A stretch of 64,000 bases of DNA. It comes from Cantharellus purpuraceus. Its lineage: Eukaryota; Basidiomycota; Agaricomycetes; Cantharellales; Hydnaceae. Each line of letters starts with the position of its first letter. Position 1 is the first letter of the stretch. A program made the position numbers and the translations under genes. This document shows, piece by piece, positions 1-64,000 of this stretch. The stretch is taken from NCBI GenBank assembly GCA_025174535.1, contig JALBUN010000001.1, positions 3,100,001 through 3,164,000 of the forward strand, in the 5' to 3' direction. Below the pieces are notes generated by a model that saw nothing but the letters and a program-made list of their open reading frames with translations, did no database searches and was not told the DNA's origin.

Positions 1-1
1 T

Positions 2-1109
2 CCGCCTCCTGCCAAGTCGCCCAACTCTCAAACATCTCAACCATCTGTGCCATTCAACCCCCCCCAACAATCTCGTGTTCTCGCTTTCTCCACGCAGTCG
101 CAACAAGCGCAGGTGCCTTCTGATGGGCCATTACGTTCGCTCGTTGTACAGAACCCGTCTGGAGCGTCTGCACGTCCGAGCGTCATTGGGCCGCAAGCGT
201 CCCCTCAGCCTTACGCGACGCCCCAGCCGGGCCGCGTGCAGCCCTCGCCGCGTGGCGGGGACATGTCCGCGCGGGTGCCGTCGCTGACGGAGCAGGCGAC
301 GCAGCGCATCCAGGCGGCAGAGAATATGCATCACCGGTCCGTGTTTTCGCCGTTTGACACGGGGCATGCGACGGCGTTTGGGGTGACGGGGGAGGCGGCG
401 GTGCGGCATCACGCGGCGGATGTAGGGGCGTATGGGGGCGCGCGCGCGGCGGGGATGGGGTCGCCTGTGGATGCTCGGGGCGGGTTTGGAGGGGGGGAAG
501 GGATGCTGGGCGATGCGCGCAATCCGCGTTTGAGTCCGCAGGCGATGCTGTCTGGCTCGAGCCAGGGCCTGGCGTCGTCGTCGTCGTCGTCGTATGACGG
601 TGCGGCGGGCGGGAACGGAGGCGGGGGACAGAGTGCGAGTCCGGGGACGGCTGCTGCGTCGACGTATGCGTCTGGGCGGGGGAGCCGGTTTGCCAAGTTT
701 TGGGATGGGAAGACGAAGGAGGCTGCTGCGGCTGGGTTTATGCAGGCGCAGGCTGCGGCGGGGATCATGTCGCAGCAACAGCAGCAGCAGCAGGGGCAAG
801 GGCAGCAGCAGGGGCCACCATCGCAGCAACCTCCTCCACCACCGTCTGCGTCGCCGTCTGCTCCTCCCGGGCGGAATGACCATGCGAATGGGTTCCATGG
901 GAATACGACGACGGGAGATAATATCCAGGACATGTTGACGATGTTGCAGAACAGCACTCAGGTGAGTGTGGAAAGTTGTTTTGTTGGACGTGTGGGTGCT
1001 GATTCACGGATATAGGCGAATCGCATGACTACGCAGGTGAATCCGATGGGAGGTGCCGCCAACCATGGGCTTCACCGGCAGCACGCACCGCACCTACAGG
1101 CGCTGCATG

Positions 1110-1140
<31 letters not shown>

Positions 1141-2242
1141 GCAGATCCCGCACCACCAGCCGCAGCCGCAACACCACTTTTCGAACGCGACGAGTTTGCT
1201 GGAGAGTCACCACCCGTATGAGAATCGGCCGTTTGTACCTGATGGGATGGTGCCTGGGCTGCGACCGCCGCCGCCGCCGCCGCGGACGACGCGGGAGGGC
1301 GGAGGGATGCAGGGGGCACTGTCTGCGCCGATATACGGGGATGGGATGGATGATTCGCCGTTTACGGTGCAGCAGCGGGTGCCACCATTGGGAGGAGGGG
1401 TGCATCAGACACAGCACCAGCAGGGACCGCATCAGCAGCCGGGACAGCAGCAGCAGCAGGTGTTTGAGCCGTTGGTGGGACGGGGGAGTTTGCCGCAGCT
1501 TTATGGGAGTGCGGGGGTGGGGGGTGCGCGGGGTGGGGGAGGGATGTTTCAGGTGCCGTTCCGGGCGGAGCCGTCGCCGCTCGGGGGACAGCAGCAGCAG
1601 CAGCAGGCGGCACAGCGTCTTCCACCTGGGCTGGCGAACCTGGGAGGACGGCCACCGCACGATCCCAATGGGTACCTGGGAGGGATGGGGATGCATGGAC
1701 CTGGGGTGGGGCATCAACAAACGTTTAATGGGTTTGGCGGGGGGGGAGGGATAGGGTTTGGGGGAGGGATGGGACATGGGCCTCTGGGAGGACAACAGCA
1801 GGGGGTGCCACCGCCGCAACAGGCACGAGGACCGCCGCCACCGCCGATGCAGACGTTGTTGAACAGTGCGCACAATGCGCTGTCGGGGGGCGGACATGGG
1901 GATTTCACGGTGCAGCACCATCCGGGGGTGCGTGGGCCGCCTCCGTCGGGACAGCCGCTGGGGGGGATGCGGTTCGGTCCTGCGGGGGGACTGGGGCAGC
2001 AGCAGCAGCAGCAGCAGCATATGGTGGGGGGACATGGGCTGAGACAACAGCAGGGCCCGCACATGTTGCCGCAGATGCTGCCGATGCATCTGCAACAGCA
2101 GCAGCAGCAGCAGCAACAGCAACAGCAGGCGGCGGCGGCGGCAGCAGCAGCAGCAGCGGCGCTGCATGGGATGCACGGGGGAGGACAGAGCCAGAATGAG
2201 CACTTGTTGTCCATGTTGATGGGGGGCGTGCCGCGAGAGTAG
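2..2242 (+). CDS. Gln/Gly/Pro-rich protein, C-terminal part (5' end outside window)
   Basis: Open from the left edge of the window. Exons 2-961 and 1016-2242 are joined by a 54-bp GT...AG intron in phase 0, giving about 728 residues plus a stop. The product is low-complexity: several polyglutamine runs encoded by mixed CAG/CAA, a poly-Ala run near the C-terminus, and many Gly-Gly and Pro-Pro stretches. The only ordered-looking parts are a short block with 'SRFAKFWDGK' near residue 220, a following 'QDMLTMLQNSTQ' at the intron junction, and a hydrophobic end 'HLLSMLMGGV'. This layout fits an RNA-binding or translational-regulator type protein with short linear motifs in disordered sequence. 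The SRFAKFW block faintly recalls 4E-T-like eIF4E-binding proteins, but I cannot establish that. Long arginine-rich open frames on the opposite strand are shadows of the GC-rich codons. Confidence 0.75.
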
Positions 2243-3106
2243 TGTGTACTTATTGACGCGACGGTCACGTGGATATATGGAAGCTGTCACGTGAGTGGTA
2301 TGACCATATTGGGAAAAATGGGAAGGGTGCGGACCGGAGGGAGAGAACATGAGGCGTGCCTCGAGGCAGGAGAGTATAACAGCATTCATATGAGACGGGG
2401 CACGCTCACAGCCTTTTCCTTTTCTCTCTCTCCCAACACGTACCACACTCTCATTTTACTCTCTCTCTCTCTCCTCTAATAATAATAGTATTCCTCGCGT
2501 GTCTCGCTGGTGAGTAGCACTCGTGTGCCGTAGATCTCCGGGAATGGTGTGGAACGCTTTTTTGTGTGTGTGACAGTTGTCGAGGGTGAAGAGGACCCGG
2601 TGATTTCGACTAAATTTTGTAATCCCCACTTATTCCTCTCATTTTCGATTTGATGGTCGCGCTTCCCTCGTACCTGTTCACATTTTACTATTATTTTCCC
2701 GTGTTATTGGTCATCCCCGTATTTATTTATTCCACTTTCGGCCCACGCGTGCCTCTTATACAGGCAGACTCTCTCTGTCTCTCTCTCCCTCTCCCTCCTC
2801 CTCCTCCTCGTCGTCTTCGTCGTCGTCCCTGTCGTCGTTGTCGTCGTCGTCTCCTCCTTTCCTTCTCCTCGCTGTGTCCTCCCCGTCTCACTCCTCCTCC
2901 CTCTAGCACCACGCCGTCTCCACACCCACCCCCCAGAGTAGACCGAGGCCCCGTCCTCAGTTGCGTGGTCAGTCCTTCCTTTCTGCCGACGCGTCGCGTC
3001 CCCACTGCTCCTGTTTGGCCCTGTTTCACGCGTTCTTTTGTTTCCACCATCACCACCACGACCACCCCACTGTTTATACTTGTACCTATATATTATCTCT
3101 GACCCA
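2243..3106. other. Intergenic region with pyrimidine-rich cyclin upstream region
   Basis: No coding signal is convincing here. The stretch holds the 3' flank of the Gln-rich gene, with CT runs near 2420-2480, and then a long C/T-rich tract at about 2780-2930 built of TCC and TCG repeats. The tract lies 180-330 bp upstream of the cyclin start codon. Such tracts are typical of promoters of strongly expressed filamentous-fungal genes. Reading frames in both directions here are low-complexity products of the tract. Confidence 0.6.
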
Positions 3107-4667
3107 ATGTCCTCGTCCAGTCCTCCATCTGTACCACCCTTCGCCGATATGAAGGACGTCTCCAACACCACCACCACCAAGGCCGCCCGTCTCTCCATCT
3201 ACCCCAAGAAGCGTCCTTCCCCCGTCTACGACGGCGGCATCGTCAAGCCGCGCAGGTCTCCCGCCCACGCCGTCCTCACCGCTGCCCTCCGTCGCACGCC
3301 CCGCGCTCCCGAGCTCCAGCGTCTCCGCGAGGCACAGCTCATCTCCCAGGTCAGAGACACGCGTCTGCTCGAGGAGGAGTACAGGTACGACATTCTCAGG
3401 TACATGCACGACATGGAGGTGCGTCGCGTCCCTCCGCGTCTCCCCGCCAGCCAGCCACTCACTACCCCCCCCCCCCCACTTAGCAATGCACCATGTCTTG
3501 TGCCACCTCCATGGACCAGCAGCCCGAGATTCGGTGGCACATGCGTCCCTGTCTCGTCGACTTTCTCGTCGAGGTCCACCTCACCTTTCGTCTCCGTCCA
3601 GAAACGCTCTATCTCACCCTCAACATTGTCGACCGCTACGTCTCCCGCCGCATCGTGTACATCAAACACTACCAGCTCGTGGGCTGTGCCGCCCTCTGGA
3701 TCGCCGCAAAATTTGAGGACGCAAAGGACCGTGTCCCCACCGTGCACGACCTCGCTCAAATCTGTCGCGAGGCCTACGACGAGTCGGCCTTTATCCAGAT
3801 GGAGCACCACGTCCTCGACACCATTCAGTGGATCGTCGGCCACCCCACCGCCGAGGCGTGGCTCCGTCTCGCCTGCTGCGACACGGTCATGGAAGACACC
3901 AAGACGCAGCACGTCGCCCGCTTCCTTATGGAGATCACCCTCTTCTACCGCGAGTTTGTAAAGTACGCCCCTTCCGCCATCGCCACCGGCGCGCTCCTCC
4001 TGGCCCGCTACACGTGCGGCAAGCAGCGCAGAGTGAGCTGTTCTCCTTCACGGTTGACGCGTCGCTGACTCGCCGCCAGCCCTTCGAAGAGACAGACGAC
4101 GCACTGCAGATTGTAGAGCTTCTCGATAATCATCTCGCCGCTCACTCGCATGAGCTTTCCGAGACGCTTGTAAAAAAGTACTCGTTCTCATTCTACTCCA
4201 AGGCTTCGACCCACATTCTCCAGTTTTACCTGGAAGGACGACGCTTTGTCCGGCAGCCCCTTCCGATCCTGCCACCCATCACCCCCTTCCACAGTCGCGA
4301 TGCCTTTAGCAGCACGCCGCTGTCGTGCATCAGCACCCCCATGAGCAGCTCTACCAGCTCAGAGTCGGACGATATGCCCGTCACCCCCACCAGCCCCCGC
4401 ATCGGCGACCCGTTCTCGGTGGCGGTCGCTGGGGCCGACGACAAGGAGAACATTCTCCCGCCGTCGATGCAAATGCATATCATGCAGCAGCACCAGCACC
4501 ACTCGCCCGCCAAGCATGTGTCCGACGATGTCTCTGGTATCACCTCGGCCATGTTTCCCGTCGCCCCTGGTGCAGTCACGTTTGGCCGACCCAAACTCAA
4601 CGAGATGAATCGTGCTGCGCCGGCCCGTGTACCACCAACCCCTCGGACAGCGAGCGTGCACTCGTAG
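3107..4667 (+). CDS. G1/S-specific cyclin (Cln/Puc1-like)
   Basis: Cell-cycle cyclin that would bind and activate a Cdc28/Cdk1-type kinase at G1/S. Exons 3107-3418, 3484-4032 and 4080-4667 all join in phase 0 and encode 482 residues. The cyclin box begins after 'YDILRYMHDME' at about residue 90, crosses the first intron, and continues with 'RPCLVDFLVEVHLTFRLRP', 'VDRYVSRR' and 'LVGCAALWIAAKFED'. The second cyclin fold follows ('HPTAEAWLRLAC', 'YSFSFYSKAST'). The WIAAKFED helix and the box sequence look closer to basidiomycete Cln1/Puc1 G1 cyclins than to B-type cyclins; that is my reading of resemblance, not an alignment. The C-terminal 150 residues are rich in Ser, Thr and Pro with several SP/TP sites, as expected for a phospho-regulated unstable tail. 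The start is the first ATG in frame. Codons strongly prefer C in third position, unlike neighbouring genes, which suggests high expression. Confidence 0.88.
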
Positions 4668-6104
4668 CCGCTCAACCTGATGCGTTCTCGTCGCGTCTCG
4701 CCACCCGACCCTCATCCACTCATTTTGACACCAAAACGCCCGTAGCCGTTTTCGGTCGCATGTGCATTGTCACCCACCCGCAACCGTCCGTCCTCCTGCA
4801 ACTCAAAGTCCCCTCGCCCATGCAAAATGTATAACAATACAAGCACTTGACAGCCCTACCGACTCTTAAACCTGTGCACGCACTATCGTCTTCCGTATCA
4901 ATTTCGCTATCACAAGTCTCAAGTTCCCATTCTCATGCATCCTCCCTCCACAGCGCGTCGCGGGCACTGCATCGCCCTGCCAGCCGACCGCGCAATGGAC
5001 GAAAAGTCTAGAGGGGTCAGGTCGAGGCCATTCGACGCCCGCCCCGCATTGGACTTGTTTCTCTAGCCTCCGTTTCGACTCGCGTCTCTGTTTCTTGTCT
5101 CCACACTCATTCTCCCACTGTCTTATGCAATCACCATCCCATCATCTTTTATCGTTCTGCGTTTGTCACCCCTCCCGTTTTATTACACTCCCACCTCCTT
5201 GTGGTTCGGGTTGTTGACCTCGCCTATCCCCCCTCGCCTTTCGATATCCCTGTCTTTATTTTATTTTTATCCCTCCCCACCTACATCCTGCCCCCTTTTC
5301 TCGAGGTCAACAAGCTCTCCCCCACCTGGATTCTCGTCCCCATCCCCATCCCATCCCCACGTTTCAAACACATTACATCGTACACATCACAGTTATATTT
5401 TTCCCCACCCTTTTTTGCTGTTTTTTTTTTTTTAAAGAAAAAGCCTTTACATTTTCTCTCCGCACAATGATTGTCTCTCTGTGTCTATCATCTCAGCATG
5501 TCGCACAATACCGGGGTCTAAAGGACACCACACAAATGTTGAATGTTCTATTTGGCGTGTATGTATGGAGGGAAGTATTGTACATGGCACCGCGTGAACG
5601 AGACCGGCAGGTGGGAAGCAGCTCACGCACCTGCTTATGGAACAAGGGCAGCAGGAAGAAAGTCTCCTGCGCAGGGGCGACCTTGTGGGCGGGGCGACTC
5701 TAGCGTGCTTACGGTTTATAGAAGCCGAGAGCGGCCCATGGTGTGGTTACGTCAGCTGGCTGTTTGGTGTGTGTGTGTTTTGGCTCAAGAGTTCACGCCT
5801 GAGCATGATGAGCGTGTTTCTGGAGATTACGGCAGTGCAGTAAAGTAAGATGGCTTGTCGAGATCAGAGCGTCAGTCGATTGAATAGCGCGTAGGTAAGT
5901 CGGAGGGCAGCGCTGTGCAATTGGGCATCGATATCAAGATCATAGTTTGTGTACGCGAAGATAATAATCGGATAAGTGGTTGCAGATGCACGGCTCCAAA
6001 ACAGGAATGCCTTCCCCTGCGATGGATGGATCCCGGGCCCGTGCTTCCGAAGGTGTGCTCAAGCTCTGGAGTATATACACAGACTTTACACAGACGCTTC
6101 ATCA
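4668..6104. other. Intergenic region, no gene seen
   Basis: This region lies between the cyclin stop and the stop codon of the oppositely oriented oxidoreductase. It starts with C/T-rich cyclin 3' sequence and includes a 13-base T run near 5420 followed by an A-rich stretch. The short open frames do not resemble proteins and lack a consistent splice pattern. The layout is convergent, so both 3' untranslated regions probably end here. Confidence 0.55.
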
Positions 6105-7630
6105 TTACTCCAGCACCCATTTCCCAGCGCCCTCCCGTTTAATGTATACAGCCCGCTTCTCGTCTAGACTTATGCGTCCTGCGTTCAAGATCGCAGTCGT
6201 GAGAACCGTGTTGGCAATGGTGGGCAGCCCGTGCATGTCGTAATCCCCGGGCTCAGCCGCCCCCGCATTCACGCTCCGCACAGCGTCTACAAACGTCTCG
6301 ATAGACACGTACCCATATCCCCGCTGCCCGTCAAAGTGTCCCGTCTCCGAGGGTGAATATTTCATGTAAAACGGGTTGTAGCTGGAATATAACATGTTGG
6401 TTAGATGTGCCGCCTCCGTTCCCCCCCCTCCCCGACCGATATGATGGAAAAGTGGGCCGCATGTCCCCAAAAAGAATAAAAAAATCAGTCTGCTTACTAA
6501 GTCTTGCCTTGTCCGTCGACGACGACATCATACCCTCGGTGGGCTTGATCGACGCTCACCTCACCCTGCGTTTCATCTCTCAGAACAAGCACTCACGCGT
6601 CTCGGCGAATGGGGCGTTACCTTTTCCGCCATATAATACCAGTGCTGAGCGCTATGCACGCCGCTCGTCGTTGGTGCCGTCCACGATGCCGTGTACACTG
6701 CCGTGCCCTTGTGTCTCGCGCTCTTCATCGACTGCCAGTCCACCAGCAGCGTAATCGTGTCCTCCGTCTCCGGAACGCACGTGTACGGCTCCCCCGTCGC
6801 TATACCCGTCGCGGCACTCGCCACCACGCGCGTGGGGTACGCCTTGTTCGCCAGCATCCAGCAGCATATATCAATGTGGTGGCTGGACAGGTAGTACGAG
6901 ATATCCGAGTCCTTGCCCGCCCACGCGCGGAACGTCTCCAGCTGCGACTTTGGCTGCGACATCCATGCCGAGAAAAAGTTGAACTCGCCTAGCGCATCAG
7001 AGCGCGCTTTCGCGTCGCTATATGCGGGGTCAAATCTGATGGCGCGGGGCAAGTCAGTGGAGGCGTCAGCTATGCAGACCACCCCCCACACCTCTTGTGA
7101 TGCTCAACGAATACGACGACGTTGTGCTGTTTGGCTCTCTCGATCAAGTCCTGATGATGCGTCAGAAGCTGGGTGGCTGGCTTGGTGACGAGGACATGAA
7201 GCCCGCGTTCAATCGCGTACACGGAAATTGGATAATGTGTGCCTGTCCGAATGCGCAATGAATAGCTGTGAAGAAGGGGTTCTCGAACGACATACTGTCA
7301 GGCGTGAATATAATCACTGCATCACCGCGCCTCAACTCGTCGATGGCTCGCTTATCTAAACAACCGCCATCAGCTTAATTTCCCATATGCGATACAAACA
7401 TTAAAAACCAACAGGACTCTGGATCAATCTTATCGTCCCTCGGGTAACTCTTGAATCTGTAATATTTCGTTGTAAGCGTAACGCTATTTGACAGCCTGTA
7501 GTGCGACTTGCGAGATATCCATGTCCGCATACACCTGGCCGATTTTTTCATCCAAATGCGTGCGGATAGCCGGAAACTTGGTCCCATTTGTCCCGACCAT
7601 GCCTAATCGATCCACCTTTGGAAACAGCAT
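6105..7630 (-). CDS. Gfo/Idh/MocA-family oxidoreductase, D-galacturonate-reductase type
   Basis: NAD(P)-dependent sugar or sugar-acid dehydrogenase. Seven exons on the minus strand: 7630-7508, 7449-7413, 7373-7296, 7242-7092, 7035-6621, 6565-6498 and 6381-6105, giving 382 residues with all phases consistent. The N-terminal Rossmann fold has the 'GMVGTNG' nucleotide-binding loop at about residue 11. '[10 protein letters not shown]' and '[13 protein letters not shown]' follow; the usual Gfo/Idh 'EKP' motif is 'TKP' here. The C-terminal domain carries '[16 protein letters not shown]', '[15 protein letters not shown]' and '[10 protein letters not shown]', a block I associate with fungal proteins annotated as D-galacturonate reductase. 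Substrate is not proven. The 39-bp second intron with donor GTTGGT and the choice of acceptor at 7450 are the least certain points. The start is the ATG just before the Rossmann strand; the open frame extends upstream but without family-like sequence. Confidence 0.85.
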
Positions 7631-10489
7631 TAAAGAGGGTGGAGCCACTTGGACGCATGGATTTACCTTGCCACGTCTTCTGAGATCAAATAGCGTCAAA
7701 CCAACCACCTGCGTCGTGTCTGGTAAGGCTCGTAGTATTTTGTACTCTAATAATGGATCTGACCCCAATCTATTTAGCAGATCATGAGTACGCTGTATAA
7801 CATACTTTCATCAGATACTGACTTTCTTGTCAGACTTGGAGGCTCCGGTGCCCGTCCAGCCCGTAGTGTACTCTCCCTATCATAGCGGGGTAAGTTTACA
7901 TTAGAATATATTATACTTGACGCACAGTCCCGCCTGGGTATATCAACTATTAGCTATAAACATGTATTGAAATCTGGAAAAACTGACACATAAGAACATT
8001 GAGTTTTTTCAAGTCGTTGGACATGGTATTGAAAGACAGGCGTTTGAACTAGAGTAAAAGCTGGCGGGAAGGTGTCCCCTCATAAGGTCCGAGTCTCAAC
8101 ATAATCGCGGGCCGCTTCCTACAATCGAGACACCCAAGTGACGTTCAGCGGGAGTTGAAAATCTATTCTCACCACCCCTTGGATATTGTAATCCGCCAGG
8201 TCTACTATTGCACACTTAACAGAGCTTCCTGATAACACAAAATTTCAGATGTGTCGTTTCTCTCGCACGCCCCAGAGCGGAACCCGATCAGAAGAGTGCT
8301 CTTGCGCCGCTTCTCCTTGCAAGTGTCACGGTACAGACGTGTCAAGAAACTAGCGCAGGCGGCAACTTGTCGTGATATCGAGAATGGGTTTGAATTGCAG
8401 ATGTCTTGGGTAACATCGAACCAGGCTCGCGTAACCCAAGCGCCGTTGACGTGGGGTCGCGAATTTCAAGGAACCAGAGCCGCTCGACGTTGCCGTGCAC
8501 TGAGATGCGCCAAACCCTTCAGATTGATATATCCTGTCAGGTGGCCTGCCAATGGCGTAGCGCTGCGCTGGAGCACGAAGCTCTCGGTACGTATGCATCG
8601 TCGGCTTGTACGGCACTCCGGTTCCCTTCCCGCACTCTAGCACCTTCCCCCACAAAACTTGTCACAATCACACGCATCCGACGCGCCTCGACCCCACTTG
8701 TCTTTACACGTTGTTTTGGACGCCGATCTCCATTAAAAGGACTGTCAAGTCCATGACATGTTGTTCCTCTTGTTGACGCGTAACATTCAGCGCATCCTTG
8801 GCAATATTTATATGCTCGTCGTTGATATACATTCCCTTCTTCTGTCAATCGACCCAAAGCAAATGTGCTTTACCTTTCAATTTGCCCAGGAAAGCCAACC
8901 GTCAGTGCTGTTTACCTTGCTCGGTCTATATATAATACCATGGAAACGGACTGCCACGTCCGAACCCATGGCAGGCATCTGAACATGATACCCATTCCCC
9001 TTGTTCCAAGAGCGGTTCAGGATCAATGCGGCGAGAACGGATCCCACAGTTGCACATTCAAAGATGCAGTGATATTCGCTTATTCAATAACACCAGTCAC
9101 ACGACGAGGAATCCATCGTTGCCAGCATTTTGAACATGGTCTAACTAGAAGTGCATCTGATGAATTCTTGGACGTGTCGGACATTGGAGCGTATCCTCGT
9201 GGACTTATCTAGATCTCCCGCCAGATCTTGAGGCACATGAGAAGCCTGCGAGTGACCTGGCTTTGAGCTCTTCAACATCAATCAATCGCAGGCCCTGCAC
9301 TTTCCGGGTTTTTGTTTAGTTTTGAGAGTCATATGCTCGTCGGAGGAAGAGGGTTTGCGGGTGTCGCACTATCCAGCATTCAAACCCGGTCAGAAGGTCG
9401 TAGATCACTGCCCAAGAGTCCTACTCAGAACGGATCAGTAGACAATAGAAATGGCCGTCACCGGCTTGTCAAAAAATACGTATATTTCTTCTCAGGCACG
9501 AGACCTATCTACATCACTGAACGGAATCGAAGTCAGGGAAGCATGTGCCACGGCGGCAGCAATATTGAGGGATTTCCGAAGTCTTGCTGTTGCTATGATG
9601 CTGTTCGGAGATCGAGGGGAAATATGGGCAGTACGCCGTGATCTGAGCCCAATCGTGGAAAGGGAATGTTGTCGCACCAAGAGGATTGAAAGGAAAGACG
9701 GGGGATTATGATGTTGCTCCCAGGATGGACCAATATATTGCAGTAAGCCATGCAGCCTATGAGATCCTGAGCAGCCACGGAATGAACCTGTCCAATGCTC
9801 TGTGAGATGGGATCTGACAAGATAAGGTAGCGCTAACGAAACCGCGTGAAAGGCTATGATTGGTCGCCGTTCTCGATGACAACGGATTCGAAACAGAAAT
9901 GTCAGGTATTTTGAAGGGAGTGAATCTAGCTTTTGGAACAGGGTCAAACAAGCATGAGATGCGGGGTAGATATAAGAATAACTATGCCCTAACACTGCAA
10001 GTAATATAAACCGAGCTCGGACGCTAGACCTGCTATGGGCATATGCGCGCGCGTGTTACTTTCAGTGCCCATGATCTCGTCGCGTGCCGCAAACATCACA
10101 GCAAGAGATCCGACTACTGGGAGAAACGTAGAGCCGAAATTAATATTGAAATGTGTTGAGACATCGCTCCGTAGTTTGACGGTGGGAGCTACACATTCCA
10201 AATCAGAGCGTGAATTAAGCTCAAATCATCCGGACTACTCGTAAAAGACTGTTGGGCGGACAAACCATGGTTCCACGCGTTAACGACGAGCTCCAGCGGT
10301 GAGATCTCACAAGAGACGGTGACCTTTGAGACTTGTTTTATGACTATATGAAGTACTGAGCACCGAAGACTCGTCGTGAATGACCAGCGCTCTTCAGTAG
10401 TCGGTTACACAGAGAGCGACTTGTGCTAGACGGTGAATAAAACGTTGTACCCACCGTTTGCTGCACTCTGGTAGCAGAGGCCTGCCGTC
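7631..10489. other. Unassigned 2.9-kb region with possible gene remnants
   Basis: No gene is recognised here. Several minus-strand stretches read like protein but are split over different frames. Examples are a frame near 9060-8890 with 'HVQMPAMGSDVAVRFHG', a frame near 8830-8720 with 'YINDEHINIAKDALNVTRQ', and a frame near 10200-10070 with 'FNINFGSTFLPVVGSLAVMF'. They could be exons of an intron-rich, unrecognised minus-strand gene or the wreck of one. I could not connect them through consistent splice sites. The right part is also the promoter side of the isomerase gene. Confidence 0.35.
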
Positions 10490-11630
<1,141 letters not shown>

Positions 11631-11981
11631 GGGCTGGGATATAGTTTGTTCTAGAGCTTGTGTATGTGTTTTTGTGAATTTACTTTTATATAGATGAGCT
11701 AGAGATAGCCTTGTCGCGTGACATAACGCGTTCTAACGGAGAGACACTGTCAAGTTAGTTACCACCGACTGCCATTCTAGCCCCATAAACTTATACAAGT
11801 TGGCTGTGTCTATTCCCAGTGCTTTCCCGCCATCAATGCTATCCCCAACCCTGTTCCTATTTGAGTTGGGAGGGTCGGTATATTACGTAATTTATCCTTA
11901 CGAGACACTTCAGCCTAGTGCCGATGATCTCACACCTGAACGACACAGCACGCTCAAACCACCATCATTGCGTACTACTCC
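11631..11981. other. Short intergenic region, no gene seen
   Basis: This holds the 3' flank of the isomerase and the promoter side of the glycosyltransferase-like gene. A short open frame at 11800-12039 overlaps the start of the downstream gene in another frame. I see no RNA gene or repeat. Confidence 0.5.
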
Positions 11982-14044
11982 ATGCGGCGTCGCGTGCGAC
12001 ATCCTCTGCGATGGGTCTTGGCCAGTACCGTGTCGGTGATCGTTCTGTTACTAATATACCAGCCACGTCTACCGCATCCAATGATGCCTGACGATGCGCT
12101 TCCGTTACACGGACCATGGTGGGATTTTCATGTACCCAAGGGACGTGGTTGGCTACACCGCCCACTGCATCACATCTATGGTTACAATGAGGAGGAGAAC
12201 GCACCTCCGCCACCCCCTGCATGGTCGACCCAAACGTGGCGTCTAAGCCCGTCCGAGCTGAAGACCCTGATCGCGGGAACAGACGGCTTCTACGTGCGAG
12301 ACTGGAGTGTCGGGCTGGGGTGGAATAATGTGACTCAGACCAGATTTTCTTAAATTTATCCTTGGACAACATATATTGACGGTTATTCCCGCATTCTAGC
12401 TTCGTTACATCATCGAGGCCTCGTTGCTGCATGCCAAGCTTCTCAATCGGGTGATGGTGCTGCCATCCTTTGTATACGCCAGGTCATGCGAAGCTTCCAT
12501 GCAGGTCCTCTCTCCCTTCGACCGAAGTTACTGTCTGACCTCTGATCACAGAGAAGTATGCTCTGACTTTGGGCTCTTTGTTGAGCGGTCCGAGGTAGTA
12601 GGCTGGGATTCGTGGTCCGGGGCTCCCTTGAACAGCCTTGCTTGGCAGCTTCCGATACAGGAATGTGTTCCTCCTTGCATGTTTCTTGAACATTTGTATT
12701 GACTGACACGTCTGTGTAGCTTATGCTGGATCTTCCTCATCTCCGAGCAACTTATCCTGTTATCCTCACATCAGAATTTTACGAGCTGCATGGACTGGAT
12801 CCTAGCTTGGAGTCTCTTGCTGGAGACTGGAATCGCGGTGACGAGAATATAACTGTTCCATCTATTCACATGATTCCAAACGGAGATTACGATCCCCCAA
12901 ATATCATTCGTGTGGATACTGTGCAGGGTCTCCCGACAGTTGACAAAGTGGATAGTGAGGTGGACGAACTACTGAAGTCCGCGCTTGGAGGTGAACGCGT
13001 CTTACATTGGGATGGCGCAGTCGAAGCACTCCAAAAGGGAAATTGGAAATTGGAGACAGATGCAGATATAATGAACACAATAAAATCAGGAGGTTGGATA
13101 GTGGCTTATACATATTTGGGAGCGTAAGCTATGTTCTATATCAGGAAAACCATTGCATATGTTGACTACCATTCCTGCCAGAGGGGGCATGGATTACACA
13201 AAAACAGTAGTGGATCCGATCAGACAGGTTGTGCCCCTTTCTCGTGTTCGTGGCCTCGTTGAGGATTACACTGTCACAGCCGAAGTCCTTTTATTGGAAG
13301 GCGAGACCCACTTGGAGAGGAAGCCGGTGCGTGCAGTGTTATTACATGCCCCATGAGATTTATGACAAGCTTCAGGGCGGACTTCGATTCACAACAGAGA
13401 GAGCTCGTGAAGCCTTTGCTCATGATGTTTTATTCGGCTTCCGTCCCATCTTTCCTGTAAGAGAACTTGTAAGGATTCTCGCACAACGCATGCAAAAGCG
13501 ATGTGGTGGGAGGATGTGGATGTCCGCCCACATGCGACGTGGCGACTTTACCGCCGTCGGGTGGGTTATGGAACCAACAGTAGAGGCCCATTTGGAACGA
13601 ATACGTGGCCGTCTCGATCGGGGCCGTGGTATTCTCCAAAATATCACTGTGCCCGAAACCAATATATCCAGTATTACCCCAGATACAAGGGTATCGCAGC
13701 TGGCCCTGCCGCTCAAAGGCGACCCGTTCGTCCACTATCGACGTGCATGTTTGCTGCACTAATCTTCGTGTAGGTTTTTTCTGGCCACTGACGAGCGTGA
13801 TGCCGACGGGGTAGCCTATCTGCGGAATCATTCAGCAGTGCTGATTTACGATCTTCTGACCATCGAAGACAGGCGATCAGTTGGGTGGCCACTGTTGTTC
13901 ACAGACGTTTTGGCGCTAATAGAGCAGAGTCTCGCTGTGGAGTCTGCTTTTTTCTATGGCCATGCACTTTCCAGCTTCACAGGCGGCGTTCTCAATATGC
14001 GTACCGCGAGGGGAGCGGACCCACAGACAATACTAATCGATTGA
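11982..14044 (+). CDS. Type II membrane protein, fungal O-fucosyltransferase-like family
   Basis: Six exons (11982-12329, 12400-12666, 12720-13123, 13182-13326, 13376-13725, 13774-14044) with consistent phases give 594 residues. A short basic N-terminus precedes one membrane helix at about residues 11-27 ('WVLASTVSVIVLLLIY'), so the protein should be a Golgi type II enzyme with a lumenal catalytic part. 'GFYVRDWSVGLGWNN' followed across the intron by 'LRYIIEASLLHAKLLNR' is the start of the GDP-fucose-protein O-fucosyltransferase-like fold found in basidiomycetes. 'MSAHMRRGDF' is the HxxRRGD-type motif of fucosyltransferases, and 'FFLATDERD' lies near the C-terminus. 'SAFFYGHALSSFTGGVLNMR' closes the domain. 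Actual donor and acceptor are unknown. The fifth intron uses an unusual GTTCGT donor chosen to keep phase. Confidence 0.82.
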
Positions 14045-14187
14045 GCTTGTCCGTGATGCATGTGTTTCGGAATGAGGAGGGCTTATATCTCTGATAATAC
14101 TGGCTAGACAGCGATAACTCACAGGTAGCACTAATAATACAACATAAGAGGTCAACACGCCGAATGAACAATGGAAAGAAACAACAT

Positions 14188-15484
14188 TCAAGCACGTCTT
14201 CGAGACTCCCTGGGTAATTTGGATGGTTTATACGTTGTAGGATCCCTGCGGAACATCCACACCTCCCGGCGTCCCCGTAGACCAAACCAGCCAGCTTTAC
14301 CAAATGGTACACTGGCTTCAAATCGCCATCCTTCTGAGACGATGAGTTTAAGCACACCCCCCATTAGGGTGGCAACGTCTTGTCGCTTCATTCCTGAGGA
14401 GTAGGTCTTAGGAAAAACAGGTGCATTGACCACAGCAACAAACCATTGTCGCTAGTCACCACCTCGTAAACACCAGGAGCGATCCATGCATCGCTGGGTC
14501 TGACACGAGGTGTGGTTGCTGCTTGATTAGGCCGAGCGAGTGGCTCGGTCGCGCGCAGTGCAGATCCGAGGAGAATAGCGAGTTTCTCGGGGGCATCAAT
14601 AATAGTCAAGGTGCGGCGGCTTAGCGAGAAAGCGATCATAAAATAGCGGGGTTGGATTTCTGGCGGAACAGAGGTAAATACCAGACGAGGAGCCCTCACC
14701 TGCGAATTTTCAGATCTGCCGCTGTGTACGAGCGCTGCCGAATTACTTACTGGATGACTGTCCACGGTTGCTAGATATCCAAAGCCCTTGAGTGGGACAG
14801 CAACTCAGTCAACCGGGAGTAAATGAAATGCGGAACGTTACCTCCTCAGCTAGAACGGTGAATAGCCTGCAAATAAACCGGCGTGCACTGTTCCAAAGGT
14901 CATCGACACATTGAACAGCTACTTGACAGATTCAATCACATTATTCCATGGGTGCCCCCAGCAGACCACACTTCGCCCCCAAGCTTTACTTGCCATTCAC
15001 CATTCTCTTCGCTCTCACTCACAATTCTCTGTGGCCAGTAGGGAAGTAAAGTCTCCCGTAAGTCATCTAGAAGCCATGAAGAGTTGACATTGGCGATTTT
15101 CAAAACATCGTGCGAGTTTAAGGTAATAAAAAGGAAGTCTGGAAAATACATCTATACAATCATCGTCTTCCAAATATAGCTCATCGACTGACCAGGAGTA
15201 ATACCAGGACGAAGCGATGGTCTACGCTGCTTAAGTGGGCGTGAGATCCTCATGGTCTCGTCCTCTGATTGTCTCGCAGATCTCCCGCGACGCGGCGCCG
15301 ATAGTTTTGCTTCATGCATCTGAGGCCCTGGATCCGAAGGCCGTCGATAACGAGGCTGGTAGGGCGCAGCATAGCCATTATACTGCTGTATGCCAGGAGG
15401 CGCAGTGTAGAACTGATTGGGTGGGACTACAGCAGAGTATTGGGGAGTGTAGCCATTCGGGACATAGGTTGTATATGGGTTCAT
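14188..15484 (-). CDS. Fungal protein of unknown function with duplicated-looking alpha/beta layout
   Basis: Six exons on the minus strand: 15484-15193, 15138-14940, 14887-14842, 14786-14751, 14699-14444 and 14393-14188, giving 344 residues with all phases closing. The first 100 residues are Pro/Tyr/Gln-rich and probably disordered. The folded part reads 'ANVNSSWLLDDLRETLLPYW', 'ARRFICRLFTVLAEEGFGYL', 'PRYFMIAFSLSRRTLTIIDAP' and ends 'GWFGLRGRREVWMFRR'. I recognise this pattern from many basidiomycete proteins of no assigned function. No catalytic motif, signal peptide or membrane helix is visible. The 46-nt and 36-nt internal exons are supported by continuity of the pattern. The 3' end faces the fucosyltransferase-like gene with 143 bp between stops. 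Confidence 0.72.
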
Positions 15485-15763
15485 GGCTAACTGGAGCCCT
15501 CCGTCGAGGGAGAGGTAAGGCTCGAGCGAGAAGGCTGTGTAGGTCTATTGCGGGAGCAGACACGAGGCCATGGTTCTCTGTCTCTTGAACATCATATTTC
15601 TCACAGCTTCGTTACGTAACAAGGCACGGTTAGTCATAACATGTCCACAACACGTCCACAGCTCAGACACGTCCAAATTCCGCTTTCACGTAAGTGTTTA
15701 TCATTCGAGGTAAGAGACTAGTTGTTTCCATATCAGCATATGGTAGAATGTTGTATTGCATTG

Positions 15764-17493
15764 CTATGCCAACATAATCAGAATCCTAGTATTCATTGAT
15801 GTTTGAGTTAGTTGATTGATAGACACGTAGCTGACAAAGAACTGACCATTCTTTGCAAACCCAATCCTGCTTCCGCTGAGATCCCATGAACTGTAGTAGT
15901 GCTTGAGTAAACTCCCACCAATAATATCAACACTCAGCGCGTTGATGAACGTCTGACAGATGGTTGGATCGGAGCGGAATGGCCCCACGCTCAGTTCACT
16001 GCTCGGTACAGTGAGGTTGAATAATTGCCCAAATTGCGAGGTGAATTGGATGTCAAGTTGAGCAGGAAGGGAAGAGATTTTGTCACAAGCGATGCCGTAC
16101 GCTCCAAATTTACCCACAGGCTTGATATCTGGAGATATCAAGGCGTAAATGGCCTACGTAACACTGTTAACAGTTCCGAGTCAGGATTTTGGAAAGAAAT
16201 GCGTCACCTCAGTGGTTTGCTTAGAGAAACACAAGCTGCTAGTTCCGGAATCAAAGATGATAGTCCGGTTTGTATTGAGGATATTGGTTGTCTTCCCATT
16301 CACAGCGATAGCACTGGAAGGAAGATTCCAGTTGCCATTGGAAGAAGGTTGAGTGACGAAGGTCAATTCGCCCTGGAACTTTGAGTTATCGACCCCACCA
16401 AGGGTCAGTTCAGCATTACCAACGGCCTCTGGGGTCAAGAAAAGACCAAATTGTGCTAGTCACATAATCGGTATGGGCGTATTAGGTTCAAGGGTGTGTG
16501 TCAGACGGACCGGGCAGGCCTTGGTTAATAAAACTCTGGAAAATGCTACCAGCTTCTGGCCCAAGGCCAAGGATTCCATCGAAAGGCTAGACATGAAAGC
16601 TGATTCTCAATGCCGTCATTCATGTCAATAGCTGGGACTTACATCGGGAGAGAATGTAGGCGTCTGATCTGTGATGAGGAGTATATCTGATCCTGGTGCC
16701 ACAAGACCTCCTACGGATACAGTATCTTGTGCTGAAGTGACGGTCAAAGACCAGTTGTCCTGTCACCAGCAAAGTTATTAACTGCTAAGATCCGCGGTGG
16801 GAATAACGCACGCCTTCCACACTAGGAAACGATAAGATTAAGAATCAATGATACCTGTATATCAGTGACGGAAATGGGCGACATACGGGTCAACGCCAAC
16901 TCCCGTCCCTGTCTTTATTTAATAACAGACCCAGCGTCAAGGGGTGTGTACTCACCGAAGGTCAGTGTCCCAGATCCGCCTACGTTAACGAATGTAGAGC
17001 TTTTGGAAGGATCAAACTTTCGTTGATTGTCGCAAACCGCGCCACATTGCGTGCCTAACATCATCATGTGAATATCCTTGCTTTTGGTTAATTGGAGCTA
17101 CACCGACTGGGTATCTCAAGCGTGAAAGACCCCGTGTCGAATACTACCGTGAAATCCTGGGGAGGCGTGCCAACTGCAGGAAGGTGCATCACAAGACGTG
17201 AGTATGGGTAGGGGCATCAGCGTACCAGTAATGTCGCCAAACCACCTGAAAATGGAACTCAAGAATTTCACCTAGAGACAAGGTACTTCATGAACTCACT
17301 GAAGGTCTGTTCCATTGAAGTAATCTTTCAATGGAATATTGCTTGGGGATAAAGCCCGTCGTCGCAGCGACTCTGGAGTGACCTCTCTAGATCGAAGATG
17401 AACTTTCATTGCACCTGGGGTATGTTGGGATGGCAGGGCAGAGGTCAATAGTGGGAGAAGACAAACGGAAATGGCGATAACTGAAGCAAGCAT
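15764..17493 (-). CDS. Secreted aspartic protease (pepsin family A1) with a 10-nt microexon
   Basis: Ten exons on the minus strand: 17493-17300, 17245-17226, 17173-17108, 17054-16956, 16908-16887, 16821-16812, 16759-16643, 16586-16511, 16455-16208 and 16153-15764, giving 413 residues. A signal peptide ('[19 protein letters not shown]') precedes a propeptide of about 45 residues. Both catalytic aspartates are present: 'VVFDTGSF' at about residue 83 and 'IIFDSGTSS' in the C-terminal lobe. '[10 protein letters not shown]' is the usual flap-side motif, and 'CGAVC' gives a likely disulfide. A C-terminal membrane anchor is absent, so an extracellular enzyme is inferred. Exon 6 (16821-16812) supplies only T plus three codons but restores both the frame and the family-like sequence between 'GVGVDP' and 'NWSLTV'. 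Confidence 0.9.
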
Positions 17494-18389
17494 GGCTATC
17501 GTACCGTAGAGCAGACCCTACTACTCCTTCCAAGGCTTGAAGGTGCCATTTTATATGTGAGCAGAAACATCACGCATGCGGGTAACCACTTTGCCTAGAA
17601 CACCCCTGCCGCTGGGAAATCGGATGTTCTCGCTTCGCCATATCGTGACGTGAACTCGTCCAATACTCACGCTGTCATATACAAGCATGCATGGTCCAGC
17701 CATGGTGGCACATGGTAGTACGAGCAGTACTAGACATAGTACTTACTTCTGTCATCAGGGCTACATGCGAGTCCTGCACTCCTGTGAGAATCGCCTGTGC
17801 TGAAATCAGATCTGGACTGAGCTGCTGATTCGGGGCTGATCGGGTCTCAAAAGCACTTTTGGTTACTAGGTGGATAAAGCAATAAATGCACTTGAATGAT
17901 ACTGTAAATTTGGCAACGAAATGCCTCGGGTTTCAGTAAGGTTGGTGTCTTTCTCTGGGTCGCTTTCAAAGTCCACCGTGTGCGCCACACTTTGTGGCTG
18001 TAAAGTCCAACGCTCATAGCCAGCTACTGTACGCGTGTGAAAAAAAGTATTGCAATGGAGGCAATATGGGTATCAAGGGTGAGGTTTGCCGGAGGGGTCA
18101 AAATTGCAAAATCAAAGCTTGACGCGTGACACTAACTCGTACTGGCCACATCCACGTCGCCACTTCTAGTCGCCTTAAGATGCCTGAGTATAGATGCATG
18201 TGTAGCTATTGAGAGTAGAGAAAATTATCAACCATGTTCCATATGGTATGAGCACATAACTTGGAAGTTTGCTAGCATCAAACAAAGTGACGACTGTACT
18301 GATAGACCTCTATTCGTCTATCTACTGTACACTACAAGTGGATCATATGTATCAAGCTACTAGCTTGTCAGTTCTGTGAGATGACCTAA
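17494..18389. other. Intergenic region, protease upstream side
   Basis: No gene is recognised between the protease start codon and the copia LTR. The sequence is AT-richer than the gene regions and has stop codons in all frames. It ends at the presumed edge of the copia LTR. Confidence 0.5.
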
Positions 18390-18588
18390 TGTTGCCAAAG
18401 AGAGACAACATCTTCATGAAAGGTTTCCCAACGGTTTGATACAGTACGTGGGGGTGAGTTGATGCTGGTCCAGATTGTAAATACTAGGGTTCGTGGGAGT
18501 ATATCTCCCACGAACTCCGCTGTCTACTTATATAGTTGCATGCCAAATAGATCCAAATGATTAGTCATTGTCGCGTCACTTCGCAACA
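18390..18588 (-). repeat. Presumed 3' LTR of the truncated copia element
   Basis: Read on the minus strand, the sequence starts TGTTGC and ends GGCAACA, a TG...CA pair with inverted ends, 199 bp long. A purine-rich tract (AAGGGGGTG) lies immediately before it and after the RNase H stop codon, as expected for a polypurine tract. It contains a TATATAAG box and a perfect 11-bp hairpin, arms GTTCGTGGGAG and CTCCCACGAAC around 18490-18520. The outer boundary rests on the terminal match only, because the 5' LTR is missing. Confidence 0.6.
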
Positions 18589-18593
18589 CACCC

Positions 18594-19656
18594 CCTTGAC
18601 GCGACGCGTCTTTATCGAATTCCCATCGACGATCGATGTCGTTCCATTGTTTCGCGTGGGAGGGCCTTGGTCAATATATCCGCGGTCATGTCTCTTGTCG
18701 GTACGTATTGCACTTTCAATTCTCCATTTATAACTCTGTCCCGCAGCCAGAAATATCGCAAATCCAGATGCTTCATACATCCATGGTGCTCGGGGTTGCA
18801 GGCCACCGACAATGCTGATTGATTATCTATATTCAGGTTTGTTGGTTTATCCTTGCTGAGACCTACTTCGCCAAATAATTGTTGCATCCAGATTGTCTCT
18901 GTTCCCGCCGTTGCCGCAGCTATGTATTCGGCTTCCGTAGTCGATAACGCTACGACTGTTTGGAGCTTGCTCCCCCAGCATATTGCACCTCCACCAAGTT
19001 TTAATACGTGTCCGGAAGTCGATTGCCTGCAGTCTGGATCGCCTCCATGGTCTGCATCGGCCCATACTTCTAAGTCTTGGTTTGGGGTGTCTGGTGAATA
19101 GGTGAGTTTGAGATTGATCGTTCCTTTCAAGTAACGGAGCAAGTGTTTTACAGCTTGCCAGTGCGCTTGCCCTGGATTTGAACTGTACCTCACTAGGCGA
19201 CCGACAGCATATGCTATGTCTGGGCGTGTTGCGATTGCAACGTAGTTTAGAGCTCCAACTGCATTGAGATAAGGTATCCGTTCCGTCCTTGCTTTTTCTT
19301 CCTGATAGGTAGGCCCCATGGCGGTACTGAGCCGTAGTCCTGGGAGCATCGGTGTGGTCACTGGCCGGCAGTCAGACATATCAAAACAATTCAGTATTTC
19401 CTCAATTGTTGTTGCGAAAGTCTCAATGTCCTGTTTGCCCTATCGTATTCGACATCCACTCTGAGAAGCCCTGTGATTGGACCTAGATCTTTGAGCTTGA
19501 ACATATCAGCGATACTCTGTTTGATGCGATTGATTTTGTGCTTGGAATTTGAGATCAGTGTCAGATCTTCAACAAAAACAATAGTATGATAATCTTGATG
19601 GTTTTGTTCATCCATATGTATATGCTGGAATCAGATTGCAGTTGTTTGAATCCCAG
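18594..19656 (-). pseudogene. Ty1/copia retrotransposon fragment: end of RT plus RNase H
   Basis: Only the 3' third of a copia polyprotein remains on the minus strand. Codons near 19650-19391 give the end of reverse transcriptase ('DLGPITGLLRVDVEYDR', 'LRLSQQQ'). The catalytic YVDD-type motif reads 'FVEDL', so one aspartate is replaced. A frameshift near 19385 separates this from the RNase H part at 19379-18612. That part has the copia signatures 'ALNYVAIATRPDIAYAVG', 'LKGTINLKLTYS', 'STTEAEYIAAATAG', 'IDNQSALSVACNPEHHG' and 'HLDLRYFWLRD', and 'DMTADILTKAL' at the end. The RT reading stops abruptly at 19656, exactly where repeat X begins, so the rest of the element was lost or displaced. Confidence 0.9.
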
Positions 19657-19657
19657 G

Positions 19658-21256
19658 TGTTTTGGAACCCGCAAAATTATGGTGTTAGGGCAAACTCTAA
19701 ATCACCACAATTCCATGAATGAACAGCTGAGAAGAATATCAAACCCTGCTGCAGCACAACTCCAGAAACGATTTAACGTTTGTACTTTGGTTACAATCCT
19801 TTGTATTGGTCAATGCAGACTATACGCAGAAAGGTAATATGTTTCTTAGCAGCAAGAAATGAATAAGACTTCCAGAGTCTAGAGTTCACGGACGCTTAGG
19901 GGTCCAGATATTCCGAAAAGAGGGGAATGCACTTAGAGGCTAAAGGAATGAATCCAACCGTCCAACCAGTGGCACTCAGAAGCGACAGCGATGTGTGAAG
20001 TAGTCTAGCAACTGCTTCACACGAGTTCAAGATTCTAATGCTCTGCAAAGGCAGTACACACTAGTAACTTAAACAAGAGCACTAATGGCAGGACTATCGA
20101 CAGACAATCTCACCCTGTAGATTCGTAGTCACGTGAGGCAGATACTACACTCACGCCCAAAGCAGGAATATCACTACTTCAAGTGCAATCAAGTACAGTT
20201 ATACAACTGTAAAAGATCCTTGAACTGGTAATCAACAGTTACTGAGATAGAGGATGACACTGTATGTCACTCTAGTCACACTGGTGTGCAGAAGATGGGT
20301 AGAATATGATGGATATGTTCCTATTTCAGAGGCAGAATGGCCTCCTTATATATTGTATTTACAGGGGCTGACTAATGCTTCTGGAATATTCTACCTATTA
20401 ATAGATGGAAGCTACTGGAAGGTTGTGGAAGGTGGAAGAAAGGGGTAGAATATTCCAAGCCAATCACAGGTTCTGATCACTGGACTAACACTGATCAGGA
20501 GCTGAATAATGGTTCTGGAAAGTTCTATCTAATAATAGAAGGAAACAGCTAGAATGTTATGGAAAGGGGTAGAATATTCCAAGGCAATCACCTGATTTGA
20601 TCACCCATCAGCTGATTTGATCACCCATCAGCTGATTTGATCACCCATCAGCTGATTTGATCACCCATCAGCTGATTTGATCACCCATCAGCTGATTTGA
20701 TCACCCATCAGCTGATTTGATCACCCATCAGCTGATTTGATCACCCATCAGCTGATTTGATCACCCATCAGCTGATTTGATCACCCATCAGCTGATTTGA
20801 TCCCTGAACTAGGCACTGATCAGGCAAAAGAAGGGTGTCCACCCTGTTTTCTGCACTGGTTTGGACAGCCATGGATAGCCACATCTCATGTGATGATCTC
20901 CATGGAAAATAGTGCCCTGAGAGGCTGTGGTTGTCAAGTTAGAGAATATTTATTGATCAGAGACATCTGAGCTTGAATTCAGGCTGAATGCCTGGTCCAA
21001 AGGTGGATAGCCAGCTGTGGGAAGGTTTGTGGGCGCCTATGGGTCCACAACTGTAGCACAGCAGAAATAAATGATTCTGGGCTGAGTTCTGCATGGATTA
21101 TTCCTGGAAAAATATGGAAAAATAGAGAATATTTGAATAAGTCCATTCCAGGTACAAGCATCAAATATATGCTGATATTTAGGAATGGAAAAGCAAAGAA
21201 TAGCACATTGGTGCTGCATAAATGGAATTTGATAGGGAAAAGGAGGTTCCCATACA
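19658..21256 (-). repeat. Repeat X, left copy (LTR-like)
   Basis: Mirror of 39470-41149. Read on the minus strand it starts TGTATGGGAACC and ends GGTTCCAAAACA, a TG...CA pair with imperfect 12-bp inverted ends. It is 1,599 bp against 1,680 bp on the right because its internal 20-bp minisatellite has four fewer units. Its end at 19658 is a sharp junction with copia sequence. Confidence 0.7.
20591..20802. repeat. 20-bp minisatellite, 10 units (left copy)
   Basis: Ten head-to-tail copies of gctgatttgatcacccatca plus a 12-bp partial unit. The first unit differs by one base at its start (cctgattt). The right-arm array has 14 units. All visible units are otherwise identical, so the array is young or homogenised. 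Confidence 0.97.
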
Positions 21257-22491
21257 GGACCCCCAAGGTCACCATTATCTCGATTACATGGACGGAGTCA
21301 ACCCGTCCAACAACTGTCCCTACGGTGGACTCACTGTTACGCCTGTGGTCATGGCCATTATTTGTGGTAGGTGTGGCTGAGGAAGATGATGTGGTGGAGG
21401 CGGAGAGGGCAGAGGCGGAGGTGGATCCCAATGCCAATATGGAGCTTGACGCAAATGCAGAGCCCGAGGCAGGTGTGGATGTCAGGATGGATACGGAGCT
21501 GGATCACACCTCGAATTGCTATGAGGAGATGGCTTGGGTAGCTGCGGTCAAAGCTCACAAAAGGGCGGAGCTCTATGCTGCTACCACCAAGAAGAACCTC
21601 GAGGTCGTGGTTTTTTCATTGAAGGCACACCTGAGTGCTGATATGGAGAAGCGGGAGGCGGACTGGAGGGTCATATGGTGCAAAGTGGAGAATCGCATGT
21701 TGGCGACTCGTGAGAAGGAGCTGTGTGTTGCTAGGTCAGCGATCCAGCTTTGCAAGTGCGAGATGGAGGAGGCGGCAGCGGAACAGCAGGACAAGGAGGA
21801 GGAGAGGGACCACTTGGAGGCCACGTCAAGAAGGAGCAGACCACCCAAGGCTCTGGCTCCAACAGAGCCATTTGGCAGGCCTGGTGTAATTTGCGACTTG
21901 TGTCGTGACACAGGCGTGGAGTGTGTGTGGCCTACCGGCCCAACTCGCCGCCTTTGGTCCTGCAATTGTTGTCGGGGTCAGAAAGGAGGGTGTAGGATCA
22001 ATGGAAAGTTCGATCCCCAGAGTCAGAGCATCAAGCCCTGACTAGTGGTACAAGGAGGGGCAGAGAAAGAATCAGAAGGTCGTCCAACCAAAAGGCGGTG
22101 GACGGAGACAGGTGCTGTGGCAGTTGGGGGTAGCGGTGTCGGATCAGAAGGAGCAATGACTGGCGCAGGTATGGGATGTGTTTCTGTGCCCAACAGTACC
22201 ATGGGCCAGCTTATCCGGCTGGTTAACCTGCAGTCGGAGCACCTCCGGCGGACGGAGGGGTTGTTAGTGGACTTGGTGAAGACAATGAAATGGAAGGAGG
22301 TTCTAGAGGGTTGGCAGACTGCTGAGTTGCGTTGGCTGCAGAAGTTCATGGCCCCCTTGGATGAGGATTCAGATATGGGGGACAAGAAAGATTGGGTGTT
22401 GGATGTAGAGAGTGATGATGAGTCAGAGATGGCATTGGAGATGGAGCCTGAAGTGGACAAGGGGAAGGGAAAAAGGAAACGCAATGTATAA
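21257..22491 (+). pseudogene. Antisense Cys-rich ORF of the gypsy element (left copy)
   Basis: Mirror of 38235-39469, transcribed opposite to gag-pol. One frame runs through an acidic, helical part and a Cys-rich block ('CDLCRDTGVECVW', 'CNCCRGQKGGC') to a TGA at 22039. It then continues in the same frame to the stop at 22489-22491. The open frame also extends upstream into repeat X, but that extension (MNKSIPG...) is LTR sequence and not part of the original protein. Confidence 0.75.
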
Positions 22492-22657
22492 CTTGAGAAA
22501 TGAAAATGAAAATGATTGTAATATTTTGGAGTGGAGAAAAATGGGGCAGAGTGAGGTTCCTTTGGAGTTTGGGATAGACTTGTAATTTCCTTTGTTACTT
22601 TGTAATGAATGATTATGCGAAATAATATAATTAGCATCAGTAATGGAACTTAAAGAT

Positions 22658-25600
22658 TCATAAGAGGACCAGGTTTGTCTGGATAAGCGGAGTGAAAATG
22701 GATTCGGATGCATGATCGAGTTCGGACGCAGAGATCCATGAGGACTCTTCATTGGTGCCTTCATATCCAGTCCATTTGACTAGGTACTGGAGCTTGCACT
22801 TGTATTGACAATCGATCTTTGAGTCCAGGATCTCAGATATCTTATATTCATTATCTCCTTCGATGATGATCAGAGGAGGTGGAGGTTGCATGTGACCAGA
22901 GATCTTGTTTGTAGTAGCAGGTTTGAGCATTGATATATGGAAGACTGGATGAACTGCTTGGAAGTGGTCTGGGAGGCAGAGGGTGAAGGACCTGCTGCCT
23001 GCATGAGCAATGACCTCATAAGGACCTAAGTATTTCTCGGAGAGTTTCTTTGATGGATGGGTGGTCTGGAAATGTTTGGCCTTAACAAATACTTTGTCTC
23101 CAATTTGCAGGTCCAGAGCCAGAATGCAGCGTCGGTCCGCAGAGACTTGGTATTGTTTCTGGGCATCGGAGATGGTTTCTCAGAGATGTTGGTGTAGTTG
23201 ATCAAGGTTGGTTACGAATTGGCGGGCTTTGGTGGAGGTGAGTTCCTTCTCGGGGTGGACGGAGATGTTCAGATGGTAGCCTTTATTAGCAAAGAATGGA
23301 GAGATGCTGGTAGTCACGTTCGGAGCGTTGTTGTAGGCAAACTCTGTGATTGGAAGTAGATCAGCCCAGTTATCTTGTTGATAGTTACAATAGACTTGGA
23401 GATATTGTTCCAGGGACTGATTCATTCGTTCCGTTTGTCTGTCTCCTTCAGGATGGTATCCAGAGGTGAAATGAAGCTTCATGTTGAGAGCCTTTCCTAA
23501 TGTGTGGAAGAAGGAGGAGATGAACTCCGAGCCCCAATTGGATGTGACATGCAATGGGACTCCATGTTTAGAAAATACATGGAGAACAAACAACTTAGCT
23601 AGTGAGGTGGAGGTGATGGTGTCATGCATTGGAATGAATAGTGACTGTTTAGTGAACCTGTTGACAATCACGAGTATGGTGTCATATCCAAGCGATGGGG
23701 GGAGTTTCTCTATGAAATCCATGGAGATGGAGTTCCATGGTTGCTCTGGGACTGGAAGTTGCTTAAGCATTCCGTAGGGTTTGTGCCTTTGTGATTTTGA
23801 GCACATACATGTGGTACAAGAGTTACAGTAGTGTTGAATGTACTCTCGCATTTTTGGCCATACGTAGTCTTGTCAGATTAACCCTTGTGTGCAATTTTGC
23901 CTGAAATGGCCAGAGATCAGGTGATCATGATAATACTGCAAAACTCAGAGTCGGAGACCATTGGTGTTGGGGATGTATATCCAGTTGTTTTGTCGGAGGT
24001 GTCCTTTGGGATCCAGTGACCATTTTGGATCGGAAGGGCTGTCAAGTGTTTAACTGCAACAGGATTGGATTGGAGTGATGAGCAGATGTCAGAACGGAGT
24101 TGGTCAATATCCATAATGGTGACAGCTCAGAGGGTGGGAGTCATGAGGGTGGATGCCCATAGGGACAATGCCAGCTGCTTGTTAGTGAACACAGGACAAA
24201 AGTTGTGTGGGTTTACAGTGGCATAGTCGCTACTCCCCTCTTTAGGGTAGACATCCCAGCATCTAGTTAATGCATCGGGCTTTGCTCCGAGTCGACCAGG
24301 ATGGAAACGGATAATGAGATTGAACTGAGACAGGTATTTGGACCATCGGACTTGTCTCTGGGTGAGTAGTTTCATTGTGGAGAAGTATTCCAAATTCTTG
24401 TGGTCTGTTATGACATCCACTGGATCGGAGGGGCCTTTGAGGTAGTGTCTCCATATCTGGAAGGCTTCATATATGACAAGGAGCTCTTTGTCATGGATGT
24501 CATAGTTCAGTTCAGGGGGTGTAAATGTACATGAGTGAAAAGTGATTGGATGGACTTGTCCATCATCTGGAGAGATGATGGACAGGATCACGGCAAGTGC
24601 ATAGTCGGAGGCATTGGTCTCTAATAGGATAGGAGCATCTGGAACCCAATGAGTCAGTATCGGAGCTGAAGTAAAGGCCTTCTTCAAGGTCTCAAAGCTC
24701 TGTCTACATTCATCAGTGAAATTCCATTGGATACCCTTCCTAGTAAGTCAGGTGAGCGGAATGGTAAAATTGGAGTAGTTGTAGATGAAGTGGCGGTAGA
24801 AGTTGGCGAACCCCAGGAAGGACTGTACGTCTTTGACTTTCCACAGTTCCAGCCATTCCTGTATAGCTTTGATTTTGTCATCAGACATTGTCAGTCCTGC
24901 AGGGGAGAGGATATAGCCTAGATACTTGACTGAGTCAGAGTGGAATTTGCATTTGTCAGCGCAGGTGAAGAGGCCATGTTTTTGGAGATGTTGGAGTACT
25001 TCTTGGACGTGTGTCCGATGTTCTTCTTTGTTATCCAAATATACCAAAATGTCATCCAAGTAAACAAGGATGGTAACATCGAGGAGGTTGGCAAAGGTAT
25101 TGTTCATGAACCACTGGAAGGCAGCCGGAGCATTGGTTAGTCCAAAGGGCATGACACACCATTTGAAAGATCCATATCAAGTGCAGAAAGTTGTTTTCCA
25201 CTCATTGCCTTCTCAGATGCAGACTAGATGGTAGGCATGTCAGAGATCTATTTTGGAATAGATCTTAGCCTTTTGCAGGCTCTCAAGTAGGTCCGCAGTG
25301 TGGGGTATTGGGTACTGGTCTTTCTTAGTGATCTTGTTGAGCCCATGGAAGTCAATGCATAGCCGGAGTGATCTGTCCTTTTTGCAGACAAATAGGACCA
25401 GAGCTCCATGGGGGGATAAGGATGGGCAGATGAAGCCCACGGCCAAGTTCTCATCTATGAATGTCCAGAGAGCCATGGGATAGTGAGTAGATAGGGCCAA
25501 GCAGAGGGGTGGAGTTGTCATCCAACTCAATCTTGAGATCGTATGGTCAGTGTCCCGCTAGGGAGTTGGCTTTAGACTTGCTGAACATGTCGGCAAACTC

Positions 25601-27196
25601 GTGATACTCCTTAGGAACCATAGATAGGTCCGGTGGGGTTGATCAGGCAGAACAGGCGGCAAGGCGCATTGGATTGGAGAGGTGAACCTGGAACATTTGT
25701 GAGCCATCCAGTTTGCTTAGTCTGGTGAAGACCATAGCGTCCACCATCGATATAGACAGAGGGGTAGACAGAGTATCTATTGGAGCAGAATCAGCAGAGG
25801 TGGAAGATAATTTCACACCTAAAGTTGCTGGTGACATCAGGAATGACACAGCCTGCACTGGAGAACGGAATGTGATATGGCCCAATGCCCAGTCAATCAA
25901 CGGATTGTAGCGGGTGAGCCAATTATGTCTGAGAACCACAGAGCAGCTGGAGTCAAGTGGAGTAACATAGAATGTAGGGTTCTGGATTTCTCCAACAGAA
26001 AAATGGATAGACAGATCTATAGCTTGTGAGATAACAGCATTAGTAGTGCCATCAAATAATTGAAGCGATATCGGAGTTATGGTGTATGTATGGGGTTTAT
26101 GTAAATTGGAAAAAGAGGAATCAAGGAAACAGTGAGTAGAACCGGAGTCAATTAGTGCTTGGATGGCGGTGTTGGGAATGGAGTCGGAGTAGATGAGGAC
26201 GGTAAGGGAGTCGGAGTGGGAAAGAGTGGATGCATTCAGGCAGACCTTGTTTGTTGTATGGGGAGTACCAATGCAGCCCTCAGCCCGTACGGAGGCTATA
26301 GGACTGCTTACTATTTTTTTTGAACCGGAAGCAGCAGCGTTACCAGTGTTTGACCTCTGGCTGGAGTTGGTAGTAATCTTCTTATTGGACCCCTTGTTGG
26401 ACTTTGGGGTCTTGTCTGATGATTTGTCCAATTTGTTGTTAGCCAAATTTTCATGGGAGACCTCGGATTGATATTCCCAATAACGGGTGTTGATGGATTG
26501 GGTGAGCTTGCAAAGGTTTACCAAAGTATCTGGTTCACCAATGCGTGATATCTTATCCTTGATGCAGGATGGGAGGCCAATGTAAAATTGGCATTGGAGT
26601 GTGGTGTTGCCCCATTGGACTTTTGGGGCTAGCTGCTGGAAACTCACAATGTATTTTGTGATCTTGTGATTCTCCTTCATCCAAAGTTGATCGAGTTCAT
26701 TCTCAGCATCAGCCTTGGGGTTGTAAGGACTGAAATTGGTCCAAAGTTTGGAGATGAAGTCAGAGTAGTCTTCTGACCATATCGGGCTGTCAGAGTTGTC
26801 CATGAGTGCTGGCTTGAAGTAGTCCAGTGCAGTGCCCTTGAGATAGGACATGGTGAAGGTGACCTTCGCCTGATCAGATGTGAACACATTGGGGCGGTCG
26901 CAGAAATTCAGCCAGCATTGCACCAAGAATGGTTGGAGCTTGTGTGGATCGGAGCCGTCGAATGGGTCAGGTTCTCAGACCTTGGTCTGAGACTTAGGAG
27001 CTTGTGGGGTATGGATGCTGCTGGTGAGCAGGGAGATGGCTTGCACCAGATTTGGGGAGGGTAGAGTATCGTCCTCTTCATTGACGGCCTCTATGTGGTC
27101 CGTCGGTGCTTCAATGACCTCAGGGATGGTGTTGATGCTGGGAGCAGGCACCTCGATGGTTCGTGCATGTTTGGAATTGGTGGTGGATCATGGCAT
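22658..27196 (-). pseudogene. Decayed Ty3/gypsy (chromovirus) gag-pol, left copy
   Basis: Reverse-complement twin of 33530-38068 with the same premature stops and frame break. Order on the minus strand: Gag-like region, protease, RT with 'YLDDILVY', RNase H, integrase, chromodomain. The open segments (for example 26926-25643, 25152-24748, 24687-24127, 23851-23180) have the same lengths and sequence as in the right arm. Confidence 0.93.
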
Positions 27197-27224
27197 TGGT
27201 AGGAGTATGGCAGTTTGAATATAC

Positions 27225-27750
27225 TGTTACGCACTAGGTCCAATTGGGGGTCAGAGATTGGGTCAGAGTTGACGGTTGGAGTCAGAGTGGGAATCGGGGT
27301 GCATTGTGGAGGTTGGAACAGACTTGGCTTCAGCTTTTGTGCTGTGCCCTCACTTATACCAGTGTCTGAGATTTCAGAGATGGAGTATGACTTAGACGGT
27401 TAGGATCAGACTTAGGAGCTAGGTGTGATTCAATATATGAACTGGGAATGAAGTCCCCAGTTGGGCAACTTAAATACATATTTGAAATCTAATAATAATT
27501 ACTCCGGTGATGGGTCTCCGAGGCTGACAGCCTTATGTGAATATGTCTGAGTCCAATGGGGACAGATGTCCAGGTTCCTATGGTGATGCTGATGCATCAA
27601 TTGGAACCGGAGGCAGATGAGTGAAGTCAGCGGTGACAATTGGACAGATAAATGGAGACGGGATGGTTTCCAAATGGAGTATAGATTTCATGTGTGGGGA
27701 TCTGAGTGGATCAGACAGGGATCTGGGTGTTAATGAATATAGTCATAACA
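27225..27750 (-). repeat. 5' LTR of the gypsy element (left copy)
   Basis: Mirror of 32973-33501: TGTTATGAC at its start and GCGTAACA at its end when read on the minus strand. It is 3 bp shorter than the right-arm LTR because of small indels near 27690-27700. Confidence 0.88.
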
Positions 27751-28864
27751 GGGGTACAACAAACCTCTGCTTTTATATTGCTTAGTATAGTTCGGACTTG
27801 GGTCCAAACTCCAAACTCCTTTCCATGTTGTACTCCATATCCATCTTATTGTTTTCTTGTTTTAGTTTTAGCATTCAATTCTCCACATACTTATATGGGC
27901 TACTTTCTGTCTATTACAGTAGTTCGTATATTGACTAAGATTTGCCCCATCAACTTCTTGGTTGCTAGCTTCTTGACAAGTACCTTCTTGACGAGTCGAA
28001 CTCCAGATCCCTGATCCAACTCCATACTCCAAACTCCAAAATATTGGACCGACAATCTGAGGGGGTGCAACACACAAGTTGAAGCCAAGTCCACTTGATC
28101 TGACTCAATAGTATTGCTCCCACTCTGTCTCCAGTTGAACTGGAACAGTAAAGTCCCACCCCTCTCTTTTACTAGCAGCCTAACTCCGGTTATTCCTTTT
28201 GAACTCCAAGTATCCCAGCACTTAACACCTCCCCTTCATCACTAGCATCCGAACTCCGGTTACTCCATTGAAACCCTAATAGCATCCCAGCATTTAACAG
28301 TATATGGGCTATTTTCTGTATGTTACAGTAGTTTGTATATCAACTAAGTTTGACCCCAACATCCTCTTGGTTGCTAGCTTCTTGACAAGTGACTTCTTGA
28401 CAAGTTGAACTCCAGATCCCTGATCTGACTCCATACCTCCAAACTCTGAAATATTGGACTGATGATCTGAGGGGATGCAACACACAAGTTGAAGCCAAGT
28501 CCACTTGATCCGACTCAATAGTTATTGCACCTCTCTGTCTCTGGTTGAACTGGAACAATAAAGTCCCCTCCCATATATCTCTAGCATCCAAACTTCAATT
28601 ACCTCCTTGAACTCATGGAAAAATAGAGAATATTTGAATAAGTCCATTCCAAGTACAAGCACCATGTATATGCTGATATTTAGAAACAGAAAAGTGAAAT
28701 AGAGCACATTGGTGCTGCATAAATAGAATTTGATAGGGAAATCCCATGCAATAACAGGGATCTGGGTGGAACCTGCAAAATTATGGTGTTAGGGCAAACT
28801 CTAAATCACCACAATTCCATGAATGAACAGCTGAGAAGAATATCAAACCCTGCTGCAGCACAAC

Positions 28865-29373
28865 TGTTATGCACTAGGTCCGATTGGGGGTCAGAGTTTG
28901 GATCAGAGGTTGGGTCGGAGTCGGAGTACGTCATGGGGGTCAGAACGGACTTGGCTTCAGCTTATGTGCTGCACCCTCACTAATACTGGTGTCTGAGATT
29001 TTGGAGACAGAGTATGACTTAGAGAGTTAGGATCGGACGTAGGAGCTAGGCGTGATTTGATATTCAAACTGGGGAATGAAGTCCCCAGTCAGGCAACTTA
29101 AATACATATTTGAAATCTAATAATAATTACTCCGGTGATGGGTCTCCGAGGCCGACGGCCTTACATGAGTATGTCCGAGTCCGATGGGGACGGATGTCCG
29201 GGTTCCTATGGTGATGCTGATGCATCAATTGGAACCGGAGGCGGATGGGCGGAATCGGCGGTGACAATCGGACAGGTAAATGGAGACCGCTACAATGGAG
29301 TATAGATTTCATATGTGTGGGGATCTGAGTGGATCGGATGGAGATCTGGGCGTTAATGAATATAGTCATAACA
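28865..29373 (-). repeat. Solo LTR of the gypsy family in repeat X (left copy)
   Basis: Mirror of the solo LTR at 31351-31858. It is flanked by the 5-bp duplication ACAAC at 28860-28864 and 29374-29378, the complement of GTTGT on the other arm. It is a diverged member of the family of the 5' LTR at 27225-27750. Confidence 0.9.
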
Positions 29374-29611
29374 ACAACTCCAGAAATGATTCAACGTTTG
29401 TACTTTGGTTACAATCCTTTGTATTGGTCAATGCAGACTATACACAGAAAAGTAATATGTTTCTTAGCAGCAAGAAATGAATAAGACTTCCAGAGTCTAG
29501 AGTTCATGGACACTTAGGGGTCCAGATATTCCAAAAGAGGGGAATGCACTTAGAGGCTAAAGGAAGTAGGTGGATGAATCCAACTGTCCAACCAGTGGCA
29601 CTCTGAAGCGG

Positions 29612-29882
29612 GTACAAGCATCAAATATATGCTGATATTTAGGAATGGAAAAGCAAAGTATAGCACATTGGTGCTGCATAAATAGGATTTGATAGGAAAA
29701 AGGTGGTTCCCATACAGTGGAGTGGATGGGGATCTGGGCATTAATGAATATGGTCATAATACTATACTAGCTTCTGCTGTATGGGAACCACCTTTTCCCT
29801 ATCAAATTCTATTTATGCAGCACCAATGTGCTCTATTTCACTTTTCCATTCCTAAATATCAGCATATATTTGATGCTTGTAC
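29612..29882. repeat. Short inverted repeat at the palindrome centre
   Basis: Two fragments of about 105 bp from the start of repeat X face each other at 29612-29716 and 29779-29882. The 62-bp loop includes an LTR-like piece (GGCATTAATGAATATGGTCATAA). The arms match with a few substitutions. The left one is joined directly to the inner end of the large left arm. Confidence 0.85.
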
Positions 29883-31109
29883 CTGGAATGGACTTATTCA
29901 AATATTCTCTATTTTTCCATATTTTTTCAGGAATATTCCATGCAGAACTCAGCCCAGAATCATTTATTTCTGCTGTGCTACAGTTGTGGACCCATAGGCA
30001 CCCACAAACCTTCACACAGTCAGCACTCCACCCTTGGACCAGGCATTTGGCCTGAATTCAAGCTCAGATGTCTCTGATCAATAAATATTCTCTAACTTGA
30101 CAACCACAGCCTCTCAGGGCACTATTTTCCATGGAGATCATCACCTGATGTGGCTATCCATGGCTGTCCAAACCAGTGCAGAAACACGGTGGATACCCTC
30201 CTTTTTGCCTGATCAGCGCCTAGTTCACGGATCAGAGCAGGTGATTGATAATCAGATCAGGTGATTGGCTTGGAATATTCTACCCCCCCCATAACATTCC
30301 AGCTGTTTCCTTCTATTATTAGATAGAATATTCCAGAACCATTAGTCAGCCCCTGTAAATACAATATATAAGGAGGTCATTCTGCCTCTGAAATAATAAC
30401 ATATTCTACCACTTCTACCCATCTTCTGCACACCAGTGTGACTAGAGTGACATACAGTGTCATCCTCTATCTCAGTAACTGTTGATTACCAGTTCAAGGA
30501 TCTTTTACAGTTGTGTAACTGTACTTGATTGCACTCAAAGTAGTGATATTCCTGCTTTGGGTGTGAGTGTAGTATCTGCCTCTGTCAGGGTTCAAATGAG
30601 TCATATTCTATTTTTAGTATTTTCTCTTGACACCCCTATCAGCACAGCCTGTCAGGGTGCGTCTCCCCTATTTCATTGCCCCTATCACTTCCCCTATCCT
30701 TCCTCCCTATTATTCCCCTATCTTGGTTCTCCTATCCGTCTCCATCATTTAGTATAAAGACTCGCCTTGGTGCAGTGTGATCCCCTCAGCTTGATCTCTG
30801 AGGATATCCACTGTACCAGGTAAGTCCCATGTATTTATCAGAAACAGCTGTATAGACTGAGGATATCCACTGTACCAGCTGGCATTATCTCTTATCGGCT
30901 CTCATCTATTGAGTATCTTGTTGTTGTGGCCTTGTCATCAGCATCGCCCTCACAGCCTCACGTGACTACGAATCTACAGGGTGAGATTGTCTGTCGATAG
31001 TCCTGCCATTAGTGCTCTTGTTTAAGTTACTAGTGTGTACTGCCTTTGCAGAGCATTAGAAGCTTGAACTCATGTGAAGCAGTTGCTAGACTACTTCACA
31101 CATTGCTGT
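29615..31109. other. Spacer between inverted-repeat arms
   Basis: This 1.5-kb unpaired centre begins inside an inverted fragment of the start of repeat X and continues into the 5' half of a direct X copy that extends into the right arm. It also contains a 372-bp solo LTR of another family. No host gene is present. Confidence 0.85.
30583..30954 (+). repeat. Solo LTR, TGTCAGGG...CCCTCACA family
   Basis: 372 bp beginning TGTCAGGG and ending CCCTCACA, flanked by the 5-bp duplication GCCTC at 30578-30582 and 30955-30959. The right-arm X copy has the empty site with a single GCCTC at 40678-40682. It contains a TATA-like AGTATAAAGAC near 30750. No internal region remains, so LTR-LTR recombination is the simplest explanation. 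Confidence 0.92.
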
Positions 31110-31350
31110 TACCCGCTTCAGAGTGCCACTGGTTGGACAGTTGGATTCATCCACCTACTTCCTTTAGCCTCTAAGTGCATTCCCCTCTTTTGGAATATCT
31201 GGACCCCTAAGTGTCCATGAACTCTAGACTCTGGAAGTCTTATTCATTTCTTGCTGCTAAGAAACATATTACTTTTCTGTGTATAGTCTGCATTGACCAA
31301 TACAAAGGATTGTAACCAAAGTACAAACGTTGAATCATTTCTGGAGTTGT

Positions 31351-31858
31351 TGTTATGACTATATTCATTAACGCCCAGATCTCCATCCGATCCACTCAGA
31401 TCCCCACACATATGAAATCTATACTCCATTGTAGCGGTCTCCATTTACCTGTCCGATTGTCACCGCCGATTCCGCCCATCCGCCTCCGGTTCCAATTGAT
31501 GCATCAGCATCACCATAGGAACCCGGACATCCGTCCCCATCGGACTCGGACATACTCATGTAAGGCCGTCGGCCTCGGAGACCCATCAACGGAGTAATTA
31601 TTATTAGATTTCAAATATGTATTTAAGTTGCCTGACTGGGGACTTCATTCCCAGTTTGAATATCAAATCACGCCTAGCTCCTACGTCCGATCCTAACTCT
31701 CTAAGTCATACTCTGTCTCCAAAATCTCAGACACCAGTATTAGTGAGGGTGCAGCACATAAGCTGAAGCCAAGTCCGTTCTGACCCCCATGACGTACTCC
31801 GACTCCGACCCAACCTCTGATCCAAACTCTGACCCCCAATCGGACCTAGTGCATAACA
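31351..31858 (+). repeat. Solo LTR of the gypsy family in repeat X
   Basis: 508 bp starting TGTTATGAC and ending GCATAACA, flanked by the 5-bp duplication GTTGT at 31346-31350 and 31859-31863. The uninterrupted X copy reads GGAGTTGTGCTGC at 41044-41056, giving the empty site. It is a diverged sister of the LTR at 32973-33501. Confidence 0.95.
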
Positions 31859-32147
31859 GTTGTGCTGCAGCAGGGTTTGATATTCTTCTCAGCTGTTCAT
31901 TCATGGAATTGTGGTGATTTAGAGTTTGCCCTAACACCATAATTTTGCAGGTTCCACCCAGATCCCTGTTATTGCATGGGATTTCCCTATCAAATTCTAT
32001 TTATGCAGCACCAATGTGCTCTATTTCACTTTTCTGTTTCTAAATATCAGCATATACATGGTGCTTGTACTTGGAATGGACTTATTCAAATATTCTCTAT
32101 TTTTCCATGAGTTCAAGGAGGTAATTGAAGTTTGGATGCTAGAGATA

Positions 32148-32830
32148 TATGGGAGGGGACTTTATTGTTCCAGTTCAACCAGAGACAGAGAGGTGCAATA
32201 ACTATTGAGTCGGATCAAGTGGACTTGGCTTCAACTTGTGTGTTGCATCCCCTCAGATCATCAGTCCAATATTTCAGAGTTTGGAGGTATGGAGTCAGAT
32301 CAGGGATCTGGAGTTCAACTTGTCAAGAAGTCACTTGTCAAGAAGCTAGCAACCAAGAGGATGTTGGGGTCAAACTTAGTTGATATACAAACTACTGTAA
32401 CATACAGAAAATAGCCCATATACTGTTAAATGCTGGGATGCTATTAGGGTTTCAATGGAGTAACCGGAGTTCGGATGCTAGTGATGAAGGGGAGGTGTTA
32501 AGTGCTGGGATACTTGGAGTTCAAAAGGAATAACCGGAGTTAGGCTGCTAGTAAAAGAGAGGGGTGGGACTTTACTGTTCCAGTTCAACTGGAGACAGAG
32601 TGGGAGCAATACTATTGAGTCAGATCAAGTGGACTTGGCTTCAACTTGTGTGTTGCGCCCCCTCAGATTGTCGGTCCAATATTTTGGAGTTTGGAGTATG
32701 GAGTTGGATCAGGGATCTGGAGTTCGACTCGTCAAGAAGGTACTTGTCAAGAAGCTAGCAACCAAGAAGTTGATGGGGCAAATCTTAGTCAATATACGAA
32801 CTACTGTAATAGACAGAAAGTAGCCCATAT
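32148..32830 (+). repeat. Pair of about 260-bp direct repeats
   Basis: The segments at about 32148-32413 and 32567-32830 align along their length from 'GGGACTTTA' to 'ATAGCCCATAT'/'GTAGCCCATAT', with scattered substitutions. They sit between a fragment of repeat X and the gypsy 5' LTR. Mirror copies lie at about 28310-28575 and 27893-28156. Function and parent element are unknown. Confidence 0.8.
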
Positions 32831-32972
32831 AAGTATGTGGAGAATTGAATGCTAAAACTAAAACAAGAAAACAATAAGATGGATATGGAGTACAACATGG
32901 AAAGGAGTTTGGAGTTTGGACCCAAGTCCGAACTATACTAAGCAATATAAAAGCAGAGGTTTGTTGTACCCC

Positions 32973-33501
32973 TGTTATGACTATATTCATTAACACCCAG
33001 ATCCCTGTCTGATCCACTCAGATCCCCGCGCACATGAAATCTATACTCCATTTGGAAACCATCCCGTCTCCATTTATCTGTCCAATTGTCACCGCTGACT
33101 TCACTCATCTGCCTCCGGTTCCAATTGATGCATCAGCATCACCATAGGAACCTGGACATCTGTCCCCATTGGACTCAGACATATTCACATAAGGCTGTCA
33201 GCCTCGGAGACCCATCACCGGAGTAATTATTATTAGATTTCAAATATGTATTTAAGTTGCCCAACTGGGGACTTCATTCCCCAGTTCATATATTGAATCA
33301 CACCTAGCTCCTAAGTCTGATCCTAACCGTCTAAGTCATACTCCATCTCTGAAATCTCAGACACTGGTATAAGTGAGGGCACAGCACAAAAGCTGAAGCC
33401 AAGTCTGTTCCAACCTCCACAATGCACCCCGATTCCCACTCTGACTCCAACCGTCAACTCTGACCCAATCTCTGACCCCCAATTGGACCTAGTGCGTAAC
33501 A
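32973..33501 (+). repeat. 5' LTR of the gypsy element
   Basis: 529 bp, TGTTATGAC...GCGTAACA. It is followed 28 bp later by the Gag start codon. The same family occurs as the solo LTR at 31351 and the interrupted LTR at 41511. The flanking base strings ACCCC on the left and CAGAC after the 41511 copy do not match, so no intact insertion duplication brackets the whole element. Confidence 0.9.
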
Positions 33502-33529
33502 GTATATTCAAACTGCCATACTCCTACCA

Positions 33530-36500
33530 ATGCCATGATCCACCACCAATTCCAAACATGCACGAACCATCGAGGTGCCTGCTCCCAGCATCAACACCAT
33601 CCCTGAGGTCATTGAAGCACCGACGGACCACATAGAGGCCGTCAATGAAGAGGACGATACTCTACCCTCCCCAAATCTGGTGCAAGCCATCTCCCTGCTC
33701 ACCAGCAGCATCCATACCCCACAAGCTCCTAAGTCTCAGACCAAGGTCTGAGAACCTGACCCATTCGACGGCTCCGATCCACACAAGCTCCAACCATTCT
33801 TGGTGCAATGCTGGCTGAATTTCTGCGACCGCCCCAATGTGTTCACATCTGATCAGGCGAAGGTCACCTTCACCATGTCCTATCTCAAGGGCACTGCACT
33901 GGACTACTTCAAGCCAGCACTCATGGACAACTCTGACAGCCCGATATGGTCAGAAGACTACTCTGACTTCATCTCCAAACTTTGGACCAATTTCAGTCCT
34001 TACAACCCCAAGGCTGATGCTGAGAATGAACTCGATCAACTTTGGATGAAGGAGAATCACAAGATCACAAAATACATTGTGAGTTTCCAGCAGCTAGCCC
34101 CAAAAGTCCAATGGGGCAACACCACACTCCAATGCCAATTTTACATTGGCCTCCCATCCTGCATCAAGGATAAGATATCACGCATTGGTGAACCAGATAC
34201 TTTGGTAAACCTTTGCAAGCTCACCCAATCCATCAACACCCGTTATTGGGAATATCAATCCGAGGTCTCCCATGAAAATTTGGCTAACAACAAATTGGAC
34301 AAATCATCAGACAAGACCCCAAAGTCCAACAAGGGGTCCAATAAGAAGATTACTACCAACTCCAGCCAGAGGTCAAACACTGGTAACGCTGCTGCTTCCG
34401 GTTCAAAAAAAATAGTAAGCAGTCCTATAGCCTCCGTACGGGCTGAGGGCTGCATTGGTACTCCCCATACAACAAACAAGGTCTGCCTGAATGCATCCAC
34501 TCTTTCCCACTCCGACTCCCTTACCGTCCTCATCTACTCCGACTCCATTCCCAACACCGCCATCCAAGCACTAATTGACTCCGGTTCTACTCACTGTTTC
34601 CTTGATTCCTCTTTTTCCAATTTACATAAACCCCATACATACACCATAACTCCGATATCGCTTCAATTATTTGATGGCACTACTAATGCTGTTATCTCAC
34701 AAGCTATAGATCTGTCTATCCATTTTTCTGTTGGAGAAATCCAGAACCCTACATTCTATGTTACTCCACTTGACTCCAGCTGCTCTGTGGTTCTCAGACA
34801 TAATTGGCTCACCCGCTACAATCCGTTGATTGACTGGGCATTGGGCCATATCACATTCCGTTCTCCAGTGCAGGCTGTGTCATTCCTGATGTCACCAGCA
34901 ACTTTAGGTGTGAAATTATCTTCCACCTCTGCTGATTCTGCTCCAATAGATACTCTGTCTACCCCTCTGTCTATATCGATGGTGGACGCTATGGTCTTCA
35001 CCAGACTAAGCAAACTGGATGGCTCACAAATGTTCCAGGTTCACCTCTCCAATCCAATGCGCCTTGCCGCCTGTTCTGCCTGATCAACCCCACCGGACCT
35101 ATCTATGGTTCCTAAGGAGTATCACGAGTTTGCCGACATGTTCAGCAAGTCTAAAGCCAACTCCCTAGCGGGACACTGACCATACGATCTCAAGATTGAG
35201 TTGGATGACAACTCCACCCCTCTGCTTGGCCCTATCTACTCACTATCCCATGGCTCTCTGGACATTCATAGATGAGAACTTGGCCGTGGGCTTCATCTGC
35301 CCATCCTTATCCCCCCATGGAGCTCTGGTCCTATTTGTCTGCAAAAAGGACAGATCACTCCGGCTATGCATTGACTTCCATGGGCTCAACAAGATCACTA
35401 AGAAAGACCAGTACCCAATACCCCACACTGCGGACCTACTTGAGAGCCTGCAAAAGGCTAAGATCTATTCCAAAATAGATCTCTGACATGCCTACCATCT
35501 AGTCTGCATCTGAGAAGGCAATGAGTGGAAAACAACTTTCTGCACTTGATATGGATCTTTCAAATGGTGTGTCATGCCCTTTGGACTAACCAATGCTCCG
35601 GCTGCCTTCCAGTGGTTCATGAACAATACCTTTGCCAACCTCCTCGATGTTACCATCCTTGTTTACTTGGATGACATTTTGGTATATTTGGATAACAAAG
35701 AAGAACATCGGACACACGTCCAAGAAGTACTCCAACATCTCCAAAAACATGGCCTCTTCACCTGCGCTGACAAATGCAAATTCCACTCTGACTCAGTCAA
35801 GTATCTAGGCTATATCCTCTCCCCTGCAGGACTGACAATGTCTGATGACAAAATCAAAGCTATACAGGAATGGCTGGAACTGTGGAAAGTCAAAGACGTA
35901 CAGTCCTTCCTGGGGTTCGCCAACTTCTACCGCCACTTCATCTACAACTACTCCAATTTTACCATTCCGCTCACCTGACTTACTAGGAAGGGTATCCAAT
36001 GGAATTTCACTGATGAATGTAGACAGAGCTTTGAGACCTTGAAGAAGGCCTTTACTTCCGCTCCGATACTGACTCATTGGGTTCCAGATGCTCCTATCCT
36101 ATTAGAGACCAATGCCTCCGACTATGCACTTGCCGTGATCCTGTCCATCATCTCTCCAGATGATGGACAAGTCCATCCAATCACTTTTCACTCATGTACA
36201 TTTACACCCCCTGAACTGAACTATGACATCCATGACAAAGAGCTCCTTGTCATATATGAAGCCTTCCAGATATGGAGACACTACCTCAAAGGCCCCTCCG
36301 ATCCAGTGGATGTCATAACAGACCACAAGAATTTGGAATACTTCTCCACAATGAAACTACTCACCCAGAGACAAGTCCGATGGTCCAAATACCTGTCTCA
36401 GTTCAATCTCATTATCCGTTTCCATCCTGGTCGACTCGGAGCAAAGCCCGATGCATTAACTAGATGCTGGGATGTCTACCCTAAAGAGGGGAGTAGCGAC

Positions 36501-38068
36501 TATGCCACTGTAAACCCACACAACTTTTGTCCTGTGTTCACTAACAAGCAGCTGGCATTGTCCCTATGGGCATCCACCCTCATGACTCCCACCCTCTGAG
36601 CTGTCACCATTATGGATATTGACCAACTCCGCTCTGACATCTGCTCATCACTCCAATCCAATCCTGTTGCAGTTAAACACTTGACAGCCCTTCCGATCCA
36701 AAATGGTCACTGGATCCCAAAGGACACCTCCGACAAAACAACTGGATATACATCCCCAACACCAATGGTCTCCGACTCTGAGTTTTGCAGTATTATCATG
36801 ATCACCTGATCTCTGGCCATTTCAGGCAAAATTGCACACAAGGGTTAATCTGACAAGACTACGTATGGCCAAAAATGCGAGAGTACATTCAACACTACTG
36901 TAACTCTTGTACCACATGTATGTGCTCAAAATCACAAAGGCACAAACCCTACGGAATGCTTAAGCAACTTCCAGTCCCAGAGCAACCATGGAACTCCATC
37001 TCCATGGATTTCATAGAGAAACTCCCCCCATCGCTTGGATATGACACCATACTCGTGATTGTCAACAGGTTCACTAAACAGTCACTATTCATTCCAATGC
37101 ATGACACCATCACCTCCACCTCACTAGCTAAGTTGTTTGTTCTCCATGTATTTTCTAAACATGGAGTCCCATTGCATGTCACATCCAATTGGGGCTCGGA
37201 GTTCATCTCCTCCTTCTTCCACACATTAGGAAAGGCTCTCAACATGAAGCTTCATTTCACCTCTGGATACCATCCTGAAGGAGACAGACAAACGGAACGA
37301 ATGAATCAGTCCCTGGAACAATATCTCCAAGTCTATTGTAACTATCAACAAGATAACTGGGCTGATCTACTTCCAATCACAGAGTTTGCCTACAACAACG
37401 CTCCGAACGTGACTACCAGCATCTCTCCATTCTTTGCTAATAAAGGCTACCATCTGAACATCTCCGTCCACCCCGAGAAGGAACTCACCTCCACCAAAGC
37501 CCGCCAATTCGTAACCAACCTTGATCAACTACACCAACATCTCTGAGAAACCATCTCCGATGCCCAGAAACAATACCAAGTCTCTGCGGACCGACGCTGC
37601 ATTCTGGCTCTGGACCTGCAAATTGGAGACAAAGTATTTGTTAAGGCCAAACATTTCCAGACCACCCATCCATCAAAGAAACTCTCCGAGAAATACTTAG
37701 GTCCTTATGAGGTCATTGCTCATGCAGGCAGCAGGTCCTTCACCCTCTGCCTCCCAGACCACTTCCAAGCAGTTCATCCAGTCTTCCATATATCAATGCT
37801 CAAACCTGCTACTACAAACAAGATCTCTGGTCACATGCAACCTCCACCTCCTCTGATCATCATCGAAGGAGATAATGAATATAAGATATCTGAGATCCTG
37901 GACTCAAAGATCGATTGTCAATACAAGTGCAAGCTCCAGTACCTAGTCAAATGGACTGGATATGAAGGCACCAATGAAGAGTCCTCATGGATCTCTGCGT
38001 CCGAACTCGATCATGCATCCGAATCCATTTTCACTCCGCTTATCCAGACAAACCTGGTCCTCTTATGA
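33530..38068 (+). pseudogene. Decayed Ty3/gypsy (chromovirus) gag-pol
   Basis: One long polyprotein reading broken by stops and one frame break near 35250. The Gag-like part covers 33530-34330. A retropepsin motif 'ALIDSGSTHCFLDS' lies near 34570. Reverse transcriptase spans about 35270-35980 with 'PFGLTNAPAAFQ' and catalytic 'YLDDILVY'. RNase H ('LETNASDYALAV', 'HDKELLVIYEAF') ends near 36470. Integrase runs about 36850-37550 with 'ISMDFIEKLP' and 'GYHPEGDRQTERMNQ'. A chromodomain ('YLVKWTGYEGTNEESSW') is at 37870-38030. The domain order RT-RNaseH-IN-chromodomain identifies a chromovirus. Stops at 33536, 33748, 35081, 35178, 35484, 35976 and 37544 are TGA where a CGA arginine is expected or plausible, and the RT also shows CGC-to-TGC changes. 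No active protein can be made. Confidence 0.95.
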
Positions 38069-38234
38069 ATCTTTAAGTTCCATTACTGATGCTAATTATA
38101 TTATTTCGCATAATCATTCATTACAAAGTAACAAAGGAAATTACAAGTCTATCCCAAACTCCAAAGGAACCTCACTCTGCCCCATTTTTCTCCACTCCAA
38201 AATATTACAATCATTTTCATTTTCATTTCTCAAG

Positions 38235-39469
38235 TTATACATTGCGTTTCCTTTTTCCCTTCCCCTTGTCCACTTCAGGCTCCATCTCCAATGCCATCTC
38301 TGACTCATCATCACTCTCTACATCCAACACCCAATCTTTCTTGTCCCCCATATCTGAATCCTCATCCAAGGGGGCCATGAACTTCTGCAGCCAACGCAAC
38401 TCAGCAGTCTGCCAACCCTCTAGAACCTCCTTCCATTTCATTGTCTTCACCAAGTCCACTAACAACCCCTCCGTCCGCCGGAGGTGCTCCGACTGCAGGT
38501 TAACCAGCCGGATAAGCTGGCCCATGGTACTGTTGGGCACAGAAACACATCCCATACCTGCGCCAGTCATTGCTCCTTCTGATCCGACACCGCTACCCCC
38601 AACTGCCACAGCACCTGTCTCCGTCCACCGCCTTTTGGTTGGACGACCTTCTGATTCTTTCTCTGCCCCTCCTTGTACCACTAGTCAGGGCTTGATGCTC
38701 TGACTCTGGGGATCGAACTTTCCATTGATCCTACACCCTCCTTTCTGACCCCGACAACAATTGCAGGACCAAAGGCGGCGAGTTGGGCCGGTAGGCCACA
38801 CACACTCCACGCCTGTGTCACGACACAAGTCGCAAATTACACCAGGCCTGCCAAATGGCTCTGTTGGAGCCAGAGCCTTGGGTGGTCTGCTCCTTCTTGA
38901 CGTGGCCTCCAAGTGGTCCCTCTCCTCCTCCTTGTCCTGCTGTTCCGCTGCCGCCTCCTCCATCTCGCACTTGCAAAGCTGGATCGCTGACCTAGCAACA
39001 CACAGCTCCTTCTCACGAGTCGCCAACATGCGATTCTCCACTTTGCACCATATGACCCTCCAGTCCGCCTCCCGCTTCTCCATATCAGCACTCAGGTGTG
39101 CCTTCAATGAAAAAACCACGACCTCGAGGTTCTTCTTGGTGGTAGCAGCATAGAGCTCCGCCCTTTTGTGAGCTTTGACCGCAGCTACCCAAGCCATCTC
39201 CTCATAGCAATTCGAGGTGTGATCCAGCTCCGTATCCATCCTGACATCCACACCTGCCTCGGGCTCTGCATTTGCGTCAAGCTCCATATTGGCATTGGGA
39301 TCCACCTCCGCCTCTGCCCTCTCCGCCTCCACCACATCATCTTCCTCAGCCACACCTACCACAAATAATGGCCATGACCACAGGCGTAACAGTGAGTCCA
39401 CCGTAGGGACAGTTGTTGGACGGGTTGACTCCGTCCATGTAATCGAGATAATGGTGACCTTGGGGGTCC
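38235..39469 (-). pseudogene. Antisense Cys-rich ORF downstream of gypsy pol
   Basis: Convergent with pol and separated from its stop by about 170 bp. Reading from 39469 down there is an acidic part ('EEDDVVEAERAEAEVD'), a likely helical part rich in Glu, Lys, Arg and Ala, and a Cys block with 'CDLCRDTGVECVW' and 'CNCCRGQKGGC'. A single TGA interrupts the frame near 38687. The same frame then continues with a Gly-rich linker, a helical segment ('HLRRTEGLLVDLVKTMKWKE') and a highly acidic to basic tail ending 'KGKGKRKRNV'. The spacing of cysteines suggests a small metal-binding module, perhaps nucleic-acid binding. An N-terminal coiled-coil remnant at 41151-41348, beyond repeat X, probably belongs to the same gene. 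I do not recognise a characterised family. Confidence 0.7.
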
Positions 39470-41149
39470 TGTATGGGAACCTCCTTTTCCCTATCAAATT
39501 CCATTTATGCAGCACCAATGTGCTATTCTTTGCTTTTCCATTCCTAAATATCAGCATATATTTGATGCTTGTACCTGGAATGGACTTATTCAAATATTCT
39601 CTATTTTTCCATATTTTTCCAGGAATAATCCATGCAGAACTCAGCCCAGAATCATTTATTTCTGCTGTGCTACAGTTGTGGACCCATAGGCGCCCACAAA
39701 CCTTCCCACAGCTGGCTATCCACCTTTGGACCAGGCATTCAGCCTGAATTCAAGCTCAGATGTCTCTGATCAATAAATATTCTCTAACTTGACAACCACA
39801 GCCTCTCAGGGCACTATTTTCCATGGAGATCATCACATGAGATGTGGCTATCCATGGCTGTCCAAACCAGTGCAGAAAACAGGGTGGACACCCTTCTTTT
39901 TGCCTGATCAGTGCCTAGTTCAGGGATCAAATCAGCTGATGGGTGATCAAATCAGCTGATGGGTGATCAAATCAGCTGATGGGTGATCAAATCAGCTGAT
40001 GGGTGATCAAATCAGCTGATGGGTGATCAAATCAGCTGATGGGTGATCAAATCAGCTGATGGGTGATCAAATCAGCTGATGGGTGATCAAATCAGCTGAT
40101 GGGTGATCAAATCAGCTGATGGGTGATCAAATCAGCTGATGGGTGATCAAATCAGCTGATGGGTGATCAAATCAGCTGATGGGTGATCAAATCAGCTGAT
40201 GGGTGATCAAATCAGGTGATTGCCTTGGAATATTCTACCCCTTTCCATAACATTCTAGCTGTTTCCTTCTATTATTAGATAGAACTTTCCAGAACCATTA
40301 TTCAGCTCCTGATCAGTGTTAGTCCAGTGATCAGAACCTGTGATTGGCTTGGAATATTCTACCCCTTTCTTCCACCTTCCACAACCTTCCAGTAGCTTCC
40401 ATCTATTAATAGGTAGAATATTCCAGAAGCATTAGTCAGCCCCTGTAAATACAATATATAAGGAGGCCATTCTGCCTCTGAAATAGGAACATATCCATCA
40501 TATTCTACCCATCTTCTGCACACCAGTGTGACTAGAGTGACATACAGTGTCATCCTCTATCTCAGTAACTGTTGATTACCAGTTCAAGGATCTTTTACAG
40601 TTGTATAACTGTACTTGATTGCACTTGAAGTAGTGATATTCCTGCTTTGGGCGTGAGTGTAGTATCTGCCTCACGTGACTACGAATCTACAGGGTGAGAT
40701 TGTCTGTCGATAGTCCTGCCATTAGTGCTCTTGTTTAAGTTACTAGTGTGTACTGCCTTTGCAGAGCATTAGAATCTTGAACTCGTGTGAAGCAGTTGCT
40801 AGACTACTTCACACATCGCTGTCGCTTCTGAGTGCCACTGGTTGGACGGTTGGATTCATTCCTTTAGCCTCTAAGTGCATTCCCCTCTTTTCGGAATATC
40901 TGGACCCCTAAGCGTCCGTGAACTCTAGACTCTGGAAGTCTTATTCATTTCTTGCTGCTAAGAAACATATTACCTTTCTGCGTATAGTCTGCATTGACCA
41001 ATACAAAGGATTGTAACCAAAGTACAAACGTTAAATCGTTTCTGGAGTTGTGCTGCAGCAGGGTTTGATATTCTTCTCAGCTGTTCATTCATGGAATTGT
41101 GGTGATTTAGAGTTTGCCCTAACACCATAATTTTGCGGGTTCCAAAACA
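39470..41149 (+). repeat. Repeat X, right copy (LTR-like)
   Basis: 1,680 bp from TGTATGGGAACC to GGTTCCAAAACA, so TG...CA with imperfect inverted ends. It contains a 20-bp minisatellite (14 units) and short TATATAAGG and AGTGACATAC stretches in its middle. It carries the uninterrupted sites for two LTR insertions found in the central copy. It splits the antisense ORF from its N-terminal part. The outer end is where the palindrome stops (41150). No flanking duplication is visible (GGTCC versus CTGCC), so simple integration is not proven. Confidence 0.7.
39924..40216. repeat. 20-bp minisatellite, 14 units (right copy)
   Basis: Fourteen copies of the reverse-complement unit of the left array (tgatgggtgatcaaatcagc) with a variant last unit (caggtgat). 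This is four units longer than the left-arm array and accounts for 80 of the 81 bp of length difference in the outer part of the arms. Confidence 0.97.
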
Positions 41150-41150
41150 C

Positions 41151-41348
41151 TGCCTCCTCCTTCCGTCTCCGCTCCTCCTCCTCCTCCTTCCGTCTCCGTT
41201 CCACCTCCTCCTCCTCCTTCCATCTCCGTTCCACCTCCTCCTCCTCCTTCCATCTCTGTTCTGCCTCCTCCTCCTCCCTCCATCTCCGCTCCTCTTCCTC
41301 TTCCTTCTGTCAGGCCAGGAGCAACTGCTCAAGCTCGGCCACACTCAT
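41151..41348 (-). pseudogene. N-terminal coiled-coil fragment of the antisense ORF
   Basis: On the minus strand an ATG at 41348 starts 'MSVAELEQLLLA', then a stop. The same frame continues with about five degenerate units of a 10-residue acidic/basic helix (E-E-E-E-x-E-R-R-W-K type) encoded by a 30-bp CT-rich minisatellite. The frame runs into the end of repeat X at 41149. It is most simply the start of the ORF whose remainder lies at 39469-38235, cut by X. Confidence 0.55.
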
Positions 41349-41627
41349 GTTTGCCAAAGGGTTTGACATCATTGAGGATAAGACCTCAATCATGCCTCTC
41401 CTTTTATATGTCTCCAGACCCCCAGTATAACTCTGACTGTGCCCAACTGTCTCACCTATTCAATCCACGGACATGAGGCCTCAGGGGCTCAGCCTTAAAT
41501 GGAGAGATACTGTTATGACTATATTCATTAATGCCCAGATCCCTGTCCGATCCACTCAGATCCCTGCACACATGAAATCTATACTCCATTTGGAAACTGT
41601 CACATCTCCATTTATCTGTCTGATTGT

Positions 41628-42394
41628 TGTTGTTCCAACTGCCGGACGTTTAGCTGCCGGACTTCTGGGGAGAAGGGAGAGGAGAGGGGGATTACAGGGG
41701 ACAGGGGAGGAACAGGAGCATATAGGAGGCTCAGGAGGTTTTGAGGGACAAAGGGGGTAAAGGAGGACGGTTACAGGAATGGAATAGGGAACAGGAGAAG
41801 CCCCTGTGAGTTCCAGAACTTCCTGGACATTATTTTCGCTTTTATTTTCATCATTTCATCATCATGGACACTTCCCCCCATCATCATCTCATCATCCATC
41901 CCATCATTAACTCAGGACATTTACGAATGACTTCACTCATTCATAGGACTTAGTATCATATATAAATCACATCTGTAATGCACTTGAATAGACCAGAGAA
42001 TTTCCTCTCACCTGTTTCTGTCTGTGTGTCTGAATCTATTCGTATCTGGAATATCTCCAGAACGAACGCGTATTTCTATTAGCTTTTGCATATTCTATTA
42101 GAATATTGCATATCCCACTCGAATCTCGAATTACGAAGCCATACAATAACTGGCTATTTCTCTATTAAGCATTTACTCTCGTTCGAGTCATCTGCTCCTG
42201 ATCCCTGCTCAAATTGTCAATATCTAGACGAAGATCACACCAAATCCCATCAAACTTCGTAGGAAGATACTACTCAAGTATATCTTCAATTCGACTACGC
42301 ATACATCCAGTTCCCACCACTGCTCCACTTTCTATTCGACTTCTGCTCGTCACTACACTCCAGCAAAGCAATTATTTACATTATTCAAATAACA
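41628..42394 (+). repeat. Nested solo LTR (N family) with target duplication
   Basis: 767 bp from TGTTGTTCC to AATAACA, flanked by ATTGT at 41623-41627 and 42395-42399. The sister LTRs read CCGATTGTCACC without interruption, which confirms the empty site. No coding sequence is inside. Confidence 0.93.
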
Positions 42395-42755
42395 ATTGTC
42401 ACCGCCGAATCTCACCCATCCATCTCCAGTTCCGATTGATGCATCAGCATCACCATAGGAACCTGGACATCCGTCCCCATCAGACTCAGACATACTCATG
42501 TAAGGCCATCGGCCTCAGAGACCCATCACCAGAGTAATTATTATTAGATTTCAAATATGTATATAAGCTGTCTGACTGGGGACTTCATCCCCAGTTCAAA
42601 TATCAAATCACACCTAGTTCCTAAGTCAGATCCTAACTATCTAAGTTGTACTCTGTCTCTGAAATCTCAGACACCAGTATTAGTGAGGGTGCAGCACATA
42701 AGCTGAAGCCAAGTCTGTTCCGACCCCCACAACATACCCCGATTCCCTCTCCGAC

Positions 42756-42905
42756 TCCAACCCAACCTCCAACCCAACCTCCAACCCAACCTCCAACCCA
42801 ACCTCCAACCCAACCTCCAACCCAACCTCCAACCCAACCTCCAACCCAACCTCCAACCCAACCTCCAACCCAACCTCCAACCCAACCTCCAACCCAACCT
42901 CCAAC
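42756..42905. repeat. 12-bp minisatellite, about 12 copies
   Basis: Tandem units of cccaacctccaa. The other strand reads GGTTGGAGGTTG repeatedly, so it has dense GG doublets. Other members of this LTR family have only one or two degenerate units at this place, so the array expanded in this copy. Open frames over it (PPTQ repeats) are artefacts. Confidence 0.95.
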
Positions 42906-42930
42906 CCCCATTTGGACCTAGTGCGTAACA

Positions 42931-43345
42931 CAGACACAAACAGACAGAAACAATGGGAGATAATTCTCTAGTCCATTTAAGTGCAATACAAGTGTGATTT
43001 ATACATGATAATGAGTCTCATAAATGGATAAGTCATTCTTAAATGTTCTAAATGAATGATGGAGTGGACGATGGAATGATGATGTGGAGGGTTGTCCATG
43101 ATGTGAAAAATGATGAAATAAAACATAAGAAAATGTCCAGGCTGCTCTGGAACTCACAGGGACTTTTTCCTATTCCCTATACCATCCCTGTAACTGTTTC
43201 CCCTTACCCCCTTTGCTCCTCAATCCTCCTCCTGTGTGCTCCTGTCCCCTCTACTCCTCTTCCCAAAACCCAAGCACTATTCTCTCCACAAGTCCAAATT
43301 GTCATAATGGACTCACTTCCAAATAACATCCTAGTGGCAGGGTCT
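42931..43345 (-). repeat. Diverged inverted copy of the N-family LTR
   Basis: Read on the minus strand, 43345-42931 follows the N-family LTR from its GGGGACAGG/GGAGCA region through TTACAGG, CCCTGTGAGTTCCAG, CCTGGACATT and ATAAATCACA to CTGTTTCTGTCTGT. There are many substitutions, so it is an older copy. It directly abuts the end of the LTR at 42930. Its 5' terminal part is not recognisable. Confidence 0.8.
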
Positions 43346-43544
43346 TTCTGATATCTGGCCGCCGGGCCTACACCACTAATTCGGCTACACATAATAGGCG
43401 AAACATGAAAATAATGCTAATTGGCGTGTTTGCTCCATACGATACCGTAAGTACACAGAGGTAGATGCTGGAATAATCAGTCAAGAAATACAGTAGACAA
43501 TAGTAATCATGAGGAAGTGAAATGCAGTGTGATTCAAATGATTG

Positions 43545-46500
43545 TTAATGTCTTGTGGGCTCAAGAGTTGCATGTACGATAGAAGATGCGTTCTTATCGT
43601 TGCTACGGCGACTTTCAACGTCCGCAGGGGGTTTCAACTGCCGGCCAAGGATAGAGAGCTTCACGTCGGAAGGTAGCCTGACAAGTGACACGCGTTTCGC
43701 TGCTCGAGTCTCATTCCACGCCTCAGCGATCTCCTCGGCAGTCTCGGCCGCAGTATAGTACCGCTCGTGACCCCCCCCAACAGAAGCTCCTAGGTCAGAA
43801 TGGCTGCGGGTTGTCGGTGATCGTGTTGCATTATCCTCGCGAGGTATTCTCGAGGTAGCATTCGTCAGAAAAGGGAACTCGGTAGAATCCGCGTCGGATT
43901 TCATCGACAGTGGGGTCGAGACCATAACCTCTTGATTGCTCTCCAACCCTTCCAGAGCAGAGTAGAAAGTTTCAGTCGTTGATGGTTCCTCACGCCGATG
44001 GAGAACCTGAGGTGGGTGATCACTTTCAGGACCTCGCTGAGCGTCTGCAGCATTGAGTCTCTGGGCGGCAGCTTTGAGAGCATCCCGCTTTGCTTGCTCC
44101 CATTCGCGCTCTTCTTCTGCCAGATCGGTCAAGAGCACAAATCGATAACAAACAAGCTTAGCCAAATCAACCCGCATTGTCCTGATTTTCTTGGAAAGAG
44201 GAATAACTGCGGCTTGAATACGATCGCGCGTCGCTCGCTGGAAGGGTGTCAAGATGGCAAGATTGCGCGCGACGCGAAGCTCCGCGTCAAGGTTACGCTG
44301 AACACGGTCAATCTGTGCATCCAGATTATCCACACGTGACTGCACAGTCTCGCTTCGAGATAAAGGGGGAGGGGATACTCCATGGTTCGTATCCTCCGAT
44401 CTGGATGCAGAACTAGCGGTGCCTGGTCTGGATGATTGTTTGTTCGAACGAGTCCCCATGCTGAGGGTGCGAGTCCTTCCCGAGCTCTGAGGCTGGACCT
44501 GCACCGTATTATGTCCCGCGAGCTCCGCCTTTACCTCATCAAATGTGGCCTTGAACTGTTGAGCACCTTCAAGCTGACGAGATACTGAACTTTCGAGGTC
44601 AATTTGATTTGGCATCCCATTGGAAGGCCTAGGAAGCTTGGATCCTGTCCCGGGTCTCGGCGAGGAGCCAGATGACTGACGGCGCAGCATTGGTGGGTCT
44701 GTACTCTGAGCAGCATCTGGGGATCCATATGTATGGACCAATGCCGGCCCCGTTGTCCCCTTCGAGGAAACACGCAGGTCTTGTAGGTGTGAGGTTGCTG
44801 CAGCCAAGCCTGTCATCTCCACGTCCTTATGGGACATGCCCAAGCCGCGCATTTGAACGCCGGCAAACTTGAATGCACTCGCGTAGTTGATTGCGGCGAT
44901 CCAATCATTGAGATTCGTCTCGTCTGATGTCTGCAAAATGAATTGCCTTCCATTGGGCATGAAAAACCGGAAGGCATTCGCATACTGGAACGTTCTCGAA
45001 TTCAGCGCCCCACACTATCGTATTGCACTTACCTTGGTATAACTTTTGTCATACACAGCAATGCACTCGAAGAGCGAAACGATCTCGTCTGGATTTAGTA
45101 CTGCTTGCTCTGAGCTGCTGACTTGCATTCCATTTGTAGGTGGTAGTCCGAGTAAATGGGAAGCGAAGTTGACATCACGGAAGAAGAGTAGCTGTGTTCC
45201 AGTCAACACCACGGACCACGCACGCCACTTTCGATTTGTCGACTTCTTTCCACCTTCAATTGTGTCGTCTTGACCATCACAAGATGTCAGCATAAACGAC
45301 TCAATCGCACCTAGATCCACAAGAGTCACCTTTGCGTGCCAAGACACCAGCCTTGGCAATTCTGAGAGTTCGAACACCTTCTACTTGCAAGGCAGCAGCA
45401 GTTAATATCCGCGGCGGTGATGCCAAGTTGTCGGAACTCGAAGGAGAACCCATGAAGGGACCGTATGCCACTGCCAGCGTTGGTAGCGCAATAGATTTGC
45501 GCCTTGTAGGAGTAGATAGCGTAGAGTTTGTACCACTGTTTACGGGGAAAGCGGAGATGCCGTCAACCTGCACCTGAACAAGCTGTGCAAGAGCAAAGAG
45601 GTGGTGTAACCGTTGCATGTCCCACGGCCAATCTGTACCTTCGTACAGGTAGGGGTTAATTTTCGGAATTTGTAAGTGCACGTCGGCGCGCAAGTGACCT
45701 AACATATTCTGACATCGAATTATCCGTCCCTGTCAGTATTGGTACTGTTGTCCATTGACCAGAAGATGCATACCTGAGTAATAAGATAATACGGATCGAT
45801 CTTGTTAGTTTTACCTAGGATAGTCGAGCCTCCAGAACTGCTGACGATTCCTGGACCATTGGGGAGGGGTGCACTATTAGGATTAAAGCGTGGCGCGCTG
45901 TCAGCCAAATGCCCTTTTGCATCCACGGGATCCTCTATGAAAATAAAAGGTGCGAATATAATGTTATCAAAAAAACACTGTAAAGTAGGATCAATACTAC
46001 TGCGCATGCGCATAGTGAGGGAGTGTTACCTCCAGGATCTCTGGAGGTATTCCAGGCAACTTCGTATTCTTGATATAGTCCGCCTTGGTCATCTTGTTCT
46101 TGTTAGACTTGTTAAATGCGTCCGTGTGGAGCATAATCAAGCTGAACGCCAAGATGTAAGGGTGATCTATGAAGTTTAGAAGATGAGGGGACAACTTTTC
46201 ATGCGCAAGATGTATTAGCCACTTGCCGTCATTAACAAATAGACCGGAGTTACAGGCCATGTATCTTGCTGCAAAAGCTTCCATAACCCTATCTATCTGT
46301 TGCGTCTCTCTAGGAAGACCTAGTTCCATAAGTAGTTTCCTCAGTGCGACATCTAATGGGTCATCCATGAAGTTGAATCGGTCAAGGTATGAGCGCAATG
46401 CCTGGCTATGGAATTCGTCCCCACTAATATCCGTGGAAATTTAACATTAAAAACCTCGGGTTTGACAAAACTCGCACCTTGCAGCCAGAACATGTGCAAC

Positions 46501-48711
46501 CTCAGCTGTGCTAACAGCTTCCACCAGCCGATTGACATATTCGTCCGGAGTGTCGCCAGATAACCTGATAGGTGGCTTTCTAGACTTCTGCTTCGAATCC
46601 TCAACGGACTTCCTGGACACATCCGGGACGACGAGATTTTCCTTAGACGGTCCACGGCTAGAAGAGTTACTGGTAGCGGAACTAGCACCTGCACCAGAAT
46701 GCCACAAATTCGACGTATAAGTCGCTGAACTCGTACCTGTTGCGGATGGTTCGACAGGTGAAGACAAAGTTGTTGAAGGAGAGCTGAAAAATGTTGAGGA
46801 GAGTCGCCTGAGAAGACGATTGGAGGATGTGGGAGGAGGAAGAGATGTAGACGCAGTGGTGGTGAGCGTTCGAGATGTGGGTGGAGTGGTGCCAGCACGC
46901 TGACGCGGCGGACGATTTGTTGTGGATGCGGACTGGGAAAGGGAAGAAGTTGAGCCCGACGATGTGGATGGCGTGGGCCCAACATCAACAGGGTCTACGA
47001 CGACTGTCGCAATCTCTGGAGAGGTCTCTGTGTCCACTTGAACGCCTGCGCTAGTTCCCCAGCCCGACAGAAATGGATCAGGAGGTCCTTGAGAAGAGCT
47101 TGGACGAGTGATTGGATGCCGGAGAAGTAACGGAGTCTCGCGGATAGGGTTTGACGGAGAAGAGACAGGGGGAGAATTGACAGTCATTGACCGCTGTCTT
47201 GTCATCACCGTTGCAGGCCCAGGAGGGGATCCTGAACGGGGGGGCTTCTTGGGAGAAGGTGATGATAGGGAAGGAAGCAACGCACTCAAAATGGGACCGT
47301 TCTGATCGGAGGAGGTCAAGGAGTGGGAATGTCTATGCGAGTGAGGATAGTCATGAGAGGGTGGACGACCAAAGGCATGGCCTGACACGACTAAAATATT
47401 GTCATGTGCCTGCCCTGTACGACTTGTCAGCGAATGTCGCCGATGAACAATTATGTTTTCCCCTTGGTCCAAATTTGCAGCCGGATCGTCGCGTCGATGA
47501 GATACCCCGCCACCACGATCCTCGAAGTTTGTGGCAGTCAACCTCGGACTGTCAGCGATGCGAAAATCACCCATGAGAGGCGAAAATGGACGAAATGAAG
47601 GAAGTAATGGTGTATTTGTAGTCGATGGACTGGGCCTGTCTTGGGAGCGCATAGGAATTGGTGGTGGGATAGATGTAGATGGCTGAGCATCGAATGGCGA
47701 AGAGTCGAGTCGTCGACGACCAGGCCACCAGGCGGCGCGCCGGGTTGCTGATTTGTCGCGATCTCCAACACGTAACGAGGGTTGGCTCGTAGTCTGTCGC
47801 CCTCGAGCAACGCCAGAATTTTCGGGGAGCGGAACAGCAACTACATCATAGACCTGTTCCCGCCCCTTACCTTTTTGGGAAGTTGAGTGTCTGGACGAAT
47901 GCTCTGGCATGGAATATGCATGAGTTGCCGAAACCCTACGTTCCCGAGAGAAAACGAGCACATCCCCAGCGTTCTCTAATACTTTGCCTGATGGTCTGTG
48001 CTGAACAACATTTTGTGACTCCTCATGTTTTGAGAAACTTTTAACGCGCCTAACAGGGCCAAAGTGGAGGGTTGAGGTTGAACTCGAAGCACCTTCATCT
48101 CCATGAGCGGTTCCGGGGCGTCCAGAGGTCTTCCGCTTCGCCGACTTATGCCTCGAGGTCGGTGAAGATGGACGAGGAAAGGCAATGGGAGGAAGACCTA
48201 AACCTAAACCAGCCTGAGCAAGGACCGAAGTTGCCCCCGGGGATGGTATGTTTCCCCCCTTCGCAACGGATGGCGAGGGTACGCCTGGCGTCGATGGTGT
48301 TAAGGTAAAGTCGATCGAGGAAGCGCGAGGAGACAATGAAACCACAGAGCCCCCCTTGGGCACGCGCTGAGGCGAAAGCTTGTCATTGGGATGTTTTCCG
48401 TCTGGGGATCGGGACATGCTTCTGCTCGACACATCAGCACTGTTACGTGAAGAGCTATCAAACGATGGTCGCGATAGCTCAGATCCTCCTGTTGCCCTGC
48501 GCTTCCACCGAAAGATACTAGATGAACTTGCTGGCGCCAGAGTTGTAGCCTGTTGCTTTGCTACGATTTGGTTAACTATATCCTTCGCAGTAACTTCTCG
48601 AGTTGGAGAGTTAGAACGAACTCTGGTTGCGCTATGACGCCGGTCCGAAACGTCACTAGATCTGCGTCTACGAGATTCGTTGGGCAACTGCAGCTCGAAC
48701 AGACCAGCCAT
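43545..48711 (-). CDS. Sec7-PH domain ARF guanine-nucleotide exchange factor
   Basis: Activates ARF GTPases by GDP release in membrane traffic. Six exons on the minus strand: 48711-46478, 46423-46030, 45977-45774, 45708-45330, 45268-45033 and 44984-43545, giving 1,628 residues. The first 715 residues are Ser/Pro-rich and likely disordered. The Sec7 domain covers about residues 722-900 with the glutamic finger in 'GLPRETQQIDR' (Glu at about 784) and the ARF-binding helix 'AFSLIMLHTDAFN'. A PH domain at about 1055-1190 ('LRIAKAGVLARKDD', 'KWRAWSVVLTGTQLLFFRD', 'NDWIAAINYAS') would bind phosphoinositides. A coiled coil follows at about 1350-1450, then a tail. This layout fits fungal Syt1/EFA6-like exchange factors rather than the large Gea/Sec7 type. 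The start is the first family-neutral ATG, 146 bp downstream of the Pescadillo stop. Confidence 0.9.
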
Positions 48712-48856
48712 CCAGTGTGGGGAGTGAGCAGTGAAGATCACTCAATGTACCTTGCCGTCGTGGGTGTCGTCCTACCGGGCAGGGCTTTACGGAAACATTA
48801 CGTGATGCAGGTAATGTCACAAGTCACACGATCATCTAGCACAGACACTCGAAATA

Positions 48857-51031
48857 TTACAAGATCCTTTTCCCCCCTTTCTCTTTCTTTAGAACGTCCC
48901 TGCGTCGAAGTAGAGTTTCCCTCTGTGGGACAAGAGTTATGAGATTTGTGTATCATTCTCGACATCACGTACCCACCTCTCTGACCTTCTTCTCTTCTGT
49001 ATACTTCATCTTTTCGTAAAGCTTTCGTTTCTTACGGCTCAACATCATCTTTTTCATGTCGCCTTCCCGATCCGGTCTATGGTGGTACTTAGTAGCATCG
49101 TGGCTAGGTGAAAAAACAAAAATAACGTACACATTCAAAGTTGCCTGTGTCGCCTTCTTGTTCTGCTTCTTTATTGCCTTCTCAAAAGTACCGTAGTCCA
49201 TCCCAGCAGCCTCTGCCTCTAATTCGGCGACCCGCATAACGTTCGGGTCATCCAGATCCGCAGCTGGCATGGGGACATTGTCGTCACCTTCGGTCTCTTC
49301 CTCGTCAACATCCTCCGAGGCATTACCTGCAGGGTCTTCGTGTGTAATCACCTCTTCTGGGTCGTATACATCCTCTTCTCCTCCAAATGGACTTAGATGC
49401 GGTGGGAGGGTCTTGCCCCTCTCATAAGGCCCTTCTAGTAATACAGTACCTTTATTGATACAGTCCACCACCCACTGTGGCTGCACATACTTCCGTCTAC
49501 GTCGCAGTTCCATTGCGCCGTCGCCTTCTTCCGCTATCCGAGATGTAACCTGGTCATAATTTTGGGGTGAAACTAGTGCTTGTGTTGGTCGGTCCACTAT
49601 GACGTGCGTGATTGCCTCGTCATCTTCTTGTATTGGACTACCTCCACCTTGCGATGGTGTCCACCCAACACGTCCACCAAATGATCGAATTGCAAATTCA
49701 AGGAGCGGTCGTGGTGTCTCCCGCGAGAGGAAGAAAGTATATGGCGCGAACAACTGCACGTTTACAGGCAATGATAGCTCCGTGAGGGACTTTAGTGTGG
49801 GAAGATTCGAGGATTCAACATTGGTTGTCGAAGATTGAGGCACAAATTCTTCCTCTTCTTCAGTTCCGACTTCAGGCTGAGACTCCGGTTGAAAGTTCGG
49901 GGTGTTTTCTACGACGCCATCCTGAGAGGCTTCGATGCTTTTGATTGTTTTACGGACATCCTTTCCTGAGATTTTTTTTCCAGTCATATCGACAACTTCC
50001 TTCCTGGCTACGCCGTTGGTTTCGGATCCAGCGTGCGCAATGCGCCCCTCCTGCAAGCTGTATGCTCCCACTCCCGCCGCACCGGCATCTTTCACAGCGT
50101 CCAAAGGGGGGGGATATACAAGACCAATGTCGGTGTATAACTTGAAGAAGACGAAACCAAGCAAAGTTTGATAAAGCTCCAAAAACGTGAGCATTATTCG
50201 CACGTCCACATCCGCCGGAATCTGTTGAATCACATATATTGGTTGGGAAAAAAAAGGGATGATAAGCACTTACGTTCTGGGTGAACATATACGGCACTAG
50301 CCATGTAATGGTCTGGCCCACGACCTCCGCCTGATAATACACGCCTTTGATGGATAGAAATATCTTACGAAGCGATTGTGAGTGCATGACATATAGTTGC
50401 CACTCATTTGACAGGCGAGCGCAATTCTCGATGAGCAAAGGGGGAATGCGTGGGTTCGAGGGTAGATTGGCGAACAAGGAGATCAGACATAATGCGTCAT
50501 CAATATCACGCACAGCGTCAATAAACGTCGGATACCTATGATGATGTTGCAGTCCACACAACACTCACTCAGTACCGGGCAGCTGCATTTAAAGGAAAGA
50601 TAACGGCACCTCTCCTTGATAACATGGTCCAATGTATACACTGGCTTGTGCTCCTCCAAGCTCTTTGCACTGCTCCATTCCCCTCGCCCAAGGGCACGGG
50701 AAAGCTTTTTAGCGAAGGCCTTATGATCCCTTAACTTCTGGAGTATAGGTTCATGAGCGAGATAGGCAATGTCCTTGGCGTAGTAGAATGAGGTGGGTGC
50801 GCTGGAGCCTTTATTCGCCTTCTTACGATGGCGAGGCTCACGCGGAAAGATACCTGAGTGGATATCAGTTCCCAAACCGCGCAAAAAGTTGACAAGAAAA
50901 TAGAACGAACCTTTGAGGATACAGAGCCTACGAAAGTCTGCAAGGGAACATTGCAATCTTTTGACGGCTGAAGAACGGGTCACGTATGCCTTGGCTGCGC
51001 CAGCCTTTCCCTTTTGCTTTACCCGTCCCAT
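48857..51031 (-). CDS. NOP7: Pescadillo homologue (60S ribosome biogenesis)
   Basis: Nucleolar scaffold of the PeBoW complex (Nop7-Erb1-Ytm1), needed for 27S pre-rRNA processing. Exons on the minus strand: 51031-50911, 50853-50610, 50535-50274, 50221-49131, 49076-48977 and 48922-48857, giving 627 residues. The Pescadillo N-terminus is highly conserved: '[18 protein letters not shown]', '[14 protein letters not shown]', '[20 protein letters not shown]', '[15 protein letters not shown]' and '[19 protein letters not shown]'. The BRCT domain is at about 355-470 ('[19 protein letters not shown]', 'ITHVIVDRP', '[17 protein letters not shown]'). The end is acidic then basic ('[15 protein letters not shown]'). 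Introns 1 (57 bp) and 4 (54 bp) are multiples of three without stops, so they could be missed; family continuity argues that they are removed. The last exon is inferred from splice signals only. Confidence 0.95.
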
Positions 51032-51122
51032 TTACCAAAAAATTGGTTAAAGGAGGGCAACACTCAAAGTGAAATTTCCACGTTTGAAAGTCCGCCTACT
51101 AGGTTCAACGCGCCACAGCACG
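51032..51122. promoter_or_regulatory. 91-bp divergent promoter, Pescadillo / Sm D2
   Basis: Only 91 bp separate the start codons of two divergently transcribed RNA-biogenesis genes, so both must be driven from this short region or from within the first exons and introns. No TATA box is obvious. Both 5' untranslated regions must be very short. Confidence 0.75.
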
Positions 51123-51722
51123 ATGAGGTGAGCACAAGTGTTTTGCGAGTGAGTTTTCTACTGACCATGTTCCATAGTCAGTACGTGCATGTCCCGAAAT
51201 CGGAGCTAGATGAGGCCCAGCTACGCCAGCTCGAGGAACATGAAATCAGCCAGGGTCCACTCTCCGTCTTGCAGCAATCTGTGAGAAATCACACACAGAT
51301 CCTCATTTCCCTTCGCAACAATAAGAAACTTCTTGCACGCGTGAAAGCGTTTGATAGACACAGCAACATGGTGTGTGCTTGTGATGTAAGCCAGTCTGAC
51401 AACACTAATTCTCTCGCTCAGGTATTGGAAAACGTCAAAGAAGTGCGCATGATGTTTCCTTCGAAGGACCCTTCTGACCTGTTTTATGTAGATGTGGACT
51501 GAAGTGCCAAAGGGAAAGAACAAGAAACCGGTGAACAAGGATAGGTTCATCAGCAAAATGTTCCTAAGGTATGTAGTTCTCGATTCGTCTGCGCCGCGAG
51601 CAACATCCACAACTTTCGTTATTTTACAGGGGTGATTCTGTCATATTAAGTGAGCAGTACAAATCATTTGAAGACTATTTTCACATACTGACTATGATTC
51701 AGTTTTGCGGAATACAGCGTGA
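51123..51722 (+). CDS. SMD2: Small nuclear ribonucleoprotein Sm D2
   Basis: Core member of the seven-protein Sm ring of U1, U2, U4 and U5 snRNPs. Six short exons (51123-51127, 51178-51370, 51422-51442, 51492-51568, 51630-51649, 51703-51722) give 111 residues, the usual size. The first exon holds only ATG AG. The Sm1 motif is '[19 protein letters not shown]', restored when the 51-bp second intron is removed. Sm2 is 'FLRGDSVILILRN', where the last intron splits an Ile codon. The N-terminal helix region '[18 protein letters not shown]' is typical of Sm D2. Reading without splicing gives stops in every intron region. Confidence 0.95.
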
Positions 51723-52446
51723 TATACTACTGTCGACCTACATATTGTGTCTATATACTCTCTATTGTCGTATGCTCCGACGTTTATCTGACACATTTAA
51801 CCAAGTCAGAACGGTCACTGCTGCGTCCGTTTGAAATTTGTCGTCAACCCCACCATACTCCTTGACCAATCAGTAGGTAATATTGAGGGATGCGCGGCCT
51901 GTGACCTGGATTTTTGACACTAATCATATACCAGACCTTCCTGGCACTTCACGAACTTAGTTGCTGTTAAGCCAATGACACCATACTTAGTGCGTGCAAG
52001 CTTGCGAGGATATCAACACTCTTGAAATTTTTTTTGTACGCATTCAGATCATGGTCGACCGATGCAACAGACCGGGTTACAGAGATATACACCATTCCAG
52101 CTACTCACGCCATGAACTTCAGCTGACCATGAATGAAAAAGATTTCATCAAAACCCTGTATATACTCGCTGTCGTGGACCGTGAATCGCAGAAATACGCA
52201 TTCACCATAGACCTCTTCGTGCAGTCCAGATATATACAACTGCCCGGGGTCTTTTCACTGTAGATAGTCAATTCTTCAGCCCATTTGTGCCGACTCACTA
52301 GGCCAACAAAACGGGGTTGACTCCTGCTGGAATCACTGCTTGAGAATATTTACCAGGTATCAGGAGCTAGTAAACTTCGAGGTCCCGAGCTGAGTGGTAG
52401 ATAGCAAACTAAAGCAGTTTTCTGGACGATAAAATATTGAAATTTA

Positions 52447-52645
52447 TACAGGTTTAGCTCAGTCGGTATAATGTGAATATGACTGTATATTATATACCTA
52501 TACAGGTTTAGCTCAGTCGGTATAATGTGAATATGACTGTATATTATATACCTATACAGGTTTAGCTCAGTCGGTATAATGTGAATATGACTGTATATTA
52601 TATACCTATACAGGTTTAGCTCAGTCGGTATAATGTGAATACGAC
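52447..52645 (+). repeat. 54-bp tandem repeat with tRNA-like A box, about 3.7 copies
   Basis: Units start at 52447, 52501, 52555 and 52609. The first three are complete and identical as far as I can see; the fourth diverges after about 35 bp. Each unit contains GTTTAGCTCAGTCGGTATAA. Within it TAGCTCAGTCGG fits the RNA polymerase III A-box consensus and the D-arm of a tRNA. The rest of the unit is AT-rich with a GTATATTATATAC palindrome. No anticodon arm or B box (GGTTCRANNCC) is present, so it is not a tRNA gene. Confidence 0.93.
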
Positions 52646-53147
52646 TGAGGAAGAGAAAACAATAGCGGTCGTCTTATATATGTCCGCAGTGGTGGAACAA
52701 ATGAGAAATGTGGTACGAGTGGGACTGAACAGTGGCACGTCTTATTGTTGACGCTGTGGCACGTGGGACTGTGGATACAATCCACAATCCACATTCCACA
52801 TTCCAACATAAAATACCTAATACCTGAATACTATTACTGCTATTCTATCCACTCTTTCCTGGTGATGGGTATCTATCCATAAACTCCCGACATCTGATAG
52901 TGTACATCCCAACAGAATCTTAGAAATGCAATTGGCAATGGTGCTGCTGCAGAGTAGTGGTTTGTAACACGAGTCCCAGGCTTTGAGTCAGATGTATAGG
53001 CTTGTATAGCCTGTTGCCAGATAGTTGACTTGGCGCCTGGGGAGCCTGCCAGCATAGCCTAGTCATAGCCTTGAGCAAAATATTATAGAAGTTACCAGCT
53101 GTTACCGGGCGGTGTCGGAGCCGAAGGGATGATCACATAAGCGACCC

Positions 53148-53156
53148 TATATAAAG
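53148..53156 (+). promoter_or_regulatory. TATA box of the polyubiquitin gene
   Basis: TATATAAAG lies 71 bp upstream of the start codon, in the normal position for a strongly expressed stress-responsive fungal gene. It is the clearest TATA element seen before any host gene in the window. Confidence 0.7.
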
Positions 53157-53169
53157 AGTCTACTCGTGA

Positions 53170-54363
<1,194 letters not shown>

Positions 54364-54444
54364 TGTACAGTTGTGTTCCACATTTTGTATTGTAGTCTAA
54401 AGTGCAGAAGTTCGGTGTTTATACATAGAACAATTGTGGACCCG

Positions 54445-55469
54445 CTAGTCGGGAGTGTCTGTGTGTGGCACGTGAGCTTTCCTGCGACGTTTCCGCTTGG
54501 GCTTGCTCTCAGCTATGTCGTTTGTATTCCCTCCACTGTGGGACGCGTGGTCCTCCTCCCGCTTCCGCTTCTCCCCGACCTTTGCCTGGCCTATGGTCTG
54601 CTTCGTCTCGTCAGGTCGTGCCTTCTTCTTCTTCACACTAAGGGAGTTAGGGGCCTTGGGCCCCTGCTTCCTTCTTTTTTTAAGTGGTTGCACGGATCCG
54701 TCGGTGGTGAGCTGGCTTCGTTCCGGGGCTAAGGGAAGCAGAGCGGTCTCTTCGGCCTAAAAGGCCGTTGAAAGATGCTCCTAATATGATGCATGCAAAC
54801 TTACCCGCTGTTTGGCCTGTATGGTGGCATCGCTAGGTGGCTCCAGGACCATGACTGTCCGATTGAGGTGCACAATTGGCACGCCAGGAATACTGCGAAG
54901 TCTGGCTCGCATCTCCTGAGACTGGCAAGCAATGACGTAGCGGTGCTTGTTTGACTCGCCTGGGAAGGTATGAGTGTATCAGGTGTGGTCAGTGCATCCT
55001 GTCACAAAAAGACTCGCAATAAAGGTACCGACCCACGACGCTGGTGATACACTCATCACCAGGAATAGCATCCCTGTGATTACATTTTCTGCGCTCAAAC
55101 GTCTTTGCCACGTCCACGGCGTGCTGTTCAGAGGGTCCCAGTTTGTACAATTCAATAATAGAACACTGTGTGATCACTGCGGGAGGCACGCGTGAGATGT
55201 GTGCCTCGGAAGAGATAAAAGACACGTAGCACACACTTGGTTTAACATTCCCCTGAAGTATAATTGCCACCTGCTTAACCAGGTCTAATTTGAGTGACGT
55301 TGCGAGTGTGCACATCTCAGAATCCACTGTGTAGACGTGAGTCAGAAGGGTACTTGTGGCGCATAACCCCGGCAAACTCACCAAGAACTTGATACGGTTC
55401 TCGAAAGCCAAACGACATGTGGTATAATGCCATCAGTTTCTTATACGCTTTTGCTCGTTTCTGTCTCAT
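54445..55469 (-). CDS. UTP23: rRNA-processing protein UTP23
   Basis: Small-subunit processome factor with a PIN-like fold of the Fcf1/Utp23 family, acting in the nucleolus in 18S rRNA maturation and snR30 release. Exons on the minus strand: 55469-55382, 55326-55237, 55176-55033, 54959-54805 and 54756-54445, giving 262 residues. The conserved start is 'MRQKRAKAYKKLMALYHMSF'. 'MITQCSIIELYKLG', 'AKTFERRKCNH', 'IPGDECITSVVGESNKHRYV' and 'IPGVPIVHLNRTVMVLEPPS' follow. The Cys and His residues around 'FERRKCNH' belong to the Utp23 zinc-binding site. The last 80 residues are Lys/Arg-rich, typical of nucleolar proteins. The gene is convergent with polyubiquitin; the stop codons are 81 bp apart. Confidence 0.95.
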
Positions 55470-58346
55470 CTTGTTGATGATGTGCAATAAGTGAACAAGT
55501 GCAAATAGATCCCACGCATATTCATATATAAGCGCCATACACTCGATCTGAACTACACTGCGACTGCAAATTTCCCATACCACGCTGGCTTCTCCTTCTT
55601 CAACCCAACCCCTCTCACCCCCCATATTTTCATTCTAGATTTCTGAGACGGTATGCATTCACAGCTGCGGTGCATGACCCATCAATAGATCTATGATGGA
55701 AGCAGCATCCACTCAGACAGCGTCACGTCCGAATCAAGACCCACTCACCAATTGCAAGAGCGGCCACTTGGTCCACCGCAGCCGTCTGTCGATATGGGAT
55801 CTACTGCAGTGGCAGTTTGACGGCGTTCAAGGTCTAACATGTATAACTGATGAATTAGTGTTCAGATTGCCTCAAGGATTCACTTTACCAAGTGGTGCAG
55901 CATTCACAAAGGCGGCCGCACACATAATGGCAGCAAAGAAGAGAGTAGTGAAAGAGCGCATTGTAGTATGGTTGGGCTTTCCTCTGGTGAGTTACTCCAT
56001 GGGATTGCGGTGAGCCTCTTTTATAGCAGAAAGGCTCGGAGGAATTCGCAATGCATCAAAGAAAGACCCGTACAACTGCTAAACCTGAACAATGGTACCT
56101 GCGTGCCGAGAGGACATCGCCTGCTAATCAGCTCACCTACACTGCCATGTGGATTAATTGTTCCGACTCGTGATAATTGGTGCACGCAAAGGATCAGAAA
56201 TCCCCAGCAGTTGTCAAACAGTCAATCTGAGACATGTCCGCAATCTATGCGGGTGTAGGAGCTACAACAGCAAGCCTTTCTTACATATTTCCAACAGTTT
56301 TGGACCCCACAATGCTAGTAATTTTGGTCACCACAACCCAGACTTTGGGTATAGCACCAGAATAGAGGCAAGTCTTCCAGCTTCCTGCATGAGCATCTGT
56401 CAGGTAGATGAAATGGAGACATGTGGATGCTTGACGATTGAGCCACGCAAGAATCGACTCTGGTGGGGCTGCTTAATGCGGATATGCGCCCATGAGGACG
56501 GCAACACGTCGATCATACTATGCGACCTTCCGGGGTTTGTTCTGAGGTAGTGACCCACGCTGCCGGCTCTAGTGAACAACTTAGGATCGTGTGTGAAATG
56601 GTGCATCCCTTGCGACATGCGGTGCCTGCCAGTGTATACTCCCCTCACACAAATGATATGGTGACGTGGAGTTGCCGCACTGAAAGACATGGACTTGGGA
56701 ACTTAAATCACGTCGTTGATGAGGTCTGAGAGCGGCTTTCTCATCTCAGCCAAGGAACAATCAGAGTCAAGGCATCGAGTTTACACGGTCCTGACCGCAT
56801 GAATTAACTCCGCATGTATTTTCGACGATACTTGGAGTCCGCTGAATCCTGCTGAATTACGCAAGCAAAAATAGGCTCCTTCTGAGAACCCCCTCAGCAA
56901 GAGTATACTAAATACTTCTCATGACTTCATTATGGTGATGCCCGAGGGTACACCGAGTCAGCCAAGTTGGGCCGCATATGATGCGCCCAGCTCGAGGAAC
57001 AATACGCCAGTATAAACACGATAAACTGTGGGCGCGTAGTACATAGGTAGCAGTTAACCATCCTCTCCTATCCAAATGTAAGTCACACCATAATTTGAAA
57101 TGGCCCAAGTTGAACAAGTTAGTATCTGATGGTCGACGTCTCAGACTCGGAAATCAGACTGCCAGTGCACACGCAGTGTGCAGGTTGGGTTCAGGAACAA
57201 TCAGACAAATTCACTGTCAAAATTCGTTACAGACATTGGATGCGGAAAGAGTGGATTCTAAGTGCACAGCCCCATGGATGGGGACACGGTTACAATTACT
57301 GCAGACAAGCATGGATGACAATGGTGTAACCCGTTCCTGCCATCCGGCTGTGCATGGGGGCTAGAATTCATCGAGCTTGCAAAATATTCAAAACATGAAT
57401 CACATCCATGATTGCCTAATACAGTCCATCTTCGAGCTGGCTCTCTATTGCAGGTCCACTCTTGCATGTATAATAAATGTTACTATCGACCCTCAGTCCG
57501 TCTCCACCAATCTGATCACCTGTTCTGTCCAAAATATATACTGCCCTCATGATCACCGTTCAGGTCTGCTCCACCTGAACTCCTGTGGCTATTTCGCAAG
57601 AAAGTATGTATCACGCCGTCACCTACCGTGTCTATTCCTACAGGCTCTTGACGCCCGGGTCATTCGAGGTTCGATAAAGTCTAGTATGAAGCAGCTATGA
57701 TGGTCTTGTTCGAATCTTCTGTGCTCCTCGGGTCCCTTATGTGATCATCGAGGGAGTCCCAAAGGACTAGAACTTACTGCAAATCCCTCCCATAGACTTG
57801 GATCACCTTCGAGTAGGATCTGCATGGCAGGGATTGAGTCCACTCAAAAAAGTCAATCTACCTAAGGTGTTATGAACCTGTGAATATTGTACCAACACTG
57901 ATCTGATTGTCGAGTCCAAGGTCAAATATTGGTGCATGAACAGGCGGCCGTTGTTCGATCGATCTGCCTGTTGAAACAATTTACCCGAGGGGTGTTGTGA
58001 GGGCTAGACACATAATAGTGCCTTTTCCGACTATTTTCCTTACAATAACTTGAAGATTCGGGGCCAGGACCCAGCGTAACAGGTGTATGAAGATTGGCAA
58101 TTTGGAAGAGGCATGTTCTGAAGCTAGTAATTCCGCAAGCTCAATGCATGTATTCTCCCACGTCAACACATTTGATCATACATATAAGAGTCGAAGCCAG
58201 ATAGATTTTCGTCTCCCATAAGGAAATCGTATAAGTCACGTCACCGTCACTCACGTGCTTACTTCAAAAGCGTCCTTTCAAACTCCTCATCCTTCATAGA
58301 ATTCGACGGACGAACGCCGTCTCCAACCATAGATCGACTGACCAAA
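55470..58346. other. 2.9-kb region without a recognised gene
   Basis: The left end is the UTP23 promoter side and the right end the eIF3k promoter side. Open frames of 60-130 codons occur on both strands (for example 55693-56013 and 56158-56550 on the plus strand) without recognisable motifs or connecting splice sites. No repeat seen in the transposon block recurs here. A noncoding transcript or a decayed gene is possible. Confidence 0.5.
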
Positions 58347-59336
58347 ATGGGCGCGTCACCACCAAGTAATAGACCAGAAGTCATCGAAATGCTCGTATCG
58401 GGAGTTGGTGCGATCTGCTCTCTCCATAGCTTTATTTACAAGGTACTGATGTTTTGCGAGATCACAGACCGGTACAATCCGTCGAATATTGGCATTCTCG
58501 AGGATTATCTATACCACCAGATTCGGAGTCAGGAATATGATTGTATGGCGAATCTAGCGATTCTCAAATTGTATGTGATTGCTTTCAGGTTGTCTTGGGA
58601 CTAAGCTGACCATGCAATAGGTATCAGTTCAACCCTGACTTGTACAACCCCGACGTTGTGATTAACATTCTCATCAAAGCACTGACGGCTGCTCCACAGC
58701 CCGACTTCAATCTCTGTCTGGCCTTGCTCGGCGAACGTGATGTGCGTCAACTAGCCTTATCAACCTCCCAAGCTAAAGTCGTCTGTTCTATCAGTCATAT
58801 TTAGCAAATCAAAAAGAACCGGATGTCGTGCCTGTGCTTCTTCCCCATCTCACGCTCCTATCAGGGCTTTTGCACCAATGTCGTTTTCCCGCATTTTGGA
58901 TCATGTTCCGCTCTGAAGCACTTGAGACATTGCGGGATAACTATACCATCGAATGTGTTGGGTTTGAGGACTCAGTACGCGAGGTGGCTATTCGTGCTGT
59001 GAGGGCCGCATTCCAGCGAATAGGTCGGCAACGGCTAGGTAGCTATTTGGATCTTGGAGGCACGTCAAGTTTGTTGCTTCTCGAGACCTATACCCATGTT
59101 GCTCCGTCATGTCAGGTGATGCTTTGGATGAGTATATTGCACGACTAGGATGGTCACAAGATTCCAAAACTGGCGCTATTACCATTCCCGCGAATCCAGA
59201 CAACCAGATAGAAGCAACGGTTGTTCGAGAAAACATTCAGCTGCCACGTAAGTTTTTGTCAAGCTCCGAGAAAGCTTGTCTCATTGTTGGTTATACAGAG
59301 CTGGCCAAAATCATTGCACACGCACAGGTAGCTTAG
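58347..59336 (+). CDS. EIF3K: Eukaryotic translation initiation factor 3 subunit K
   Basis: Accessory subunit of eIF3, pairing with eIF3l on the 40S subunit. Exons 58347-58407, 58468-58570, 58621-58736, 58805-59068, 59116-59247 and 59299-59336 give 237 residues, close to the human 218. The N-terminal HEAT-like part has 'DRYNPSNIGILEDYLYHQIR' and 'YDCMANLAILKLYQFNPD'. The winged-helix part has 'RFPAFWIMFRSEALETLRDN' and 'FEDSVREVAIRAVRAAFQRI', then 'LDEYIARLGWSQD'. The third and fourth introns have several possible donors; those chosen keep phase. The last intron (51 bp) has no stop in frame, so it could be read through. The product is cytoplasmic. Confidence 0.92.
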
Positions 59337-59698
59337 GCTTGTGGTGCCTGGCGTTACATATTACATAGACAGTTACCTAGATTGAGCTCTGCCTTAATGT
59401 TGGCACGTCAATGACACTTAGTAATAACTCCCTGATACAGGGAACAACTAGGCTACAGTTGTCTTGATGGCGACAAATCCAACTTATCTTTTTCGTCTCG
59501 TATCTCTGTTGATGAAAACACATGATGGCAGACACATGAAGATGACAAAGTGAAGACGAAAAGGGCGTGACGGGATGAAACGAGTAAATGCTTACTACTG
59601 CCGGAGACGAGCCGGCGTTAGACGGCAGATGCAAGACGAATGTGTGGATATCGAGAGGGAAAAAGTAAGGGTATGACTTTCTGATCAGAGCCTCATCC
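59337..59698. other. Convergent intergenic region, eIF3k / CAP protein
   Basis: 362 bp between the two stop codons. An open frame on the minus strand (59763-59377) is only the unspliced continuation of the CAP gene. No other signal is seen. Confidence 0.5.
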
Positions 59699-60914
59699 TC
59701 AGGCCTGGACATTGGCACTTGAAGTTCAAGTAAGCATGGTGAGTCGAATAACGCTGAGGGCAAAACACACCCGAATTGACCGATGACGTTTCCTTGCGGA
59801 GAGTACTCGCAGATGTAATAGTGCGATTTCTATGTAAGTGATGAGACTAGCGCGGAGACCTTATGCATTATGTAACGTACCCCAGAGCTGCCGGGGAATA
59901 TTCCATCGCAGTTCTGAAGAGCGCACCCAACTTGGGTTGTAGACTTCCAAACGACTTGAGTGAAGTGTGATGGTTGCGGATTGCCAGCATTGTATTGCGC
60001 TATTCAGGTGTGTTAAATTGATGGCATAGAGGGCTGACATGACACGCACAAGCTTCGTCAGTCCAGGACTTGAGAGCCTGGGGTATACCATATGCATCAC
60101 TGGTCCCAGCCGCGAGGTTTTCCCCAAAGGCACCGAGCGATCCGCCGCTGTGCTTGAATACGCAGCCATTTGCCCATTGCTGAGCCTTTGCAGCCAAGTC
60201 TTGAGAGTACGTGAGTGGGATTGCACCATGTTGAGCGCGTGCATTGTTGTGTCCGGCAAGGTATGCTTGAATATCGGGTTGTGACGTAGGTCCGCTTGTT
60301 GAACCAGATCCTCCGTTGGAGCTACTGGAAGCAGGGGGCGGAGATGGTGAGGGGGGTGGAGGGGGTGGGGGCGGGACTGTAGTCTTGGGCGGGGGCGGTG
60401 GAGGGGGGGGAGAGGAGGTTGGCGGAGGCGAGGTGGTATGCAGAGAGAGCTTGAAGACCGGGGGCTGACTTGCCGAGGAGTGGGTCGTCGTGGAAGAGCT
60501 TGGGACCGAGGATGACGTATTTGGGGCAAAGGAGGGACTGGGGGAGGATGATGTGAGATTCGAGGTAACCGAGGCTGTGCTGTGAGAGCATGTATATGAG
60601 TAGAGCGGTGGCATAGTTGGGGCTAGTATCACGCACGAGGGTGTGGCAGAGCGGCTGGACGGTGCAACCTCGACGCCTGCTGCTCCAACGGGTGCAGCCG
60701 ACGAGCTACTCGTACTCGAGGAGCTCACTATTTTAGGATCCATAACCAACCCCCAAGGGTCATTTGGGAAGGGATGGCCTGGCCAACCAAAGTTGCTGCG
60801 ACAATTGGCAATACAGCTGCCGACTGCGTTGCGAGTGAGAGATTCGGTGGCAGCCGCCTGTCCACCTGGGACCAGAGCGAGTACCAGGAAGATGGTGAGG
60901 ATGAAGAGGGTCAT
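59699..60914 (-). CDS. Secreted proline-rich CAP (PR-1/SCP-like) protein
   Basis: Extracellular CAP-superfamily protein; family members bind sterols or lipids. Exons on the minus strand: 60914-60050, 59999-59881, 59829-59771 and 59717-59699, giving 353 residues. The start chosen gives a signal peptide ('MTLFILTIFLVLALVPGGQA'); an upstream in-frame ATG at 60974 would put 20 residues before it. Residues 60-215 form a Ser/Pro-rich linker with long polyproline runs, probably O-glycosylated. The CAP domain at about 225-353 has 'HNNARAQHGAIPLTYSQDLA', 'GAFGENLAAG', 'SHFTQVVWKSTTQVGC' and 'HYYICEYSPQGNVIGQF'. The last exon restores the usual short ending ('GANVQA' and stop). Confidence 0.9.
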
Positions 60915-61108
60915 ATAGGAGAAAAGAAAGAGTGGGATAGGAAAAGAGCGAGTACACTCGTGCGTCGGGGGCACTAGACAACAAGGAGCCGTCTAGTTCA
61001 CGCCTCTCAGGGACAATGGCGGCAACTTAGCGTTACCCTTTGCGGCGTCTATTTACAAGTGTGGCTACGGTGAGCGGCAGTTGTACATTGATCCTGTCAA
61101 CTGTTGCC

Positions 61109-61776
61109 ATGTCTTCCCCGCCACATTATGTTCTCCTCTCTCACTCCACTCTTTCTTCGTCGCCGTCACACACAACAGTGAGCAACACGCCAACACTCAC
61201 CCATCCGATCATCCAGTATCAATTTCGCGACGATCCTCCTCTGTCCTTTCCAAACTCACAGCACGCTCATGTCCTGGTCATGGACTATGACCCGGCCTCG
61301 CCGGACCTCGTCCAGGCGCAGAGCCTCTCGCCGCACCTTGCGATCACCTCCTTAAAAGTTGGCGATGCGCCCGGTGCAGGGTCCGTCGCCGAGGACGATG
61401 AACCCAAGAATACGAAAATGTACGTCCTTGAAACCGTCGCACATCCGCCAGCAGATAAAGGGTTGGTGGATTTTTTTCTTCACCCACGCGTGCATCTTTG
61501 ACCTTTTGAGTCATGTCAGGACAGCTGTTGATGATGTTCATGCCGTGGCTTCGTTGGCTAGCTTCAAGCAACGGTGAGATTACTTGCTGTGTTGGACGTG
61601 GTCTTGTCCCCTAACTCTTGATGCTAAGCAACTCACTGTTGCGGAAAACTCTCGAGTATCCTCTTCCCTCAGGGGCTTTACCTCCATCAGTCCCTTCAAG
61701 CTCACATGCCGTATCTCCCAAGCCATCACCCTCTCGTCGTTCCGCAGCACTACCAACGAACGAGCCACCCACCTGA
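61109..61776 (+). CDS. Small unrecognised protein (184 residues)
   Basis: Exons 61109-61461, 61520-61573 and 61629-61776 close in frame. The sequence is Ser/Pro-rich at both ends. The middle ('IIQYQFRDDPPLSF', 'VMDYDPASPDLVQAQSLSP', 'TKMYVLETVAHPPADKG', 'ASLASFKQRNSLLRKTLEY') looks conserved and acidic, and ends in a helix. No signal peptide, membrane helix or enzyme motif is visible. I recognise no characterised family. The consistent splice phases and codon use make it a likely real gene. It is divergent from the CAP gene with 194 bp between start codons. Confidence 0.65.
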
Positions 61777-63400
61777 TATGCATATTCACATACAGCCATA
61801 CCCCTTGATGCTTGCTTTGCTCGCTTGCCCCTTTGTATCCGGTGCCACATGTATTCTTACACTGTCAACCCATAGTTAGACTCAGCTCCTGTCTTTCTAC
61901 ACGCGGACGAATCAAACTACGCTTGTACTCACCTCCCCACTTCTCGTTTCCCAGGAACTCAAGTCGATGCTCTATTTCTGTCCTTGAGTTACAGGCTGAG
62001 AACGTCGCTGCCATCCCCAATTCTTTTGGCGCATCTTGGATTTCTGCCTCGGCCTGACGACACGGTATATTGTCGACAAGATCTATCTAAGTATCAGGTG
62101 TATGTCTTTTAGGGGTACCCAGCTTATGCCTTTCTGCCGGCGCTGTCAGGCAGAATCGAGATCTTTTCTAGTTTCTTCTCCGTGTTTCCGCCGTCCTGAT
62201 GCTTGGAAGGCTTGTCACTTTTCTTGATCGCGAAGGCGAGACCTTGATCCCGCCTTTGGATACGCCACACCTCTGAGGGTCTTTCATCTGGTACCTATGA
62301 TTACCGAAGGAATTTGTGCTCTATCCACACGAGTCATGCCAGCCCCGGGATCTCGATGTTCTACTGTCGCGACACGTGGAAGGTTAAAAGAGATCCCCCA
62401 GATTTGCTTTCGGATGTATATATATGCTGATGATATAGACTGTAACTCACAACCTTTTATGGCAGTCACCCCCCACAGTTCCGTTAGTTTCGGTGATTTC
62501 TCGGACTCTGACGACTGTGTTTTCGTTCTATCACTATTAGTTCCATCAAGAAATCAACACCATTTTTCAACATCACACGGAGTTTTGAAGATGTTGCATG
62601 TGTCACCAGGGGCAGGAGGCGAGGTACATCACTGGCGCGGGGGTTTACTCCAAAGGCATGGCTAAGCTGTCTATGTCACCAAAGCCTAAGGCCTACACCC
62701 CCGATATAGAATCTTAACAGTCACTCTCATGTATGAAACACTATTTGATGTGACTCCTGCCACAGTTGAGGCTACGCCACCCTTGAAATCCATGGCAGAG
62801 ATCAATTATGACAATTCGCCTGTAGCTGGCGGGGTGGGACAGGGCAAGGCGGACGGGACGGCGGGGATCGACATCGGGAATGTCAACGAATGGCGGGGTG
62901 TCGCTGAATCCTAATTCCCCCCATGCCCTATTCGCTACCACAGCACGGTGTTACACCACGCCGGAAACATCAGTAAGTACGGGAGTAACTTCTGCCGGAC
63001 GTTGGCGGTGGGACGTAATTGTGTACGTGAGCTGGACACCTTTACAGGCTCACCACCGTGCAATCAGTGCATCAAACGACACGGTCACGTGACTGGCTCC
63101 GCCTGTTCGGACCTCCGCGGCACAGCGCTATATGGGAAACGAAACAATCGGTGTGCCCGTCGGTTCAGTTTTTATGTGGTTGCGTGCGGAATTTAGCACG
63201 AAAGCCGACCATGCTATCTTCCCTCCAGGCAACAAGTATGTAATAATCACAGATTGCCAAGTGGTGAAGGATAAGTATTTGTAACACGCAAGTATAGCAA
63301 GGACCCAAAAACGAATCGTCGAAATGCTGTACTGACGGGATTAGATAAAATACAATGTAAATCCAAGCGCCCCTTCCAACCCCCTCTCACTTGCTTCCTT
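61777..63400. other. Intergenic region, no gene seen
   Basis: 1.6 kb between the small protein and the stop codon of the zinc-finger gene. Short open frames only. One plus-strand frame at 62948-63196 contains 'CNQCIKRHGHVTGSAC', but it has no start context or partner exon. No repeat from the transposon block was noticed. Confidence 0.45.
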
Positions 63401-64000
63401 TTAGATTCCGATCTCTTTCTTGACGGGTTTGGTCTTGGCCCGAGATCTCCTTTTGGCTCCTTCAGGAGTATGTCGGACTCGAAGCCAATCCTCCTGTGCA
63501 CAGACGGGGTCTCTTTCCCAATGCCTTTTACGGGCATCCGGTCTTGATGAGATGTTAGTGGGCAGCGCGAGCGGAAATTGATAGGTGGGGCGTACCTTTT
63601 GAATCCGGAGCCACAACCGTGACAGCGGTAGGGAGTTTCTCCAGTATGTGAGCGTTTGTGTCCTGGTGGATAAAAATATGGATATGTAAGGAACGTTAGA
63701 CGTAATGAAGATTATACTGACGGTCACGGTCGTGAGCTGAGAAGTAAGGTATGAGCATGAGCAAGAGCTTGGAAGAAGTGGTAGCTTACATCGAGCAAAC
63801 GCTGCCTGACATATGTCACAAGCGTACGGGCGCAACTCGTCGACCACCTATATGGTGAACATCAGAATCAGCTGTAGCAGTGAAGAGGGTAAACCAATCT
63901 ACCTCAGAGGCAGACTTGCTCTTTCGACCACGAAACATTCGCGTGTAGGTGTTTTCAGCAGTATAGGTGACATGGTGCCCGGGGGAGAACGTTTCCGGCG
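63401..64000 (-). CDS. C2H2 zinc-finger protein, C-terminal part (5' end outside window)
   Basis: Putative transcription factor. Exons on the minus strand: from beyond 64000 to 63903, then 63847-63790, 63736-63722, 63662-63596 and 63542-63401. Finger 1 is C-x2-C-x12-H-x3-H ('YACDICQAAFARSHDRD', then 'RHKRSHTGE' with the standard linker). Finger 2 is C-x2-C-x12-H-x5-C ('YRCHGCGSGFKR', 'KRHWERDPVC'), a C2HC variant. Finger 1 is complete only if the 15-nt exon 63736-63722 is included. The tail is strongly basic ('AKRRSRAKTKPVKKE'). The DNA target is unknown; two adjacent fingers suffice for sequence-specific binding in fungi. Confidence 0.85.

What the first reader, a model, noticed from the sequence alone, without database searches (positions are those of the whole stretch)
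19657..41150. A 21.5-kb palindrome: two near-identical 10-kb inverted arms made of nested retroelements
Coordinates pair as x + y = 60807 at the outer edge and about 60724 near the centre, so nearly 10 kb on each side match in inverted orientation with only a few small indels. The centre is a unique 1.5-kb spacer. Two independent insertions would not share nested insertions, decay mutations and breakpoints. An inverted segmental duplication is therefore the best reading. Transcription through it would give a 10-kb hairpin, a natural source of small RNAs against this gypsy family. An assembly artefact must also be considered, although different flanks and differing minisatellite lengths argue against a simple fold-back.
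Basis: partly seen in the sequence, partly recalled or inferred. Interest (0 to 1): 0.85.

Follow-up and report, generated by a model that had tools for sequence, protein, structure and literature searches.

The report
Inverted copy of nested retroelements
In what is probably a mushroom genome, about 10,000 bases of dead, nested retroelements sit beside a nearly identical mirror-image copy, most likely made by repair of a DNA break between two opposite copies of a common repeat; it is a clean example of a known kind of rearrangement.

Summary
In detail: 19657-29620 and 31104-41150 match in inverted orientation with 5 substitutions inside the arms, a 4-unit minisatellite difference and four 1-2 base indels. 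For 1.6 kb of pol the arms match each other at 100% as printed; the next of 40 scored candidates is 91%. So DNA-level copying, not two independent insertions.

Corrections: (1) the spacer is not unique; it is mostly the start of an LTR (LTR1) plus a second, inverted LTR1 fragment. (2) Both outer edges lie at the end of LTR1, a family with 1,406 end matches in this 40-Mb genome. (3) The copy has a direction: the right arm continues across its edge into the rest of the same chromovirus, the left arm stops at the LTR1 end against a copia fragment. The inner junction shows 4-bp microhomology.

Best reading: a break in a left LTR1 was repaired by copying 10 kb from the inverted right side, then closed by microhomology. 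Some other local inverted LTR1 pairs are also unusually alike, others are not. The siRNA idea is untested and the arms' LTRs point outward. No reads could be checked.

The parts
18484..19657 (-). copia (Ty1/copia) fragment, left flank; ORF 18612-19439
   Evidence: 91.5% DNA match to a copia copy on C49 (L058); protein relatives include two rows named Ty1/copia reverse transcriptase, and most of the 120 listed carry PF07727. Pfam itself gave no hit for this ORF.
19658..29620 (-). left arm (read as the copy)
   Evidence: stops at the LTR1 end and abuts copia
19658..21256 (-). LTR1 copy at the outer end of the left arm; holds minisatellite 20587-20802
29611..29717 (-). LTR1 start fragment, joined to the left arm through 4-bp microhomology GGTA
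   Evidence: 94.3% to the right inner LTR1 start and 95.3% to the outer one; junction
29718..29777 (.). 60-bp stretch between the two LTR1 starts, in part a piece of an inverted LTR2 start
29778..31956 (+). inner right LTR1, interrupted by a repeat of about 373 bp and by a solo LTR2; its last bases differ from the family
31351..31859 (+). solo LTR2 inside the inner LTR1, target duplication GTTGT (31346-31350 and 31860-31864); mirrored in the left arm at about 28865-29373
   Evidence: sequence
31104..41149 (+). right arm (read as the donor)
32973..33503 (+). LTR2 at the 5' side of the chromovirus; mirrored at about 27223-27750
33504..39469 (+). broken Ty3/gypsy chromovirus interior: gag, protease, RT, RNase H, integrase pieces, chromodomain
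   Evidence: Pfam on separate pieces; reading frame interrupted
39470..41149 (+). LTR1 inserted in the 3' part of the chromovirus; holds minisatellite 39925-40220; its end is the outer edge of the right arm
41150..41511 (+). last part of the chromovirus interior, outside the palindrome
   Evidence: 39 further genome places; lies next to homologues of 38070-39469 elsewhere
41512..42930 (+). LTR2 at the 3' side of the chromovirus, split by another insertion (about 41628-42392)
   Evidence: end coordinate read by eye

Best explanation
A recent inverted, templated duplication. Before the event an LTR1 in minus orientation (its end in a copia element, its start at 29717) lay head to head with the right LTR1 at 29778, 60 bp apart. 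A break in the left LTR1 was repaired by homologous invasion of the oppositely oriented LTR1 at 39470-41149. Synthesis (break-induced replication or gap repair) ran backwards through the chromovirus and its nested LTRs to about 31104, and the new end was joined to the remaining LTR1 start fragment through a 4-bp microhomology. The copied elements were already broken. Shown: arm identity, outer edges at the LTR1 end, continuity on the right only, microhomology. Inferred: the break, the pathway, and that 29611-29717 belongs to the receiving LTR1. No function of the palindrome is needed or shown.
For: Arms nearly identical while the next relatives of pol are 88-91%. Outer edges coincide with the LTR1 end: of 32 rows that match only this end of the query, 23 (one is the right arm itself) begin within 6 bases of it. 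Homologues of 38070-39469 and 41150-41511 lie about 170-330 bp apart in 5 loci (L026, L039, L041, L042, L044), so the right side is the uninterrupted chromovirus with an LTR1 inside. Inner junction with GGTA; the LTR1 start fragment is only 94.3% like its right counterpart, unlike the arms. Each arm has private changes. Similar cases in the same genome: L045 with 2,763-bp arms at 99.8% that pass the LTR start, L046, L067 and L073.
Against: The supposed left LTR1 has no matching target duplication (start flank TCCAC, end flank CCTGG), so it must itself be a recombinant; 20 of 31 complete LTR1 copies read also lack one. No difference from the right copy remains in its first 938 bases, so the copied tract must reach almost to the LTR end. 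Five of nine tail-out pairs taken by position are only 91-93% alike, so homogenisation of inverted pairs is not general. Assembly was not tested with reads.
Confidence: 0.6

Rival explanations
1. Fold-back inverted duplication: a broken end folded back at the short inverted repeat 29611-29717 / 29778-29883 (60-bp loop), copied the right side, and later lost about 1.2 kb next to the centre.
For: The short inverted LTR1 starts with a 60-bp loop are at the centre. Fold-back priming at short inverted repeats is an established route (PMC10622511, passages).
Against: Needs a second event to remove 29884-31103 from the copy, and leaves the outer edge at the LTR1 end as a coincidence unless LTR1 homology also closed the far side.
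Confidence: 0.15
2. Assembly artefact: a wrong join inside the abundant LTR1 created the left arm.
For: Both outer edges sit at a repeat with about 1,400 end matches; four of the differences between the arms are 1-2 base indels, partly in base runs.
Against: Flanks differ, the centre is asymmetric with a microhomology join, arrays differ by exactly four units, and both arms carry substitutions not seen in other copies. Sequencing error in one arm is not excluded.
Confidence: 0.13
3. Two separate elements in opposite orientation, later homogenised along 10 kb by gene conversion.
For: Outer edges at the LTR1 end are what the limit of homology would give; some other local inverted LTR1 pairs are 99.5-99.8% alike.
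Against: The left side would have to be the same nested chromovirus with LTR1 at the same place, and the chromovirus does not continue on the left beyond the LTR1 end. Nearly complete conversion over 10 kb is required.
Confidence: 0.1
4. One inserted unit: a transposon with giant inverted repeats, or an integrated palindromic cDNA.
For: Both outer edges are the same LTR end.
Against: No target duplication around the unit (left CCAGG, right CTGCC), nor around L045 or L046; the flanks are two different elements; 11 of 31 complete single LTR1 copies have 5-bp duplications of their own.
Confidence: 0.02

Closest known systems
Yeast fragile site FS2, two Ty1 elements in inverted orientation about 280 bp apart (PMC3778018; passages read)
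   Same: Inverted retroelements with a short gap; the paper reports breaks, crossovers and break-induced replication there, and activity of inverted LTR-only pairs at the allelic place.
   Different: FS2 is a pair of elements studied by its instability; here the finished product is seen, with a 10-kb copied tract and no experiment.
Inverted (fold-back) duplications after double-strand breaks in yeast (PMC10622511; passages read)
   Same: Long inverted copies made by repair synthesis at inverted repeats, with LTR (delta) elements used in secondary recombination.
   Different: There the centre is the inverted repeat itself and the rest of the arm is lost or fused; here the centre is asymmetric and the outer side is closed at an LTR.
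Large palindromes of sex chromosomes (human Y, PMC6790999; willow, PMC7023750; search listing and start of abstract only)
   Same: Long, near-identical inverted arms with a spacer.
   Different: Those carry genes and are described as maintained by gene conversion; here only dead retroelements and no evidence of maintenance.

Membership tests
Inverted duplication / large palindrome | Two long, near-identical inverted arms | tested here: met
Inverted duplication / large palindrome | Arms come from DNA copying, not from independent insertions | tested here: met
   next relative of pol 91%; nested insertions shared
Inverted duplication / large palindrome | Confirmed by reads spanning the junctions | not testable with these tools
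   no reads held
FS2-like inverted LTR fragile site | Inverted LTR elements a short distance apart | tested here: met
   LTR1 starts at 29717 (-) and 29778 (+), 60 bp apart
FS2-like inverted LTR fragile site | Elevated breakage under replication stress | not testable with these tools
   needs an experiment
Ty3/gypsy chromovirus (the copied material) | gag, protease, RT, RNase H, integrase and chromodomain between LTRs | tested here: met
   Pfam on separate pieces: gag, protease, RT, RNase H, chromodomain above cut-off; integrase (rve, H2C2) below the cut-off; LTR2 on both sides
Transposon with terminal inverted repeats | Target-site duplication around the whole unit | tested here: not met
   left CCAGG, right CTGCC
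siRNA-producing hairpin locus | Small RNAs from both strands of the arms | not testable with these tools
   no RNA data; RNAi domains exist in the genome

The most novel reading that the evidence does not exclude
Inverted pairs of this very abundant LTR act across the genome as places where breaks are repaired by long inverted copying, so that LTR density itself keeps seeding palindromes; the 10-kb palindrome would be the longest case seen here and L045 a second.
Probability: 0.25. Interest if true: 0.5.

Novelty: new member of a known kind. Interest (0 to 1): 0.32.

Why it matters
It is a well-preserved product of LTR-mediated inverted copying in which donor, recipient and both junctions can be read, in a genome with hundreds of copies of the same LTR. 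That makes it possible to ask from sequence alone how often inverted LTR pairs turn into long palindromes and how long these last. It also warns that a long inverted retroelement match is not by itself evidence of a small-RNA locus.

Tried and rejected
Independent insertions: rejected on divergence and shared nested insertions. One inserted palindromic unit: rejected for lack of a target duplication. An early idea that the outer 97 bp belong to LTR2 was wrong; they are the end of LTR1. An early note gave 83% for the LTR1 start fragment; that alignment included the loop, and one search gives 94.3%. A 4-bp match CTGC on the two sides of 29778-41149 was noted as a possible target duplication but not accepted: LTR1 shows 5 bp and the outer right LTR1 lies inside the chromovirus. 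LTR1 insertion hotspot in LTR2: not supported; of 89 distinct 60-bp flanks 39 had a best hit, 15 to LTR1 itself, 14 to the chromovirus interior, 6 to LTR2, 3 to the chromovirus end, 1 to copia. The minus-strand ORF piece 38685-39467 gave no relative at E <= 0.001 and its full ORF no Pfam hit. Five literature searches listed, among the 10-15 rows shown each, nothing that describes this palindrome; two papers (PMC10766186, PMC6103520) were seen as outline and abstract only.

Full report
What was checked. Self-comparison of the window gives one long inverted match, 19657-29620 with 31104-41150. The alignment has five substitutions inside the arms (left positions 24094, 24667, 27695, 28066, 29135), two more mismatches at the inner junction, an 80-base difference that is exactly four 20-bp units of a minisatellite, and four indels of 1-2 bases. 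The observation and its coordinates are confirmed.

Where it is. The window is C1:3100001-3164000 of a 40.15-Mb, 50-contig genome. The nearest named relatives of the neighbouring Pescadillo gene are from Ramaria (62%), Hysterangium (62%), Sphaerobolus (58%) and Clathrus (54%), so the host is probably a gomphoid-phalloid mushroom (inference; five unnamed proteins from ENA and other sources are closer, 70-78%).

What the arms are made of. The right arm holds a broken Ty3/gypsy chromovirus. Pfam on separate pieces finds gag, protease, RT, RNase H and a chromodomain above cut-off and integrase below it. It begins with an LTR here called LTR2 (32973-33503). A second family, LTR1 (begins TGTATGGGAACC, ends GGTTCCAAAACA, commonly about 1.43 kb), lies inside its 3' part at 39470-41149 and again at 29778-31956. 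LTR1 behaves as an LTR: 11 of 31 complete copies read have identical 5-bp flanks, 20 do not. It has 1,406 end and 793 start matches with up to 3 mismatches. The inner LTR1 carries a solo LTR2 with target duplication GTTGT.

Which side is the original. In five loci (L026, L039, L041, L042, L044) homologues of 38070-39469 and 41150-41511 lie about 170-330 bp apart, in L042 with only 84 bp of the first piece. On the right, then, LTR1 sits in a chromovirus that continues on both sides of it. On the left the same LTR1 ends directly in a copia element. The next 70 bases of the C49 copia copy have no match elsewhere in the window; the rest of copia was not searched for by DNA. The right arm is therefore read as donor and the left as copy.

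The edges. Both outer edges are at the LTR1 end. The inner junction joins the arm (..GCGGGTA) to an LTR1 start fragment (..CAGGTACAAGC) through GGTA. That fragment is 94.3% identical to the right inner LTR1 start and 95.3% to the outer one, unlike the arms.

Not two insertions. With 1.6 kb of pol as probe, the two arms match at 100% as printed and the next of 40 scored candidates is 91%, the rest 88-91%. Five sites were compared with other copies. The left base at right-arm position 36059 is in 0 of 8; the left 2-bp loss near 33029 is in none of the 14 forms printed (23 copies; the list was cut at 14); the right base at 31589 is in 0 of 26. At 36632 the right base is in 3 of 4 and the left in 1; at 32657, a CpG site, 7 of 10 have the left base. 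So each arm has at least one change not seen in other copies; sequencing error cannot be excluded.

Is it part of a pattern? I fetched 20 places picked by eye, 18 with LTR1 matches, mostly those with several matches nearby, plus C9:605500-613500 and the C49 copia copy. I then fetched all nine tail-out pairs within 4 kb among the 100 exact end matches that one search listed out of 1,406. Of these nine, two have near-identical arms (L067 99.5% over 1435 bp, L073 99.5% over 1368 bp), two match at 98.5-100% over only 205-301 bp, and five are 91-93% alike over about 820 bp. In the hand-picked set L045 has 2,763-bp arms at 99.8% and L046 1,281-bp arms at 99.8%. In one search, among 33 recorded complete copies (two places counted twice by a bookkeeping slip of mine, which gave two false 100% pairs), the highest remaining identities are three local inverted pairs, 99.58-99.84%; the best between loci is 98.57% and the median of 497 pairs is 94.6%. 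The window's own pair is split by its array and is not in that top list. Among listed neighbouring ends within 4 kb 15 of 20 are inverted, against 48 of 88 within 200 kb; loss of direct pairs by deletion may explain this. Exchange between inverted LTR1 copies thus looks real but far from universal; among the places examined only L045 and the window show a long copied tract that passes the LTR start.

Mechanism. The simplest account is repair of a break in a left LTR1 with the inverted right LTR1 as donor, long synthesis, and microhomology closure. Yeast offers the model: FS2, inverted Ty1 elements about 280 bp apart, is a hotspot of breaks repaired by crossovers and break-induced replication, and inverted LTR-only pairs at the allelic place act likewise (PMC3778018, passages). 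Microhomology at template switches is described in PMC8473981 (passages). The main weaknesses: the assumed left LTR1 has no matching target duplication, and no difference from the donor is left in its first 938 bases.

Function. None is needed. CpG observed/expected is 0.40 in both arms and 0.17 in the spacer, against 0.92-0.93 in two flanking gene stretches and 0.83 in a third; the copia flank is 0.90. That suggests methylated, decaying elements and a younger copia (inference). The genome has Piwi, RdRP and Dicer-dimer domains, so small RNAs are possible, but nothing here shows them.

Noticed in passing
L045 (C23:3338000-3344900), 534-6219: A second palindrome: 2,763-bp arms at 99.8% with a 160-bp spacer, outer edges at the LTR1 end; the right LTR1 has target duplication GACAG, the left copy has none and lies in a chromovirus stretch. 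Two of its six differences lie within 18 bases of the LTR end.
   Followed up: partly
L046 (C9:753000-757200), 667-3526: Two inverted LTR1 copies at 99.8%; GCTAC flanks the start of the left and the end of the right copy, as if the piece between had been inverted by recombination.
   Followed up: partly
L047 (C3) and L057 (C46): The same LTR1 insertion appears on two contigs (98.4% alike); on C46 the LTR end is followed by an extra copy of the end with the flank of the opposite LTR, which looks like a template switch.
   Followed up: no
window 38685-39749, minus strand: A 354-aa open frame antisense to the 3' part of the chromovirus and running into LTR1, with a cysteine-rich stretch; no Pfam hit, and its 38685-39467 part has no relative at E <= 0.001.
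   Followed up: partly
window 53546-54321: A polyubiquitin-like gene whose repeat units are only about 77% alike at the DNA level (period 278); naming is by eye from the translation.
   Followed up: no
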